From: Saururus chinensis
Taxonomy: Eukaryota; Streptophyta; Magnoliopsida; Piperales; Saururaceae
Length of the DNA stretch: 64,000 bases
Direction: 5' to 3'
NCBI GenBank assembly: GCA_035235625.1
Contig: CP141148.1
Coordinates: 28,769,057-28,833,056, forward strand
The notes beneath the pieces are model-generated. The model saw only the letters and a list, made by a program, of their open reading frames with translations, searched no databases and was not told the DNA's origin. Below, in pieces: positions 1 to 64,000 of this stretch. Positions within the stretch are counted from its first letter, which is position 1. Each line of letters opens with the position of its first letter. The translations under genes were made by a program, and so were the position numbers.

Positions 1-1478
1 ACATATTGATTGGGATATTTAGCATTAGAAATTCATGAATATATATTTATAAATTATGTTCTCATTATGTACTTGATAATAATTCTATATGTCACACTTA
101 TGGGAATATGTTTAATAATCATTGTGTTGAAGGTACTTCATGCTATATAGAACTCATGATTAGGATTATGCAGTTCCTGTCCTACATATTTATTGTAATG
201 AATGCATATATTTTCTTGAGGAATTGAGAATATCTTACACATACACGTTGGGTGGTAAAGCAGTGTGTTGAGTTTTTATTTGGTAGAATAATTGCAATTT
301 TTATTTAAGGCTAATGAATCCTAATTTTTTATTAAGGATTCCTTGATCTAGAGAGGAAATAGAAGTAATTCGCTATCCTAGAGGTAAGAGGTTTTTATTT
401 TAAGAGTAATTTATTACATTGACACCTTGTTTGGTGTGGTTAAACATGTTGTTTGATGAAGAATGGATTATATGTATATTTTACATATCTATTCTCAAGT
501 TTTTGACCCTCTTTTGCACACAATAGGTTAAGAATGATTGATGAATATTAGAATTACTCATACATACATATATATGAGATTATCTTTACAAATTTATGTC
601 ACATGCATCATGTCTTACCATATATTATCTTATTTATTGAATTATGTTTCACATGAAGAAGCATGATTACTTAGGGTTGCACATGTAAATATGTTTATAA
701 TTCATTTCATCATAAAATGATTTATAAACTATGGATTAATCATGATTAGTCATTGTTTCTATAGTTGCCTGATTATATATATTAGTGGTTTATCGAATAG
801 GTTTTCTGTCTAAAAGGGCAAGGTTTTCTATCTGAAAGGCTAGGGTTTTCTATAAAAAAAGGGTAGGTGTATTTGTCTCCTCAGGTTGAGATATCTGAGA
901 TGTTTATATTATTTAAAATTTTAGAGTTTGGAGTCCAGGTTAGTGATGTTCATGTGAACCGGCTTGACCAAGTATTATTTTGGCATTTCCTGTTTTGAAT
1001 ACTAAGTTTATGTATCAGGTATAAGGTAATAGGTAAAAGTATTTTTTGTTACTCTGATTTTTATCATATTGAGACTTATTTTGGATATAATTATTATAAT
1101 AAATTATACTCATATGGTTGGTATAGCTTTTAATATTCTTTTGAGATATATGTACATTATGGTTACCTAAAGACTTTGCTTTGATGTAGATGCATGTATT
1201 AGGGTGTTAATGTAAGTGTTTTTAAAACCCTACTGAGTTTATACTCACCCTTATTTTGTTTTAGGAATCCTTCGGGATTCCCTATTTGATGGGATCATGT
1301 AGGTGCTTAGGATGACTTGTTTTCTGACTAGAGGAGCTATTGAGTAGGGGAACAAGTTTATTAAGGTATAGTTAGTAGGAAATGAATGAAAGAACATATA
1401 AAAATTTCATATTATATTGTTATCATTGCATTTTCAATGATGGTATATTTCTTCCACAATTTCAAGCATATGCATGTC
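1..1478 (+). repeat. Large LTR-like repeat, family A, left part
   Basis: No coding potential is seen. The stretch is AT-rich and carries about three copies of a short unit of roughly 28 bp around 799-865, each starting GGTTTTCT. A segment reading CTCAGGTTGAGAT follows, and near 1230-1290 comes a segment with the order ACTGAG, ACTCACCC, a T-rich run and an AGGAATCC box. The same order of landmarks occurs in the repeats at about 13900-15306, 33050-36517 and 46141-48652. The left end lies outside the window. The repeat appears to resume after the copia insertion and to finish with a GCATGACA end near 8036. I infer a solo or broken large LTR, probably Ty3/gypsy-type because of its length, though no internal region is available to prove the lineage. 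Confidence 0.5.
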
Positions 1479-1696
1479 TGTGAGGTGAACTATAAGTCAG
1501 CCCAATAGACTGACCAGGTTCACTCTAACAACCCAACGATGTGAGTCAAAGATCTTATTTTCAGTTGTAATCATTTCCTCTCTCTATTGTAAACTTCCTC
1601 CTAGTCTACTAGGACTAAATCCCCATAAATCATGTAACCTATGTATTCTATAAATAGGATGTACATTAATGGGAAATATACAGATTGAAATTCCCA
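1479..1696 (+). repeat. 5' LTR of Copia-1
   Basis: Starts TGTGAGGTGAAC and ends in CCCA just before the primer site. It contains a TATA-like CTATAAATAGG at about 1648-1658, suitable as the retroelement promoter. It aligns over its whole length with the LTR at 7621-7838. Confidence 0.9.
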
Positions 1697-4144
1697 CATG
1701 GTATCAGCCAGGTTACAAATTTGATCCTTCTCCTTCCATCATTCGTCCATTGTCTTCTTCCATCTCCTTCTTCCACCATGTCTTCGACCACCACTTCTAA
1801 AACAACACCTTCCTTAATGGATTCCATCGGCACTCCTCTTCCCATCGCCAAGAGCATTTCTACAAATTACTATATGTGGAAGATGTAGGTGTTGTCAGTC
1901 CTCCATTGTCACGGGCTCATTGGACCAGTTCATGGTGACATGGCTCGCCAACCGGTGAAGACAGTGATCTAGCAATATGCACATAGTTCTGCCTTCACCA
2001 GATGGTCTTGGCCTAGTTGGCCACCTCTATTTTTTAGGATGTCTTGCCCAAGTTGCTCATTGCGATTCTGCCTAATCCATCTGGACAACAATGGAGGTCC
2101 TCCATGGGAAACTTTCTCGATCACGCATCCATGGCCTCAAAGGGGAGCTCCACAGCCTCTCCAAGGGCTCTCACTCAATTAGTGAATATATTAACAAAGC
2201 CCGATCTCTAACTCATACCCTTACCATGGCCGGAAAGCTAGTCGACGATGACGATTTCATCATCCTTCTATTGAAAGGTCTCGGTCCTGAATATGACACG
2301 GCGTGTGCTGCAATTCATGTTGCCCTAGAATTTCTAGCTATTGATGAAGTGGCGGCCCTTCTTATGAACTTCGGATGAGGTTACAGGGGTAGCAAAGTGT
2401 GGCTTCATTCTTGGCACTGCTCACCTCCAAGACCTCTTCTTCTCCTCGTTCGGTGGTCCATCACGGTGGTTCTAGTGGAGGGGGGCACTCTAATGGAACC
2501 CATCTCATTTGACAAGCACATGGACGGACTCCCTCTCTTGCCTCACTGCCAGCTGGATGTGGCTGTGATGGGACTCACCGTGGATGCCATCAAGCTGCCC
2601 CTATCAATGGAGACTATGTGGTTGCTTATTGTTATCGATGCGGCCACCCTAATTATAAAGCAGATGCTTGCCAGGCCAGCCCAACCACATCCAATCATTT
2701 TCTGCACTTCACTTGGTCAACCAAGCTGATAATGGATGGTATCCTGTGACATTGGTGCAACAAACCACATGACTTCTTATTTGACTCAGGTTGATGGTAC
2801 AACTCCTTCTTTTGGTCCAAATAAAGTCTTTGTGGGTAATGGTGAGGCTCTTCCCATTTCCCACACAGGTTCAGTCAAGTTATTCTCTTCCTCTCCTAAA
2901 TTGGAGAGAGTATTATTAGTTCCTGGACTCACCAAGAACCTTATCAGTGTCTCCAATTCACTCGGGACCATAATTGTTGTTTCATGTTTTATGATTGGGG
3001 ATTTACTGTGAAGGATGTGCAGAGCGGGTAGATTTTATTGGCCGGACCTAGGATGGGTGGTCAATATCGAGTTGGTGCTCCTGCTACAAGAAACAACTCT
3101 CATGTCAGTTCTCATTGCAACAAGGTTGATTCTAAAGTATGGCATGCCCGTTTGGGTCACCCCTCTCCATCAATAATGCAATCTCTGGCATCATCTCTCC
3201 AATTTTCTTTGTCCTTGATTAAACTTGCATGTGAAAGTTGTGAACTTGTCAAAGTCTCCAAATTACCATTTGAAAGACGTGTAACCTATTCTACAACTTG
3301 TTTTAGCACATTGCACACTGATGTACGGGGTCCTGCTCCAATCCAATCACTAGATGGATATCAGTATTATTTAATGATTATGGATGAATGCTCTTGTTTT
3401 ACATGGTTTTTCCCAATGAATCGGAAGTTAGAAGTTCCTAGTATTTTTCTTGACTTCTTTCATTATCTTAAGCGGCAATTTGATGCTTCTGTGAAAGTCG
3501 TTCAATCCGATGGCAATGGAGAGTACATCAGTCATACTCTTAAGACCTTTCTCTAACAAAAGAGCATCGTTCATTTCATCTCATGTCTAGGCACACCGGA
3601 ACAAAATGGTATGACTGAGAGGAAGCACTGACAGTTGTGGAAACAGGACTCACACTCATGGCCCACGCCCACCTCCCTAAATCATTCTGGCAGTATTGTT
3701 TCTCCATTGTTGTTTATCTAATCAACTGTCTTCCATGAAACCCTCTTGTCGAAAAATCACCATATGAGATCCTATTTCAGATGTTGCCCACCTATGATCA
3801 TCTTCGAGCATTTGGGTGTGCTTGTTATCCCTATCTCCAGCTATTTGGAAGGGGAAAGCTTGATTACAAGACCGTCCAATGCATTTTCTTAGGTTACAGT
3901 GGGCATCACAAGGGTTACCAATGTCTCAACCCTCTCATAGGTCGCCTATATATTTCACGTCTTGTTTCCTTTGTCGAGCAGGTATTTCCTTACCCTTCTA
4001 TAAGCGATCGCGGATGTCCCACTGCACCATGATCCATAGTACGGCCAATCCCCCTCAAGCTTTCAGAGGATGCACCACCAGCCTCTGGCCAAGCCCTTTC
4101 TAGCAACAATTGGTCACTTCCTTTACTTGTTGCACCATCTTCCT

Positions 4145-5307
4145 TAGGGCTGCATCTCGATTCGGTTCCAGCGGTTCCTACTAGAACTGAACCGAATTAA
4201 AGAACCGATTTACAGGAACCAAACCGAACCGAATCACAAAACCGGAATATAAGAACCGAACCGAACCAACATAAGAACCAAAACCGATTAAAAACCAAAA
4301 CTTTTAATTAAATTACTTTAATAAATCAAAAATAGATCAAAATGGTACAAAATTATCTGACGACAAATTCCCGTCCATTGTGAACACAATTCGAATTGTT
4401 TAGATCAGGAACAAAATAGCACCTCCTACTAGCAATTATGCACACCAATTGCACAAAAGTTTCTTCCTTGTCAACAAATTCGAACATACTATTAATCAGA
4501 AGATAGGAATCTTCACATTATTCATCTCCAATAAAAAAAGTTAAAGACTACAACCAAACGTTCTAGAGATCCATGTCCTCTAACGTCTACCATCCATTTC
4601 CACTACTCTTCCTGTACCAAATCAAATATCAAGCACTAAACCAGACATAACAAGAGTCTCCTAGAAATTCAACAAGCCAAAAAAAAGGGACAAATCCATT
4701 GACTAAGACATGGAATCAACAATAAAACTGCAAAACTCACTGTAAATTCAATGTCTCAGTTCATATCCAGGTGCCCATTTCGCCGTTCAAAAAATAAAGT
4801 ACTCAAGAACACTTGTGAATCAGAAATGCTCACAGAAATTCATCTGCCACTCACCTGATTGCAATTTCTCAGCTCAGAAAGCAAAATCTGTGCATTTAAG
4901 CCAAGACCCACATCACGAAACGGTACTTTGGGAGACATTTGAGGAGAGAATGCAGTAAACAATCACACGAGAAATTTTCTATGCCACAGGGTGGGGAGGG
5001 AAAAGAAGAGAGTTTTAATACGAGCCCAAGCTTCTTCACAGCGGTTGGAGAGGAGGGACATAAACAATAGGAGAGAGCCACAGCGTTGCCACCGCCCGCT
5101 GAGAGAGAGTGTGAACTTAGGGTTTAGAAAGGGTTTCGTGAGTGTTTTCATATTGTTAGATATGTCGGTTTGGTTTGGTTTCGATTTTTTTTAAACCGAA
5201 CCGAACCAAAATTCATTCAGTTTTTTTTTAAGAACCAAACCGAACAGCTAAAATTTGGTTCGGTTTTACCTAGTTCTATTCGGTTCCGATTTTTTGGTGC
5301 AGCCCTA
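4145..5307. mobile_element. Non-autonomous hAT DNA transposon
   Basis: The element is 1163 bp long and is flanked by a perfect 8-bp target duplication, ATCTTCCT, at 4137-4144 and 5308-5315, the hallmark of hAT transposition. The termini are inverted: TAGGGCTGCA at the left and its complement TGCAGCCCTA at the right, followed on both sides by imperfect copies of a CGGTTC/GAACCG-rich subterminal motif. No transposase frame is visible, so it needs a helper element. The inner part, about 4880-5130, is less AT-rich than the ends and could be picked-up host DNA, but I recognise no gene there. It lies between the integrase and reverse-transcriptase regions of Copia-1 and therefore arrived later than that element. 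Confidence 0.92.
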
Positions 5308-7620
5308 ATCTTCCTACCCTTCATCTCCCAAGATTGCCAATGGTCTCCTCCCTAGCCCTCCTCCTTGCGTTTATCCAGCCACACTACCACCTACAGCACC
5401 TGTGCGCCAGCCGCCACTGCTAAAGGTGCTTCGCCGCCATCCAAAGGTGGCGGTCCCTGCCTTCCCGCCATCACGTGCCATCTCCACTAGTCCTGCAGGT
5501 GTCAGGGTCAACTACCTGACTGATCCACCATCTTCCCCGGAGCTATCCATCTCTATACCGCCGCCAGCCTCTCGCCTTCCACAGCCGCTCATCTACCCCG
5601 CTCGTATATGTAGAATCTGCCCTCAACAACCCCTACAACCATTCCAGTGTGCTGATGGAGGAGGTCTATGCTCTCTCATCCTCATCTCCACCAGTTCTGC
5701 GGGAGTCTTAAATTCATCTGTGACTATGCCTCTAGTGTCCAAGGACATAACACCTATCCCCAGCATGGAGCCTCCTCCGCCCCTTCCCTGAGACTTGCCC
5801 TCTCTGGGAAGTACTACCGGGCTGCCTCTAACGGAATCAGGTTCTGACCAACCGTTGGAGCTTCAGTGGCGCCCTCATCAGTTCCTCCTTTGTGCACCTC
5901 GCTCCCATGGTGGCACTTGGTGGGCCAATATTCTACTCGCGAGCCAACACCCTTTGCCCGCCACCTTGCTTGCTGCCTCTCAGCATCTGCCCATCAAGCC
6001 CAGCACCTGCTGCCAAGCTGCAAAGGACCCACGGTGGGTCTAGGCCATGAAGGAGGAAATTACAGCCCTTGCTTGAAATCGGACTTGGACCCTTGTTCCG
6101 TATAAACCTTCCATGAATGTGGTCGATCGCAAATGGATCTTTCAAGTTAAACTCCATGTGAATTGCTCCATGGAGCGCTACATAGCCCGCATTGTCTCCA
6201 AAGGCTTTAATCAATGTGCATGTATTGACTTCGACAAAACTTTCAGCCCGGTTGTCAAAGCTACCACTATTTGCCTTGTTCTTGCACTGGCAACTTCATA
6301 TGCCTTGCCTCTTCACCAACTTGATGTTAATAATGTCTTTCTCCATGACGACCTTCACAAAGGAAGTCTACCTTCAACAACCCCCTGGTTTTATGGATTC
6401 CACACATCCCTCTCATGTGTGCCACTTGCACAAAGCTCTGTATGGCCTCAAGCAAGTGCCCAGAGTGTGGTACACTAAATTCACCAGTTTTCTTCTACAG
6501 TTTTGATTTGTCGAATGCCCGTTTGACACCTCTTTATTCATCTAACAACATGATTATCATATGCTTCTGCTCTTACTCTATGTTGATGACATCATACTCA
6601 CTGGTTCCTTTGCTTGCCTCCTACAGTTGCTCACCACCAAGTTGTCTGTGACATTTGACATGAAGGATCTAGGTCCTTTACATATGTTTCTTGTCATGCA
6701 GGTTAAACAAACATGTTCTTCCTTGATGCAATCGCAAGCTCACTATGCTCTTCAACTCTTGGATCGTTTTGATTTGTCCCGTGTTAAGCCTGCCAAAAGT
6801 CCCCTTATAGCTGGTACTCATCTTTCTGCATTTGGCTCCCCAGCTCTTGCCGATTCATCCCTCTACTGGAAAATGGTGGCAGTCTATAGTATCTCACTCT
6901 CAATTAGCTTGACATTGCCTTCATTGTCAATCATGTCTGCCAATTCATGCACTCTCCTTGTCAGGGACATCTTGAAGCTGTCAAGCAAATTTTTCACTAT
7001 ATCAAGGGTACCATTTTCTTGGGCCTCCAGTTTCATCAGTCCAAGGACCTCTTCTTACGCGCCTACTCTGATGCAGATTGGACAAGGTGCCTTGATACTC
7101 GATGATCACTAATTGGTTATGCTATTTACCTTGGCCCAAACTTAATCTCTTGGACAATCAAGAAGCAACCAACAGTCTCGATCTAGCTCTGAAGCGGAGT
7201 ATCGTGCCCTTGTAGCCACTACTACTGAAGTCTTGTGACTGACTTATCTTCTTCGCCGACTTTAGGTGTCTCTTTCGTCGCCTCCCTCCATTCTCTGTGA
7301 CAATGTTAGTGCACTCTACATGGCAAGAAGTCCTATCTTTCATAATCGGACTAAACACAGTGATATTGATGTTTATTTCATCAAAGAACATGATCGGTTG
7401 TTCGTGTAGCACACATACCAGGGACTCATCAAGTCGCAAACATCTTCACCAGTCCTTAACAAGTCCGACTCATCAAGTGGCATGCATCTTCACCAAGTTC
7501 TTAGCAAGTTTGACTCATCAAGTCACATGCATCTTCACCAAGTCCTTAGCAAGTCCTCGCTTCTTGCTGCTTCGAAACAAGCTCATGCTTCGTAAACTTC
7601 CGAATGAGCTTGAGGGGGTA

Positions 7621-7838
7621 TGTGAGGTGAACTATAAATCAACCCAATGGACTGATCAAGTTCACTCTAACAACCCAATGACGTGAGTCAAAGATCTTAT
7701 TTTCAGTTGTCACCATTTCCTCTCTCTGTTGTAAACTTCCTCCTAGTCTACAAGGACTAAATCCCCATGAATCATATAACCTATGTATTCTATAAATAGG
7801 ATGTTCATCAATGAGAAATATATGGAATTAAATTTTCA
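7621..7838 (+). repeat. 3' LTR of Copia-1
   Basis: Starts TGTGAGGTGAAC directly after a purine tract and ends TTTTCA. It is the direct-repeat partner of 1479-1696, differing at about one base in ten by eye, mostly transitions. Confidence 0.9.
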
Positions 7839-8036
7839 AAACGTCATTTCCCTAAGATTTGTATATTGAATGTATAATCCTAGTTATCATAAAAAAATAG
7901 TTAAATTTCTTTTTATATTTATTCTCCATATTGTTATTAAATAAAGCGATGACTCGACTGCGAATTTCGATCTAATTTAGGGTTGGGTTAAAAGTTGTCG
8001 CATCCTCTCACCAGTTTTGGGTCAGGAGGCATGACA
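7839..8036 (+). repeat. Large LTR-like repeat, family A, right part
   Basis: This AT-rich stretch appears to continue the repeat interrupted by Copia-1. It ends in a GGAGGCATGACA segment. The solo LTR at 33050-36517 ends comparably in GAGACGTGACA and the repeat at 46141-48652 in GGCCTTGACA, so I place the family A end near 8036. The assignment rests on this shared ending and on position, not on a full alignment. Confidence 0.4.
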
Positions 8037-8766
8037 TTTACCATAGTTAGGGTTTTTCATGCTAAATTAAGTGTGTGATCTTTATATTTTTTTTACTTTA
8101 TGATTGATAGATTGATCATGAATGATGCACAGTGATTAGGTTTTAGTTTCCAGTATAAAAATATTTTTTTCCACAAACAGGTCATATCTTACAGTTTATA
8201 TCTTTGTAAGATAATTAGACTAGGGATAATGTAGTGATCCGCTAGATTGATTAGACATATATTAAACTCTCACTAACTAGTTAGATAAAACCCTTTCTCT
8301 ATACTTCCAAAAAATTTCCTAAAATATAATAATTTTGTTTCTCCTTGTTCACCCTAACTGCCTTGTGATGAATACATGTATACACAAATGGAGTAATAAA
8401 CTGGAAGAGGAGATCGAGTCTAGAAAGGCTATCTCTTTAAAGACATATTTGTCCTCCCCACCACTGCTTTAGGACCCACAAACATCTATCTCCCAAGATA
8501 AAAAGATTTGTTGTTGCGAGAGGAAGGACTCTTAATTGCAACCCATGACTTTCAATTATGTATTCAATGCATGCAAGACAAGTTTGAATAGACTATGGAA
8601 GGACACATACAAACTCCAAGGAGACACATGCACACTATACAAAAAGATGTTATGAAATTTGAGACCCTCCCGCTAGATTCATCCAAACCATCAAAGTTTA
8701 TCTTGATCCAATTCTAGAAAGGACATGAATGACATTAGCTTATTTGACAAAAGCTCAAAAAGAATA
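8037..8766. other. Intergenic, no recognised gene
   Basis: AT-rich sequence without a convincing reading frame. On the minus strand, about 8660-8730, a short phrase resembling the N-I-K-I-N-F-D-G start of LINE-type RNase H domains can be read, but it is too short to call an element. I see no tRNA or tandem array. Confidence 0.4.
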
Positions 8767-9043
8767 TGTACCCAATGGAACCTGGCCCAACCTTACCGGT
8801 TGCTCGCACGTGTGGGAATTAGCTTACAAAGGTGTATATGTTCAACATGTATCTCTCCTATAAAAATAGGCTAGCCCAAAGCTTGGGCCTTATATACGCA
8901 CTCTAAGAAAGTCACTTTTCTTGTATGGGACAATTCCAAATATTATTCCATCATTACACCCAAACTTTATGCACTCTTAAGTAGGCCAAACCCATCTACG
9001 AGAACTTGTCAAGGATATTAATATAGGCTCAACATATCCAACA
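8767..9043 (-). repeat. Possible solo LTR
   Basis: Read on the minus strand, the segment starts TGTTGGATATG and ends GGGTACA (a TG...CA frame), is 277 bp long, and has a TATATAAGG promoter-like box about 150 bp from its start. These are copia-LTR-like traits. Neither a primer site nor a polypurine tract adjoins it and the flanking five bases do not match, so a solo, eroded LTR is the most that can be claimed. Confidence 0.4.
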
Positions 9044-9423
9044 ATAATTTCTATGTGAGTTCATTTAGAAGACTCCTTATGACGTGGCCTTGAATTTTTT
9101 ACTTCCATGGCAGCCTCATAAGGTACGCAACCTTCCAACGGGACTCCCTGATTGTATTGCTTGCTCAAGGCCTGCAAGTCCAGAAATTATTTACCCATTC
9201 CTTGAGTAAATTTGAGTTCGAGTTGCCAACAAGCTGGGCACTAGGACTGGTTGTTGCCTAATATATTATCTAAATCCATTGGGAGTTTAAATATTCAAAA
9301 CATTCAAAAAGTTGAATTATAAATAGTCTAATAATAGTCCTTGTCTTCATAACTTAAGCTAATGGGAAACATTGTTTATTTCACACGGAAGCAGAGTTAA
9401 ACGTCCTAGGTCCTACGTTCAAA
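9044..9423. other. Intergenic, no recognised gene
   Basis: No supported gene. Around 9350-9400 the phrase TTTATTTCACAC and its surroundings loosely echo sequence found again at about 9500-9530 within the duplicated block, hinting at an older local duplication. Confidence 0.3.
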
Positions 9424-9642
9424 TGTAGCTAATGAAAAAAATGTGCATCAGAGGTGTAAATCTAATAAGAGCTCGTTTCTACAGCTTAAGTTATTAAGAA
9501 ACCTTCATTATTTATTTCACACTATAAACAAGCCACACAAACTTATTATCAAACAAGGCACAACCATTGTTGTGTCCTCATTAGGTTTCCTACATAAGAT
9601 AAATGATGACAACTATGTAGTTTTTTGAAAGGATGAGTCTAA

Positions 9643-9769
9643 CACCCCTTACTTTATCCCGCCTACCCCCTTAACATAGTTGATATATATTTACCATCTG
9701 TATACATCGGGCCTGTAGATACCTACTAATCATATATAAGTTGGGTAGGCTGGATAAAATAAGGGGTGG
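9643..9769. repeat. Inverted-repeat hairpin in intron start
   Basis: ACCCCTTACTTTATCC at the left is nearly complementary to GGATAAAATAAGGGGT at the right, with further pairing of CCTACCC and GGGTAGG inside. The sister copy at about 42555-42630 has the same stems but a much shorter loop. It could be a tiny foldback MITE present before the duplication. Confidence 0.5.
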
Positions 9770-9822
9770 GTGACTTCTCAGCCTCGTTTAAATGGGTAAA
9801 TTCTGAATGCTCAAGCACTTAC

Positions 9823-10196
9823 CTCTCAAGATTCATTGGAATAGACTGGGCAGCTGATACCGTTGATGTCTTTGCGTTTATATAGATCTCAAGAGGATGG
9901 CGGCTGATACCGTTGATGTCTTCAAATGCCATGATCATATTTCTTACATCTTGATCATGGCTAATGCAAACCAGATTGCTGCTGTCCAATTCCAAACCAG
10001 GGTACCTGTACTTCATCTCGAGACCGGAGGAAGATGGGCTACCACATGCCGTCGTCACTTCAGATAGAAGATCCTTATAACAAGTGGCCGCATCGACTCG
10101 TACGACTCGTGTATACCCTCCAGTGTAACAAATCTTGCTTTCTTCGACAAAATCCCCACCAAAGCGACAGAACAACGGCACCGATTTGTCTGACAT
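9823..10196 (-). pseudogene. PB1-domain exon of MULE-type gene, orphan copy
   Basis: The frame starts at the ATG ending at 10196 (M-S-D-K-S-V-P-L) and runs about 124 codons to a strong splice donor, GAGAG|GTAAGT, at 9823. It reads as a PB1 domain: a basic N-terminal strand with C-R-F-G-G-D-F-V, then K-Y-R-Y-P-G-L-E-L and an acidic D-Q-D-V-R-N-M-I loop. PB1 domains of this kind head several plant MuDR/MULE-derived (MUSTANG-type) proteins. The following exons are missing, so the copy can at best encode a PB1 stub; I call it a gene fragment. Nothing shows whether it is transcribed. The second copy at 42683-43044 keeps a slightly more canonical acidic loop (D-D-E-D-V). Confidence 0.7.
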
Positions 10197-10666
10197 CGCA
10201 TTACTCTTTCAAAGCACAAACTTTCTTGCAAAAATCAAGATATGGAAACTGCTATGTGAATTGGTAACACTAAAAAATATTTTTCAAGTTCCATCCAAAT
10301 GTTATGAATGGATTGTCATCTTATCATAAACTTGAGCAGAAATGTAATCATAAACAGGAACAATAACAAACATGAGCAGAAATGAAATGACAGAAAGAGG
10401 AGAAAAAGGTCAACGCAGATAACAATAAGATGAGCAATATCAGCAGACAAAATTAAAAAGGAGAATTCCACTACCGGATATATTTTGTATTTCACTAAAT
10501 CCTTGGCCATATGAAGCATCAAAACAAAGTACTTGATTGAGCTGGAAACGAAGGAAGAAAGGGAAACGTCTGCTAATTACTTGCACTAAAGCTAAATTGC
10601 ATTATCATAGAAGAAGCAAGAAGTAATATAAAGAATAAAATCAAATATCGTACCCAGTTTTCCACC

Positions 10667-10865
10667 TGACTTCAAAACCGCAGCAAGTAAAGGAGTGAGG
10701 AGGACGATAGGCTTCCTGACTTATTAATCCAGGATGGAAGAGGACGAAGACCTGGACTTGAGGCAATGGCGGGTTTCATATCAGGATGGAGAAGTCTACC
10801 AGAAGCTACGTAGAAATTCGGTGCTTCTACCACGCTGACTCCTCTGGGCAGGTTTCCATGTCGAC
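10667..10865 (-). other. Probable untranslated leader exon of PB1 copy 1
   Basis: Upstream of the PB1 exon, the conserved block shared with 43480-43690 ends on the minus strand at possible donors (CAG|GTGGAA near 10667 or CTGG|GTACGA near 10652), while a pyrimidine-rich TTTTTGCAAG acceptor lies about 20-30 bases before the PB1 start codon. This suggests a leader intron of about 430 bp. The exon edges are inferred from splice-like signals only. Confidence 0.4.
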
Positions 10866-11334
10866 ATCGGCTCTGATTTCTCCCTCCGTCCAGTTTTAAT
10901 CGTCCAAATTTAAAAAAACTACTCCAACACTCCCGTTAATTCCGTCCCGTCACGTTATATTTAAGCATAACACCATGTTAAATGAGACTATTAATATAGA
11001 ACACTTTTTATCCCGTCTCTGACCACAAACAACCGTCTTTTAAAGATTTGTTTTCAGAATTATCGTCTGCCCTTGTGTTTTTTTGAAATTTTCAGAATTA
11101 TCCTCTGCCCTTGTGATTTTTTTTCGGTCGGCTTCAATTGTTTCAGGGGTATTGATACATCCATTGATCTCTAGTCCACCTCCAGCGCCTCTATGTCTCT
11201 TTATCAAACCTGACTTCTTCAACTTACATTTTAATTGAAAATACATATAAAAAAAAGGCCCTTGTGAGCTTCTGTAGCTCTTTCCTTCTAATTTAGGCCC
11301 AGTCTTGTGCATTCTTCTACCAAGGAGAGACTTT

Positions 11335-12047
11335 TTCTTTCTCTTTGATAGTTCGTAAAGTTAGGGATTCCACTCAGGTTGGGTTTTTTGATAAACCCAA
11401 CCCGACCCGACTTCAATGGGTCGGGTTTGGATATGCTAAATGGTAAAATGAATCAGGTTCGGGTTTGAGAACCATTTGGGTACCAGACCCAGTTTCCATT
11501 TCATGGTCAACCAGTCCGCTGCTCTGCCTCCAGAGCTTGTTGACTAGTCCATTCCATCTCACCGGCGTGGCGCCTTCTCTCCATTTCTCCAACACCTCTT
11601 CTCCATCTTGCCGGAGCCTCCTCTCTGTCTCGCCAACTCCAGACTCCAATCAAGACCCCTCCTCTCCATCTCACCGGCATCTCGCTACGATTGCCGGCTC
11701 CAGACGGCCTTCATTGATGGCAGAAGCAAGTTTTTCGCACTGCATCCGCTTCAATCCACCTCCCTTTTCTGTGATAAGAAGTTAAATGTACTTCTTTTAC
11801 TCCAGTTGTATCTAGATCTGTGTATGGTCCGTTAGGATCTATCTTTTGCTGCCGCGCCTAGGCCTCTGATATGTCAAAATCTGCCTTTCGTCGCTACGCC
11901 GGGGCCTATCAGGTTTTTTTTACTCAGCCGTGTCCGGAGTCGAGAAGGTTTTTCGGGTTCTTCACAACGGATTTGTTTCGATTTTTTTTTTGCTTTTAGG
12001 TTGCATACATTGTCATGCCTACCCGGTGGCATCGCTACGTAAAGGGC
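11335..12047. repeat. Block specific to copy 1, like the LIP2P leader
   Basis: The block interrupts the alignment between the two PB1-gene copies. It opens with alternating CCCGACCCGA and TCGGGTT motifs (11380-11450), and its middle (11640-11870) resembles 51810-52100 upstream of the octanoyltransferase gene: both contain GACCCCTCCTCTC, a TGCGATTGCC or TACGATTGCC phrase, a GGAAGCAA/AGAAGCAA phrase, and TTTTGCTGCCGCGCC versus TTTTGCCGCCGCGCC. CGGGT-rich motifs also occur near the second locus at 53220-53440. I infer a dispersed repeat or a copied gene leader; no transposon ends were found. Confidence 0.5.
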
Positions 12048-12405
12048 TCTCTTACACATTTAAATTAGAATTTAGATATCCTAATTATGGTAAGTAGCTA
12101 TTGTCATGCCTCAAAATTTATACTTGTATTTCTAAATTTTTTTTTAGGGAAATATGTCATAAAACCTTGTGTATGATGCAATGGAATAACTTTTTAAACA
12201 AAGAATATTTGAATGAAACATGAAAAAATTTGGGAGCATGATACCTCATTTTGTACAAAGCAGAATGAATGATATTATATATACATCACTAAATATATCT
12301 AAGTTAATTTAAAATAATTAATTACAGGATCTACTGTTAGATAATTGTCTCTCACATGAATACTTCGACCAATAACTGCAATAAATGCAAACTCTCGTGC
12401 CTAAT

Positions 12406-13899
12406 AAGTTACGGGACACGTCGAGGATGTTGCTACATTGCTATCATGTGCTTTGTTATAAGTGGGGGCGTCATTCGATTCCTGGGAGACGTCAAGGGGA
12501 TAGACAAGAGTGTCGAGGCCCAACATCATGGTGTAAAGCTTGTCGATGGGAGATGCAAGGTGTGGCCGAAGTGTAGGCAGAAATCGTTCGAAGTGTAGGC
12601 AACTTGCTGGTGTTTCGAGTGCAGGGCCGGCTTTGAAGAGAGGAAGCTGGGCATCATTTGGTATATCCTTTCCTGGTCGTTGTGCAGCACCAAATCAAGT
12701 GGAGCAGTTGGGTACACCCACTTATCGAAGCAACCTTAACCGTAGAGTACCTCTCTTGTGCCAATGAGCAAGGCGCATTGAGTACAAACTTCGTCATGTA
12801 ATAGTTTAACCTAGTCGAGGGCCTATGGGTGGAAGTTGGTTTTTTCCAAAGCATGCAATCTATCGGATGATCCAAGCCGTGGTGTGAACAACAATCAAGC
12901 ATCACAAGAAAAGAGTTAAACCTTTGTCACAATTTTGTGCATGGTTGGAAGCTAAAGGAAGACTCCCGGGAGCCGTACTGTTGACGAGGGCATCAACGAG
13001 TCAAGTGAGGGAGAGTGTCATAGGGTAGCGAAGCATACTATCCGTGACACATTCTAGGGCGCACACACGTGGGAAAGTGTTGTATACGAGGTGTGCATGC
13101 ATTGTGGGAACTGCCCTTAGTGTTGCATATCATGTGTGCAGGCGTTACGGGGAAGGCCCGCAACGTTGCGCAACATGTGTGCGCAATGTTGCGCAGAAAG
13201 CACATAATGATGTGCACACATAGTTGGCTATGTTGGGACACATAGCTGACTAGCACATATTTGGATACTTAAGATGTCCCCTCTCCCCTATATAGTGTTA
13301 GAGTGTCCTTGGGAGTGATTTCGGGCCTCTAGCAAAGTTTGGTTCGACCGTGCCCGTATAGCCACTTTAGCTGCCACTCTAGAGAAATGGGAAAAATCTC
13401 TTATGCTATATAGGGAGAGGGACATGGTGAGCTAAAATGACAAAGTTGTTGGTATGATGCCTACCCTTGCAACCGACTATCTCAGATGGCAACAAAGGCT
13501 TGTTGCCTTGCTAGCTATCATGACAGGAGCCCCGTCTGCTGGGTGATGGGGCTCTCCGACCAATCGGGCAGGCGGCCGGCCTTATGGCCATGTTGGATAC
13601 AAAGGCCCTTTCATGCACATGGCTAAGCTAGATTGTTCGGATGTTCGAGTTGCCTAAGTTGGATCTGTGCATTGCAAGGAGGTGTCCCCCTTCGGACAGC
13701 CAGCTTGGGAGATGTCCCGGCACATTCGCACGTCTGCCTTGGGACGGGTTCATTGCTTGGCTTTGCGAGCTAGACGCTTGGTCGAATGGCACGAGGCCAT
13801 GACCTTGACGAAGAATGACTTACTCGTTTGGCTATTTGGCCTTGCGAGTGTCGCACGGTTGGCGTTCCCTGGGCGCCACGGTGACAATCGTCTACCACA
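12406..13899. other. Unassigned, moderately GC-rich repeat-like DNA
   Basis: There is no convincing gene. The stretch has more GC than its neighbours, short duplications (CGAAGTGTAGGCA twice near 12568-12602) and alternating GTTGCGCAAC / AATGTTGCGCA palindromic phrases near 13160-13200. A CCTATATAG TATA-like box lies near 13290. These traits suit the promoter half of a large LTR continuing into family B, but the left boundary could not be set. Confidence 0.35.
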
Positions 13900-13904
13900 T
13901 GTTT

Positions 13905-14195
13905 CAGGTTTCCCTTGCGGAAATTAGATTTCCCCCGCCGTAGAAGATGTCCAGGGTGACACACTACTCTAGATCTTTGTGAGGAGATTGGACGTTCCCA
14001 GCTAGGACTATCCAGGGTGAGCAAACTGCTCTAGGTGTCTATAAGGAAATTGGACCTCCCTTTGTGGATTGTCCAGGGAGAGCAGAGGGGCTGACTACCC
14101 CCAAACACCCTAAGTTTCCATTGGATTGATGTCCAGGTTGGGTTAAGGCCCTAGGTTTCAATGTAGGAAATTGAATGATATCCAGAGTGGTAGGT
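13905..14195 (+). repeat. Tandem array 1 of family B (about 60-75 bp units)
   Basis: Four to five degenerate units, each containing GGAAATTGGA, a variable C-rich stretch, then TCCAGGGTGAGCA or a variant and CTGCTCTAGGT. The same unit type is seen at 35158-35460. Confidence 0.7.
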
Positions 14196-14379
14196 ATGAT
14201 TGTGTTTCTCTATGATGGAAATATTCACCATTGTTAATAATGCATGTGTATGAGAAAATATTGTGCCTAGTTTACACAGGTTACGTAGGGATAATTAAGA
14301 TTATGTGACACATGTGAATATGATTTATTATACATGATTTGGTATAGTATGATTGAGACACTTCTCGTGCAAGGTAAAT

Positions 14380-14610
14380 AATCTATGGATGAATGAGAAT
14401 GGGGGATGCATAATCTAAAATGTGTAAAAGAGACACTTCTCATGCAGGTTATATATGATGTTTATGCATGATCTGAATGTGTAATAAAGACACTTCTCAT
14501 GCAGGTTATATGTGATGTTTATGCATGATCTAAATGTGTGTTAAAGACACTTCTCATATAGGTTTATGTGATGTTTATGCATAATGTGATTGGGTGAGAA
14601 TCACTTATTA
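14380..14610 (+). repeat. Tandem array 2 of family B (about 57 bp units)
   Basis: Three to four units of about 57 bp built from AAAGACACTTCTCATGCAGG followed by TTATATGTGATG and TTTATGCATGATCT. An earlier degenerate unit with GAGACACTTCTCGTGCAAGG occurs near 14353. Confidence 0.8.
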
Positions 14611-15556
14611 TGCAAGATGGATACTATGTCATAATGTGATTATTCATGTCATGATTAGTATGTATGAGATACTTGTATGCATGATAATTACTTATGAGTA
14701 AACAGGGGTATGGTAAGGGAATTAATCAAAAATGGGGATATTATATGAAATGTGGATGTGAATTACCATGTTAATATGTCGTAGTTGTTTTTTTATTAAC
14801 GTTACCGTATTTCAAACCTTGTTGAGTTTTACTCGCCCCTTTTTTTGTGTTTTGTTTTAGGCATGCATGGCATGACATACAGTTGATCAGGATCCCCTGT
14901 ATGAGGGACAGTCAAGATATGCATAGGCGTAGGCGTGGATGCCTTTGGATCTTATTATATTTTCTAATTTACTTTCTTATGATACTAGAGCACTATGTAT
15001 GGATGATTATGTTCCAGACTCATGTATTTTTTATGATTCTAGATCTTTTTCAAACTTTCTGACTTGTTTATTTCAGAGTTATGATCCTCTCACATGAATA
15101 TGAGTGATATCGCGTTCCTATATCACATCAGCATTTATGCAACAATAAGTCTATCATGTTTCCATCAATACGATTATTTAAATTATTTAGTTATCAGAAG
15201 CATGATAGATTGTAGTGTCATGTAATATTAAATTAAATATTATGGCACTTACCTTAATATTTCACATGTGAATTGTGTATCATCGACTCTTGTTTGAAAT
15301 CTGACATTCATGTTGGGATAAGTTGATACAACATTTTTCTACCTAGATGATTTTTCTCTATTCACAGTCTAGTACCTTTCCAACAATAGTGATTTGTCTC
15401 CATTTGCAACCCCGTTTATCTACGTATACAAAGATAACACTTCTTTATTTGCCTTCTTATGAATAGCAAACACTAACTATAGGTCTTCATCAATGTCTAA
15501 TTCATATAGCATGGATAATTTCGAAGATGAAATCAAATACTTCAAGGTCATATTAC

Positions 15557-16181
15557 CATTACAACAAATTTGGTCTTTTGCAATAAATTACTTTGTCGCA
15601 AATGATACTATTTTCATCGCAAAAGGTTTGTTGCGACAAAAAAAAGCTTGTCCCAAAGTTGTTGCAAAAGGCTCGTCTCAAAAGGTTTTTTGCAACAAAA
15701 TAAATTTTATCCCAAAAGGTACACATTTGAGACAATATTATACGTCACAAAAGAGAAGTTTTTTTGTCGCAAAATACTATAATTATATGTGGATAAAACC
15801 TAAAAAATTGTCACAAAAAAATTTTAAAATTGAAAATATTTTTGTATTTGGGACGAAATAAAATTGTTGTAAAAAATATTTTCATAATTATAAATGTGTC
15901 GTATTTGCAACAATAATTAATTGTTCCAAAACGAAAAAATATATTTGCCACAAATGCATCTCATTGCAAAAAACCACTTTTGATTTATTTTCTTTAGTAT
16001 TTGCGACAAATTATTTTGTTGCCAAATGTATATGCACAACTATTTGGGACAAAAAAAGTTCGTTGCAAAAATATTTGAAATTTGAAAAAAAAATTCATAG
16101 TTTGCAACAAAATTTTCTTATAGAAAAATAAATTTAAAAAAATTAATAAAATTTCAAGTTAAACTTGAACTCATATATTGC
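15557..16181. repeat. CACTA-like terminus with TTTGCGACAA repeats
   Basis: The stretch begins CATTACAACAAATTTGG, a one-base variant of the CACTACAA terminus of En/Spm elements. It is then packed with TTTGCGACAA and TTGTCGCAAA motifs in both orientations up to about 16110, the usual look of CACTA subterminal regions. No transposase and no matching right end were found. Confidence 0.5.
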
Positions 16182-16801
16182 CACTACAAAAAAAATGCTC
16201 AATAGCAATGGTCTGCTTACTCATTTTAATATAGAATGGCCAGCATATGTGAAATTGAAGCTAATCTTTAAATTCAAAACTATTATACAACTTGTGTCAT
16301 AAAGGACAAAAAGAAGAAAGCTGATTGACACAATTAAAATGCAAGAACTAAAAAATATCATCTCATCTAATTTATGGTAGAAGCTCCCTATAACATATGT
16401 TAGATGATATAGAAGATGAGTATCAAATTATGCAATTCTCACATTGATATCAAACATATAAAAAAAGGCAGAGCATAGGATGCCAATTTAAGCTTACATG
16501 AACATTTTCCTTTCAAAAGAATAGAAATAATTCCATCCCCGACTAGAGCTGTAAATTCAAGACAAAATAGCCAAAGTACAGATCATGTTACCTACTACTT
16601 GTCTTGGTCTAAGAAATCATTTTTAGGGGAAAAAGAAACAAGAGCTTCGTCCAGACAAAAGTAGTGTAAAGTAAGCAATTTGATAGAAGCTTGTAAACAT
16701 CTAAACCCTAAAATTTCAGTTCCTTTGTTTTTGCTTCATTCCACTAAAATAATATTATTTTGAGTATCAATTTCAAAGAATTACCCCTAGGACTAATTCT
16801 T
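16182..16801. other. CACTA-like start followed by unassigned DNA
   Basis: CACTACAAAAAAAATGCTC at 16182 looks like another CACTA terminus. What follows to 16801 is AT-rich and shows no subterminal array and no gene. Confidence 0.35.
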
Positions 16802-17215
16802 CACTACAAAAAATTTGACTTTCAGCGATGATTGCCAACGGTCATTGAAAGCCCTTCTGACCGTCACTGAAGGTATTAGCAACAATTCACGTTCTGTCAC
16901 TGAAAAAAGCGTCACCAATACTATCAACGACAGTTAGAGTGATTTTCAGCGACTATTATGACCGTCACTAAAAATACTTCACCCATGTCGCCATGAACTC
17001 TATAACGGCGGCTTTGGTGGCTTTAGCGATGCCTAGAGCCATTGCTAATGCTTCCTTTCAGTGACGGCCATCATAGCCATCACTGAAACTTGATCTTTAG
17101 TGATGGCTATGGTAGACTGTCGCTAAAAGTCTATGTATCAGCAATGTGTTAAGCCCGTCGTTGGAAACCGCTTTCAGCGATGGTCAAGACCGTCGCTGAA
17201 GATAATTTAAAAACA
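16802..17215. repeat. Left CACTA subterminal repeat region
   Basis: Repeated motifs of the form TTTCAGCGATGG and GACCGTCGCTGAA, alternating in orientation with a spacing of a few tens of bases. Such motifs are binding sites for transposase in studied CACTA elements. Confidence 0.7.
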
Positions 17216-17497
17216 AACCTTAAAAAATCCAAGTAATCAAATGCTACCTTAATACCATTACTACCAGCTTCAACTTTCAGGTAAAGTGGTCAACCACCAG
17301 AGTCATTTTAGGGTTAATAATATATAAAGCAATTTGTATGCAAAAAATGGCTTTGTCGGCTCAAATCCAAGTTGGCCAACATAAATTTTTTCATATTGGT
17401 TCTGGCAAACCATATGCACCATTTTGAAACTGATATCGTACTAGCTAATTGCTTGAATACTAAAATATAAGTTGAACAGTAATCCCTATGTCCTAAC

Positions 17498-18252
17498 TTG
17501 AATGGTAACAGAGGCCGGTCATTAATTGCTGCCCAAATATTCCAACCCGCGAAGTTTGCTTGCTGGTAAGCAACCTGAGAATATTGAAAATAATGCATAG
17601 GAAGTCATAATCTTATCATGAAATCGTATTTATTCATACGACACTGTACCTCAGAAAAAAAATGACACTACACCTGTGCATTTGCTGGAAGAAGCCTACC
17701 AAATGAATCTCTTAAGGCAGAAGAGTCACCTATAGCAAATATTCTCGAATGGCCTTTCACTTGGAGAGTTTCAATATTGAATTAAAAGGAAACATGAAAG
17801 GCTGGTCACAAAAATAGATACCATCAGCAATAGTGTTGCTATTAGTTTTCAACACTGCACTCACCCAAGTATGGGAGTCATTTCATATCACTGAAGGGCT
17901 TTAACATATATTCAGAAACTTAATTACAAAACAGTTAAGGAAACAAGCAACTGTCAGACAGTATGGCTAATCTCCAATTAATTAACTAAGCATCAACCTT
18001 AAATCACATTATAGGATTCCCACAGGATCATCTTACCTTCAAGGCAGCTTCTCTATTTCCAGGGGGAGCTGCTGGACAGATCGTAGTATCAATATTAACT
18101 GCTTGAACTATTCCTTTTCCCTGTAGGCTCTCAGATAGTGTGGCAGCTAACTCTACTCCAGTGTAGCCACACCCGACCACAACCACATGAATCAGAGAGG
18201 AATCCTTTCCAAACTTTGTTCGCTCTAACTTGTTAAGCTTATCTTTAACTTT
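17498..18252 (-). pseudogene. NDC1: Fragment of type II NAD(P)H dehydrogenase NDC1
   Basis: Three exon pieces are visible in order on the minus strand. Piece 1 (18252-18037, 72 codons, acceptor AATGCAG and donor AAG|GTAAGA) contains the Rossmann motif V-V-G-C-G-Y-T-G-V-E-L-A-A and C-P-A-A-P-P-G-N-R-E-A. Piece 2 (about 17775-17674, donor CAG|GTGTAG) reads R-I-F-A-I-G-D-S-S-A-L-R-D. Piece 3 (17574-17498, acceptor TTCTCAG) reads A-G-W-N-I-W-A-A-I-N-D-R-P-L-L-P-F. These match plastid/mitochondrial NDC1, which reduces plastoquinone and quinones of the vitamin K pathway. The N-terminal half, the exons between pieces 1 and 2, and the C-terminus are missing. It is a gene fragment, probably carried by the surrounding CACTA-type element; splice sites are preserved. 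Confidence 0.8.
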
Positions 18253-18856
18253 CTGCATTAAATGGATACATATTAATGCCAAATGAGCAATTAAGATATG
18301 TGTGAACTGTTAGTTGTAGTGTCGAAGAGGAAGGTGGCTCTGCTAGAAGTTAGCCAACATGACCACCACCTTCGTTGTCATAAATGTCACCGGCTGCCAT
18401 CTGACCACCCAATGCACTGCTGGTGGCTAGAAACACACAATGCAGGACTTGATCCCCTTCTTCTCTTGAAGCTTCCCAACAATAGCCAAGGTAAGTTGAA
18501 TATTTGCATCGATGAACTCATCTGAAGGCCCCTTCACATAATATCAGATATTAGGAAATAATTTTCCTGGTCTAAAGCATAAACATGATAGTTGATAGAT
18601 ATGCAAAGCGGAAACGTGTTTTCTGTTCCAAAAACTTAAAACTTGTCCAACATGAAGTTTCCTACTTAGCAACAATGATTCACCCATGATTAAAACTATT
18701 ATAACAATGTTGACGGCTGGAAACATAAGGTTTATCTTGTATGACGAAATGTTGCTCGGCAAGGGCCTGGTAATCAGATTCAACATTAAAGCAACCACAA
18801 ATAAATAAAAAGTTTAGACAAAAAAGTAAATCTTCAATCTTTCAATGAACATGTGT
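18253..18856. other. No recognised gene
   Basis: Short open frames occur on both strands but none matches a family I know. On the minus strand, about 18430-18525, a stretch with a K-L-Q-E-K-K-G-I phrase and typical codon use could be another captured exon; this is only a suspicion. Confidence 0.25.
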
Positions 18857-19035
18857 ACGGTCTGATATGGAGGGATAAAGTAGATGCACTTGCATTAACA
18901 GAATTGACCAAATATATATGGAAGTTTAAAGCTAATCATAATGAACATGCATACGGTCTGATATGGAGGGATAAAGTAGATGCACTTGCATTAACAGAAT
19001 TGACCAAACATATATGGAAGTTTAATACAAGCTAA
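18857..19035 (+). repeat. 96-bp in-frame tandem duplication
   Basis: The phrase TACGGTCTGATATGGAGGG and the following 60 or so bases occur twice with a period of 96 bp (32 codons), almost identical. The plus-strand frame stays open across both copies and repeats the phrase W-R-D-K-V-D-A-L-A-L-T-E-L. Whether this is coding is unknown; it ends 65 bp before the copia LTR. Confidence 0.7.
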
Positions 19036-19099
19036 TCATGAACTATTTCCGAGGAACGCTAAACATGAAGGCATTAATTTTCGTGAATGAATCAAATAT

Positions 19100-19442
19100 T
19101 GTACAAATTAATTTCTCTATTACTATCTACTATTTTTTTCAAAAGAACTAGCGTACCTGGTTCCATTCCGAATCGACGAATCTTCGTAGGATAGGTTTCT
19201 CTCCCTTAGCCCTTTCGTTCTGACGATTTTCACTTGAGATGGATCATCACCATCGTGGTTTTTTTTTTTCGTTGGGCAGAGAGAGGACCGTCTCCTCTAT
19301 TTTTTATCTTCACGTAACCGCTTCCATCAAGCGGTTACAACGTTCACTTTTGTAAGACCAATCGTAAACAAGATAGATATACTCATTATTATTTATTAAT
19401 TATCATATGGGACCACATACGGGACCAATGAAATTGTTTACA
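19100..19442 (-). repeat. 3' LTR of Copia-2
   Basis: On the minus strand it starts TGTAAACAATTTC and ends TTTGTACA. It is almost identical to 26450-26793 in direct orientation. Confidence 0.85.
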
Positions 19443-19838
19443 TTCTCCCACTTGGTCCGAATGATAATTAATCACGATAATATAACAAGATAACATAAGG
19501 TGTACACAATTATCTATTCACATTGGTTACATAATACTATCATTAAACAAATCAATAATATGAGTCATGGCGGTTCTATGTCCTTAAATGACATAGTCCC
19601 TTCCATGTACCACAATATTAAAATCTGCTCAATATAGTGTTCAAAAGAGGAAATCATAAAAGTCCACATAATGTCTCTACTAATAGAGATTAATCCTGTC
19701 ACAAATATATATTCATTCACATCGATGCACATAATAACTAAGACAGGAAAATTTAGAAATACTTTATTGATATCAAAATGTCATAGAGCATCATCATCAT
19801 AAATAAAGCATAATCCATCACAAAATAAATGTTTACAA

Positions 19839-22800
19839 TCATGGATTATTTTCAAGACCCATTCTATTGGCATGTTCAATAAAGGTCTTTAGAGGTAATC
19901 CTTTCGTTAATGGATTTGCAATCATAAGATTAGTACTAATTTGCTCTATAAACACTTTTTGTTTCTGCACTTCTTCTTTAACAATAAGAAACTTTAATTT
20001 CATGTGCTTTGCTCCTTTAGAGTACTTGTCATTTTTTGAAAAGATAACTGCTACAGAGTTATCACAATAAATTTTCAGCAGTCTATGAATGGTGTCAATA
20101 ATTTCAAGCCCTGAAATAAAATTCTGCAACCATAAAGCATGAAGTGTAGCTTCATAGCATGCCACAAATTCAACCTCCATAGTGGATGAAGCTATGATAG
20201 ATTCTTTTCCACATTTCCATGATATAGCTCCTCCAGCAAGCATGAATAAGTAGCCAAATGTGGACTTTCTATCATCAACACATCCAGCAAAATCAGAATC
20301 TGAGTAGCCAATGACCTCAAAATTTTCAGACCTTCTATATATGAACATATGATCTTTTGTTCCTTGCAAGTATCTCATGACTTTCTTTGCAGCTTTCCAA
20401 TGATCAAATCCTGGATCCTTTTGATATCTTCCTAACATACTAGTGGCAAAACTGATATCTGGCCTTGTACAGGTTTGTGCATACATTAAACTTCCAACTG
20501 CAGATAAATAAGGAATTCCCTTCATTCTTTTCCTTTCCCATTCATTCTTTGGACATTGCATAAGATTTAGTTTATCCCCTTTCTGAATGAGAACTGGACT
20601 TGATGAGCAATTTTCCATTCCAAATCTCTCTAAAATCTTTTCTATATAGGCTTTTTGAGACAAACCCAACAATCCACATGAACAATCCCGGAATATTTCT
20701 ATTCCAATCACGTATTTCGCCTCACCCATATCTTTCATTTCAAAATTTTGAGAGAGAAAGTCCTTGGTTTTATACAATTCAACGAGTTCCCAGACTTCAT
20801 TTTGGGCCATTGAGTTTAACTCATCATTCATGGCTTCAATCCATTTTTCAGAATTAATGCTTCCTATGGCTTGTGAAAATGAAACTGGATCTTTAGATGT
20901 CCCAATATCATAATCAGATTCTTGTAGATAAACCAAATAATCATTAGAAATAGCTGGTTTTCTGATCCTTTTAGATCTTCTTAAGGCTATTTGTGGTTCA
21001 TCTACTATTTGCTCATTGGTGACAATCTCATTATGGAGTGTTGAAATATTATCTTGTTGTTCCATTTCATCATGTTGTCCAACTATTGAAGGACCAACAA
21101 GTTGTAGTTCATTAGATTGTCGTTCTTGATTGATAGGACATACATCAATCATAGGAACAACAATTTGTTTAGGAGTTATGGGTAATGGGACATGCACCTT
21201 AACTTCTTTAATTACCACATTTTGAGTTGTAACACTCCCACTGATTTCACCATTTTCTAAGAATCTTGCATTACCAGTTTCAATAATTCTTGTACTATGA
21301 TTAGGACAGTAAAACCTATACCCTTTTGGATTTTTCAGGGTAACCAATAAAGTAACCACTAATTGTCCTCGAATCCAATTTCTTTTCATGTGGATTATAA
21401 ATTCTCACTTCTGCTGGACAACCCCAAACATGTAGGTGTCTTAAATTGGGTTTCCTTCCAGTCCACAACTCAAAAGGAGTTTTTGGAACTGCCTTACTAG
21501 GAACCCTGTTTAACAAATAAACAGCAGTCTTTAGTGCATGCATCCACATAGATGAGGATAAAGTGGAATTACTTATCATACTTATAACCATATCCATAAG
21601 AGTACGATTTTGCCTTTTAGCCACACCATTCTGCTAAGGCGTTCCAGGCATAGTGTATTGAGCACATATGTCTTTGCTTTCAAGAAGTTTAGCAAATGGA
21701 CCTGGGTGTTGTCCTGTTTCATCATATCTTCCAAAGTATTCGCCACTTCTATCAGACCTTATGATTTTCACCTTTCTATCTAATTGTCTTTCAACCTCAG
21801 TAATGTATACCTCAACGGTATTCACTGCTTGAGATTTATTATTTAACAAATAGACATAACCATAACGTGAAAAATCATCTATAAAGGTGATAAAGTACTT
21901 TTCTCCACCAAAAGATGGAACATCAAAAGGCCCACAAATATTTGTATGGACTATCTCAAGAGGTTCCTTACTCCTTGTGGCACCCTTCTTTGTGTGTTTG
22001 GTTTGTTTTCCTTTAATACAATCCACACACACACCAAGATCAGTAAAATCAATATTATGAAGAATCCCATCTTTTACTAATTTTTCTATTCTTTCTCGGG
22101 AAATGTGTCCCAATCTTCTATGCCACAAGTTTGAGGAATTTTCATCAATAAAGCTACGTTTTGCACCAACATAAGTATGCAGGGAAAGCAAAGGAAGGTA
22201 AAAATAATCATCAAGATTAAATTTATATAAGCCATCACATAAAATACCAGAACCAACACATGAAGCATTCTTAAATAGGCTAAAACACTTATTCCCAAAC
22301 TTAAATGTGTATCCATCAACATCAAGTCTCGATAATGAAACTAGATTTCTAGAAACTGAGGGTACATAAAGAGTTTCAAATAAATCTAAGTGATGTCCAC
22401 TATATAGGAATAACTTATAAGTACCAATGGCTTCAATGGGAACTTTATCCCGATTTCCCATGAACAGAAAGTTCTCCTTTAGGTTTGTGGTTCGGGTCGT
22501 AAGGAATCCCTGCAAAGTGTTGGAAACATGAGTGGTAGCTCCTGAATCTACCCACCAAGTATTAGAAGGAACTTCAGTAAGGTTAGATTCAAAAACATAA
22601 ATTAAATCAATACCTTTCTTTTGGAACCATTCCTTTCTTTTCTGGCAATCTTTCTGAAGGTGGCCAAATTTTCTACAAAAATAGCACTTCAAGCCCCTTT
22701 CCTTCTGTTGATTGTTGTCTTTATGGGCAGCATCATTCGCTTTAGGAGCCTTCCCTTTAGAGCTTTTGAATTTCCTTTGTTTGCCTTTAGCATCTTGAGA

Positions 22801-23412
22801 AACCATGTGGATTGAGTTTTGTTCCAATGCTTTAAGCCTTGACTCCTCTTGCACAAGCATATTGGCCAATTCATTTACATTCCATTTATCTTTCATGGTA
22901 TTATAATTAATTTGAAATGGTCCATACTGAGGTGGCAAGGAATTCAAAACAAACTAGACAAGAAAGAACTCATCCACTGACATTCCCAACGACTTAAGTT
23001 GTGCTGCTAAATTCGTCATCTCTAGAACGTGCTCATGCATACCACGAGAACCATCGTACTTCATCGTGGTCAGCTTAGCCATAAGAGTCCCTGCAAGGGA
23101 CTTATCTGGTGACTTAAAACATTCTTCAACCTTTTTGAGAAATTCTTTGGCATTGTCAGTTGGAGGCAATGTAGTCTTAATGTTATTTTCAATTGTCATT
23201 CGCATAAACATAAGACTTAACCTGTTGGACCTTTCCCATGCATTAAATAATGCCTTATCTTCAGTGCTACTAGTTTCAGTAAGTGCAGCAGGTTTTTCAG
23301 TTCTAAGAGCTACATCAAGGTCCAATACACCAAGGTTGAATTGGACTTGCTCTTTCCAGTCTGAAAAATTAAGGCCATGAAGCATAGGAATGGAGGAAGC
23401 ATGTGAATGCAA
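19839..23412 (-). mobile_element. Copia-2 gag and pol region, minus strand
   Basis: The frame order from high to low coordinates is: gag with a UBN2-like domain (about 23412-22800), a CCHC knuckle (about 22690-22640), the aspartic protease site (about 22560), a GAG-pre-integrase H-R-x-L-G-H motif (about 22105), the integrase core (about 21990-21650), and reverse transcriptase and RNase H sequence down to 19839. The frame is interrupted in a few places, so the element is not autonomous. It is nevertheless well preserved compared with Copia-1. Confidence 0.85.
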
Positions 23413-23439
23413 AGAAATAGGAATCGATGCTGCAATTAA

Positions 23440-24499
23440 ATAATAATGCTCAATACATTAGTGCTATGAATATGACATAATAAAACACATGAAAAATACA
23501 TTAACAATGAATAACATAACTTTGATCTACCTTTGGGAATAATCTAATGTTATGCTATTCAACTATTATGGTGTTCCCTATCACCTTAAGAATAATTAGC
23601 CAAGTACACACATTAAGTCGGTTCACTACCTTTGGGTTAGTGTTCCAACCTAATGAATAGCATTTTCAAATTATTCTTCACAATTCAATGATTAATAGAA
23701 AAGTGGTGCACCTTTGGGTCAACCATCATATCTTAGTAATCAAAGAATTAAAATTTGCTAAATTATTCTATCTCTAACATTAGGGAAATTATGCTAGGAT
23801 ATCTTAATATGCTTATTTTCTAATTACATTCCAGTTGGGCCACTTGGTGATTATCCAATTGTATCTTAATATTAGAAAATTAAGTCATTAGAATAATTTT
23901 GCATAACATCATAAGTGAACATTTATATGTGCATAAGTAAATATTTAGAACATAAATTTATTTATAATCATTTCCTAATGCGTAAGCGGAAGCAAAATAG
24001 ACTAATAATAAATAAATCAAACATAAAGAACATCCCCTTTCATTTATTTATTCATCTATATATTTAAGCTTGAGTGCATAAATTATTAATTGCACATAAA
24101 TAAACCAAATTATAAGCATGTGTATTAAAATTTATAATAATAAATAAATCATTTGAACACATGAACTATTTCATACATAAGGCTAATAATAAAAGGAAAT
24201 AAGACTATAATACGTTGACCATTTTAATGGGTACATTAACCCAGTTCAAAGACTTATAAAGCTATCATCTGGGCATTAACACATTTTAGTCATCATATAC
24301 TTTTAAAAGTACCACCCAGCCATAACCAACGTTACTTTAAAAACATCTTCACGTGAGGTTTTTTTTTGTCTTTATATGAAATCGAAAATCAACTTTGCAC
24401 CTGACGACTTCTTCTTTTAAGCCTCACTATAGTCGTCCTTCTTCATCAAGGCACTTACAGTGAGTTCAAAATGGGAAAACACTCAGCGAACCAGGGAGG
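23440..24499. other. Leader-like spacer between the two Copia-2 arms
   Basis: AT-rich, non-coding DNA. Around 23520-23890 several loosely similar phrases of the kind CTACCTTTGGG(T/A)A recur. It probably holds the untranslated leader of the element plus unassigned sequence. Confidence 0.4.
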
Positions 24500-26449
24500 A
24501 GAAAATTTGGCCACCTTCAGAAAGATTGCCAGAAAAGAAAGGAATGGTTCCAAAAGAAAGGTATTGATTCAATTTATGTTTTTGAATCTAACCTTACTGA
24601 AGTTCCTTCTAATACTTGGTGGGTAGATTCAGGGGCTACTACTCATGTTTCCAACACTTTGCAGGGATTCCTTACGACCCGAACCACAAACCTAAAGGAG
24701 AACTTTCTGTTCATGGGAAATCGGGATAAAGTTCCCATTGAAGCCATTGGTACTTATAAGTTATTCCTATATAGTGGACATCACTTAGATTTATTTGAAA
24801 CTCTTTATGTACCCTCAGTTTCTAGAAATCTAGTTTCATTATCGAGACTTGATGTTGATGGATACACATTTAAGTTTGGGAATAAGTGTTTTAGCCTATT
24901 TAAGAATGCTTCATGTGTTGGTTCTGGTATTTTATGTGATGGCTTATATAAATTTAATATTGATGATTATTTTTCTGCTTCATTGCTTTCCCTGCATACT
25001 TATGTTGGTGCTAAACGTAGCTTTATTAATGAAAATTCCTCAAACTTGTGGCATAGAAGATTGGGACACATTTCCCGAGAAAGAATGGAAAGATTAGTAA
25101 AAGATGGGATTCTTCATAATATTGATTTTACTGATCTTGGTGTGTGTGTAGATTGTATTAAAGGAAAACAAACCAAACACACAAAGAAGGGTGCCACAAG
25201 GAGTAAGGAACCTCTTGAGATAGTCCATACAAATATTTGTGGGCCTTTTGATGTTCCATCTTTTGGTGGAGAAAAGTACTTTATCACCTTTATAGATGAT
25301 TTTTCACGTTATGGTTATGTTTATTTGTTAAATAATAAATCTCAAGCAGTGAATACCGTTGAGGTATACATTACTGAGGTTGAAAGACGATTAGATAGAA
25401 AGGTGAAAATCATAAGGTCTGATAGAAGTGGCGAATACTTTGGAAGATATGATGAAACAGGACAACACCCAGGTCCATTTGCTAAACTTCTTGAAAGCAA
25501 AGGCATATGTGCTCAATACACTATGCCTGGAACGCCTTAGCAGAATGGTGTGGCTGAAAGGCAAAATCGTACTCTTATGGATATGGTTAGAAGTATGATA
25601 AGTAATTCCACTTTATCCTCATCTATGTGGATGCATGCACTAAAGACTGCTGTTTATTTGTTAAACAGGGTTCCTAGTAAGGCATTTTCAAAAACTCCTT
25701 TTGAGTTGTGGATTGGAAGGAAACCCAATTTAAGACACCTACATGTTTGGGGTTGTCCAGCAGAAGTGAGAATTTATAATCCACATGAAAAGAAATTGGA
25801 TTCGAGGACAATCAGTGGTTACTTTATTGGTTACCCTGAAAAATCCAAAAGGGTATAGGTTTTACTGTCCTAATCATAGTACAAGAATTATTGAAACTGG
25901 TAATGCAAGATTCTTGGAAAATGGTGAAATCAGTGGGAGTGTTACAACTCAAAATGTGGTAATTAAAGAAGTTAAGGTGCATGTCCCATTACCCATAACT
26001 ACTAAACAAATTGTTGTTCCTATAATTGATGTATGTCCTATCAATCAAGAACGACAATCTAAGGAACCACAACTTGTTGGTCCTTCAATAGTTGAACAAC
26101 ATGATGAAATGGAACAACAAGATAATATTTCAACACTCCATAATGAGATTGTCACCAATGAGCAAATAGTAGATGAACCACAAATAGCCTTAAGAAGATC
26201 TAAAAGGATCAGAAAACCAGCTATTTCTAATGATTATTTGGTTTATCTACAAGAATCTGATTATGATATTGGGACATCTAAAGATCCGGTTTCATTTTCA
26301 CAAGCCATAGGAAGCATTAATTCTGAAAAATGGATTGAAGCCATGAATGATGAGTTAAACTCAATGTCCCAAAATGAAGTCTGGGAACTCGTTGAATTGC
26401 CCAAAGGATACAAGAAAGTGGGTTGCAAATGGATCTTTAAATCAGATAT
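24500..26449 (+). mobile_element. Inverted partial pol copy inside Copia-2
   Basis: Plus-strand sequence matching about 22680-20770 of the same element in reverse. It runs from the knuckle through protease and integrase to the beginning of the reverse-transcriptase region. By protein comparison the two arms are nearly identical, with scattered single-residue differences. The copy stops exactly where the right LTR begins, at a short shared phrase, AATCA-ATAT. The arms are separated by about 1.8 kb. Confidence 0.85.
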
Positions 26450-26793
26450 CGTACAAATTAATTTATCTATTACTATCTACTATTTTTTTCAAAAGAACTA
26501 GCGCACCTGGTTCCATTCCGAATCGACGAATCTTCATAGGATAGGTTTCTCTCCCTTAGCCCTTTCGTTCTGACGATTTTCACTTGAGATGGATCATCAC
26601 CGTCGTGGTTTTTTTTTTTTTGTCGGGCAGAGAGAGGACCATCTCCTCTATTTTTTATCTTCACGTAACCGCTTCCATCAAGCGGTTACAACGTTCACTT
26701 TTGTAAGACCAATCGTAAACAAGATAGATATACTCATTATTATTTATTAATTATCATATGGGACCACATACGGGACCAATGAAATTGTTTACA
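26450..26793 (-). repeat. 5' LTR of Copia-2
   Basis: Direct-repeat partner of 19100-19442. It ends at GTTTACA on the plus strand, followed by unrelated flank. Confidence 0.85.
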
Positions 26794-27072
26794 AAACATA
26801 CTTGGAAGAAAAATCATACCACAGACCCTTGTACGAGCAATTTGTTTTGTAAAAAAGCAAAATTTACAATCAAATGCGAAAGAGTGCAAAAGGGATCAAA
26901 TTGGCCAGTATCTCACTACGTAGCGACCCTACCGACCTACCCTCATCCTATCTATTGGAAACAAATGAGATTGAGCAAGAAAAAAGGGACAAGGAGAATC
27001 AGAGACAGGGGAAACAGGAATATGCAACCGAAAAACAGAGAATGAAAAAACCTAGAGAAGTAGACAGATGAC

Positions 27073-27209
27073 AAACTGGCGGGAATCGGGCTAGGTGGAT
27101 CTATAGAATCACTTAAAGGCGATTTTCTGACCGCTATCCAGCGTCCCTCGGTAGACAACGTTGGGCACCTTCTCGCCATGCTAGGAGACGATGTTATCCG
27201 CGGAGAAAG
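27073..27209 (-). pseudogene. Fragment of a BSK-type receptor-like cytoplasmic kinase
   Basis: On the minus strand this reads F-S-A-D-N-I-V-S, a stop, H-G-E-K-V-P-N-V-V-Y-R-G-T-L, I-A-F-K and R-Q-F. That pattern is specific to the N-lobe of brassinosteroid-signalling kinases (BSK), whose usual form is N-I-V-S-E-H-G-E-K-A-P-N-V-V-Y-x-G. The stretch of about 45 codons contains three in-frame stops (in place of E, of R after the conserved K, and of the W of S-A-W-P) and ends at the usual R-Q-F position. It is clearly a dead piece. It lies just inside the right subterminal repeats of the CACTA-type composite, which suggests capture. Confidence 0.7.
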
Positions 27210-27389
27210 AGGAAATATGGGGACGAAAATACTAGGGAGAGGGGAAGGTCGGGGGAAATTCGTGGTGAGGAGAGGGGAAAGAGAAGGAGAGGAAAAGGCG
27301 GGGGAAGAGGGATAAAGGCGTGGGTTGATGAAATGAGGAGGGGAAATGGCGAGGCCTAGAGGGGGAAAAGGCGCGGGTTGACAAAACGA

Positions 27390-27993
27390 GGATCATCAGC
27401 GACGGCTAAAGTTGGCCATCACAGATGGAAATAATAGCGAAAACACTAAAAGCGACTACTCTTGACCATCAGCGACGACATTAATTAGCCATCGCAGATA
27501 ATGACTTATTAGCAATGGCCAACCAATAAAGTTTTTTCGTGAATCAATATAGTCGTTGTTTCTCAATTATGAGCTAAAAAATATTTTAAACTAATTTTTT
27601 TTATTAGTGATGCTTTTAAAGGCGTCGTTAATAACTATTTTTTATTTTTTACTAATTAGCGAAGCAAAAAAATGTTGTTAATATTTTTTAAAAAAATATG
27701 TATTAGTGATGATTTTTAAATTAATTTTAAAAAATAATTTTTATTTTATTAGTGATATTTTTTCTAAGTATTGCTAATAGAACTTTTACTGATATTTAAA
27801 AATAACAATAATAATATTATTAGTAACGCTTTTTAAAGTATGACAAAAAAACTTATATTAGCAATATAAGAAAAAACTTTACTAATAACAATACTAGTGG
27901 AGATGCTTTTTCATATTCGTCGCTAATGAGCAGTTGCGAGGGCTCTATTAGCGATGCTTAAAAACATAATTGATAGTCTTTTTTCTTGTAGTG
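27390..27993. repeat. Right CACTA subterminal repeat region and terminus
   Basis: Contains repeated ATCAGCGACG, TAGCCATCGC and TTAGTGATG / TTAGCGATGC phrases and ends TTTTTTCTTGTAGTG. The outer part (27560-27900) is strongly AT-rich and more degenerate. Confidence 0.65.
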
Positions 27994-28293
27994 TTTTGTT
28001 TAACTTAAAAGAGTGCAAAAGAGAGGATGAATATGTTGTCCGCAAGAAAAGACATGCAGCAAGAAGCCAATAATAAACACAACAAAGTACAAGATACATA
28101 ACAACATAAGGTACACCCAAAAAGGTTAAACAAAGATACATAAATGTAAAATGTGTTTCAATAGTTAAAAACAGTTGCACTTCAATGAGATTCAAATGGA
28201 AGTCTTGCAAAGATGGTAATCAAACTAGTTATTGACTAAGCATAACCCATTTTGACTAAGCATAACCCACAACTGCAGCTAAAAATAGGTGGG

Positions 28294-31200
28294 TTATGCG
28301 CCGATTGAATAACCATATTTGAAACGACAACGACACTCACTATGGAGGACTTTTATAGATTTATCCACTAATGCAAACGATTTGGAGTAAGTCTCCTTGT
28401 ACTGGGCAACACTGTAACTTCCATGAAAATAGTTGAGAGGATCAAGATTTTGATGGCGTAGAGTCGCCGCAGCATGCCGGCAAGGCATCATCAGAACCTG
28501 CCAGCGACGACAAGAGCAAGTTTGCTTCTCAAGGTCCACTACGTATCGCTTATCATCATAATCAGACTCAATGCCAAATGCTGTCGAACTATCCATGTGA
28601 ACCTCCAACTTCTCGAATGCCCACGTCCACAAACTTCGATACCGTTCCGCTGAGGGAACTATAGTATTTACCCACTTCAAGCTCTTTTGATACCTTATTT
28701 GATAAAGATTTGCTGCTTTTACTCGGATTTCCTCCATCATTGAAAGGATTGGTGAATCAAGCACACATACAATTGTACAAAAGAAAACGTCTTGTGAGTC
28801 ACGATCTTCTTCCATCATATATATATCTACAGAGTCCAAGTCCAGTGCCAAATAAGCACCCTCAAAGTAGGAGTAGGACCAATGTCTGGGATTCTTGTTA
28901 CAAAGCCAATCATATGCTTTTTTAGACAGCCTACTTATCATATCCATTTGGACCTCAAAGTCTTCCCTCGTTTCTGCAATTGATGCTTCAAAAATTCGGT
29001 GCATCAAATCTATCTTATTAGTTTCCTGGTCACAGCCACAGACTTGGGAAATGAGGTGCTTTCGGTCGTAGAATATATATGCCCGTGGAAAGATATCGCT
29101 GATCGCCTCATACAATAACTTCTTCTCGCTGTCTATTGATACTGTTAATCTCGTGCTGCTTGTGTTTTTTAAAATGCTTCTAAGCTCGGTACAGAACCAC
29201 AACCAACTCTTTTTAGTTTCTGCCTCACATACTCCAATTGACAGCGGAAATTTATCGCCTTCCCCATCACCCCCCAAGGCAACATAGACTGCATAAGGGA
29301 AACTTGTACGTCTTTCAGACTCAATATAGATAATAGGCCGTGATTGACGATAGCTATGAAGCGGAGCGGAATATGCAACAAACAGTCTAAATTCATCACC
29401 TGTCTTAGAGAACTTCGCCACACTTTCAGGATTCGTTTCTCGTATTTTCTTGCAATACTCTCCAACCTTTTCCAATTGATTGGATTTCAGGACAGGATAA
29501 AAAGATTTGGAGTAAGTCTCCTTGAACTGCGAAATTCTGTAAGTTTCATGATAATAGTTGCTAGGATCAAGATTTTGATGGAGTAGAGCCCTCACAGCAT
29601 GGTTGCAGGGCATCTTTACACGCTGCCAGTAACCACAAGAGCAAGTTTGCTTCTCAAGGTCCACATCGTTTCGCTTATGTCTATTCTCAATGTCAAATCC
29701 TGTCAAACTATTCATGAGAAGCATATTTGATCTAGAGTCAATGCCAAAGTATGGCAAACAACGAGTTTTCTTTGTGAATAAATCTTCGTCCCATGGGTTT
29801 AATAAAATTTTGCAGCCATTTCTCCCATTGATATGATTTATCCACATCAAGCTGTTTCGATACCTTCCACGATAAATATTTGCAGCTTCTACTCGGATTT
29901 TCTCCATCATAGAAACGATTGGCAATTCTATAGTGCCAAGGAATTCGTCCTTATAATCCAACCTCTGTGTCCAATTTGGCAATTCTCCCCCAAAATGGGT
30001 GGCGGACCAATGTTTGAAATTCTTGTTACAAAGCCAAAAATATGCTTTTTTAGACTTCGTTCTTATTATATCCATTTTGACGCCAAAGTCTTCCCTCGTT
30101 TCTGCAATTGACGCTTCCCAAATTAGGCCCACCAAATCTTCATTTATCAATTTCCTGGTCACAACCAACGGCTTGGGAAATGAGGTGCTCTGGCGTAGAA
30201 TATATATGCATCAGGAAAGACATTGCTGATCGCTTCAGACAATAACTTATTCTCACTGTCTATTATTACTGTTAATCTAGTACTGCTTGTGCTTTTTAAA
30301 ATGCTTTTAAGCTCGGTACAGAACCACGACCAATTCCCTTTAGTTTCTGCCTCACTTACTCCAATTGACAGCGGAAATTTATCGCCTTCCCCATCAACCC
30401 CAAAGGCCAAATAGACTGCATATGGGTAAATTGTACGTTTTTCAGACTCAATACAGATAATACACCGTGATTGACGATAGCTATGAAGCGAAGCGGAATA
30501 TGCAACAAACAGTCTAAATTCGTCGCCTGTCTTGGAGAAATTCGCGACACTTCCAGGATTCGTTTCTAGTATTTTCTTGCAATACTCTCCAACTTTTTCC
30601 AATTGAAAACTATTCATCTCCATAGAATCAGACCCTGTTAAAGATTCGTCAGATAATTCTTCGCATGGATTCTGATCAATTTCCGAAAGCATACCGTGTT
30701 GGTTTTCGCCAGAGTCTAAATCTTGACTCTGTCCACCAAACTCAGTAACCACATCTTGAGAAAATACACCGTCCATCAGATGATTCTTCCCTGAAGCCAA
30801 GTGCTCGCCCTGTCCAATTGCACCAATACACTTTGATAGGTCCCCCAAACCTTCAAACTCCTTGTCCACTGCATCGCCCTGTCCAATTGTACCCATTTCC
30901 AATAGCTGCCGGTGCTGGTTTTCATAGGCCACATCCTGACTATGTCCACCAATTTCGATGGCCCGTTCTTCAGAAAGCACCTTCTCTAAAAGTTTCCCCC
31001 TGGATGCCAACTGCTTGTGCTGCCTAACTCTGTTCCCTCTGCCAACACTGCCCAAGGGCTCAGATTGCTTTTGTTGCATCTCCTTACTAGCTAACTTTCT
31101 GGCCCTCCAAACCTTGTTGTAATTTAAATCTATGCCATATCGAGATTTGATGTCCTTGATAATATCCTTTATTTCTTGATTTTCCTTGTGGTGAACCATT

Positions 31201-31597
31201 ATAAAGTTGCTAATCCACTTAATAGTTGCGTGCTCATTGATCGTCTCGGGTAATGCCACACATGTGTGATTTTGCAAGGACCGGATTTGAAAGGTACCTG
31301 AGGCACCAATCTTACGGGCATGCATATGCCATGAACAATTTTCATCTGCGCATCGAAGTGTATACCGCATTTTATCTGTCTTCAACCGCTTCAACTTAAT
31401 ACGCTGACAAATTGCTTCCTCATGCACTGCATGCTTAAGTGCAGCTAAATCAGGAAATTCTAGACCCACCTTCAAAGTAGAACTTGAGGTTGGTAATTCA
31501 TCATGAGGAAATTTAGGTAATTCTTGGTTATCCAGCTCAATTGAAATTTGTTCAAATGGATTACGTGGGCCCTGTGCTAATCCATCTTGAGGATCCT
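28294..31597 (-). CDS. MuDR/MULE-derived protein exon with two MULE-SWIM modules
   Basis: The exon starts after a clean acceptor (GTTTGCAG) at 31597; no ATG precedes it in frame, so it is an internal exon. Order: a MuDR DNA-binding zinc domain with C-x4-C...H-x-C (about 31480-31100); a low-complexity linker with two sets of G-x-S-Q-D repeats; MULE-SWIM module 1 (about 30608-29481); module 2 (about 29480-28294). Both modules keep the zinc ligands C-x-C...P-C-x-H of SWIM, but the usual first catalytic motif D-G-T-H-L is replaced by I-E-S-E in both, so strand-transfer activity is doubtful. One frameshift near 30160-30200 links the two frames. The family acts in the nucleus; domesticated members (MUSTANG, FHY3/FAR1 kin) are transcriptional regulators. 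No Mutator terminal repeats were seen. It is either a domesticated gene or a dying copy. Confidence 0.75.
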
Positions 31598-31730
31598 GCA
31601 AACAACTTATAAAAGTTTCACCTCTTGCTAGCGTTTCACCCTTGTCTCCCTCATTAGCTCCCTCTAGAATAGTCCTAATACCGAAACATTGATAACATGA
31701 GGACTAAATCAAACTGGGATTTGAATCACG

Positions 31731-32007
31731 TGAGTAGGTGGATTAGTCAATTCTATACAAGAAAAATTAAAGATAAAAATAAAAACAAAATAACTTAAAT
31801 ATAAAATAAAATAACTAACTTGATTCTAATTTTTGACTTTTTAATCTTCTCTGAAGTACACAATAGTAAACTAATCTTGATAGAATTAGGTGACAATATT
31901 TAATCTAATTCTTACTAAATAAGGAGTATAGCTATTAATAATTAAAATATGAATTAAATCTAACCTAAAATAGGAATGTAATCTAATTTAATTTTAAGGT
32001 CATAACA
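31731..32007 (-). repeat. 3' LTR of the GH3-bearing element
   Basis: Minus-strand start TGTTATGACC, end ACTCA; 277 bp. It aligns along its length with 38665-38941 (shared phrases such as AAAGTACACAATA and ATCTAACCTAAAATAGGAAT). Confidence 0.8.
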
Positions 32008-35000
32008 TTCTACCCCGTTTTTGCTCCACCTTGTCCTCAAGGTAGTCGTCAATATGTTCATTGAATGATTTGCCTAGCTTGGACAAAGAGTAGACCCGTA
32101 GTGTAGGCAAAAAACCACATGTAACCTATATGGGACCCATGTGAAACAGGCATATGCTGAGTTTATTTGCTTTGACGAAAACCCGAATGAGAAGAGTTGT
32201 ATCGAGATTTGCTTGTCCAAAGCTTGGCTAAAGCTAGAACCGTTATATTATGACATAGGCGATTGGACTTGGATCGAGGGCAGTGAGGAGTCTAACGGGT
32301 CATGGAAACAAAAGATGAATGCTAGAGCTATATCCAGATAGCTTCCCTGGCCAATTCCCTATGTTTCTTGCTTCTGAGATGGTTAACAAAGCTTGTGTCT
32401 GCCAAGGTATTTTCAAAAAGGTCCATCATGAATTTGACATGCAATGTCCTCTTCATTGCATCATCAATTCGGCTCATGGGGATAACTTTTTTCTTCACTA
32501 GGTCGGTAAGATCATCAATAAAGCCAGTGTGGTTGTATAGAACCATAATCATGTCCATACCAGCACTGACTCTAGTGTTAACAAAGTATTAGTAGTTAAC
32601 ACTAGGTGAAGACATAATTTTGTCAATACCGTGCCAATCTGAGATAACAAAGCCCCTGAAACGAAGCTTATTCTTGAGGAAGCTGGTGAAAAGATCACGA
32701 TTGGCATGCATTTTCTTCCCATACCCACTTGAATAAGAAACCATGACAGTAGAAACACCTCTCATGAATGAGTTAAAGTATAGAGGCATATGAATGCTCA
32801 ATCAGTCATGGTAGTCGATGATGGTCTTGTTCTCATTGATGCCATTGGTTGTTCCACCATCCCCAAGATAATGCCTAGCACAAGCAACCACATTTTTCTA
32901 TCCAGCAACATAAGGCACGCTCTTGCGAGAATTAGAGGCAATATCTACCCGTAAACGAGAGGGTTTTCACTATAGCTCCCATAGCACCGACCCCAATGGG
33001 GATCTCTGCATACTGTAATACTAGGTGCAAAAACATGAGGAATGTCAGTTGTAAGATCTCTAACTTAATTGGGTTTAATTTCCATTTTAATTATGTGAAT
33101 TGTGTGGGTTTTGTTTAATTGTCAATTTGATTTGAATTTTGAGGTTAAGGGTCAATAATTATAGCTTTAATAAGATTTAATATCTTTTATATAAGTTTAA
33201 GTGTCAAACTTGATTTATCCAATTTTTATGAATTTTATAAGATTTTATCATAATTTTTATTTATTAATAGTGCAGACACCTCGTCGTGGGCCTTGTCCAT
33301 GTTGGATGGCGTGTGACCCACTTAACCTTATAAACTTCTATTAATTTATTTTAGTGGATTTTTAAGTAATTAAATTTATGTTAGACCAATAATAACCACT
33401 TAGAGCGTTTTTAACCAATTTTATAGCCAAAAAGTTTATCTATACAGCCCAAAACTCTTACTATTTAAAGAAAACTTTAATTATTTACCCAAATAGAAAA
33501 GAGTTGTGCTAGGAGAAAGAAGGTGTTCTACCCCATTTCCCAAAGAAAAAATAGATTAATGTATGTTTTTTTGACCTAATCACTCATAATCTTTCGATTT
33601 TAGTCTTAATCCTCTGTATCTCCATTTCCCCCAAATTCATTATTTATTTCTTCTATCAAAAATCTTAATTTTAATTTTTATTTAAAATTCTAAATAGGTA
33701 ATTTCGTTTTTAACCAAAAGATATTCTAGATATACCTATTTTCAAGTTGATTTGAGGCTATTAGTCAATTTTAATTAAGTTTTAATAAAAACTCTGATTT
33801 TTGGGTAGGATTTCTTAAGTATTGAAACTTCTTCGTACATTCAAAGGCTTCATAGAGGTATTATATTGTTTAGTTTTATCCATTGAAATGCATGATTTTA
33901 GATTTAAATAGGTTCATGCTTCATTTTGATCTTTAATGGTAATTTATTAAAAAGAGTAATATTTATGGTTATTTTCTTATTATTAAGCATAAAAATAATT
34001 AGATCTATCATGTTCTAGAGTTAGATTTTAATATTATGATATTTTATGGTGATTTTAAAATTTTTCTTAAATTTTAGAATATTTTTGGTTTGAATTTCAT
34101 AAGGTTGAAGACGAGCTAGGAAAAAGTGGACTTTGAAGGGAGTTTGAACGAACCACATAGGCTATTGAACAGCCAGGCATTCGAGCCGATCGAACGCCAA
34201 CACTATAGGTTTGATATTTAGTCTATTTTTTTTGTAATTTCAGTCATTTCTTGTTCTCTTCTCATAAATCTAATTCGTTATGACTAAAATGAGTTACTAT
34301 TATCTATAAATATTATTATGATTGCATGAAGACCATCTTTAAATTATAATTTTGCTCAAACATGATTAGGACTATATTTGTTTAATTTTAGTATGATATT
34401 CTATTTATCTTAAATCTATATTTCATAATTTCTTCATAATTACTTGATGATTTCAGTAGGTTTTAGTTATGATCATGTATGTATACTTGCACATGTTATA
34501 TTAATTCCAGGTGGATTATATTTCACATGTTTTAGCTTAAGCATGGTTATGTTTATACTTGTCTAAGTCTAACATAATATTATACTTCTCTTAAACTTAT
34601 ATTTCGATGTTTTCATCACATTTACTTCATAATTCTAGTAGGATAGGGCTATGATAAAATTATAAATGATTGTGTATATAACATTGATTATAGTTTATTT
34701 ATGTTCACATGTCTTAGCTTAGGTTTGAGCACTACCACTTATATACACTCTTGTGTAGATATTCAGGAGTTTATTTGACCGAGATGGACCATGTTTCATG
34801 CACACGGGGAGTGATTTGAGCATGTTTACTTATACTTGAACTATTTATAATTTTCTCATGTATGTATCATGTGACATGCATCATCAAAATAATTTATAAA
34901 TAAGAATTAATGGTGATTAGCCGAGATTAATCTATTGGATGCTATTAGATGTCAGACTAATCATTTGGAGGCTTATCAAATCTATTTTTGCATCTGAAAA

Positions 35001-35157
35001 TACATGGTTTTGTTTTGAGTTCCTTCGAGAACATGGTGCATCCCCAGGTTGAGATGAGTTGATTGCTATGTGAGTTAATTTATTAAGTTATTTGGACCCT
35101 AAAAATCCAAGTTGTTATGTCTGCGTGCATTGGCTTACCATGTTACTCTAATTTTCA

Positions 35158-35460
35158 TTTTGTAGGAATTTGGACCCTCCCTGCAAGGGATTGTCCTTAG
35201 CGAGTACACTGCTTTAGTTTTTCCATTGTAAGGAATTCAAACTTTCCCCATAAGGTCTATCCTTAGCGAGTAGTCTGCTCTAGTTTTCCTTCGTAGAATT
35301 CAGACATTCCTTTTTAAATATTATTTTTAGTGAGCAGGGGGTACCTTCATAGTTCGGGAACCTAATTGAAACCTTTTAGTTTTTCTTTTTATAGGAATTC
35401 AAACCTTCCCTACAAAGGGTTGTCCTTAACGAGCGGGTTGATTATTTTCTCAATTGTAAG
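35158..35460 (+). repeat. Tandem array 1 of family C (about 65 bp units)
   Basis: Four degenerate units containing TAGGAATT, a TTCC-CT phrase, GTCCTTAGCGAG and CTGCTCTAGTTTT. They correspond to the array at 13905-14195. Confidence 0.7.
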
Positions 35461-35713
35461 ACATTCACCATTAATTATTACATGTGTGTAGGAGATGCTG
35501 CTCATTAACACAGGTTGTGTAAGAATGATGAAGCTTGTGTTACATACAAAATTATAGTATAAATTTGCATAGATATCTAAGATGGTGTGGTTGATATACT
35601 TGATGTTGAAAGGTGAATGTTCTATTAAGAAACGATTATGCATGATATGTTTATAATGAGAAATGATTCATATAGGATGTGATTGTAATAATGAGTTTTA
35701 TATGTTTACATAT

Positions 35714-35716
<3 letters not shown>

Positions 35717-35748
<32 letters not shown>
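35717..35748. repeat. (AT)n microsatellite
   Basis: About 16 uninterrupted AT dinucleotides between the two tandem arrays of the family C LTR. Confidence 0.95.
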
Positions 35749-35752
<4 letters not shown>

Positions 35753-35765
35753 GAGCTATAGATGA

Positions 35766-35965
35766 ACCCATGATGTATAGGTGGCATGATACGTGCTTAT
35801 GAAATGTGGGTTATAACATGATATATAAGTGGCATGACTATGTGCTAATAAAATATGTTATATATAACATGATATGCAACTAACATGAGTACATGCTTAA
35901 GGAATGTAAATTATGATATGATGCACAAGGGGCATGGTTATAAGTGATTGTATCATGTGAATAGG
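35766..35965 (+). repeat. Tandem array 2 of family C (about 50 bp units)
   Basis: Four units built on ATGATATATAAGTGGCATGA, then a GTGCTTATGAAATGT-like phrase. It holds the same position within the LTR as the 57-bp array of family B, with different unit sequence. Confidence 0.65.
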
Positions 35966-38664
35966 CACGGTAAATGATTATGTGATGAATGCTATGTTGA
36001 TTATGTCTGTGATGTCATTATAAGTTTATTTTCAGTATTAAAGCCCTTATTGATAATTAGTTCGCCCTTTTTATTTTGTGATTTTGTTTTGGGGTTGCAT
36101 GTTGTGTCATGCAAGTACTTCATATGGGCTCTATGTTGAGCATAAGGATCACACCGGTTATTGAGGGACTTTAGAGATGATTTGTTTATGTTAGTATTAT
36201 TTCTATGAGATGTTGAGATTATACTTTTAACACTAATTCACATTTTGTTCCCCATTGTTAGCTTAAACTTAGTTAACCATTATGAGCTTTTTTATGTTAT
36301 TACTAGCTGATGTAGGTAAGTGTGAACTAATACTTCAATTAATTGTCTTTTATTTGCTCTATTTTATTTTATAGAACATATTCATGTGTCACTCTATTGT
36401 ATGCTCACCCATGGATAGGTTATATCTTCTGCAACCCAACTCAACTTGGTCACACAGTGTAACTGCTTACTCCTTAGACTGGGTTTGGCTTGAGGTAGCG
36501 TATGCCGAGACGTGACACCGGTATCTCAAACTTCAAGAGAAGTGGCAACACCAATCTTTTGAACATCTCTAGGTCCCTAGTAGCTTCGAGTCCCATATTG
36601 TGAGGGAAAATTGCTGCTTTGTAAACATTATTACGCTCGTGAACATCATCAATCTCATAAATCAGAGGAATACCTAGATGGGTCGAGAGACAACCTTTTT
36701 AAAAGTCATTCACCATCTTGATCCAATCCTCAGGAGAGGCCTTGGGAGCAGGCACGCTCCCCCCACCACTCAGAACACTCCCACTAAAGTACTCTTTCAT
36801 AATTTTGGGGGTGGTAGTTGTTGTATCCACTCAGGTCACTTGCCAGTCTTCTTTGCTAGAGTCATCCTCTTCATCAGATCTTTAATCCTCATAATGATGG
36901 GTTGCGCTGGGTCTTCGTACTTTTTACATAAACTGCCTCTCCAAATGTTGCCCAACAACTCAATAGCAAAAATCCCAACAAAAGAAGTTTAGAGGATTCC
37001 ATTTTGATCCAACTACTGGAGATCCGTTTTAGTTTGTATTCATGCCGAATAAATAGAGTCTCGGTAGAATTTTGGGTGGAGGAGCAAATTCCATTTGAGA
37101 GAGAATCCATGTGTGGCAGAGGAATTCGGAGCGGGGGGAGGAAGTGGGAGGTCCGGGGAATGGCCTAGCATCCCCATTGACAGAGAGCGTGGTGGTGGAG
37201 ATATTGGAGGGATGATCAAAATCTCTTTGTCCATAAACTTGTGAACAATCAAAAAATAAATAATTTCTTCCAAAGATTTTCTCCGTTACTTTTCTTGAAT
37301 GTAAGCAATTCTCTAATAGAGGAGATCTAGGGATGAGACTACGGATTTTTCATTCTCAGAATCATGATCAAATTGAATCCACTCAAGCTGCTAATCAACA
37401 GCTGCAGGAGCAAGATGTGTTTGTGTCTAGTATCTAAAACAGAAATTGACCTATTGCATATTCAAATTCCCTAATTGTTGAATTCCTTTACTGCAAATAA
37501 AGAGGTATTATACCAAGCTTTGAGACATAAGCTAAAGGTGAACTCTTGAAAACTGCACAGGAAAAATTAAACTCTGCATCATGTGAAGGCGAGAACAACT
37601 TGATATTGGAAGGGGCTCTCAACCCTCCCAAAGAAGGAAGTGTCATCGGCCCATCAAGGAAAATGCCACACATCTGCATCTCGGACCCAAAATCCAAGCT
37701 TTTGCTCTGTAGCCGAAATTGGGTGGGCGAAGGAATGGGAGATGCAATCATAGAAGAGGGAGAGGGGGCCAAGGAAGGATGAGGGCGTCTACGGCAGATC
37801 TAGAGGTGGTCAGCATGTTCATGGAGCATGAAGCATGTTCGTGCTAGGTCGATAGAATGATTCATGACTAGAATAAAAAGGTTGATTGAAGAAGGAGGTT
37901 GCACAGCCGGAATAACTTTCTCAGCATGGATCGCAGCCAGGATGCTACGTGCGACTACAGACAAAGCCAAGGAGAAGAAATCGCCATTGCCAAAAGAGGA
38001 GGATGTTAGTCTGCCAAAGAGGAGAGATTTTGTGGTGTTGTGAGCATCAACTTGGCCGGGGATGAAGGCATGACCAGTGGGAAGAGGAAGACAGATTTTG
38101 AGGCTGGAGTAGATGGGGCATCCACCTGTGTCAATCTGAAACTTTCTCTAGGAAATGAACTAAAGCAGAGATGGGGGGCTCTGTAGGACAGATTTTGCGG
38201 GGGAGCCATGACTGCCGGATCCACCATGGTGACGATGGCTTGCGCAGATTTTGCGAAAGTATGAATATTTGGAGGAACCTTGACAACAGACAAAGAACAA
38301 AGGGTGGCGTGGCAATCCATGGACTATGTAAAGCAGTTTGCTGGATGTAGAGATGAACTTGAAATAGTGGCTATGACGGTGAGTGGCGGATCAATGGCAG
38401 GGGCTGACGATGGGGTATCTTGCAATGCAGATGTGGCCGAGGGTGGTGTGGAAGCAACTGGCGGTTGTGTAGAAGCAATCGGTGGCAGTAGTGAAGTAGT
38501 GAAGAGAATAGAGTTTGCAAAGAGACGCGTTGCTCGTCAAAAAGACTTGTAATTTTATCCTTGAGTTGGGCGAGAGAATCTTTGTAAAATTCATGGTAGA
38601 TGCATGGGAGGGTGAGAGGGTTATGAGTAGGAATGGGTGTTGTAGGGAACTCCGATACTAATAA

Positions 38665-38941
38665 TGTAGACTGATATCTACACAAGATAAATTAAAGATG
38701 AAATTATAAATAAAATAATAAAAATAAAATAACTACTCGATTCTGATCTCTAACTTCTTAATCTTCTTTAAAGTACACAATACATTGAAAAAATCTAAAC
38801 TAATCTTAATAGAACTAGTAGACAATCTTTAATCTAATTCTAACTAAATAGGGAGTATTGCTATTAAAAATTAGAATATGAATCAAATCTAACCTAAAAT
38901 AGGAATCTAATCTAATCTATTCTAATTTTAGGGTCATAACA
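38665..38941 (-). repeat. 5' LTR of the GH3-bearing element
   Basis: Minus-strand start TGTTATGACC, end GTCTACA; 277 bp, the same length as the partner at 31731-32007. A TTA spacer and primer-site-like TTAGTATCGGAG follow at 38664-38650. Confidence 0.8.
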
Positions 38942-40388
38942 AAATGATTGTTCATTAATGTAAAACATAGTTATTTAGTCAATGGTTTTTTCAAAATTGT
39001 ATAAAATTTTTATTTTAAAAAATCAGAAATTGTTCAATGCTATTGATTGCATTCACATAGACAAAGCACTTATTGATTGAATGCACATGAGCAAAATGGA
39101 AGCCAATCATTTAATTACACGTTTTTTGGGTCATTTGAGCTCCATTCTCTATGAAAGTTCAAACCCCTCTCCGTTTTGAGCTCTTCTACTTATTGCAAAC
39201 TTGGATTTGAAGGATTACACACAGATTTAGAACATACTTTGTCATATGTGAAAGTATTAACTTATTTTTATGATCAAAACAATGTCAAAATATGCATAAT
39301 TTTGAGTTGAAGTAGTGTTCAATGGTAATGGTGAAGTGGAACTAAAGATTCAAAAGGTGTTTATAAGGTAAAAATATGTACACACATCACACACAATCCT
39401 AGGAGTGATGGAAATTGTCATATAAAAATGTAGGAGAATGTAGGAGACATATGGATGAAAATTTGCAAAAGAGTGTGATTTTGTTCATAGTGCACTTGAA
39501 GTGGCTGCGGATCAATTAGAGCTAGTCTCAACTAATTCTAGTACACTAAATGATTGATTATTGTATAGAACGATCGATCGCATATAAGTACAATTTTAAA
39601 CAACACATTGAATAATAGATCGCTATATGGAACAATCAATTTTTTCAATACATAGTTGTCATAAATATGTCATAGAGATTTATATACTACAAGAGAATGC
39701 TAAGAGAATTATTCTTTCAAACTTAGGTTAAAGAAGATGGAAAAGAAACACACTACCCATGTGACCTCTAAGTTACCTCACCAAGTTTATGAGAAGAAGA
39801 AGAGGGTATGGGTGAAGAAGATTGATCTTAAAGGGTTGAATGAATGATTAAGAAAAGTGAGCAAGAGCATCTTAGATTGCTTTAGGATAGGTTGGCTAGG
39901 CAAAACTAAGGAGCTTATCATATTTAAATAAAGAGACTGAGCTTTGAGTCTAATTTAATTCTTTTAATCTTTTGGACAACACAATGGTTTTTTTTTGTTT
40001 TCCTTGCATTTTTATTTGTTTTCATATTTTCTTCAATTCAAAGGTTTTGAATAAAAAAACACAAAAAATAGAATATGATCTAAACTACAAAAAATAGCAT
40101 ATCTTTTGCTTGTCATTGCAATTTTCTTTGATTTTGCATTGGTTTTGATTAGTTCAGCTCTTGAGATATAATGACATTAATTTTATTTTAAACTTAAAAA
40201 TAACATAATTGGTAGTCAATGTACCTTAACTAAGATAAGGATACACCAAGGACAGTGAACATCAATTTAATTTTTTTTGCTTAATGTTGTAATTTTAAAA
40301 TTTTTGAAATATGCACACATTACGTTTAAACTTAAGTTACTTTCATGAATGAAAATCAAGAAAGGATTCTTCAACATAAAGTGACTTA
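38942..40388. other. AT-rich intergenic or intronic DNA
   Basis: No gene recognised. Around 39540-39640 two related phrases, GATTATTGTATAGAACGATCGAT and a diverged copy, hint at a small decayed repeat. It may lie in the long intron proposed between the PB1 and MULE exons. Confidence 0.35.
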
Positions 40389-40710
40389 GGGGCTGTTTGG
40401 ATACAGATTATTTGGTGTAGCAAATCTTGATTTATCTTAATATAATTAGTTAAATTTAACGATGAATCACTTTTATGTTTGGTAATGTAATAATGTGAAT
40501 CTGATTTACAAGATATTTGTAGATGAATTATGTAAATCTCCTCTAGAGGAGATTACTTGCGAGAGTGAAAATTAACTACAAATCTTGATGAATCTATCAA
40601 TTCATTGTGAATTTGATACATTTAAATTTTTTTACATCCAAACATAATTCAGAGGATTTATACTTAATCTTAAAAGAATCAAACTCATGAATCTTCATCC
40701 AAACAGCCGC
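40389..40710. mobile_element. Tourist-type (PIF/Harbinger) MITE
   Basis: The element is 322 bp long. Its left end GGGGCTGTTTGGAT and right end ATCCAAACAGCCGC are inverted, and it is flanked by TTA at 40386-40388 and 40711-40713, the PIF/Harbinger target duplication. The two halves are imperfectly complementary throughout, and the centre holds a perfect 20-bp palindrome (40535-40554) around CTCTAGAG. It has no coding capacity. Confidence 0.85.
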
Positions 40711-40713
40711 TTA

Positions 40714-41604
40714 GACATTTGGATTTTAGTGGGATCATAATTATCAAATTAGAGGATCTTATGTTAGATTTTTATTTAGAATTTAAAAGAAAAAATATAT
40801 GTAATGTAATTCAATGATTATAAATTTATTTACTTTAATATCTTTTAGTCAATAGAATCATCCTCGTAAAGAATATATGGAAGTTTTACCTACTTAGGTA
40901 GCCTAGGCTAGTGTCAAGCTCTCATCCACTTAACATAAAAAATAAACAAATAAAAATAAAATAAATGATGTAAGTAGAGAGGATTCAGAAAAAAGCCAAA
41001 CTCTAAAAAAATAATTTGAAGAAAAAAATGACTCAAAAAAAGGCATGGGCATATTTTCTATGAGCTTTCATAATTTTTAATTATTTTTAGTCAAAACGTG
41101 TACATAGATTCTAGCTAAAATGAGTTAAACATGAGAACTTAATTTTTATTAGGGTTCAGATAAATTTGTCTCAATTTGAATAATAGTGATTTTACAAGAT
41201 TCAAGATTAAAAGAGAAAAGAGTTAGAAGGATTAGTGGTTTCTCCAAAATTAATAAAAGAGAATTAAAGTGTCAAAAAGACAAAAAATAAAATTGACAGT
41301 CAAATACCATTGGAGTTGACTAATCTAAGGTAAGGAATGAATGAACATAATATGTAGATGCACTTAAATTAAAGAGAAATTAATTAAAATTTGTCAAAAA
41401 GACCTCAACTATATTTATTTTTATTATTTGATTTTTATTTTGAGTTTTGATTGTCATAAAAATCTTGTTTCAATGGAAAATGTCTTGGAATAATTTTAGG
41501 AACTTTTTGTATTCTTTAATATTTATTTTTTTTGAAAAACTAAAAAATTAAAATTTTCTCAAGATCGATTAATCAATTGCCATGATGATCAATCGTTGGT
41601 CATG
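40714..41604. other. AT-rich DNA, nothing recognised
   Basis: Very AT-rich sequence with A-runs. No frame, no terminal repeats and no array of note. Confidence 0.4.
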
Positions 41605-42339
41605 TTATCCTGCTGAAGCACTATTTTTTAAAAAAAGGTTGAACCCCTTAATCACCCTCATTTTACTTCTTAGAGAGGTGTGGAATAGAGAGTAGAGGCG
41701 AATTAGCTTGGCTTTGCCCAAAGAAACACCAGATTTCACCATTCGATTCAAGTTTTTCATAACGTCAAGGTATGCGTTGAACTCAATTTTGACTTTTAGT
41801 GGATTTTCAATAGATTTCAATGCCTTTTGAACTGATAGGATTGGAATCGCTGCTTTAACTTGTGTTTCTAACTGTTGTGTATGGGTGTAAAGGCGAGCTG
41901 GAGGGGAATCCGCAATGAGCACGTCATAGAGTGATTAAGACTCTACGATCGTGAGAGGTTGTACAACGCTGGGCATCAGGCTTGGTTGATGCGTTGGGCT
42001 CTACTGGCATGACTGGGCTCATGGCAGAACGAGGGTGGGTAATAGGGAGCATAAGGGTCATTAGCTACTAATGGTGTAGATAAGGGGGTCTACATAGGGA
42101 TAATAAGGGAAAGGGTGAGAGAAGAAGAAAATTAGATCATAAAATTAAATAAAAAGCTAACTTATTTCTATTATCTATAGTAGAATGAGCTAAATAATAG
42201 AATTTATAAAAAGATAAAATAGTAATCATAGTAAAAGAAGGTAAATAAGACCAATCCTAACTAAAGTAGAAAATCGACTAATATAAAAATATAAAATTAA
42301 TAACCTAATTAAAATCTTAGTCTAATTAGGAATATAACA
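41605..42339 (-). mobile_element. LTR (42075-42339) and leader of a decayed LTR element
   Basis: Read on the minus strand, 42339-42075 starts TGTTATATTCC and ends in ACA. It resembles in plan the LTRs of the GH3-bearing element (TGTTATRA start, GTCTACA-like end). It is followed by ATTAGTAGC, in the place of a primer site, and by a 105-codon open stretch (41922-41605) of unknown, possibly gag-like, character. No second LTR was found. Its outer edge coincides with the start of the duplicated PB1-gene block at 42340. Confidence 0.45.
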
Positions 42340-44590
42340 TGTAGCTAATGAAAAATATGTGCATAAGAGTGTAAACCTAATAAGAGTTCGTTTCTAAAGC
42401 TTAAGTTATTATGATACATTCATTATTTATTTCATAGTATAAACAAGCCACCCAAAAGTTATGTTCCAACGAGACACAACCATTGTTGTGTCCTCATTAG
42501 CTTTCCTACATCACTAAGGATAAATGATGACAACGATATAGTATTATTGAAAAATGAAGCCCCTCCTTTATCCAGCCCACCCCGTTAAGATAGTGAGCTA
42601 GGCTAGATAAAATAAGGGGATGGGAGACTTCTTATCTTTGTTGAAATAGTAAATTCTGAATACTGGATACTTAGGCACTTACCTCTCAAGATTCCTTGTA
42701 TTAGCCTGGGCAGCTGATACTTTTGATGTCTTTGCGGTTATATAGATCTCAATAGGAAGGTGGCCGCCACTACCTTGAGATGCCACAATCATATTTCTCA
42801 CATCTTCATCATCGCTAATGCTAACTAGATTTTCCAATTCCAAACCAGGGTACCTGTACTTCATCTCAACACTGGAGGAAGATGGGCTGCTACGTGCCTT
42901 TGCCAGTACTTTAGATAGAAGATCCTCATAACCAGTGGCAGGTTCGACGCGTACGATTCGCTTGTCCCCTCCAGTGTAACAAATCTTGCTTTCCTTGACA
43001 AAATCCCCACCAAAGCAACAGAGCAACGGCACCGATTTGTCCATTACTCTTTCAAAGCATAAACTTTCTTGCAAAAAATTAAGACATGGAAACTACTATG
43101 AGAATTGGGAACAATCAGAAATATTTTTCAAGTTCCATCCAAATGTTAAGAATGGATTGTCATCTTATCTTCCCCTGCGTTAAATCATAACAAGAACAAT
43201 AACAAAAATGTGCAGAAATGAAATGACAGAAAGAGGAGAAAAAGGCCAACTCAGATAAAAAAGGAGAATTCCACTACCGGATTTATTTTGTATTTCACTA
43301 AATCCTTGACCATATGAAGCATCAAGACAAAGTATTTGATTGAGCTGGAAACGGAGGAAGAAAGGGAAACGTCAGCTAATTACTTGCACGAAAGCTAAAA
43401 AATGCATAATCATAGAAGAAGCAAGAACTAATATAAAGAATAAAATCAAATATCGTACCCAGTTTTCCACCTGACTTCAAAACCGCAGCAAGTGAAGAAG
43501 TGGGGAGGACGATAGGTTTCCTGACTGGTTAATCCAGGCTGGAAGAGGACGAAGACCTGGACTTGAGGCAATGGCGGGTTTCATATCAGGATGGAGAAGT
43601 CTACCGGAAGCTACGTAGAAATTAAATTCGGTGCTGCTACAACGCTGACTCCTCTGGGCAGGTCCCATGTCGGCAACGGCTCTGATTTCTCCCTCCGTCC
43701 AGTTTTAATCGTCCAAATTTAAAAAAATAACTCCTACACTCCCGTTAATTCAGTCGCGTCACGTTGCATTTAAGCATGACACCACGTTAAATGAGACTAT
43801 TAATATAGAACACTTTTTATCCCTTATCAAAATGTTTGAACGGGACCACAGACAGCCAGCCGTCTTCTAAAGAAAATTTGGCTCCCCGTGTCCCCACCGA
43901 AGTCTTCTTTTTTTTACAGGGATGCGATCGTGTTTTTAAAATTTTCAGATTTATCCTCTGCCCTTGTGATTTTTTTCGGTCGTCTTCAATTGTTTCAGAG
44001 GTATTGATACATCCATTGATCCCTAGTTCGCCTCGAGCACCTCTATGCGTCTCATTATCAGACCTGTCTTCTTCAACTTACATTTTCATTGAAAATATGC
44101 ATGGAGATAAGGCTTTTGTGACAGACACCTTCGGTAGCTCTTTCCTTCTAGTCTAGGCCAAGTCTTGTGCATTCTTCTACCAAGGAGAGATCAACAAGAG
44201 CAACCTATCTTCATCAATAGTTGATCGTTCTTGAAGGGCTCTCTTACACATTTAAATTAGAATTTAGATATCCTAATCATAGTAAGTAGTTACTATCATG
44301 GCTCCAAATTTATACATGCATTTCTAAATTTTCTTTAGAGAAAGATGTCATAAAATCTCATGTATGATGCAATGGAATACTTTTTAAGCAATGAATATTT
44401 GAAATTAAACATGAAAACATTGGAAGCCTGATACCACATTTTGTACAAAGCAAAGTGAATGGTATTATATATACATCACTAAATATATCCAAGTTAATTT
44501 AAAATAATTATAGGATCTACGTTGGATAATTGTCTGTCACATGAATACTTTGACCAATAATTGCAATAAATACATACTCTCGTGCCTAAT
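42340..44590 (-). repeat. Segmental duplication, copy 2 (5' end of PB1 gene)
   Basis: Aligns with 9424-12405 from TGTAGCTAATG through the PB1 exon, the leader intron and leader exon to the phrase CTCTCGTGCCTAATAA near 44590. It lacks the roughly 700-bp block present in copy 1. At the corresponding point it has a short unrelated joint near 44190-44240. Confidence 0.85.
42683..43044 (-). CDS. PB1-domain first coding exon of a MULE-type gene
   Basis: ATG at 43044 (M-D-K-S-V-P-L-L); the frame runs about 120 codons to the donor GAGAG|GTAAGT at 42683. PB1 features: C-C-F-G-G-D-F-V-K-E, Y-T-G-G, K-Y-R-Y-P-G-L-E-L and the acidic S-D-D-E-D-V-R-N-M-I loop. PB1 domains mediate protein pairing through basic and acidic faces. 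A TTTTTTGCAAG acceptor lies just upstream of the start, implying a leader intron; a leader exon is likely at 43480-43690. On the same strand, 11 kb further on, lies the MULE exon (31597-28294), the kind of partner expected in MUSTANG-like genes. The donor leaves phase 2 whereas the MULE exon opens in phase 0, so another exon must intervene or the pair is not one gene. Confidence 0.6.
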
Positions 44591-46140
44591 AAACAAAACT
44601 AAAGATAGAGAAAAAAATGAAGCTACAAGAAGAAACCACATTATGACCTGCCAAAACCCCAAGAGCAAAGCACTTCTATAACAGATGTTGAGTATATGAA
44701 TACACTTAATAGGATTATAAACAAAAATAGAATAACCAACATAATGATGCAATAAAAAGCTGGTCAAGTCAATTATGTCTTTCAAAGTCATAACTAGACT
44801 TAAAGAAAAAAAAGAATGAGAAGACAACAAGTTTTCTAACACTTATTAGCTACATTTAGGAGTCCAATTACCCTCACTAGATTATAAACTACTACAACTC
44901 AACTTTAGCCTTTTCTCAAAGCCAATATCCAGCTCTATCCACGCAATGAAGCAAAGGCTCATAAGGGCTTATCGACCCAAGTGGTTGAGATCGTGTTGTG
45001 CTAGACCATTCATCGTTTAATGTTATAATCCATTTAAACCTAACTCGTAAGGGGAGTGGCTCTACATACAAAAAAAATTTGAGAGCCAGAAGAACATGAT
45101 TTTATTTTATACCATACTCTTCTATATATATGCCTAAAATGACTCACTTTTGTAGCCAACTAGACACCAAAATCCTTTGTCCTAGTATTAACTACATTGG
45201 TTAAGGATGACTATCAATCACAAAGATTCACTCATGCATAGGGTTATTTACCCCAATATAAGACATGCATATTATCATGCAACTACACATCTATAACACA
45301 TAAAAACTAAGTCTTTATATTACTTATAAATAGCATATACTTCATTAGAAAACATGCTTGAATTTCCATGAACTGATGCACCATCAGTGACATCACTGAC
45401 ATGTCGGCCAAGACATTGATGGTCATTGACATTGGATATGCTGCAGAAGCCCACCTCACCAACACAAATGCCACACTATCAAAGATGACGCAACATAATG
45501 CATGAGTGCATATACTATTCATCTTCTCCCATCACCAATGAAATCACTAATATGTCAGCAGTCAAGTTGATGATTGGGAAGAAAATATACAAAGACCGCG
45601 CTAGTTCTATGAACATTTTCTTCCAAACGCAATATCAATTTCCATTTACAAACCAAGTTTCTTACTCTTGAAATAAGAAATGAAATTGTATGCTCAACAT
45701 TAATGAAAACTTCATTATTACACCATGTATGATGAAAGTTCTCCAATAAACACAAATGCACATGTTCTAAACTATCCAAAACTTGATAAAAGGATGAAGA
45801 ACATGAAATTTCAACAATAAAATTATATAAGAGGTGGCAATCCAACCTCAACTATGCTCTGAACCTTCTTCTTAGTGTGATTCCTCCTACACTTATGCTC
45901 TAAAACACCACCCTCACTTGGACTTCACTCAACTTCCAAAAATCCTAAAATTCCAAGATCTCCTCATTTTAATTGGGCATAACCGCCTCATAGTGTTCCA
46001 AACAACATAACTTCCCATGATTTTTTATACAAGAACCTACCATTTCGCCGAAGCAACCCTCGACATGTTGATGCCTATTAAAAATTAAAACAACTACTCA
46101 CCGATGTGTGAATCCTCACCAGACAAAAAATGAGACATTA
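44591..46140. other. Intergenic, no recognised gene
   Basis: AT-rich sequence without a supported frame, array or transposon end. The end near 45900-46140 may already belong to the promoter half of the family D repeat. Confidence 0.3.
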
Positions 46141-46669
46141 GGAATTCGATGGTTTAAGTTATGTGTTTATGCCTACTAGTAATTAGTTATTTGTATATTT
46201 TTCATGTCTTGTCGTGGTGTTTATCGAGTACAATATTAACTTAGTGTTGTATTTAAACCTAAATGTTTTATTCTCTATTCATATTGTTGTATATTTATGC
46301 CCATCGTCAGCAATATATGATTTTATGCCTATAGATGACATTGTATATTTCTGCCCATATGTGGCACTATAAGATTTTGGCACAAAAATGACACTATATG
46401 ATTTTCGCTCTTAGTTGGCATTGCATGACCCCAAAGAGTTGACATTTGTCACTCAAGTAAGTAGTATCATGGATCTTCTCTTACCTATTTGATCTTGTGC
46501 CTAATGAGCAAAAGTGTGTCTTACTTTTGACAAAGTCCATGACATCTAATTGCTTCCCGGAGATTAAGGTGGCACACTAATGACATTCCTTTCCATCGAT
46601 GCTAGATCTGATTAAATCGTAATGAGTTTTAGTTGTCAATAATAAGTGTATGAGTAAATATTAGACAAT

Positions 46670-46930
46670 AAGAGTATGTCATACAAGTTTGAGTAAGATT
46701 ATATGAGTACAAGTATGATTGTTTGAGTAATACTGCAAGTGTAAGATTTTGAGCAAGATGATAAATGTAAGTTTCTGAGTATGACTGCAAGTATAAGTTT
46801 TTGAGTAAGACTCTAAGTGTGAGTTTTTTAGTAAGATTGGAAGTGTAAGTTTCTAAATAAGACTATAAGTGTAAGATTCTAAGATAGATTTGTGAGTGGA
46901 AGTTTTTTAGAAAGACTCTAAGCGTATTAA
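46670..46930 (+). repeat. Tandem array of family D (about 26 bp units)
   Basis: About nine degenerate units of the type TAAGTTTTTGAGTAAGACT-CAAGTG. The array stands in the same relative position as the second arrays of families B and C. Confidence 0.8.
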
Positions 46931-47379
46931 TGTGAGTACAATGGTACAAATAAGATGGAAAGTGTATGGGTATGTGTAATAAAGATTAGTAAGATAGTAT
47001 GTGTATGATTATGGATTTATTATATGGTGACTTCGATTATTTTGTTTTTCATTCGTCAAGTTAAAGTTTAGTCAATGCATCTATGTATAAACTCACAAAG
47101 TTTATTGATTAGAACACTCTTACTGAGTATAAAAATAATTATTTTCCCTCGTTTTAGCCTCATATGTTCTAGACACTTTCGCAGGTCTTTAATTTAGAGC
47201 TCATTGGGATGAACTCTTGTTTCCATTAGTGGAACTACCTCTATCTCAAGAGAACCTTTGCCTCAATATGAGTCTTTATTAATTTGTTATTATCTGCTGT
47301 ATTAGGTGAGATGAGAGTTTGAGTTGTTTATTTTTTGGACTTGTTTATGAGACTCTATACTTTAGACTGTTGAGGGACT

Positions 47380-48601
47380 TGTTATAACGCCCCATCCAAG
47401 AAAACCGAACCAGGCCGGAGATTAATCAAAAAACAAAATCGATGTTTATCAAATTAAACACAAAAGTTAAAATGAGACCAACCAGGAGCGGCAGAATCTG
47501 TGTGCGAGAGTCATAGCATTCTTCTATACACTATGGAGCTTTAGCAATCCGTTGCGCGTAGGTCAGAACAAACCTAATTTTGTAACTAATTTCGATCAGG
47601 CCAATGTCGCCTTGCTGTTGGTTGCCTACGTACGTATTGAATAACATTACAATATTATTCCAATACGATCGAATATGAACGTAGTTCTGCCTAACAGCTA
47701 TTATATACATCAAGAAGTACAAAAATACATACGTCAAACTACATATATCTAAATATTTGATCGGAGTCATGCGGAAATCATCGTAGTCAAACGGGAGCTA
47801 ACAAGTCAATGGAATCATATGTCTCAATCTATCACAAAGCGGAGCAAAACACTCAACAGAGCAAATTAGATCATATTAAATTCCATCGAAACATATCATA
47901 TTTGATCAAAGCACATCAGAGTAGATTGGATCAAAATGGAGCATATCAAAGCAGATCAAATCAGAACTTATCAAATCCATCAAATCATAGTAAATCATAT
48001 ATCTTAATTAGTACATTAATATTACCAATTAAGATGTGCATGCATATAAGTCATATTTGCTGGCCCGAGACTAGTGGCCGATAATGCTACTTCCCCTTGG
48101 AAAGGAGAAAGGAGGTCGTTCGGTCAGCGGCGGCGGATCGAGCAAAAAATGAGGAGAAAGTACGTTGGGCCGAAACTGGAAAGGAGGAGAGATTGGTACT
48201 GATGGTCGGCGAGGCCAAGTTGGGATGACTATGGTGGCTTCGTCAAGCCAAGGCCAGGCGGGCGGAAGCGGCAGAGGCGACGCCTCTGGCCTCCCAGAGG
48301 GAAGGGGGGCTTCCCCCTTTCCGTTCTGCCCACCCATGTCAGGTGTGCCTTATCCAGTTTTTATTTATTATTATTATTGTTTTTTTCTATTTCTATTCTC
48401 CTTCGCATCTCTTCATTTTTTTCTCCCGTTTTCGCACCGAAAGTTTCTGTGGCGCATCAAGGCCCATGACTTACTACTAAGCACTATTCCTGACTCTATG
48501 ATTACTAATATTGAGGAACAGATATGCCAAAGTATTAATTTCTCCATCGAAAATACGAGTAGAAAATTATATAAAATTATAGAAAAATTAGGGATGTTAC
48601 A
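47380..48601. repeat. LTR-like element E nested in family D
   Basis: Starts TGTTATAACGCCCC and ends GGGATGTTACA, a start and end typical of Ty3/gypsy LTRs in plants; 1222 bp. It holds an ATCAAA-rich direct-repeat stretch (47870-48005), a GC-rich segment (48090-48330) unlike its surroundings, and a T-rich stretch after it. It has no coding region. The five-base flanks do not match, so it may be a solo LTR with eroded edges. Confidence 0.45.
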
Positions 48602-48652
48602 ATTGCGCTTAAAGATGCGTGAGATGTAATTATGATTATGCCTATGGCCTTG

Positions 48653-51600
48653 ACATTTGATTTTATATATTTTTGTTGTGGATTTACACTTGAGAATGTT
48701 TAGTTTCACCGTATGATGATTTGGAAAAGCTTAACTTAGAAAACTTACATACGATTATTTACATTTATGAAAAGTATTTACATTTATGAAAAATATTTTT
48801 ATAAGTTTTGAATTTTGTCAATTTGTATTATTTGTAGATGTTATATTGCAATAAAAATTAATAAATTTTTAAGGAAACATGTTAAAAAATCTTAGGCATG
48901 ACACTAAATACTAAAAATATCCCTAGAAACATTACATCTTGAACTGTCATGGCACAATAAGTTTTGTTTTCATATTAATTAATAAAATCCACTAGCATAT
49001 TATAAGTATATTTGGTTTTAGAATGTGGCTATTTGCACCTCATTAAATTCATTTGTCCCCCATTTCCTACTTACTCTGACCATACCTACTAAAATCTCCC
49101 CTCTGTGCCACACATCTAAAAATATATTAATATCCCTTTACCCCATGTCTTCCCCTCTCCTTCTTCTTCGGTCAATTTCTCAGCCCCCTCGTCCTTTTTA
49201 GCCGCAACCACACTATAGGCCATAGTCGCAGGTAGCAAGGCCATGGCCATCTGTTGACCATAGGTCGTGGCCATGGCCAAAAATGGCCCTAGAAAGTTTT
49301 GGTTTTTGTCCAATTCTTGTTGTCTTACCCACTGTGCAGAGAAGAGAGAAGAAACAAAAAAAAAAAAAGGAAGAAGAGGGAGAAGAAGCCCTTGTCATCG
49401 CCATCACCTCGTTGGAGTTGGACAAAGAGGCTGCTTTTATTTGGGGTGTTCAAGACTTGGGGGAAGTAAGAGGGAAATGATGGGATAGCGGAGTAAAGAA
49501 AAAATATAAATTTGTTTACTGTCTAAGAATGGAAGAGTTTACTAGGGAATAGCCAGATTCTTGGTTTTATTTTTTTATTAACAAAATCCACCAATATCAT
49601 AAACTAATCAGTTTGGACGATTAGAACAATGATGAAGGGTGGGTTTTAGGAGCTCAAAGAAGATGAATTTTACCACCAGCACAAGGCAATAATTGATCAA
49701 ATTTCTTGGGCTAGGCCTGAAGGAACATTCTAAAAATTTAGACTCGTTGATAAGACTATAAGAGCAACTACAATGATCAGTAGAATAGAACGTCGTTCAT
49801 AGCACACAAGGTTGGTATTGGTCAAACGGCTTCGTATCTTCCGCAAACATTTTTTCACAAAAATAAAAAATTATGATCATACTTCAAGCAAATTGGATAT
49901 TGGAAACAAATCCCTGTAAATCAAGTATACACTAATATCATGTTGCTTTAAAATGTCATCCGTAATCTTGTTTCCCCCCTCTAAAACAACTACGATAAGA
50001 AAGAAAAACAAAATGAAGACGACATCTTTGTGGTCTTTCCCCTTTCGAAGTACTATGCATGCACTGAGGCTTGGACCGTCTACCTCTTAAATACTTAGTT
50101 TTTTCATGTTCTCTCTTAATTGTGAGCTGAGTATGAGAAACACCTATGATATATTTATCTGATACATAATTTACATTAATATTAATATTACTTATATTAA
50201 TATGTACTAGAATATGCGCCATTGACTTTGAAAATGAACGTCTCATTGAAATTCCCTTGCGCTGAGCTATGCGGAGTATAAAAAACACTTTCTTGGTAAC
50301 TATGTATGGAAAAAAGATCTAATAGAACCACTATACCACATGACAGTACATACATCCATTTATTTATATTTAAGCACGTGAACGATAATTTAGGCCCCAT
50401 CTTACTCACTTGTAAACATGTTCAAAGTGTGATTACATTTATCACCTATAAAAATGCTGATATGGTATATCTCTAAATGCATTAAAATTTAGGGGTTTTA
50501 AGGGCTAACTACAAAAATAATTACTAATGTGATATTAATTCTAAATATTATATTTAGACAAAAATACCCCTTATGACTCACCCGCTCCGCTCTGCTCTTC
50601 CCTCTTCTTCCTCTGCTTTAGTTCACTTTCATTTTGCCGCTTCCAAACTTGTTTCATTTTTTGTTGGCCTTGTTAGTCATCTCCTATGCTCCTAGAGTGC
50701 CCACAAGCCTCGAAGCCCTTCTTCACCTGTTTTGATATTCACACGCTGACCTAGTTCCCTTCTCCTCTGAGGGCCCTCGAATGACAAACTCGCCTCCAGT
50801 GGGTTCTGCTAGGAGTCCTCTTCAGATCTATGACCGGTCTCTTACTATCCATGTTCACCCTTAATCGGACCCCCTTATGCTGAGAGAAACACCATTTTCT
50901 TCTTTAAAATCACATAGATTTGTTTAATTTAAAATTTAAAGTTCCTTAAATTTGATCTTCCCTTCTGCATGTCAAAAAAACTCCTAATATTTATTTTATT
51001 AATGAGAACTTACGGATTTTCATCAATAGAAATTGTAAATATTTACTCATTTTATTATTTTTACTCTTTTTATATATAATAAATAGATTAAATATTTACT
51101 ATTGTTATTAGGCGAGATAACGAGCTGCGAACGACAATCTCAAGGGCAGCGAAGTTTAAAATCTTGTTGAAGTTGGGGCCGACGGGGAGGGGCTAGAAGT
51201 TGGCCGTGTAGGGGTAGTGAGGTTATTCTCGACAAAGTCCTAGGTGACGATGGTGATGGTAGGGTTGTCGTCGGGGAAGAGGTGCTTGTCGAGAGTCGAA
51301 AATGAGTGGCTTGTGGTAGAGGGAGGAGAGAGTGGCGGAGGAAGCGCTGGAACTGCCATAAATAGAGAACAAGATGGAGGAGAGAAAGGTAGAGGTGATG
51401 TCGGTGACAGAGATGATTGAAAAGTGCCTAAACTGAAACATGAGAGATGTGAAGAGTACGAGACAAAGATACTTTGTAATAGAAGAGGAAAAAAAAAAAG
51501 ACTAATAAACGAAAGAGATATAAGAGAAGGAAAAAAAAAAAGACTATAAAGCGGAGAAGGCATCGGAGAAAAGGGAGACGGGAAAAGAAAAGGAGAAAAA

Positions 51601-51700
51601 AATAAGATGGTGAATTTATTTAAAAATTTAAAATTTAATTTGTATAAACTTAAGAGATAATTTTAAAAAATTATCTACCCAATCAAACTGTGTACTCCTT
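48653..51700. other. Intergenic, low-complexity patches, no gene
   Basis: No supported gene. Noted: CCATGG-rich sequence at 49200-49300; an A-run with purine-rich flank at 49353-49395; a CT-rich stretch at 50580-50640; and two nearly identical A-rich phrases ending AAAAAAGACTA at 51490-51545. Some of these may be decayed transposon ends. Confidence 0.35.
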
Positions 51701-51749
51701 TGAACAGGAGCTTGTTTACTTTAAGCTCTGGAAATTTCCCATTTCAGAT

Positions 51750-51981
51750 TTCACGCTCCACGGCTCTAGGCAAGAGGAGATCTTCACCTGACGTTCCTCC
51801 CCTTGGAGGGGACCCCTCCTCTCTATCTCGTCGGAACCTGGCGGCCATTACCGGTGCTTAGCTGCGATTGCCTTCTCCTGGCGGCCTTTACCGACGGTGG
51901 AAGCAAAAATCCCCACACTCAGCTCCTCGAGCCACTGAATACGCCTCAATCCTCCTCCCTCTTCTTCGATCCGAAGTCAAA
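51750..51981 (+). other. Candidate untranslated first exon of LIP2P
   Basis: A C-rich leader-like stretch ends at a good donor, GTCAAAG|GTATGATC, and an acceptor TTTTTTTGCTAG lies near 53772, about 50 bp before the LIP2P start codon. This would give a leader intron of about 1.8 kb. A similar leader-like block occurs at 11640-11870. The proposal rests on splice-like signals only. Confidence 0.35.
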
Positions 51982-52673
51982 GGTATGATCAACTCTTTCT
52001 CGCCATCCTCCACTTCTTCTTTTACTCAGTCGTGTGTGGATCTGACAGCCCTGCTTCTAACCCGCCTTTTGCCGCCGCGCCCGTGCCTCTCTGAGGTTCG
52101 TTGGCTGCGTGATGCTGTGTGGGGCTTTTGTTTTTTGTCAATTTAAACGTTGATTTTAGGTTTCTGTGGAACTGTAATTGAAAAAGTTGATCGCTTTTTT
52201 GAATTTTTTTGCTGGTATAATTTGCTGGAAACAATGCTACGTGAATCACATATGGGGTGGCTTTTAGTTTTGAAGGTCTTGACGGCGCCATTGGCCACTG
52301 TCACGACCTACTCGCCACCTTCATAATGAAGACTTTATTTTACATAATTTTTCTGTTTGTTGTGTTTATACTTTCTGCTGTTTAGTTATGTTTGTGACCT
52401 TTTGTGCGTGTGTATGATTTTTTTAATGAACAGTACTCCTTTTTTGAGATTTAATTAATTAACAGAATAATAATGTTGGAAAATGAATCAATAACGGTGT
52501 TTGGCATGTCAAAGCTTTTTTTTTCTCCATTGGGAATGGAATAAGCTTTTTAGATGTTTACTGTTGTTTTGTTTTTTGTTTTTTGGTTTCTTCGTTGGTG
52601 ATATTTGCTGGTGGCTGTGTTTTTAACTTTTATTTTTTGGGTGGGATTGGTAGCAATGGAAGGACTTAAAAAG

Positions 52674-52844
52674 GGATAGTGATATTCCCACAACAAAAGT
52701 ACCTACAAAAATTCACACAAGTGCTTTGATTGGCCTTCACAAGTGGGTTCCACACTAAATTCACATGGGCTCACTTATCTTGACCAATCAAAATTCATGT
52801 GTAAGTTTTTGTTGTGTACTTTTTATGTGAAAATATCATTTTCC
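52674..52844. mobile_element. Mutator-type MITE, 171 bp
   Basis: Flanked by a perfect 9-bp duplication, CTTAAAAAG, at 52665-52673 and 52845-52853, the target-site length of Mutator-like elements. The ends are inverted: GGATAGTGATATT at the left against GGAAAATGATATT on the opposite strand at the right, with further pairing inside (ACAACAAAAGTAC / GTACACAACAAAAA-type phrases and TTGATTGG / CCAATCAA). It is non-coding and lies in the likely leader intron of the octanoyltransferase gene. Confidence 0.8.
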
Positions 52845-53219
52845 CTTAAAAAGCCATAAATGGAGTCAGAAGCTCTCTTTCAAGAGAGTGATTTGCTTTG
52901 GTGCAACTTGAACTGTTTCCAATTAAGTGATTTGCAACTTGAACTCACAAAAAGACTAATATTGGGTTTTGGATTTAAGTATTGATTACAGGTATGTTGG
53001 GGACATGCATTGGGATATTGCCTTTTGATATTGGGTTATGGATTCGAGTATTATTTGTATCTTAGAACAATCCTATAACCAGGTTGGGATGTCTTTTGAT
53101 CCACAAAATTTTGAGAATTCAAACACAGGACTTCACACTGATTTTTATTATTTGATCTATTAGGTAGTTGTTTTTTAATTAAATATTTAAATAAAAAATA
53201 TAACACTGTTATGTCTATT

Positions 53220-53445
53220 TTTTAGATTTGGGTTGGGTCGGGTGGTAAATTATTCTTGTTAGGTCGGGTTATGGGTTTTTTTAGGTTTATATATGCTATT
53301 TGGGTTTGGTCAGGTTCGGGTTTTAATTCTACCAATTGGAGTCAGGTTCGGTAATTTCTAACCTGTGACGGGTTGTTTTAGGATTCGGGTTTTGGTTTTT
53401 TAAATGGTATCCGAGTCGGGTTTATCAAAACCCGACCTGGTGGCA
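53220..53445 (+). repeat. GGGTCGGGT-rich low-complexity stretch
   Basis: Repeated GGTCGGGTT, GGTTCGGGTTT and the inverted CCCGACC phrases, in the upstream region of the octanoyltransferase. Comparable motifs open the copy-1-specific block at 11380-11450. Confidence 0.5.
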
Positions 53446-53823
53446 TCACTATCCGGCGTGTCCATCTTCGCCAGGTTCCTGCTCCCCTGTCTTCTCTTTT
53501 TGTTCTTTCACCCGCCTCTTGCCTCCCCTTCCCCCTTTCATTCTTTGCAGCGTGCCAGCCACTGCCAGAAAGCCGCCGCTTTCATGACTGGGGTTGCTGG
53601 CAGCGACGGATGTGGCGCAGATTGGCGGCCTGAAGGCCAGACAGCCAGATCTGCGCCGTGTATGGTAACTGGTGGCCGCAAACAGCCCCGTCTGTGAAGG
53701 TTTGTGGTAAATATGCAATTTCTATTGAGGTTTGTCTGAATTTGATTCTTCTTCTTATTATTTTTTTGCTAGGGTGAATTCGATCCTTTTACTACTCCTC
53801 CGAGTTACATTATCAAAGAAATA

Positions 53824-56800
53824 ATGATTTTGGGAAATCCTGTGATGATTACTTTGTCCGAGAAGAACATGAGATTTGGGAAGAGGAAATCATCTTTTTA
53901 TATGTCAAGAGGATCCAAAAGTAATAAAACTGTGTATATTAGATCTGAGCAAACTTATACACAGTATGGTAGACGAAGGTAACTATATGCACCTTAAAGG
54001 TAACTTTGTGCTTACTCCAACCGAGAAAAGGTGAAGGGTTGAGTCAAATTATCGACCATTGTGAACTTATATGTTGTTAATAAACGGTATTTTTTATGAT
54101 AACTAAAAAAAAATTAAACACTAGTGGAAAAATTATCATTCAAAGTTGTTTGTAATGAATAGGTGTGAGTGTTTAAATCTGTACAAAGAGCTCATTCCTT
54201 ATGCAGAGGCTTGGTCATGGCAAAAATCCATTGTGGAAAAGCGGCAGAGTTTGATGATAAATGGTGAAGATCATTCAGATACATTAATTGTTTTGCAACA
54301 TCCTCCTGTTTACACGTTGGGGACTGGCAGCTCAGAAGAGTATTTGAACTTTGATGTCAAACATGCTCCATATGATATGTATAGGGTAGAACGAGGTGGC
54401 AAAGTTACATATCATGGTCCTGGACAGGTACTTCTCTTTTAAATACACTTTTTAATGATGTTCAAACATACATGAAACTCTTTGTAAAGTTGACAGTGTA
54501 TCAATTATTGAGATACCTGAAATTTACTTCTTTTATGCTAAACCAAATAGTATTGATATTTGTACAATCCTGATGCTAACCTTTCTTGCTCAAAATACAT
54601 ATATATATTTTTTTAGAAGTACCGTGTCAGACTGAAAAAAAAAGAAAGCGGAGAAGATACAGATGAAGAGGATGAGACAAGGAAGGATAAGAAAGAGGAG
54701 GTAATTTAGAAGGAAGATGAAGAGAAGAAGAGAAAGAAGGATAAGAATAAGTGGACAAGTGCTTAGAACAAGAGGGATATTGATACGGAGCCATAATGGG
54801 CTTTAGCTTAATTTGCTATTTTTGCTTGTTTAAGACTTAGGATTTTTTTAGAAGTTCACAAATCTGATGAAACTAGGACTTTAGATATAGATATGGTTTT
54901 TCTTTATTTTTCTATATTTAGGAGTCTCCCATCATGTGGTTTTATTTCCAACATAAAACACATATGTAAGCCTATTAAAAGGTTAATTCATTAATGAAAG
55001 GACAACTTATGCTTTGAGTTTAAGAGTGGAGTTTTCTTCTCTGATGGTGGATTTCAACACCTTGCCGGTGGATTTAGTAAGTTCCTCCATCTGGTGGACT
55101 CCGGCAGAAACCTTGGTGGATTCAAAGGAAACCATCCCTACCTTCCTACGCCCTTTAATTCCCCATTTATCTTCTTTATGACATGCCTTCCAGCATCAGA
55201 TATGAATTGTGATATGAGTAGCAGTTGGGAAGAAATACAAGAAGGTAGAAATTTAAAAGAAAAAAAGGAAAAACTTTATTTAAACTACCAATGATAAAAT
55301 ACATGTTCCCTATCCCTGCATTAGTTTTAAGGAATTGCAGCCTACTTTTTTTTCTTTCTCGGAGTTGCAGCCTACTTACTGTCCTCATTGTATCTAGACT
55401 TGGAATACTACGAATTTTATTGACCTTTGACTGTTCCAATAAATGCAATAATTAACAAGTGCCTGAAGTATGTACATTATTGTTAGATACCTACTTGACC
55501 AAGTGGATTAGAAATGACTTTTCTTATCTTTAAAGTTGAATTCATTTGTTATTAATTCACCGCCTAATCTAAATTTTTTCCAATCTTGTTTTGTTCATAT
55601 GATGTGATTTTTTTTTACAGAAACTTAAAATTTCTTTCACGTCTTTAATATTTGAGTATTCATCTCCTTATTCTCATCATATTGAGAAGTTAGTTACACA
55701 TTATGCATGAATAGAGTTTTGTGATTTTGATGCCTTTTAACCTTTATAGTTGACTTAAATGCTCCATATTTTCTTTACATTTTTGCTCTTAAAGTGATCA
55801 TAGAAAAAAGTTTGTAGGCTTAAGTTTAATCTAGTTCCTATTTTTTGTTTTGGCCCCTCATATTCTCTCTATTGGCCATCTCACAAAACTTGTAACAGCT
55901 TTGACAACTTCCTCAAGTCCGGTTCCAAATTATTATTCAAGAATAATTTCGTTTGCAGCCTGAAACTTGAACCACTTGATACTGAATCCTTGGTGCAAAC
56001 ATGTTTTTAAAAGTTCTTAACACACCTAGAAGGGCATTTTTAGAGCAAAGAATAGAATTAGGTAGGTGACCACAAAGATAAGAAGCAAACAAAAAAACCA
56101 ACTGACAAATAACAAGGAGCAGGTATATAGAAAAATGAAGAAGAACAGAAAGAAGACAAAATGTTAATAAGTTAAAGAGGAGATACAAGTAGCGAAAGGA
56201 GATGAAGATAGGAAGAAGGGAACGGCTAAGTTTTGGAGGCAATGAAAACACTATTATATAAATTGTTTAAAAACTTCAATCCTGATCTGAACACTACATC
56301 CTTTCCATAATAGTGCAATGTACTTATTTTCTCATCTTACTAGACATGTAATTATTTTGGAATTTTAAATTTTGATGTTAAATAAAGGTTGTAGGCTTTT
56401 ATTGCTTACATGAAGAGCTTTGTATGGATCATGCTGCTACTTTTGTGAAATCTTTCAGGTGTAAACTCATAACATTAATGCCGAAGTGCAAATTACACAT
56501 TGTCACTAATTTCATCTGTTTTATTTCTATTTGAGTAACTTCAGCTTCATGGTGGTTGATTCTAGATTGTCTTGTACCCTATTATCAATCTAAGGTATCA
56601 CAAAACAGATTTACATTGGTATCTTCGATCTCTTGAAGAGGTGGTTATCCGGGTTCTGTCAAATGCATTTTCAATCAAAGCTTCACGAGTTAATGGATTA
56701 ACAGGTGTATGGATCGGTATGTTCTTATAGTCATCCTGCACTTGAGATGTGTCCTTTTGTTTTCTTCACCTTCTGATAGCACAATTGTAAATTTTAGCAT

Positions 56801-57525
56801 AAATTAGAAGTTTTACAGTTTTGGGTACTAATATCTCCTTGAAAATAAATTACTTAACATATAGAACACTGCTACGTGTTTGCAATGCTGGTTCTGTGGT
56901 CTTGATATATTAATAAATTACAAGTAAATGTGACTATGTGAGAGAGCAGATGGATTGGCTGCATTTAAAATATTGGACGTTAACTTCACAAATTCCTGAA
57001 GGACCCGGCATTGCCCATGTGGTTGATTCAATTTTTTGTATGCTTATCAAATGGTGGTGTTATAGCATCTGAGCAACTGATAATGTGATTGTAGTTATAC
57101 TCATTTCAAGTTATTAATCACCATGGCACGGCAATATAGTTGTAAAAATATGATCCTACTTAATTAGTTTGAGTCTATTTTGTTTCAGGTTTTAATGTGT
57201 TTTACTGTTTCCAGGCAATCAAAAAATAGCTGCTATTGGAATTAAGGTTTCTCGTTGGATAACGTACCATGGACTAGCTCTGAATGTTGTGACAGACCTA
57301 GCTCCTTTCCAACACATAGTACCATGCGGCATTCGAGACCGACAGGTTGGAAGCTTGACTAATCATCTCCATGCATCAGCCGGTGGTAGAACTGCTGAAT
57401 ATGTGAGTCAGCTGATGCACATTACACATGATTCACTCCTCAAGGAGTTCTCCGAAGTTTTCCAACTCAGCCTAGAGTTTACCTCAAAATTTGAGATGTT
57501 ACGAGAACAGCCATCAAATAGTTGA
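53824..57525 (+). CDS. LIP2P: Plastid lipoyl(octanoyl) transferase, four exons
   Basis: Exons: 53824-53978, 54163-54427, 56566-56716 and 57215-57525, all with GT/AG introns and matching phases, giving 293 residues. It moves octanoyl from octanoyl-ACP to the E2 and H subunits of lipoate-dependent enzymes, the first step of lipoylation before lipoyl synthase. Residues 1-51 are rich in S, K, R and T with few acids, as in a plastid transit peptide. Then come [21 protein letters not shown] (129-140), catalytic Lys194 in G-N-Q-K-I-A-A-I-G and catalytic Cys228 in V-P-C-G-I. Sequence details ([15 protein letters not shown]) fit the plastid LIP2p group rather than mitochondrial LIP2. The start is the first ATG after the leader acceptor. 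The gene looks intact; intron 2 is 2.1 kb. Confidence 0.92.
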
Positions 57526-58534
57526 TCGCAAAAGATTGTTACATTGTACACCAATTGCCAAGTAATGCTTTAAAAATATCCCTCTCAAAGTAACCCAAGT
57601 TTTAATCCAGATTTTTGTGCAAGTGGGAGTAAATCTCAAGGCTGGAGTCTCCACTCAGTAGAAACAGCTTGGACTACATAAGCTACAAAATGTCAAGAAT
57701 GCATTTGATTATTTGTTAAGTGGGAAGATATGGTTTATCAATGAGGGAAAAGCCACTTCTGCCACCCCGTAATATGTTTGTTAACTCTCGTTGATGTGGT
57801 CGATGTTGTCTTGCATACACTGCAGATCGTTGTCTATGTGTGGCTGTAATGCCTATCACCTTTTACCACTTGAATGGAAAACCTGCATTACTTTACACAA
57901 TTATTTCAGGTTTAAGCTGCATAAGGTGAGCACCTAAGCTTTAATTAGGGAAAGGGTTCTCTCCATCAGAATTTGACGCTTGTATTTTTTTTTTTTTGTT
58001 CAGCACAAGGAGAACCCCCAAACAAATGGAGAAGGTTACACAACGGTCCCGCAACATGAGGAAGGTTGTGGGAAGCCGAACAAAAGAGAATTCATCACAC
58101 TGATAGAAATGATAGGATTCATAATACATCAGAGGAACTAACCATTAAAAAAAAGCGCATCGACAGCATTTTAATTAATATTTGAAGGAGCACCTGCAAG
58201 GCAAGAAACAAAGACCAGAATGCGTTAAACTTAAAATTGAAGGCTAGAAACACTGCATAATAACAAAAACAGGTTGGCTAGGACATGAGAAACACACCAA
58301 ACTACTCCAGTTAAGTAAAATCCAGCGATCGTAACACAGGCAGACGCACGCCAACATGATATTGGATGGTTTGAGACCATGGCACGCAGAACCACATATC
58401 GAAAGACAGATCTAGGAATGTCTTGGTTGTCCGAAGTGAACAAAAGCTTGCAGTGAAAGAGAGAACGTCTTGCACTGTTAAATAACATGGCTGTCACACA
58501 ATTGCACTTGCAAATTGGAACTCTGGTAAAAAAA
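57526..58534. other. 3' flank of LIP2P and intergenic DNA
   Basis: Holds the untranslated end of the octanoyltransferase gene and then unassigned DNA up to the convergent glycosyltransferase. No further gene is seen. A short A/T-run lies near 57985-58000. Confidence 0.4.
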
Positions 58535-59993
58535 TTACACTTCGATGAGCGTAGTGGAGAATGCAGTGTGAATGAATTCGTTCAAAGCTCGGATAGAGGA
58601 ACCCATTAAGTCTACTTCCTCTATCACAGCTGCTTCCATCATCATCTTCACTTTCTGAGCTTTCCTCCTCATCTCTTCCCCCTTCTCCGTCCTGCCCATC
58701 ACCATCTCAATCACCCTCCGCACATGCCCTCTATCAATCTCCGAGCTATTCCCCCAAGCGATCTCCACACACACCCCCAGCTCCTCCGCCAGCATCTTGG
58801 AGTTGGCATACTGCTCTGAAAACAGAGACCACCCAATCATGGGTACCCCATGCATCAAGCTTTCCATGGTAGAGTTCCACCCACAGTGGCTCAAAAACGC
58901 CCGTGGACCTGTGAGCCAAAATCTCCAGCTGGGGAGCCCATTTCCTCAGCAGCATCGCTTGCTTTTTCTTAGCCATCCGCTCCTCATATCCCTCCGGAAG
59001 CCATTCAGCTCTGAATTCATTCAAACCAAAGCCCAGTGGAGGCCGGATCGCCCATATAAAAGGCCGGCCACTGGCCTCCAGTCCGACCGCCAGCTCCATC
59101 ATCTGTGAGGCTGAGCTGGTGTGCATGGACCCAAAGGCTATGTAGAGAACTGAAGATGGTGGATGGAGATGCAGCCATTGGATACATGGATCCATAACAA
59201 AGGGTCCAATTGGTTTTAATTTGGACCCTGAAGCTGAAATTGGTCCAATGGCCCATACCGGCCGGCCGGTTTTCCGGCAAAAGTATCTGATTCCAACCTG
59301 CTCGACCTCCTGGACTGTATTGAACAAGAAGCCATCAGCCTTCAGGCATGCTACCACCTGTCTCTGGATGAAGCACGTCCATGGCTCTCCCCCCTTGGCA
59401 TTTCTCAGGTGGTTGGGCAACTGTGACTTCCTAACCAGCCCTGCCTCGGGGAACTCCGGCACGGGGAACTCGTCCAAGTCGGTCTTCTGTTGAGGGAGGT
59501 TCAACCAGAGGGAGAACGTCATGGCCGTACCGTAGGCGCCGCCGGTAACGAAGACTGAGCTAAACACACCCAACTTCTTCCCGACCTCCACTGCCCACCC
59601 GAGCAGAAAGTCTGTGACAATGCAGACGGAGGCCGGCTCGTGGATGGTGCAGAGATCGGCGACGAAGCATTCAAAGGCCGAACGGAGGGACTCAGTGGCA
59701 TGGAGGAAGGCGATCCAGAGGTGGGGAGGCAGCTCAGATGGGTTGTAGCTCCCCGGTGGGAGTCCGAACTCGGAGCCATCAATGGAGAGCTCGAAGAGTT
59801 GGATGTCCTGAGATCCAGAAGAGGTTTGAGTTGAGGATTTGAGGTTGGTGATGCCGAGATGGGTGTGGTCAGTGTGGACGAGAGTGACAGAGCAGCTGCA
59901 TCGTTGCTGGATCCGGTTGGCGAATGCCAAGAAGGGAGCTATGTGAGATGGCGCCGGGAAAGGGAGAAGGACTAACTGTTTCACTTTTTCCAT
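58535..59993 (-). pseudogene. UDP-glycosyltransferase, UGT92-like, one frameshift
   Basis: Start ATG at 59993 (M-E-K-V-K-Q-L-V-L-L-P-F). A family-1 plant glycosyltransferase that would add sugar from a UDP-sugar to small hydroxylated metabolites in the cytosol. Visible: acceptor-side H in P-S-H-I-A-P, D in I-V-T-D-F-L-L-G-W (the usual His-Asp pair), F-I-W-A-I-R-P-P-L-G, then the PSPG box W-A-P-Q-L-E-I-L-A-H and H-C-G-W-N-S ending in E-Q, which favours UDP-glucose. Within the box, near 58895-58905 beside an A-run, one base is missing relative to the family, so the C-terminal 119 residues are in another frame. Total length, about 485 codons, is normal and no intron is needed. It is otherwise undamaged: a recent pseudogene, or a sequencing slip. 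The I-R-P-P-x-G-F and E-W-L-P-E-G-Y-E-E-R-M phrases point to UGT92. Confidence 0.85.
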
Positions 59994-60187
59994 TGTTGGG
60001 GGAAGGAAGAAAGTGGAAAGGACGTTGTTGAAGAGGTTTGAGTTGAGGATTTGAGGTTGGTGATGCCGAGATGGATGTGGTCCATGGACGAGAGTGACAG
60101 AGCAGCCGCATCGTTGCTGGATCCGGCCAAGAGTGGGGCGATGTGGGTTGGCGCCAGGAGGGAAGGAAGAAGGACTACCTGTTTCAC
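59819..60187 (-). repeat. Tandem duplication of the UGT 5' end
   Basis: The first 55 or so codons of the glycosyltransferase (59984-59819) are repeated immediately upstream (60187-60031), offset 203-212 bp. Both contain GTGAAACAG, CGGATCCAGCAACGATGC and a CATCTCGGCATCACCAACC phrase. The upstream copy lacks the ATG context of the real start and its frame is shifted part way, so it acts only as leader or promoter-side DNA. Confidence 0.85.
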
Positions 60188-62186
60188 TTTTTACTAACAA
60201 AATTTATTTGAGAAGTAGAAGGATGTTGTGAAAGGTAATGGATCAACGTTTGCTATTTTTACTAACAAAATTTATTTGAGAGTCCAAAGGATAGTGACAT
60301 GGATCCCCTTAGGGGAATTATTTTACTTTTATTTATTTATCCAACCAAAACTCAGTTAAAAAATTTTACTCGGTAAATTTATTCTATAAATATCGTTTTC
60401 CTATCTGAAAAAGCTCATATCTCATTTTAATTGATACAGTCCGCCACCCATTTTAACTGCCATTTCCTTTAGTTAATTCTTAACCTTTTATCATTCATCA
60501 TACCTGCTTATAGTGTTGAGCAACCAATCACGATATAACTAAAACTATTTTATGTAACCCCCAATTTACCCAAACATAAACTCTTCCTCTTCCCTCAACC
60601 TTCCCCGGCTCCCCATCCATCACCAGACGCAAGAGAAAATATTCTTCATTATTCATGTTTCATGATTAATTGGCTCCTGCATATTTTTTAATGCTTAAAA
60701 GTTCACAAATTTTTATTTGTCGTTCAAGTATCATTCACTTAGGAGAGTGAAATATTATGTATAGATTACAACCTTTTTATTTTTTTGACAAAAGCAAGGA
60801 GCAGATATTATGTATGGATAACTATATGAAGCATATGTCTCTATGGATAACTACATGAAGCATGTATCTGCTGCAACTAGGAACAACTTTTATAGATTCA
60901 ATAAGAAAAATCTATGTTACGTACGGCTTAAATTGAGGCAGTTAAGTTTAATATAAGAGCTAGCTAAACACCACATCTTAGTCTAGTGTAGCCTAGAAGC
61001 TGATATATTACTCCAATTTCTCTATATTAAAAATCTTACTTCACCTACTATTAAATAGAGAAAAGTGAATAACTCACCTTGTCTATCCAAATAAAAGTAC
61101 AATAAAATATTTGGTATAAAAAAATATAAAGTAAAAATATTATTTTCCATATTTGGAGAAGGGTAACAAGAGGCTGGCAGAAGTGGCAGATTAAAAGTAG
61201 CAGTAAACTGTACCAGTCCTGGTCCAATCCAGTGCCAGACGCTAGAGATCGCACAGCTCCACCCCAGCGCCTCCTTGACCCCCAAAGACAGGCCAGCCGG
61301 AGCTGTCACCAAGCTCCGCCCCGACCTTACTCCTTCCCTCAACCACTCCCCTTCCCTCCTCCCTCATATCCTCTGCACAAGGCTCTGCCCCAACTACCTC
61401 TTCCTCATCCTCTCCTCCTGATCCCGTCACTGCAGAGCTCTACCCCGATCTACAGATTCCATATTAGTGATTAATATTTGGCATTCATTTTGCTTGCCTT
61501 ACTTATACTTGTCCTTGGTGTTACTTGTGCCTTTGGTTGTTCTCTCCTTGTTCTTTATATTGCATGGAACTTTCCCAAGTGAAAGATTGAAAAATCATTT
61601 AATGGTGAAATTTCATGGAACTGGTGATGAATATTGAAATTGATGCCAGTGCTAGAATCTTGTATATCCTGATCATTCTTTTATGTGCAAGTCATGGATT
61701 ATCGGGCAAATTTACTTCTTTGTATTAAAGAATATGCTTACAAATACTATATAGTTTCTTAGATGGCTTGATTCTTAATTCTCCATAGCAGTATTGATGC
61801 TTTTAGGGGCAGATTGTGTACTGAATATTTTGTAAGATTCAGCTGATTATACCTTAATTCATGTTCGAATTATTGGAATCTTGTTTATGATTAGAAGCTA
61901 GGTAGAATTAAAAATTCAGCCCTAAAGTTGATTCAAGCAATTTCAAGCCTGAATCTGCCTAAATCACTAAATCACCTCATAAGGTGATTCGGTTGATTCT
62001 TTCTCCTAGCCCCCGTTTTGAAAATTATATATTCTATTATTTTTTAACAATTATCTCTTATATTGATTTAAGCCTCGAGAAATGTGCCATATAAGTAGGG
62101 CTCACTTTAAAAGTTTAAAATTACCTACCCATGTGTATCTTATTTGATAAAGCTCGAATTTAGAAGCATAATGGTACCAAGAATGC
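60188..62186. other. Intergenic, short direct repeat and C-rich patch
   Basis: A 67-bp direct repeat with the phrase ACTAACAAAATTTATTTGAGA occurs at 60192 and 60259. A C-rich stretch at 61225-61450 looks like a plant gene leader but leads to no recognised coding exon in the window. Otherwise AT-rich. Confidence 0.35.
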
Positions 62187-62375
62187 ACATATTCGAGTTC
62201 AGGAAAAAAAGTTATATTAGTTTAAAGTTTTAAAATTGGGTTTGACGTGACATTTAAATTTATTATAAAAAATTTCATTACCAAACGTAATTCACATTTG
62301 GTGGTAAATTTTTAGAATTAATTATAAAAAATTTTAATTATGTTTCTAAAAATTTAACATCCAAACAGTCCCTAA
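62187..62375. repeat. Possible MITE remnant
   Basis: An AT-rich segment with inverted phrases AAAAAATTTCATTACCAAA / TTTGGTGGTAAATTTTT-like ends in ACATCCAAACAGTCCCTAA, a terminus style common in hAT and Harbinger MITEs (complement TTAGGGACTGTTTGG). The left end was not identified. Confidence 0.4.
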
Positions 62376-64000
62376 TGTGAGCATTTTGGTTATTTTAGGT
62401 TATTCAATATTTGGCCATCATACTTTTGGTTGTATGTAGAATTTAAATACGAGTACTTTCTCTATTCTATTTACTAATAGAGTTTTCTAGTTTTTTTAGT
62501 ATGCACCCCATACAATTGGATGGTGCATGTCGCCCAAGGTGAAGGTGGGTTTAAATCACTTGCTCCATCCCTCATATAATACACTATTCACTACTCCCAC
62601 GACACTTGGGCATATTTTTTTCCTTACTATTATGCCACTTTTGTGTAACATATGCTATTTTTTTTTTCAAAAAAGTTTGTATGAGACCAAGCTCATGCAC
62701 AACATTATAAGTCATTGTATAGATATTTTTTAGTAAACAGGGCAAAAACCAATATGCATATTTAATAATACTAGCAATAATATACATGTATTATGCATGT
62801 AAATATATATTAGATAAGATAAGATTAAATAAAATAAAGTAAACTAGAAAAAAAATGTATTGAATCAAACTCTCCTTTGTATGTTATAGTTATAATACAT
62901 TGCTTTGAGGATCACAATATTAATTAATTATACATAGAAGCCTTATACTAACCCATATACACTCATAATTGGTAAGTGTGAATTCAAATTTCAAATGTTA
63001 AATATTAAGTCATAGGTTGAGAAAGATAATTGTGTCAAAAGACTTCGTCATGTGAAGCACGTTATTCATAGTCAAGATCAACTTGCGGCAAGTCTTAATT
63101 TTTAGAGCCCTTTAGGGGTTTTCTAAAGGTGTTAAAAATATTTAAATTAAAATATGTATAATATATGTAAATATATAAAAAATATTATTAAGAAGTGTAT
63201 AAATACACATAGAGCCTACAAAAAGGTAGAGAAAGCATAGTTATGTGAAATCTTATTTGATATAGCTTGTCGGGAATTTTTTAACAATACTATGAATGTG
63301 TAAATTTGAGTTTGAAAGTACAAATATAATATTATAAATTTTTATATTATAATATAATATTCGGTGTGGAATTTGATTCTAACAGACAATGATACTGCTC
63401 ACATACGATGACAAGTGAGCCAGACTCATCGACATGGGACTTTTTTTTTGTTTAGTTCATTCATCTTTTTTTTGTAGAGAAAATGGAGAAGAAGGAAACT
63501 AAGTAGGACACAAGTGAAGGAAAAAAACTCAAGATATATTCTGTTTTAGAATATGTATCAAATCAAGAGGAGTATGGAGAAACCAATATCTAGGAGCAAT
63601 ATCTATAGCGTAATTGGTCATGAAAGTCTGCAGCTTGATTTTGTTCTCTGTATATATGGGAGATGGAGATTGTGGTGAATTTGAAGAGAAGATTGTGGAT
63701 AAATATTGTAGCAATTGGGTACCAAGGAGGCAAGCATATCCTTATGCTAGAGTGGCAGAATAAAAAGCTGAGTTTTTTCCATATTACCTGGCCAAAGAAG
63801 CCAATATTCTATATTTCCTAATTTTTAAGTACAAATGTCATATTGCCTTTAGAATGAAATTGTTCTTAGGATTTAAAAAAACTCAATCCCTATACATATC
63901 CTCATAATTGAACACAGGAACAATGTGGATCAATTCCTATTGAAAGGATTGATCGGCGGTAAGTCAAAATTAACTGACAGGAGGTGACTGGTGGCTCATC
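62376..64000. other. Intergenic, no recognised gene
   Basis: AT-rich. No frame of family character, no array and no clear transposon ends were found before the end of the window. Confidence 0.4.

Follow-up and report, generated by a model that had tools for sequence, protein, structure and literature searches.

Plant LTR retrotransposons are known to capture host genes (PMC5664825, PMC3726574). In the available parts of these studies, the captured genes number 672 in rice, 1,343 in sorghum and 424 in maize (PMC3726574), and a survey of six species counts between 1,398 and 3,898 genes within LTR elements (PMC5664825). Abnormal template switching together with the uptake of host genes has been described for plant LTR elements, as far as the accessible sections of two papers go (PMC13317346, PMC1950507). 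The maize element Bs1 acquired, besides the proton ATPase, fragments of a xylan endohydrolase gene and of a beta-1,3-glucanase gene, according to passages of a 2026 review (PMC13317346).

The locus described here lies in a stretch of 64,000 nucleotides from Saururus chinensis (contig CP141148.1, positions 28,769,057 to 28,833,056), which is called the window below and to which all positions refer. This 64-kb window is plant DNA with several retroelements, including two other LTR pairs. The element under study occupies 38941-31739 on the minus strand and measures about 3.7 kb without a later insert. It is probably an old non-autonomous LTR retrotransposon, the internal region of which has been replaced by the front part of a transcript of a host GH3 beta-glucan exohydrolase gene.

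The element is bounded by two directly repeated LTRs with TG...CA ends, both on the minus strand and both starting with TGTTATGACC. The 5' LTR (38665..38941) ends in TCTACA and the 3' LTR (31739..32007) in AATCCA. The first-pass annotation had given 277 bp for each; when they are read to their CA ends, this length holds for the 5' LTR, but the 3' LTR has 269 bp and is 88% identical to its partner. The identity comes from 219 of 248 ungapped columns in a local alignment (38941-38677 against 32007-31752), the score of which, 335, compares with at most 84 in 200 mononucleotide shuffles. A 22-mer common to both LTRs occurs in the 64-kb window at only these two sites, with up to three mismatches allowed (chance expectation 0.00), and no second copy of the element was seen within the window. 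The 22-mer had no match among prokaryote genomes, and the viral contigs searched held no relative of either the LTRs or the GH3 pieces. The two LTRs align poorly over roughly their final 15 bases, so that one LTR end may have undergone a small rearrangement. The scan of offsets around the LTR ends detected no target-site duplication; its ten near-matches all lay at displaced offsets and were of the kind expected by chance. With the rate of 1.3e-8 that is used in the accessible part of an earlier study (PMC5664825), the divergence of the alignable part (K2P 0.128) would translate into a rough age of some 5 million years.

The signals that lie inward of the LTRs are on the same strand as the LTRs themselves. 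The 12-mer TAGTATCGGAGT (38649..38660, minus strand), 4 bases inward of the 5' LTR, agrees at 9 of 12 positions with what we take to be the primer-binding site for the initiator tRNA-Met. Of 9,139 sampled minus-strand positions, 24 (0.26%) had a fit at least as good within 10 offsets, so that the primer-site-like sequence reported earlier beside one LTR is borne out. At the other end, the end piece (32008..32339, minus strand) contains CTTGAGGACAAGG, which reads LEDKV, and a purine-rich stretch, and is followed by the 3' LTR. The bases directly before that LTR are CTTGAGGACAAGGTGGAGCAAAAACGGGGTAGAA, the LEDKV reading included, and the candidate polypurine tract is GGAGCAAAAACGGGGTAGAA, as judged by its composition. 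The purine tract and pol ending that had been proposed here thus both end directly at the 3' LTR, but the purine run is interrupted. The LEDKV ending is presumably that of plant Ty3/gypsy polyproteins. Altogether, the claim of an LTR pair with inward-facing signals stands in outline.

Between the primer site and the GH3 start lies a leader (37003..38648, minus strand), in which, near 37615, the G+C content drops to about 0.36 from a level of about 0.5; it is a retroelement leader or a gag remnant and perhaps in part a GH3 5' UTR. No Pfam family was found in the leader (three minus-strand frames, with X at stops) or in the end piece (one frame), and the Pfam scan of both thus detected no gag-pol coding sequence. 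The only open reading frame of at least 110 amino acids has no Pfam match. The gag-pol region is absent in non-autonomous LTR elements. Because no Pfam retroelement family was matched, leader and end piece are tied to a retroelement only by their position and by the LEDKV motif. The assignment to the LTR retrotransposons relies on the LTRs and the primer site, and on the structural evidence a single element is the simplest reading even with no duplication found at its ends.

The cargo is read in the same sense as the element. Its ATG (37002-37000) opens a signal-peptide-like stretch (36920..37002, minus strand), which was judged by eye. The remainder, on the minus strand, consists of an upstream coding remnant (36518..36919), which covers residues 5 to about 139 of the barley exohydrolase ExoI, and a downstream one (32340..33049), which covers residues about 140 to 384. 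The GH3 sequence thus comprises the start region and, in a frame-tolerant alignment, residues 5-384 of the roughly 605 of the barley enzyme; the C-terminal part that should follow, from residue 385 or so onward, is missing ahead of the 3' LTR. Barley ExoI is the best solved relative (E 6.3e-62 for the longest piece), with identical residues at 72 of 134 aligned codons in the upstream remnant and at 134 of 238 in the downstream one. The Pfam family Glyco_hydro_3 (PF00933, the GH3 N-terminal domain) was matched by three pieces, and two of these matches exceed the curated cut-off. The source of the cargo is thus indicated both by kinship to barley ExoI and by the GH3 N-terminal domain. The same alignment contains six in-frame stops, five frameshift steps and one deletion of 11 codons, in the downstream remnant; a sixth frameshift step was placed inside the insert and discounted. 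A further change of frame separates the start region from the remainder. The GH3 remnant is a pseudogene of a plant GH3 beta-glucan exohydrolase. As the first-pass annotation had it, this is a GH3 N-terminal half on the element's strand that begins with its signal peptide; sense, start region and residues 5-384 agree with that description, but the half is split by 3,468 bp and its frame is broken.

Except for the 3,468-bp insert, the alignment contains no codon insertions and, over about 380 codons, no other intron-sized gap, and hence no introns are visible in the GH3 sequence. The absence of introns over more than 1 kb of coding sequence, as claimed earlier, agrees with the alignment in that no intron-like gap occurs in about 380 codons, but the stretch is interrupted by the insert. 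When the barley ExoI stretch was compared with prokaryote genomes, 271 of 327 candidate stretches were confirmed; all 80 of those listed are bacterial by title, and these matches are therefore uninformative about plant introns. Searches of the literature yielded no intron positions for plant GH3 genes of the ExoI type; the name GH3 mostly led to the auxin family. The potato beta-xylosidases are presumably a different GH3 branch, and their exon counts are not taken as proof here. They have 5-8 exons, as stated in the accessible text of one study (PMC12736900).

The insert (TGTAAGATCT...AGACGTGACA, 33050..36517, plus strand) is a putative solo LTR. It splits the GH3 sequence between two codons, ends in TGT...ACA and is flanked by TCAGT and CCGGT, which are alike at three of five bases and possibly represent a decayed 5-bp duplication. 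A part of about 1 kb shows kinship to a repeat elsewhere in the window (13885-14900; nhmmer E 4.6e-26). The two align loosely (mean accuracy 0.56, bias 51.8 bits), and their alignment takes in a 57-bp tandem array at 14406-14585; in the controls, no match with E<=10 was obtained with the reversed window or with any of 20 first-order resamples of the insert. In its look the insert may be Del/Tekay-like.

The insert bears on the question of whether a spliced mRNA was the source of the cargo. If a genomic (DNA) fragment of the GH3 gene had been captured, or if the 3,468 bp were a retained and enlarged native intron, no spliced mRNA would have been involved. The position between two codons, for which the chance is one in three, and the GT directly after the upstream exon would suit such an origin, and retroduplicated genes with introns kept have been reported in the available part of a pepper study (PMC5664825). 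On inspection by eye, however, no pair of GT and AG borders was seen by which the codons could be joined again, the minus-strand border where the intron would end having no AG, and the insert has LTR-type ends with about 1 kb akin to a dispersed repeat. The capture of DNA or a retained intron is thus quite improbable, and the insert as an intron is disfavoured on the grounds of its far border, its ends and its repeat-related part. Since the insert is related to another repeat of the window, an LTR-type insertion is favoured, and it is putatively the solo LTR of a separate and later one.

The damage to the pseudogene can be compared with the age of the LTRs. In a simulation, 342 GH3 codons were mutated, a number that is approximate since one of the five segments (36572-36514) was in the wrong frame. 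The mean number of stops was 1.45 (5-95% range 0-4) at a distance d of 0.064, which is half the LTR divergence, 2.79 (1-5) at the full divergence of 0.128, and 4.78 (2-8) at 0.25. The six stops observed are above the simulated expectation for the LTR-based age. For this reason, the GH3 sequence may have begun to decay before this insertion, in copies of the element that preceded it, or the age may be higher than the LTRs suggest. The six stops as fresh decay are not fully consistent with the simulated counts.

A gene on the element's own strand appears to surround it: a PB1 domain lies at 42679-43092, and MuDR DNA-binding, MULE and SWIM domains lie beyond the element at 28294-31703. This set of domains is that of the MUSTANG genes. 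Two candidate splice sites, found by eye, would join the flanking domains in frame through a split codon: the donor GAGAG|GTAAGT (near 42682) and the acceptor GTATTAG|GACT (near 31675). The element is for this reason placed in a putative intron of 11 kb (31675..42682, minus strand) of a MUSTANG-like gene. The distance from the 3' LTR to the putative acceptor is 64 bp.

With this context, a fortuitous arrangement can be weighed: the LTRs could derive from two partly deleted elements of the same family, or from their recombinant, and flank a native GH3 pseudogene or fragment by chance. Such an origin would account for the missing target-site duplication, as adjacent independent insertions that recombine leave complexes without flanking duplications, according to the accessible passages of Sabot and Schulman (PMC1950507), and it would also agree with a number of stops somewhat above the prediction from the LTR age. 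Against it, the LTRs are co-oriented, the primer site adjoins the upstream LTR and the pol end the downstream LTR, the GH3 sequence between them shows no introns, and a truncated GH3 fragment in the intron of an unrelated gene would need an explanation of its own. We therefore consider chance flanking unlikely. The simplest reading is an LTR element with a sense-oriented, 5'-complete and 3'-truncated GH3 sequence that is flanked by the primer site on one side and the pol end on the other.

In minus-strand synthesis, reverse transcriptase moves along the RNA in the 3'-to-5' direction. For the LTR element with captured GH3 transcript, the following course is considered the most likely. During minus-strand cDNA synthesis in the virus-like particle, the reverse transcriptase would first copy the 3' LTR and the pol end of the element RNA. 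At about codon 385 of the mature enzyme, it would then switch to a GH3 mRNA that had been packaged alongside. The GH3 mRNA would be copied toward its 5' end, with run-off near that end, and a return to the element RNA in the leader would give the order of leader, 5'-complete and 3'-truncated GH3 sequence, and pol end. The chimera would have integrated into the intron of the MUSTANG-like gene and decayed, and the second LTR-type insertion (33050-36517) would have arrived later. We infer template switching, the mRNA origin, the non-autonomy and the intron context of the element alike.

A processed GH3 copy made by a LINE could also have inserted into an ordinary LTR element, an event of a kind generally known in plants. 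LINE copies are usually 5'-truncated and end in poly(A), the opposite of the truncation found here: the GH3 remnant retains its 5' end and is without its 3' part, and no poly(A) tract was seen where it ends near 32340. A LINE origin is accordingly highly improbable. For a cargo of which the 5' end is present and the 3' part is missing, template switching onto a GH3 mRNA is a better fit than LINE retroposition.

A wider role can be imagined for the captured sequence. The element could be one copy of an amplified GH3-carrying family, in which the captured 5' half gave a secretion signal, or small RNAs against the parental glucosidase genes, and thereby made cell-wall hydrolases a recurrent cargo of LTR elements, as in Bs1; this we regard as very doubtful.

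Compared with the described systems, a GH3 enzyme may be a new passenger. No GH3 cargo in LTR elements was found in the literature searched, and 'glycosyl hydrolase family 3' did not occur among the LTR-capture matches listed, which is not proof of absence. The novelty first suggested for a cell-wall enzyme of this family persists to that extent, but it is weakened for cell-wall hydrolases in general, pieces of which Bs1 carries according to the accessible part of the review (PMC13317346). Plant genomes have been reported to contain hundreds of genes captured by LTR elements, and the interest of one decayed copy is therefore modest. Should the capture prove real, the locus would be a clear anatomical case of the pickup of a host mRNA, with the 5' end kept and the 3' part lost as minus-strand template switching predicts, and it would show cell-wall polysaccharide hydrolases as LTR cargo for a second time, Bs1 being the first. 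Like Bs1, as portrayed in passages of the review, it is a short element without a full gene set of its own and with incomplete host coding sequence that includes a cell-wall hydrolase, whereas here one captured gene was found, from another hydrolase family (GH3), as a pseudogene with stops and in a single known copy (PMC13317346). With the LTR-captured and retroduplicated genes of rice, sorghum, maize and the Solanaceae, it shares a host gene between LTRs, often without gag-pol capacity; in the available parts of those studies, whole genomes and parental genes were compared, whereas here one locus stands by itself, with no parental gene for comparison (PMC3726574, PMC5664825). The template-switching complexes of LTR elements in the Triticeae, as presented in passages of their description, resemble it in the proposed switching between co-packaged RNAs during reverse transcription; there two retroelement RNAs were fused and the product is flanked by duplications, whereas here a cellular mRNA would be the partner and no duplication was found (PMC1950507).

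The MuDR DNA-binding/MULE/SWIM coding region (28294-31703) has two long open frames separated by a frame change, and it contains a tandem duplication of about 1.13 kb that reaches 89% over its best 300 nt. This region is a MUSTANG-like gene, possibly damaged. A duplicated segment of 2-3 kb is also present, with copies at 9423-12407 and 42339-44592 that are about 82-89% identical, piece by piece, and each of them carries a PB1-domain exon.

Within the leader of the LTR element that holds the GH3 beta-glucan exohydrolase remnant, the G+C content decreases to 0.36-0.37 at 37165-37614, compared with about 0.5 upstream. This drop possibly corresponds to the border between the element leader and the GH3 5' UTR, or else to another insertion. 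Elsewhere, a repeat at 13885-14900 is a relative of the 3,468-bp insert (33050-36517) that splits the GH3 remnant, and it includes a tandem array of about three copies of a 57-bp unit (14406-14585). On the minus strand, the reading frames at 58231-60203 are glycosyltransferase-like, with one weak Pfam UDPGT match slightly under the cut-off and a local duplication (59818-59989 and 60030-60192).

The copia-type element at 19090-26793 is bounded by two LTRs, identical in 344 of the 353 aligned columns, between which lies an inverted repeat of 1,900 nt. Its arms (20775-22674 and 24500-26399) show 98% complementarity, and each strand of the element carries one GAG-preintegrase/integrase part. This structure might resemble a product of aberrant reverse transcription.
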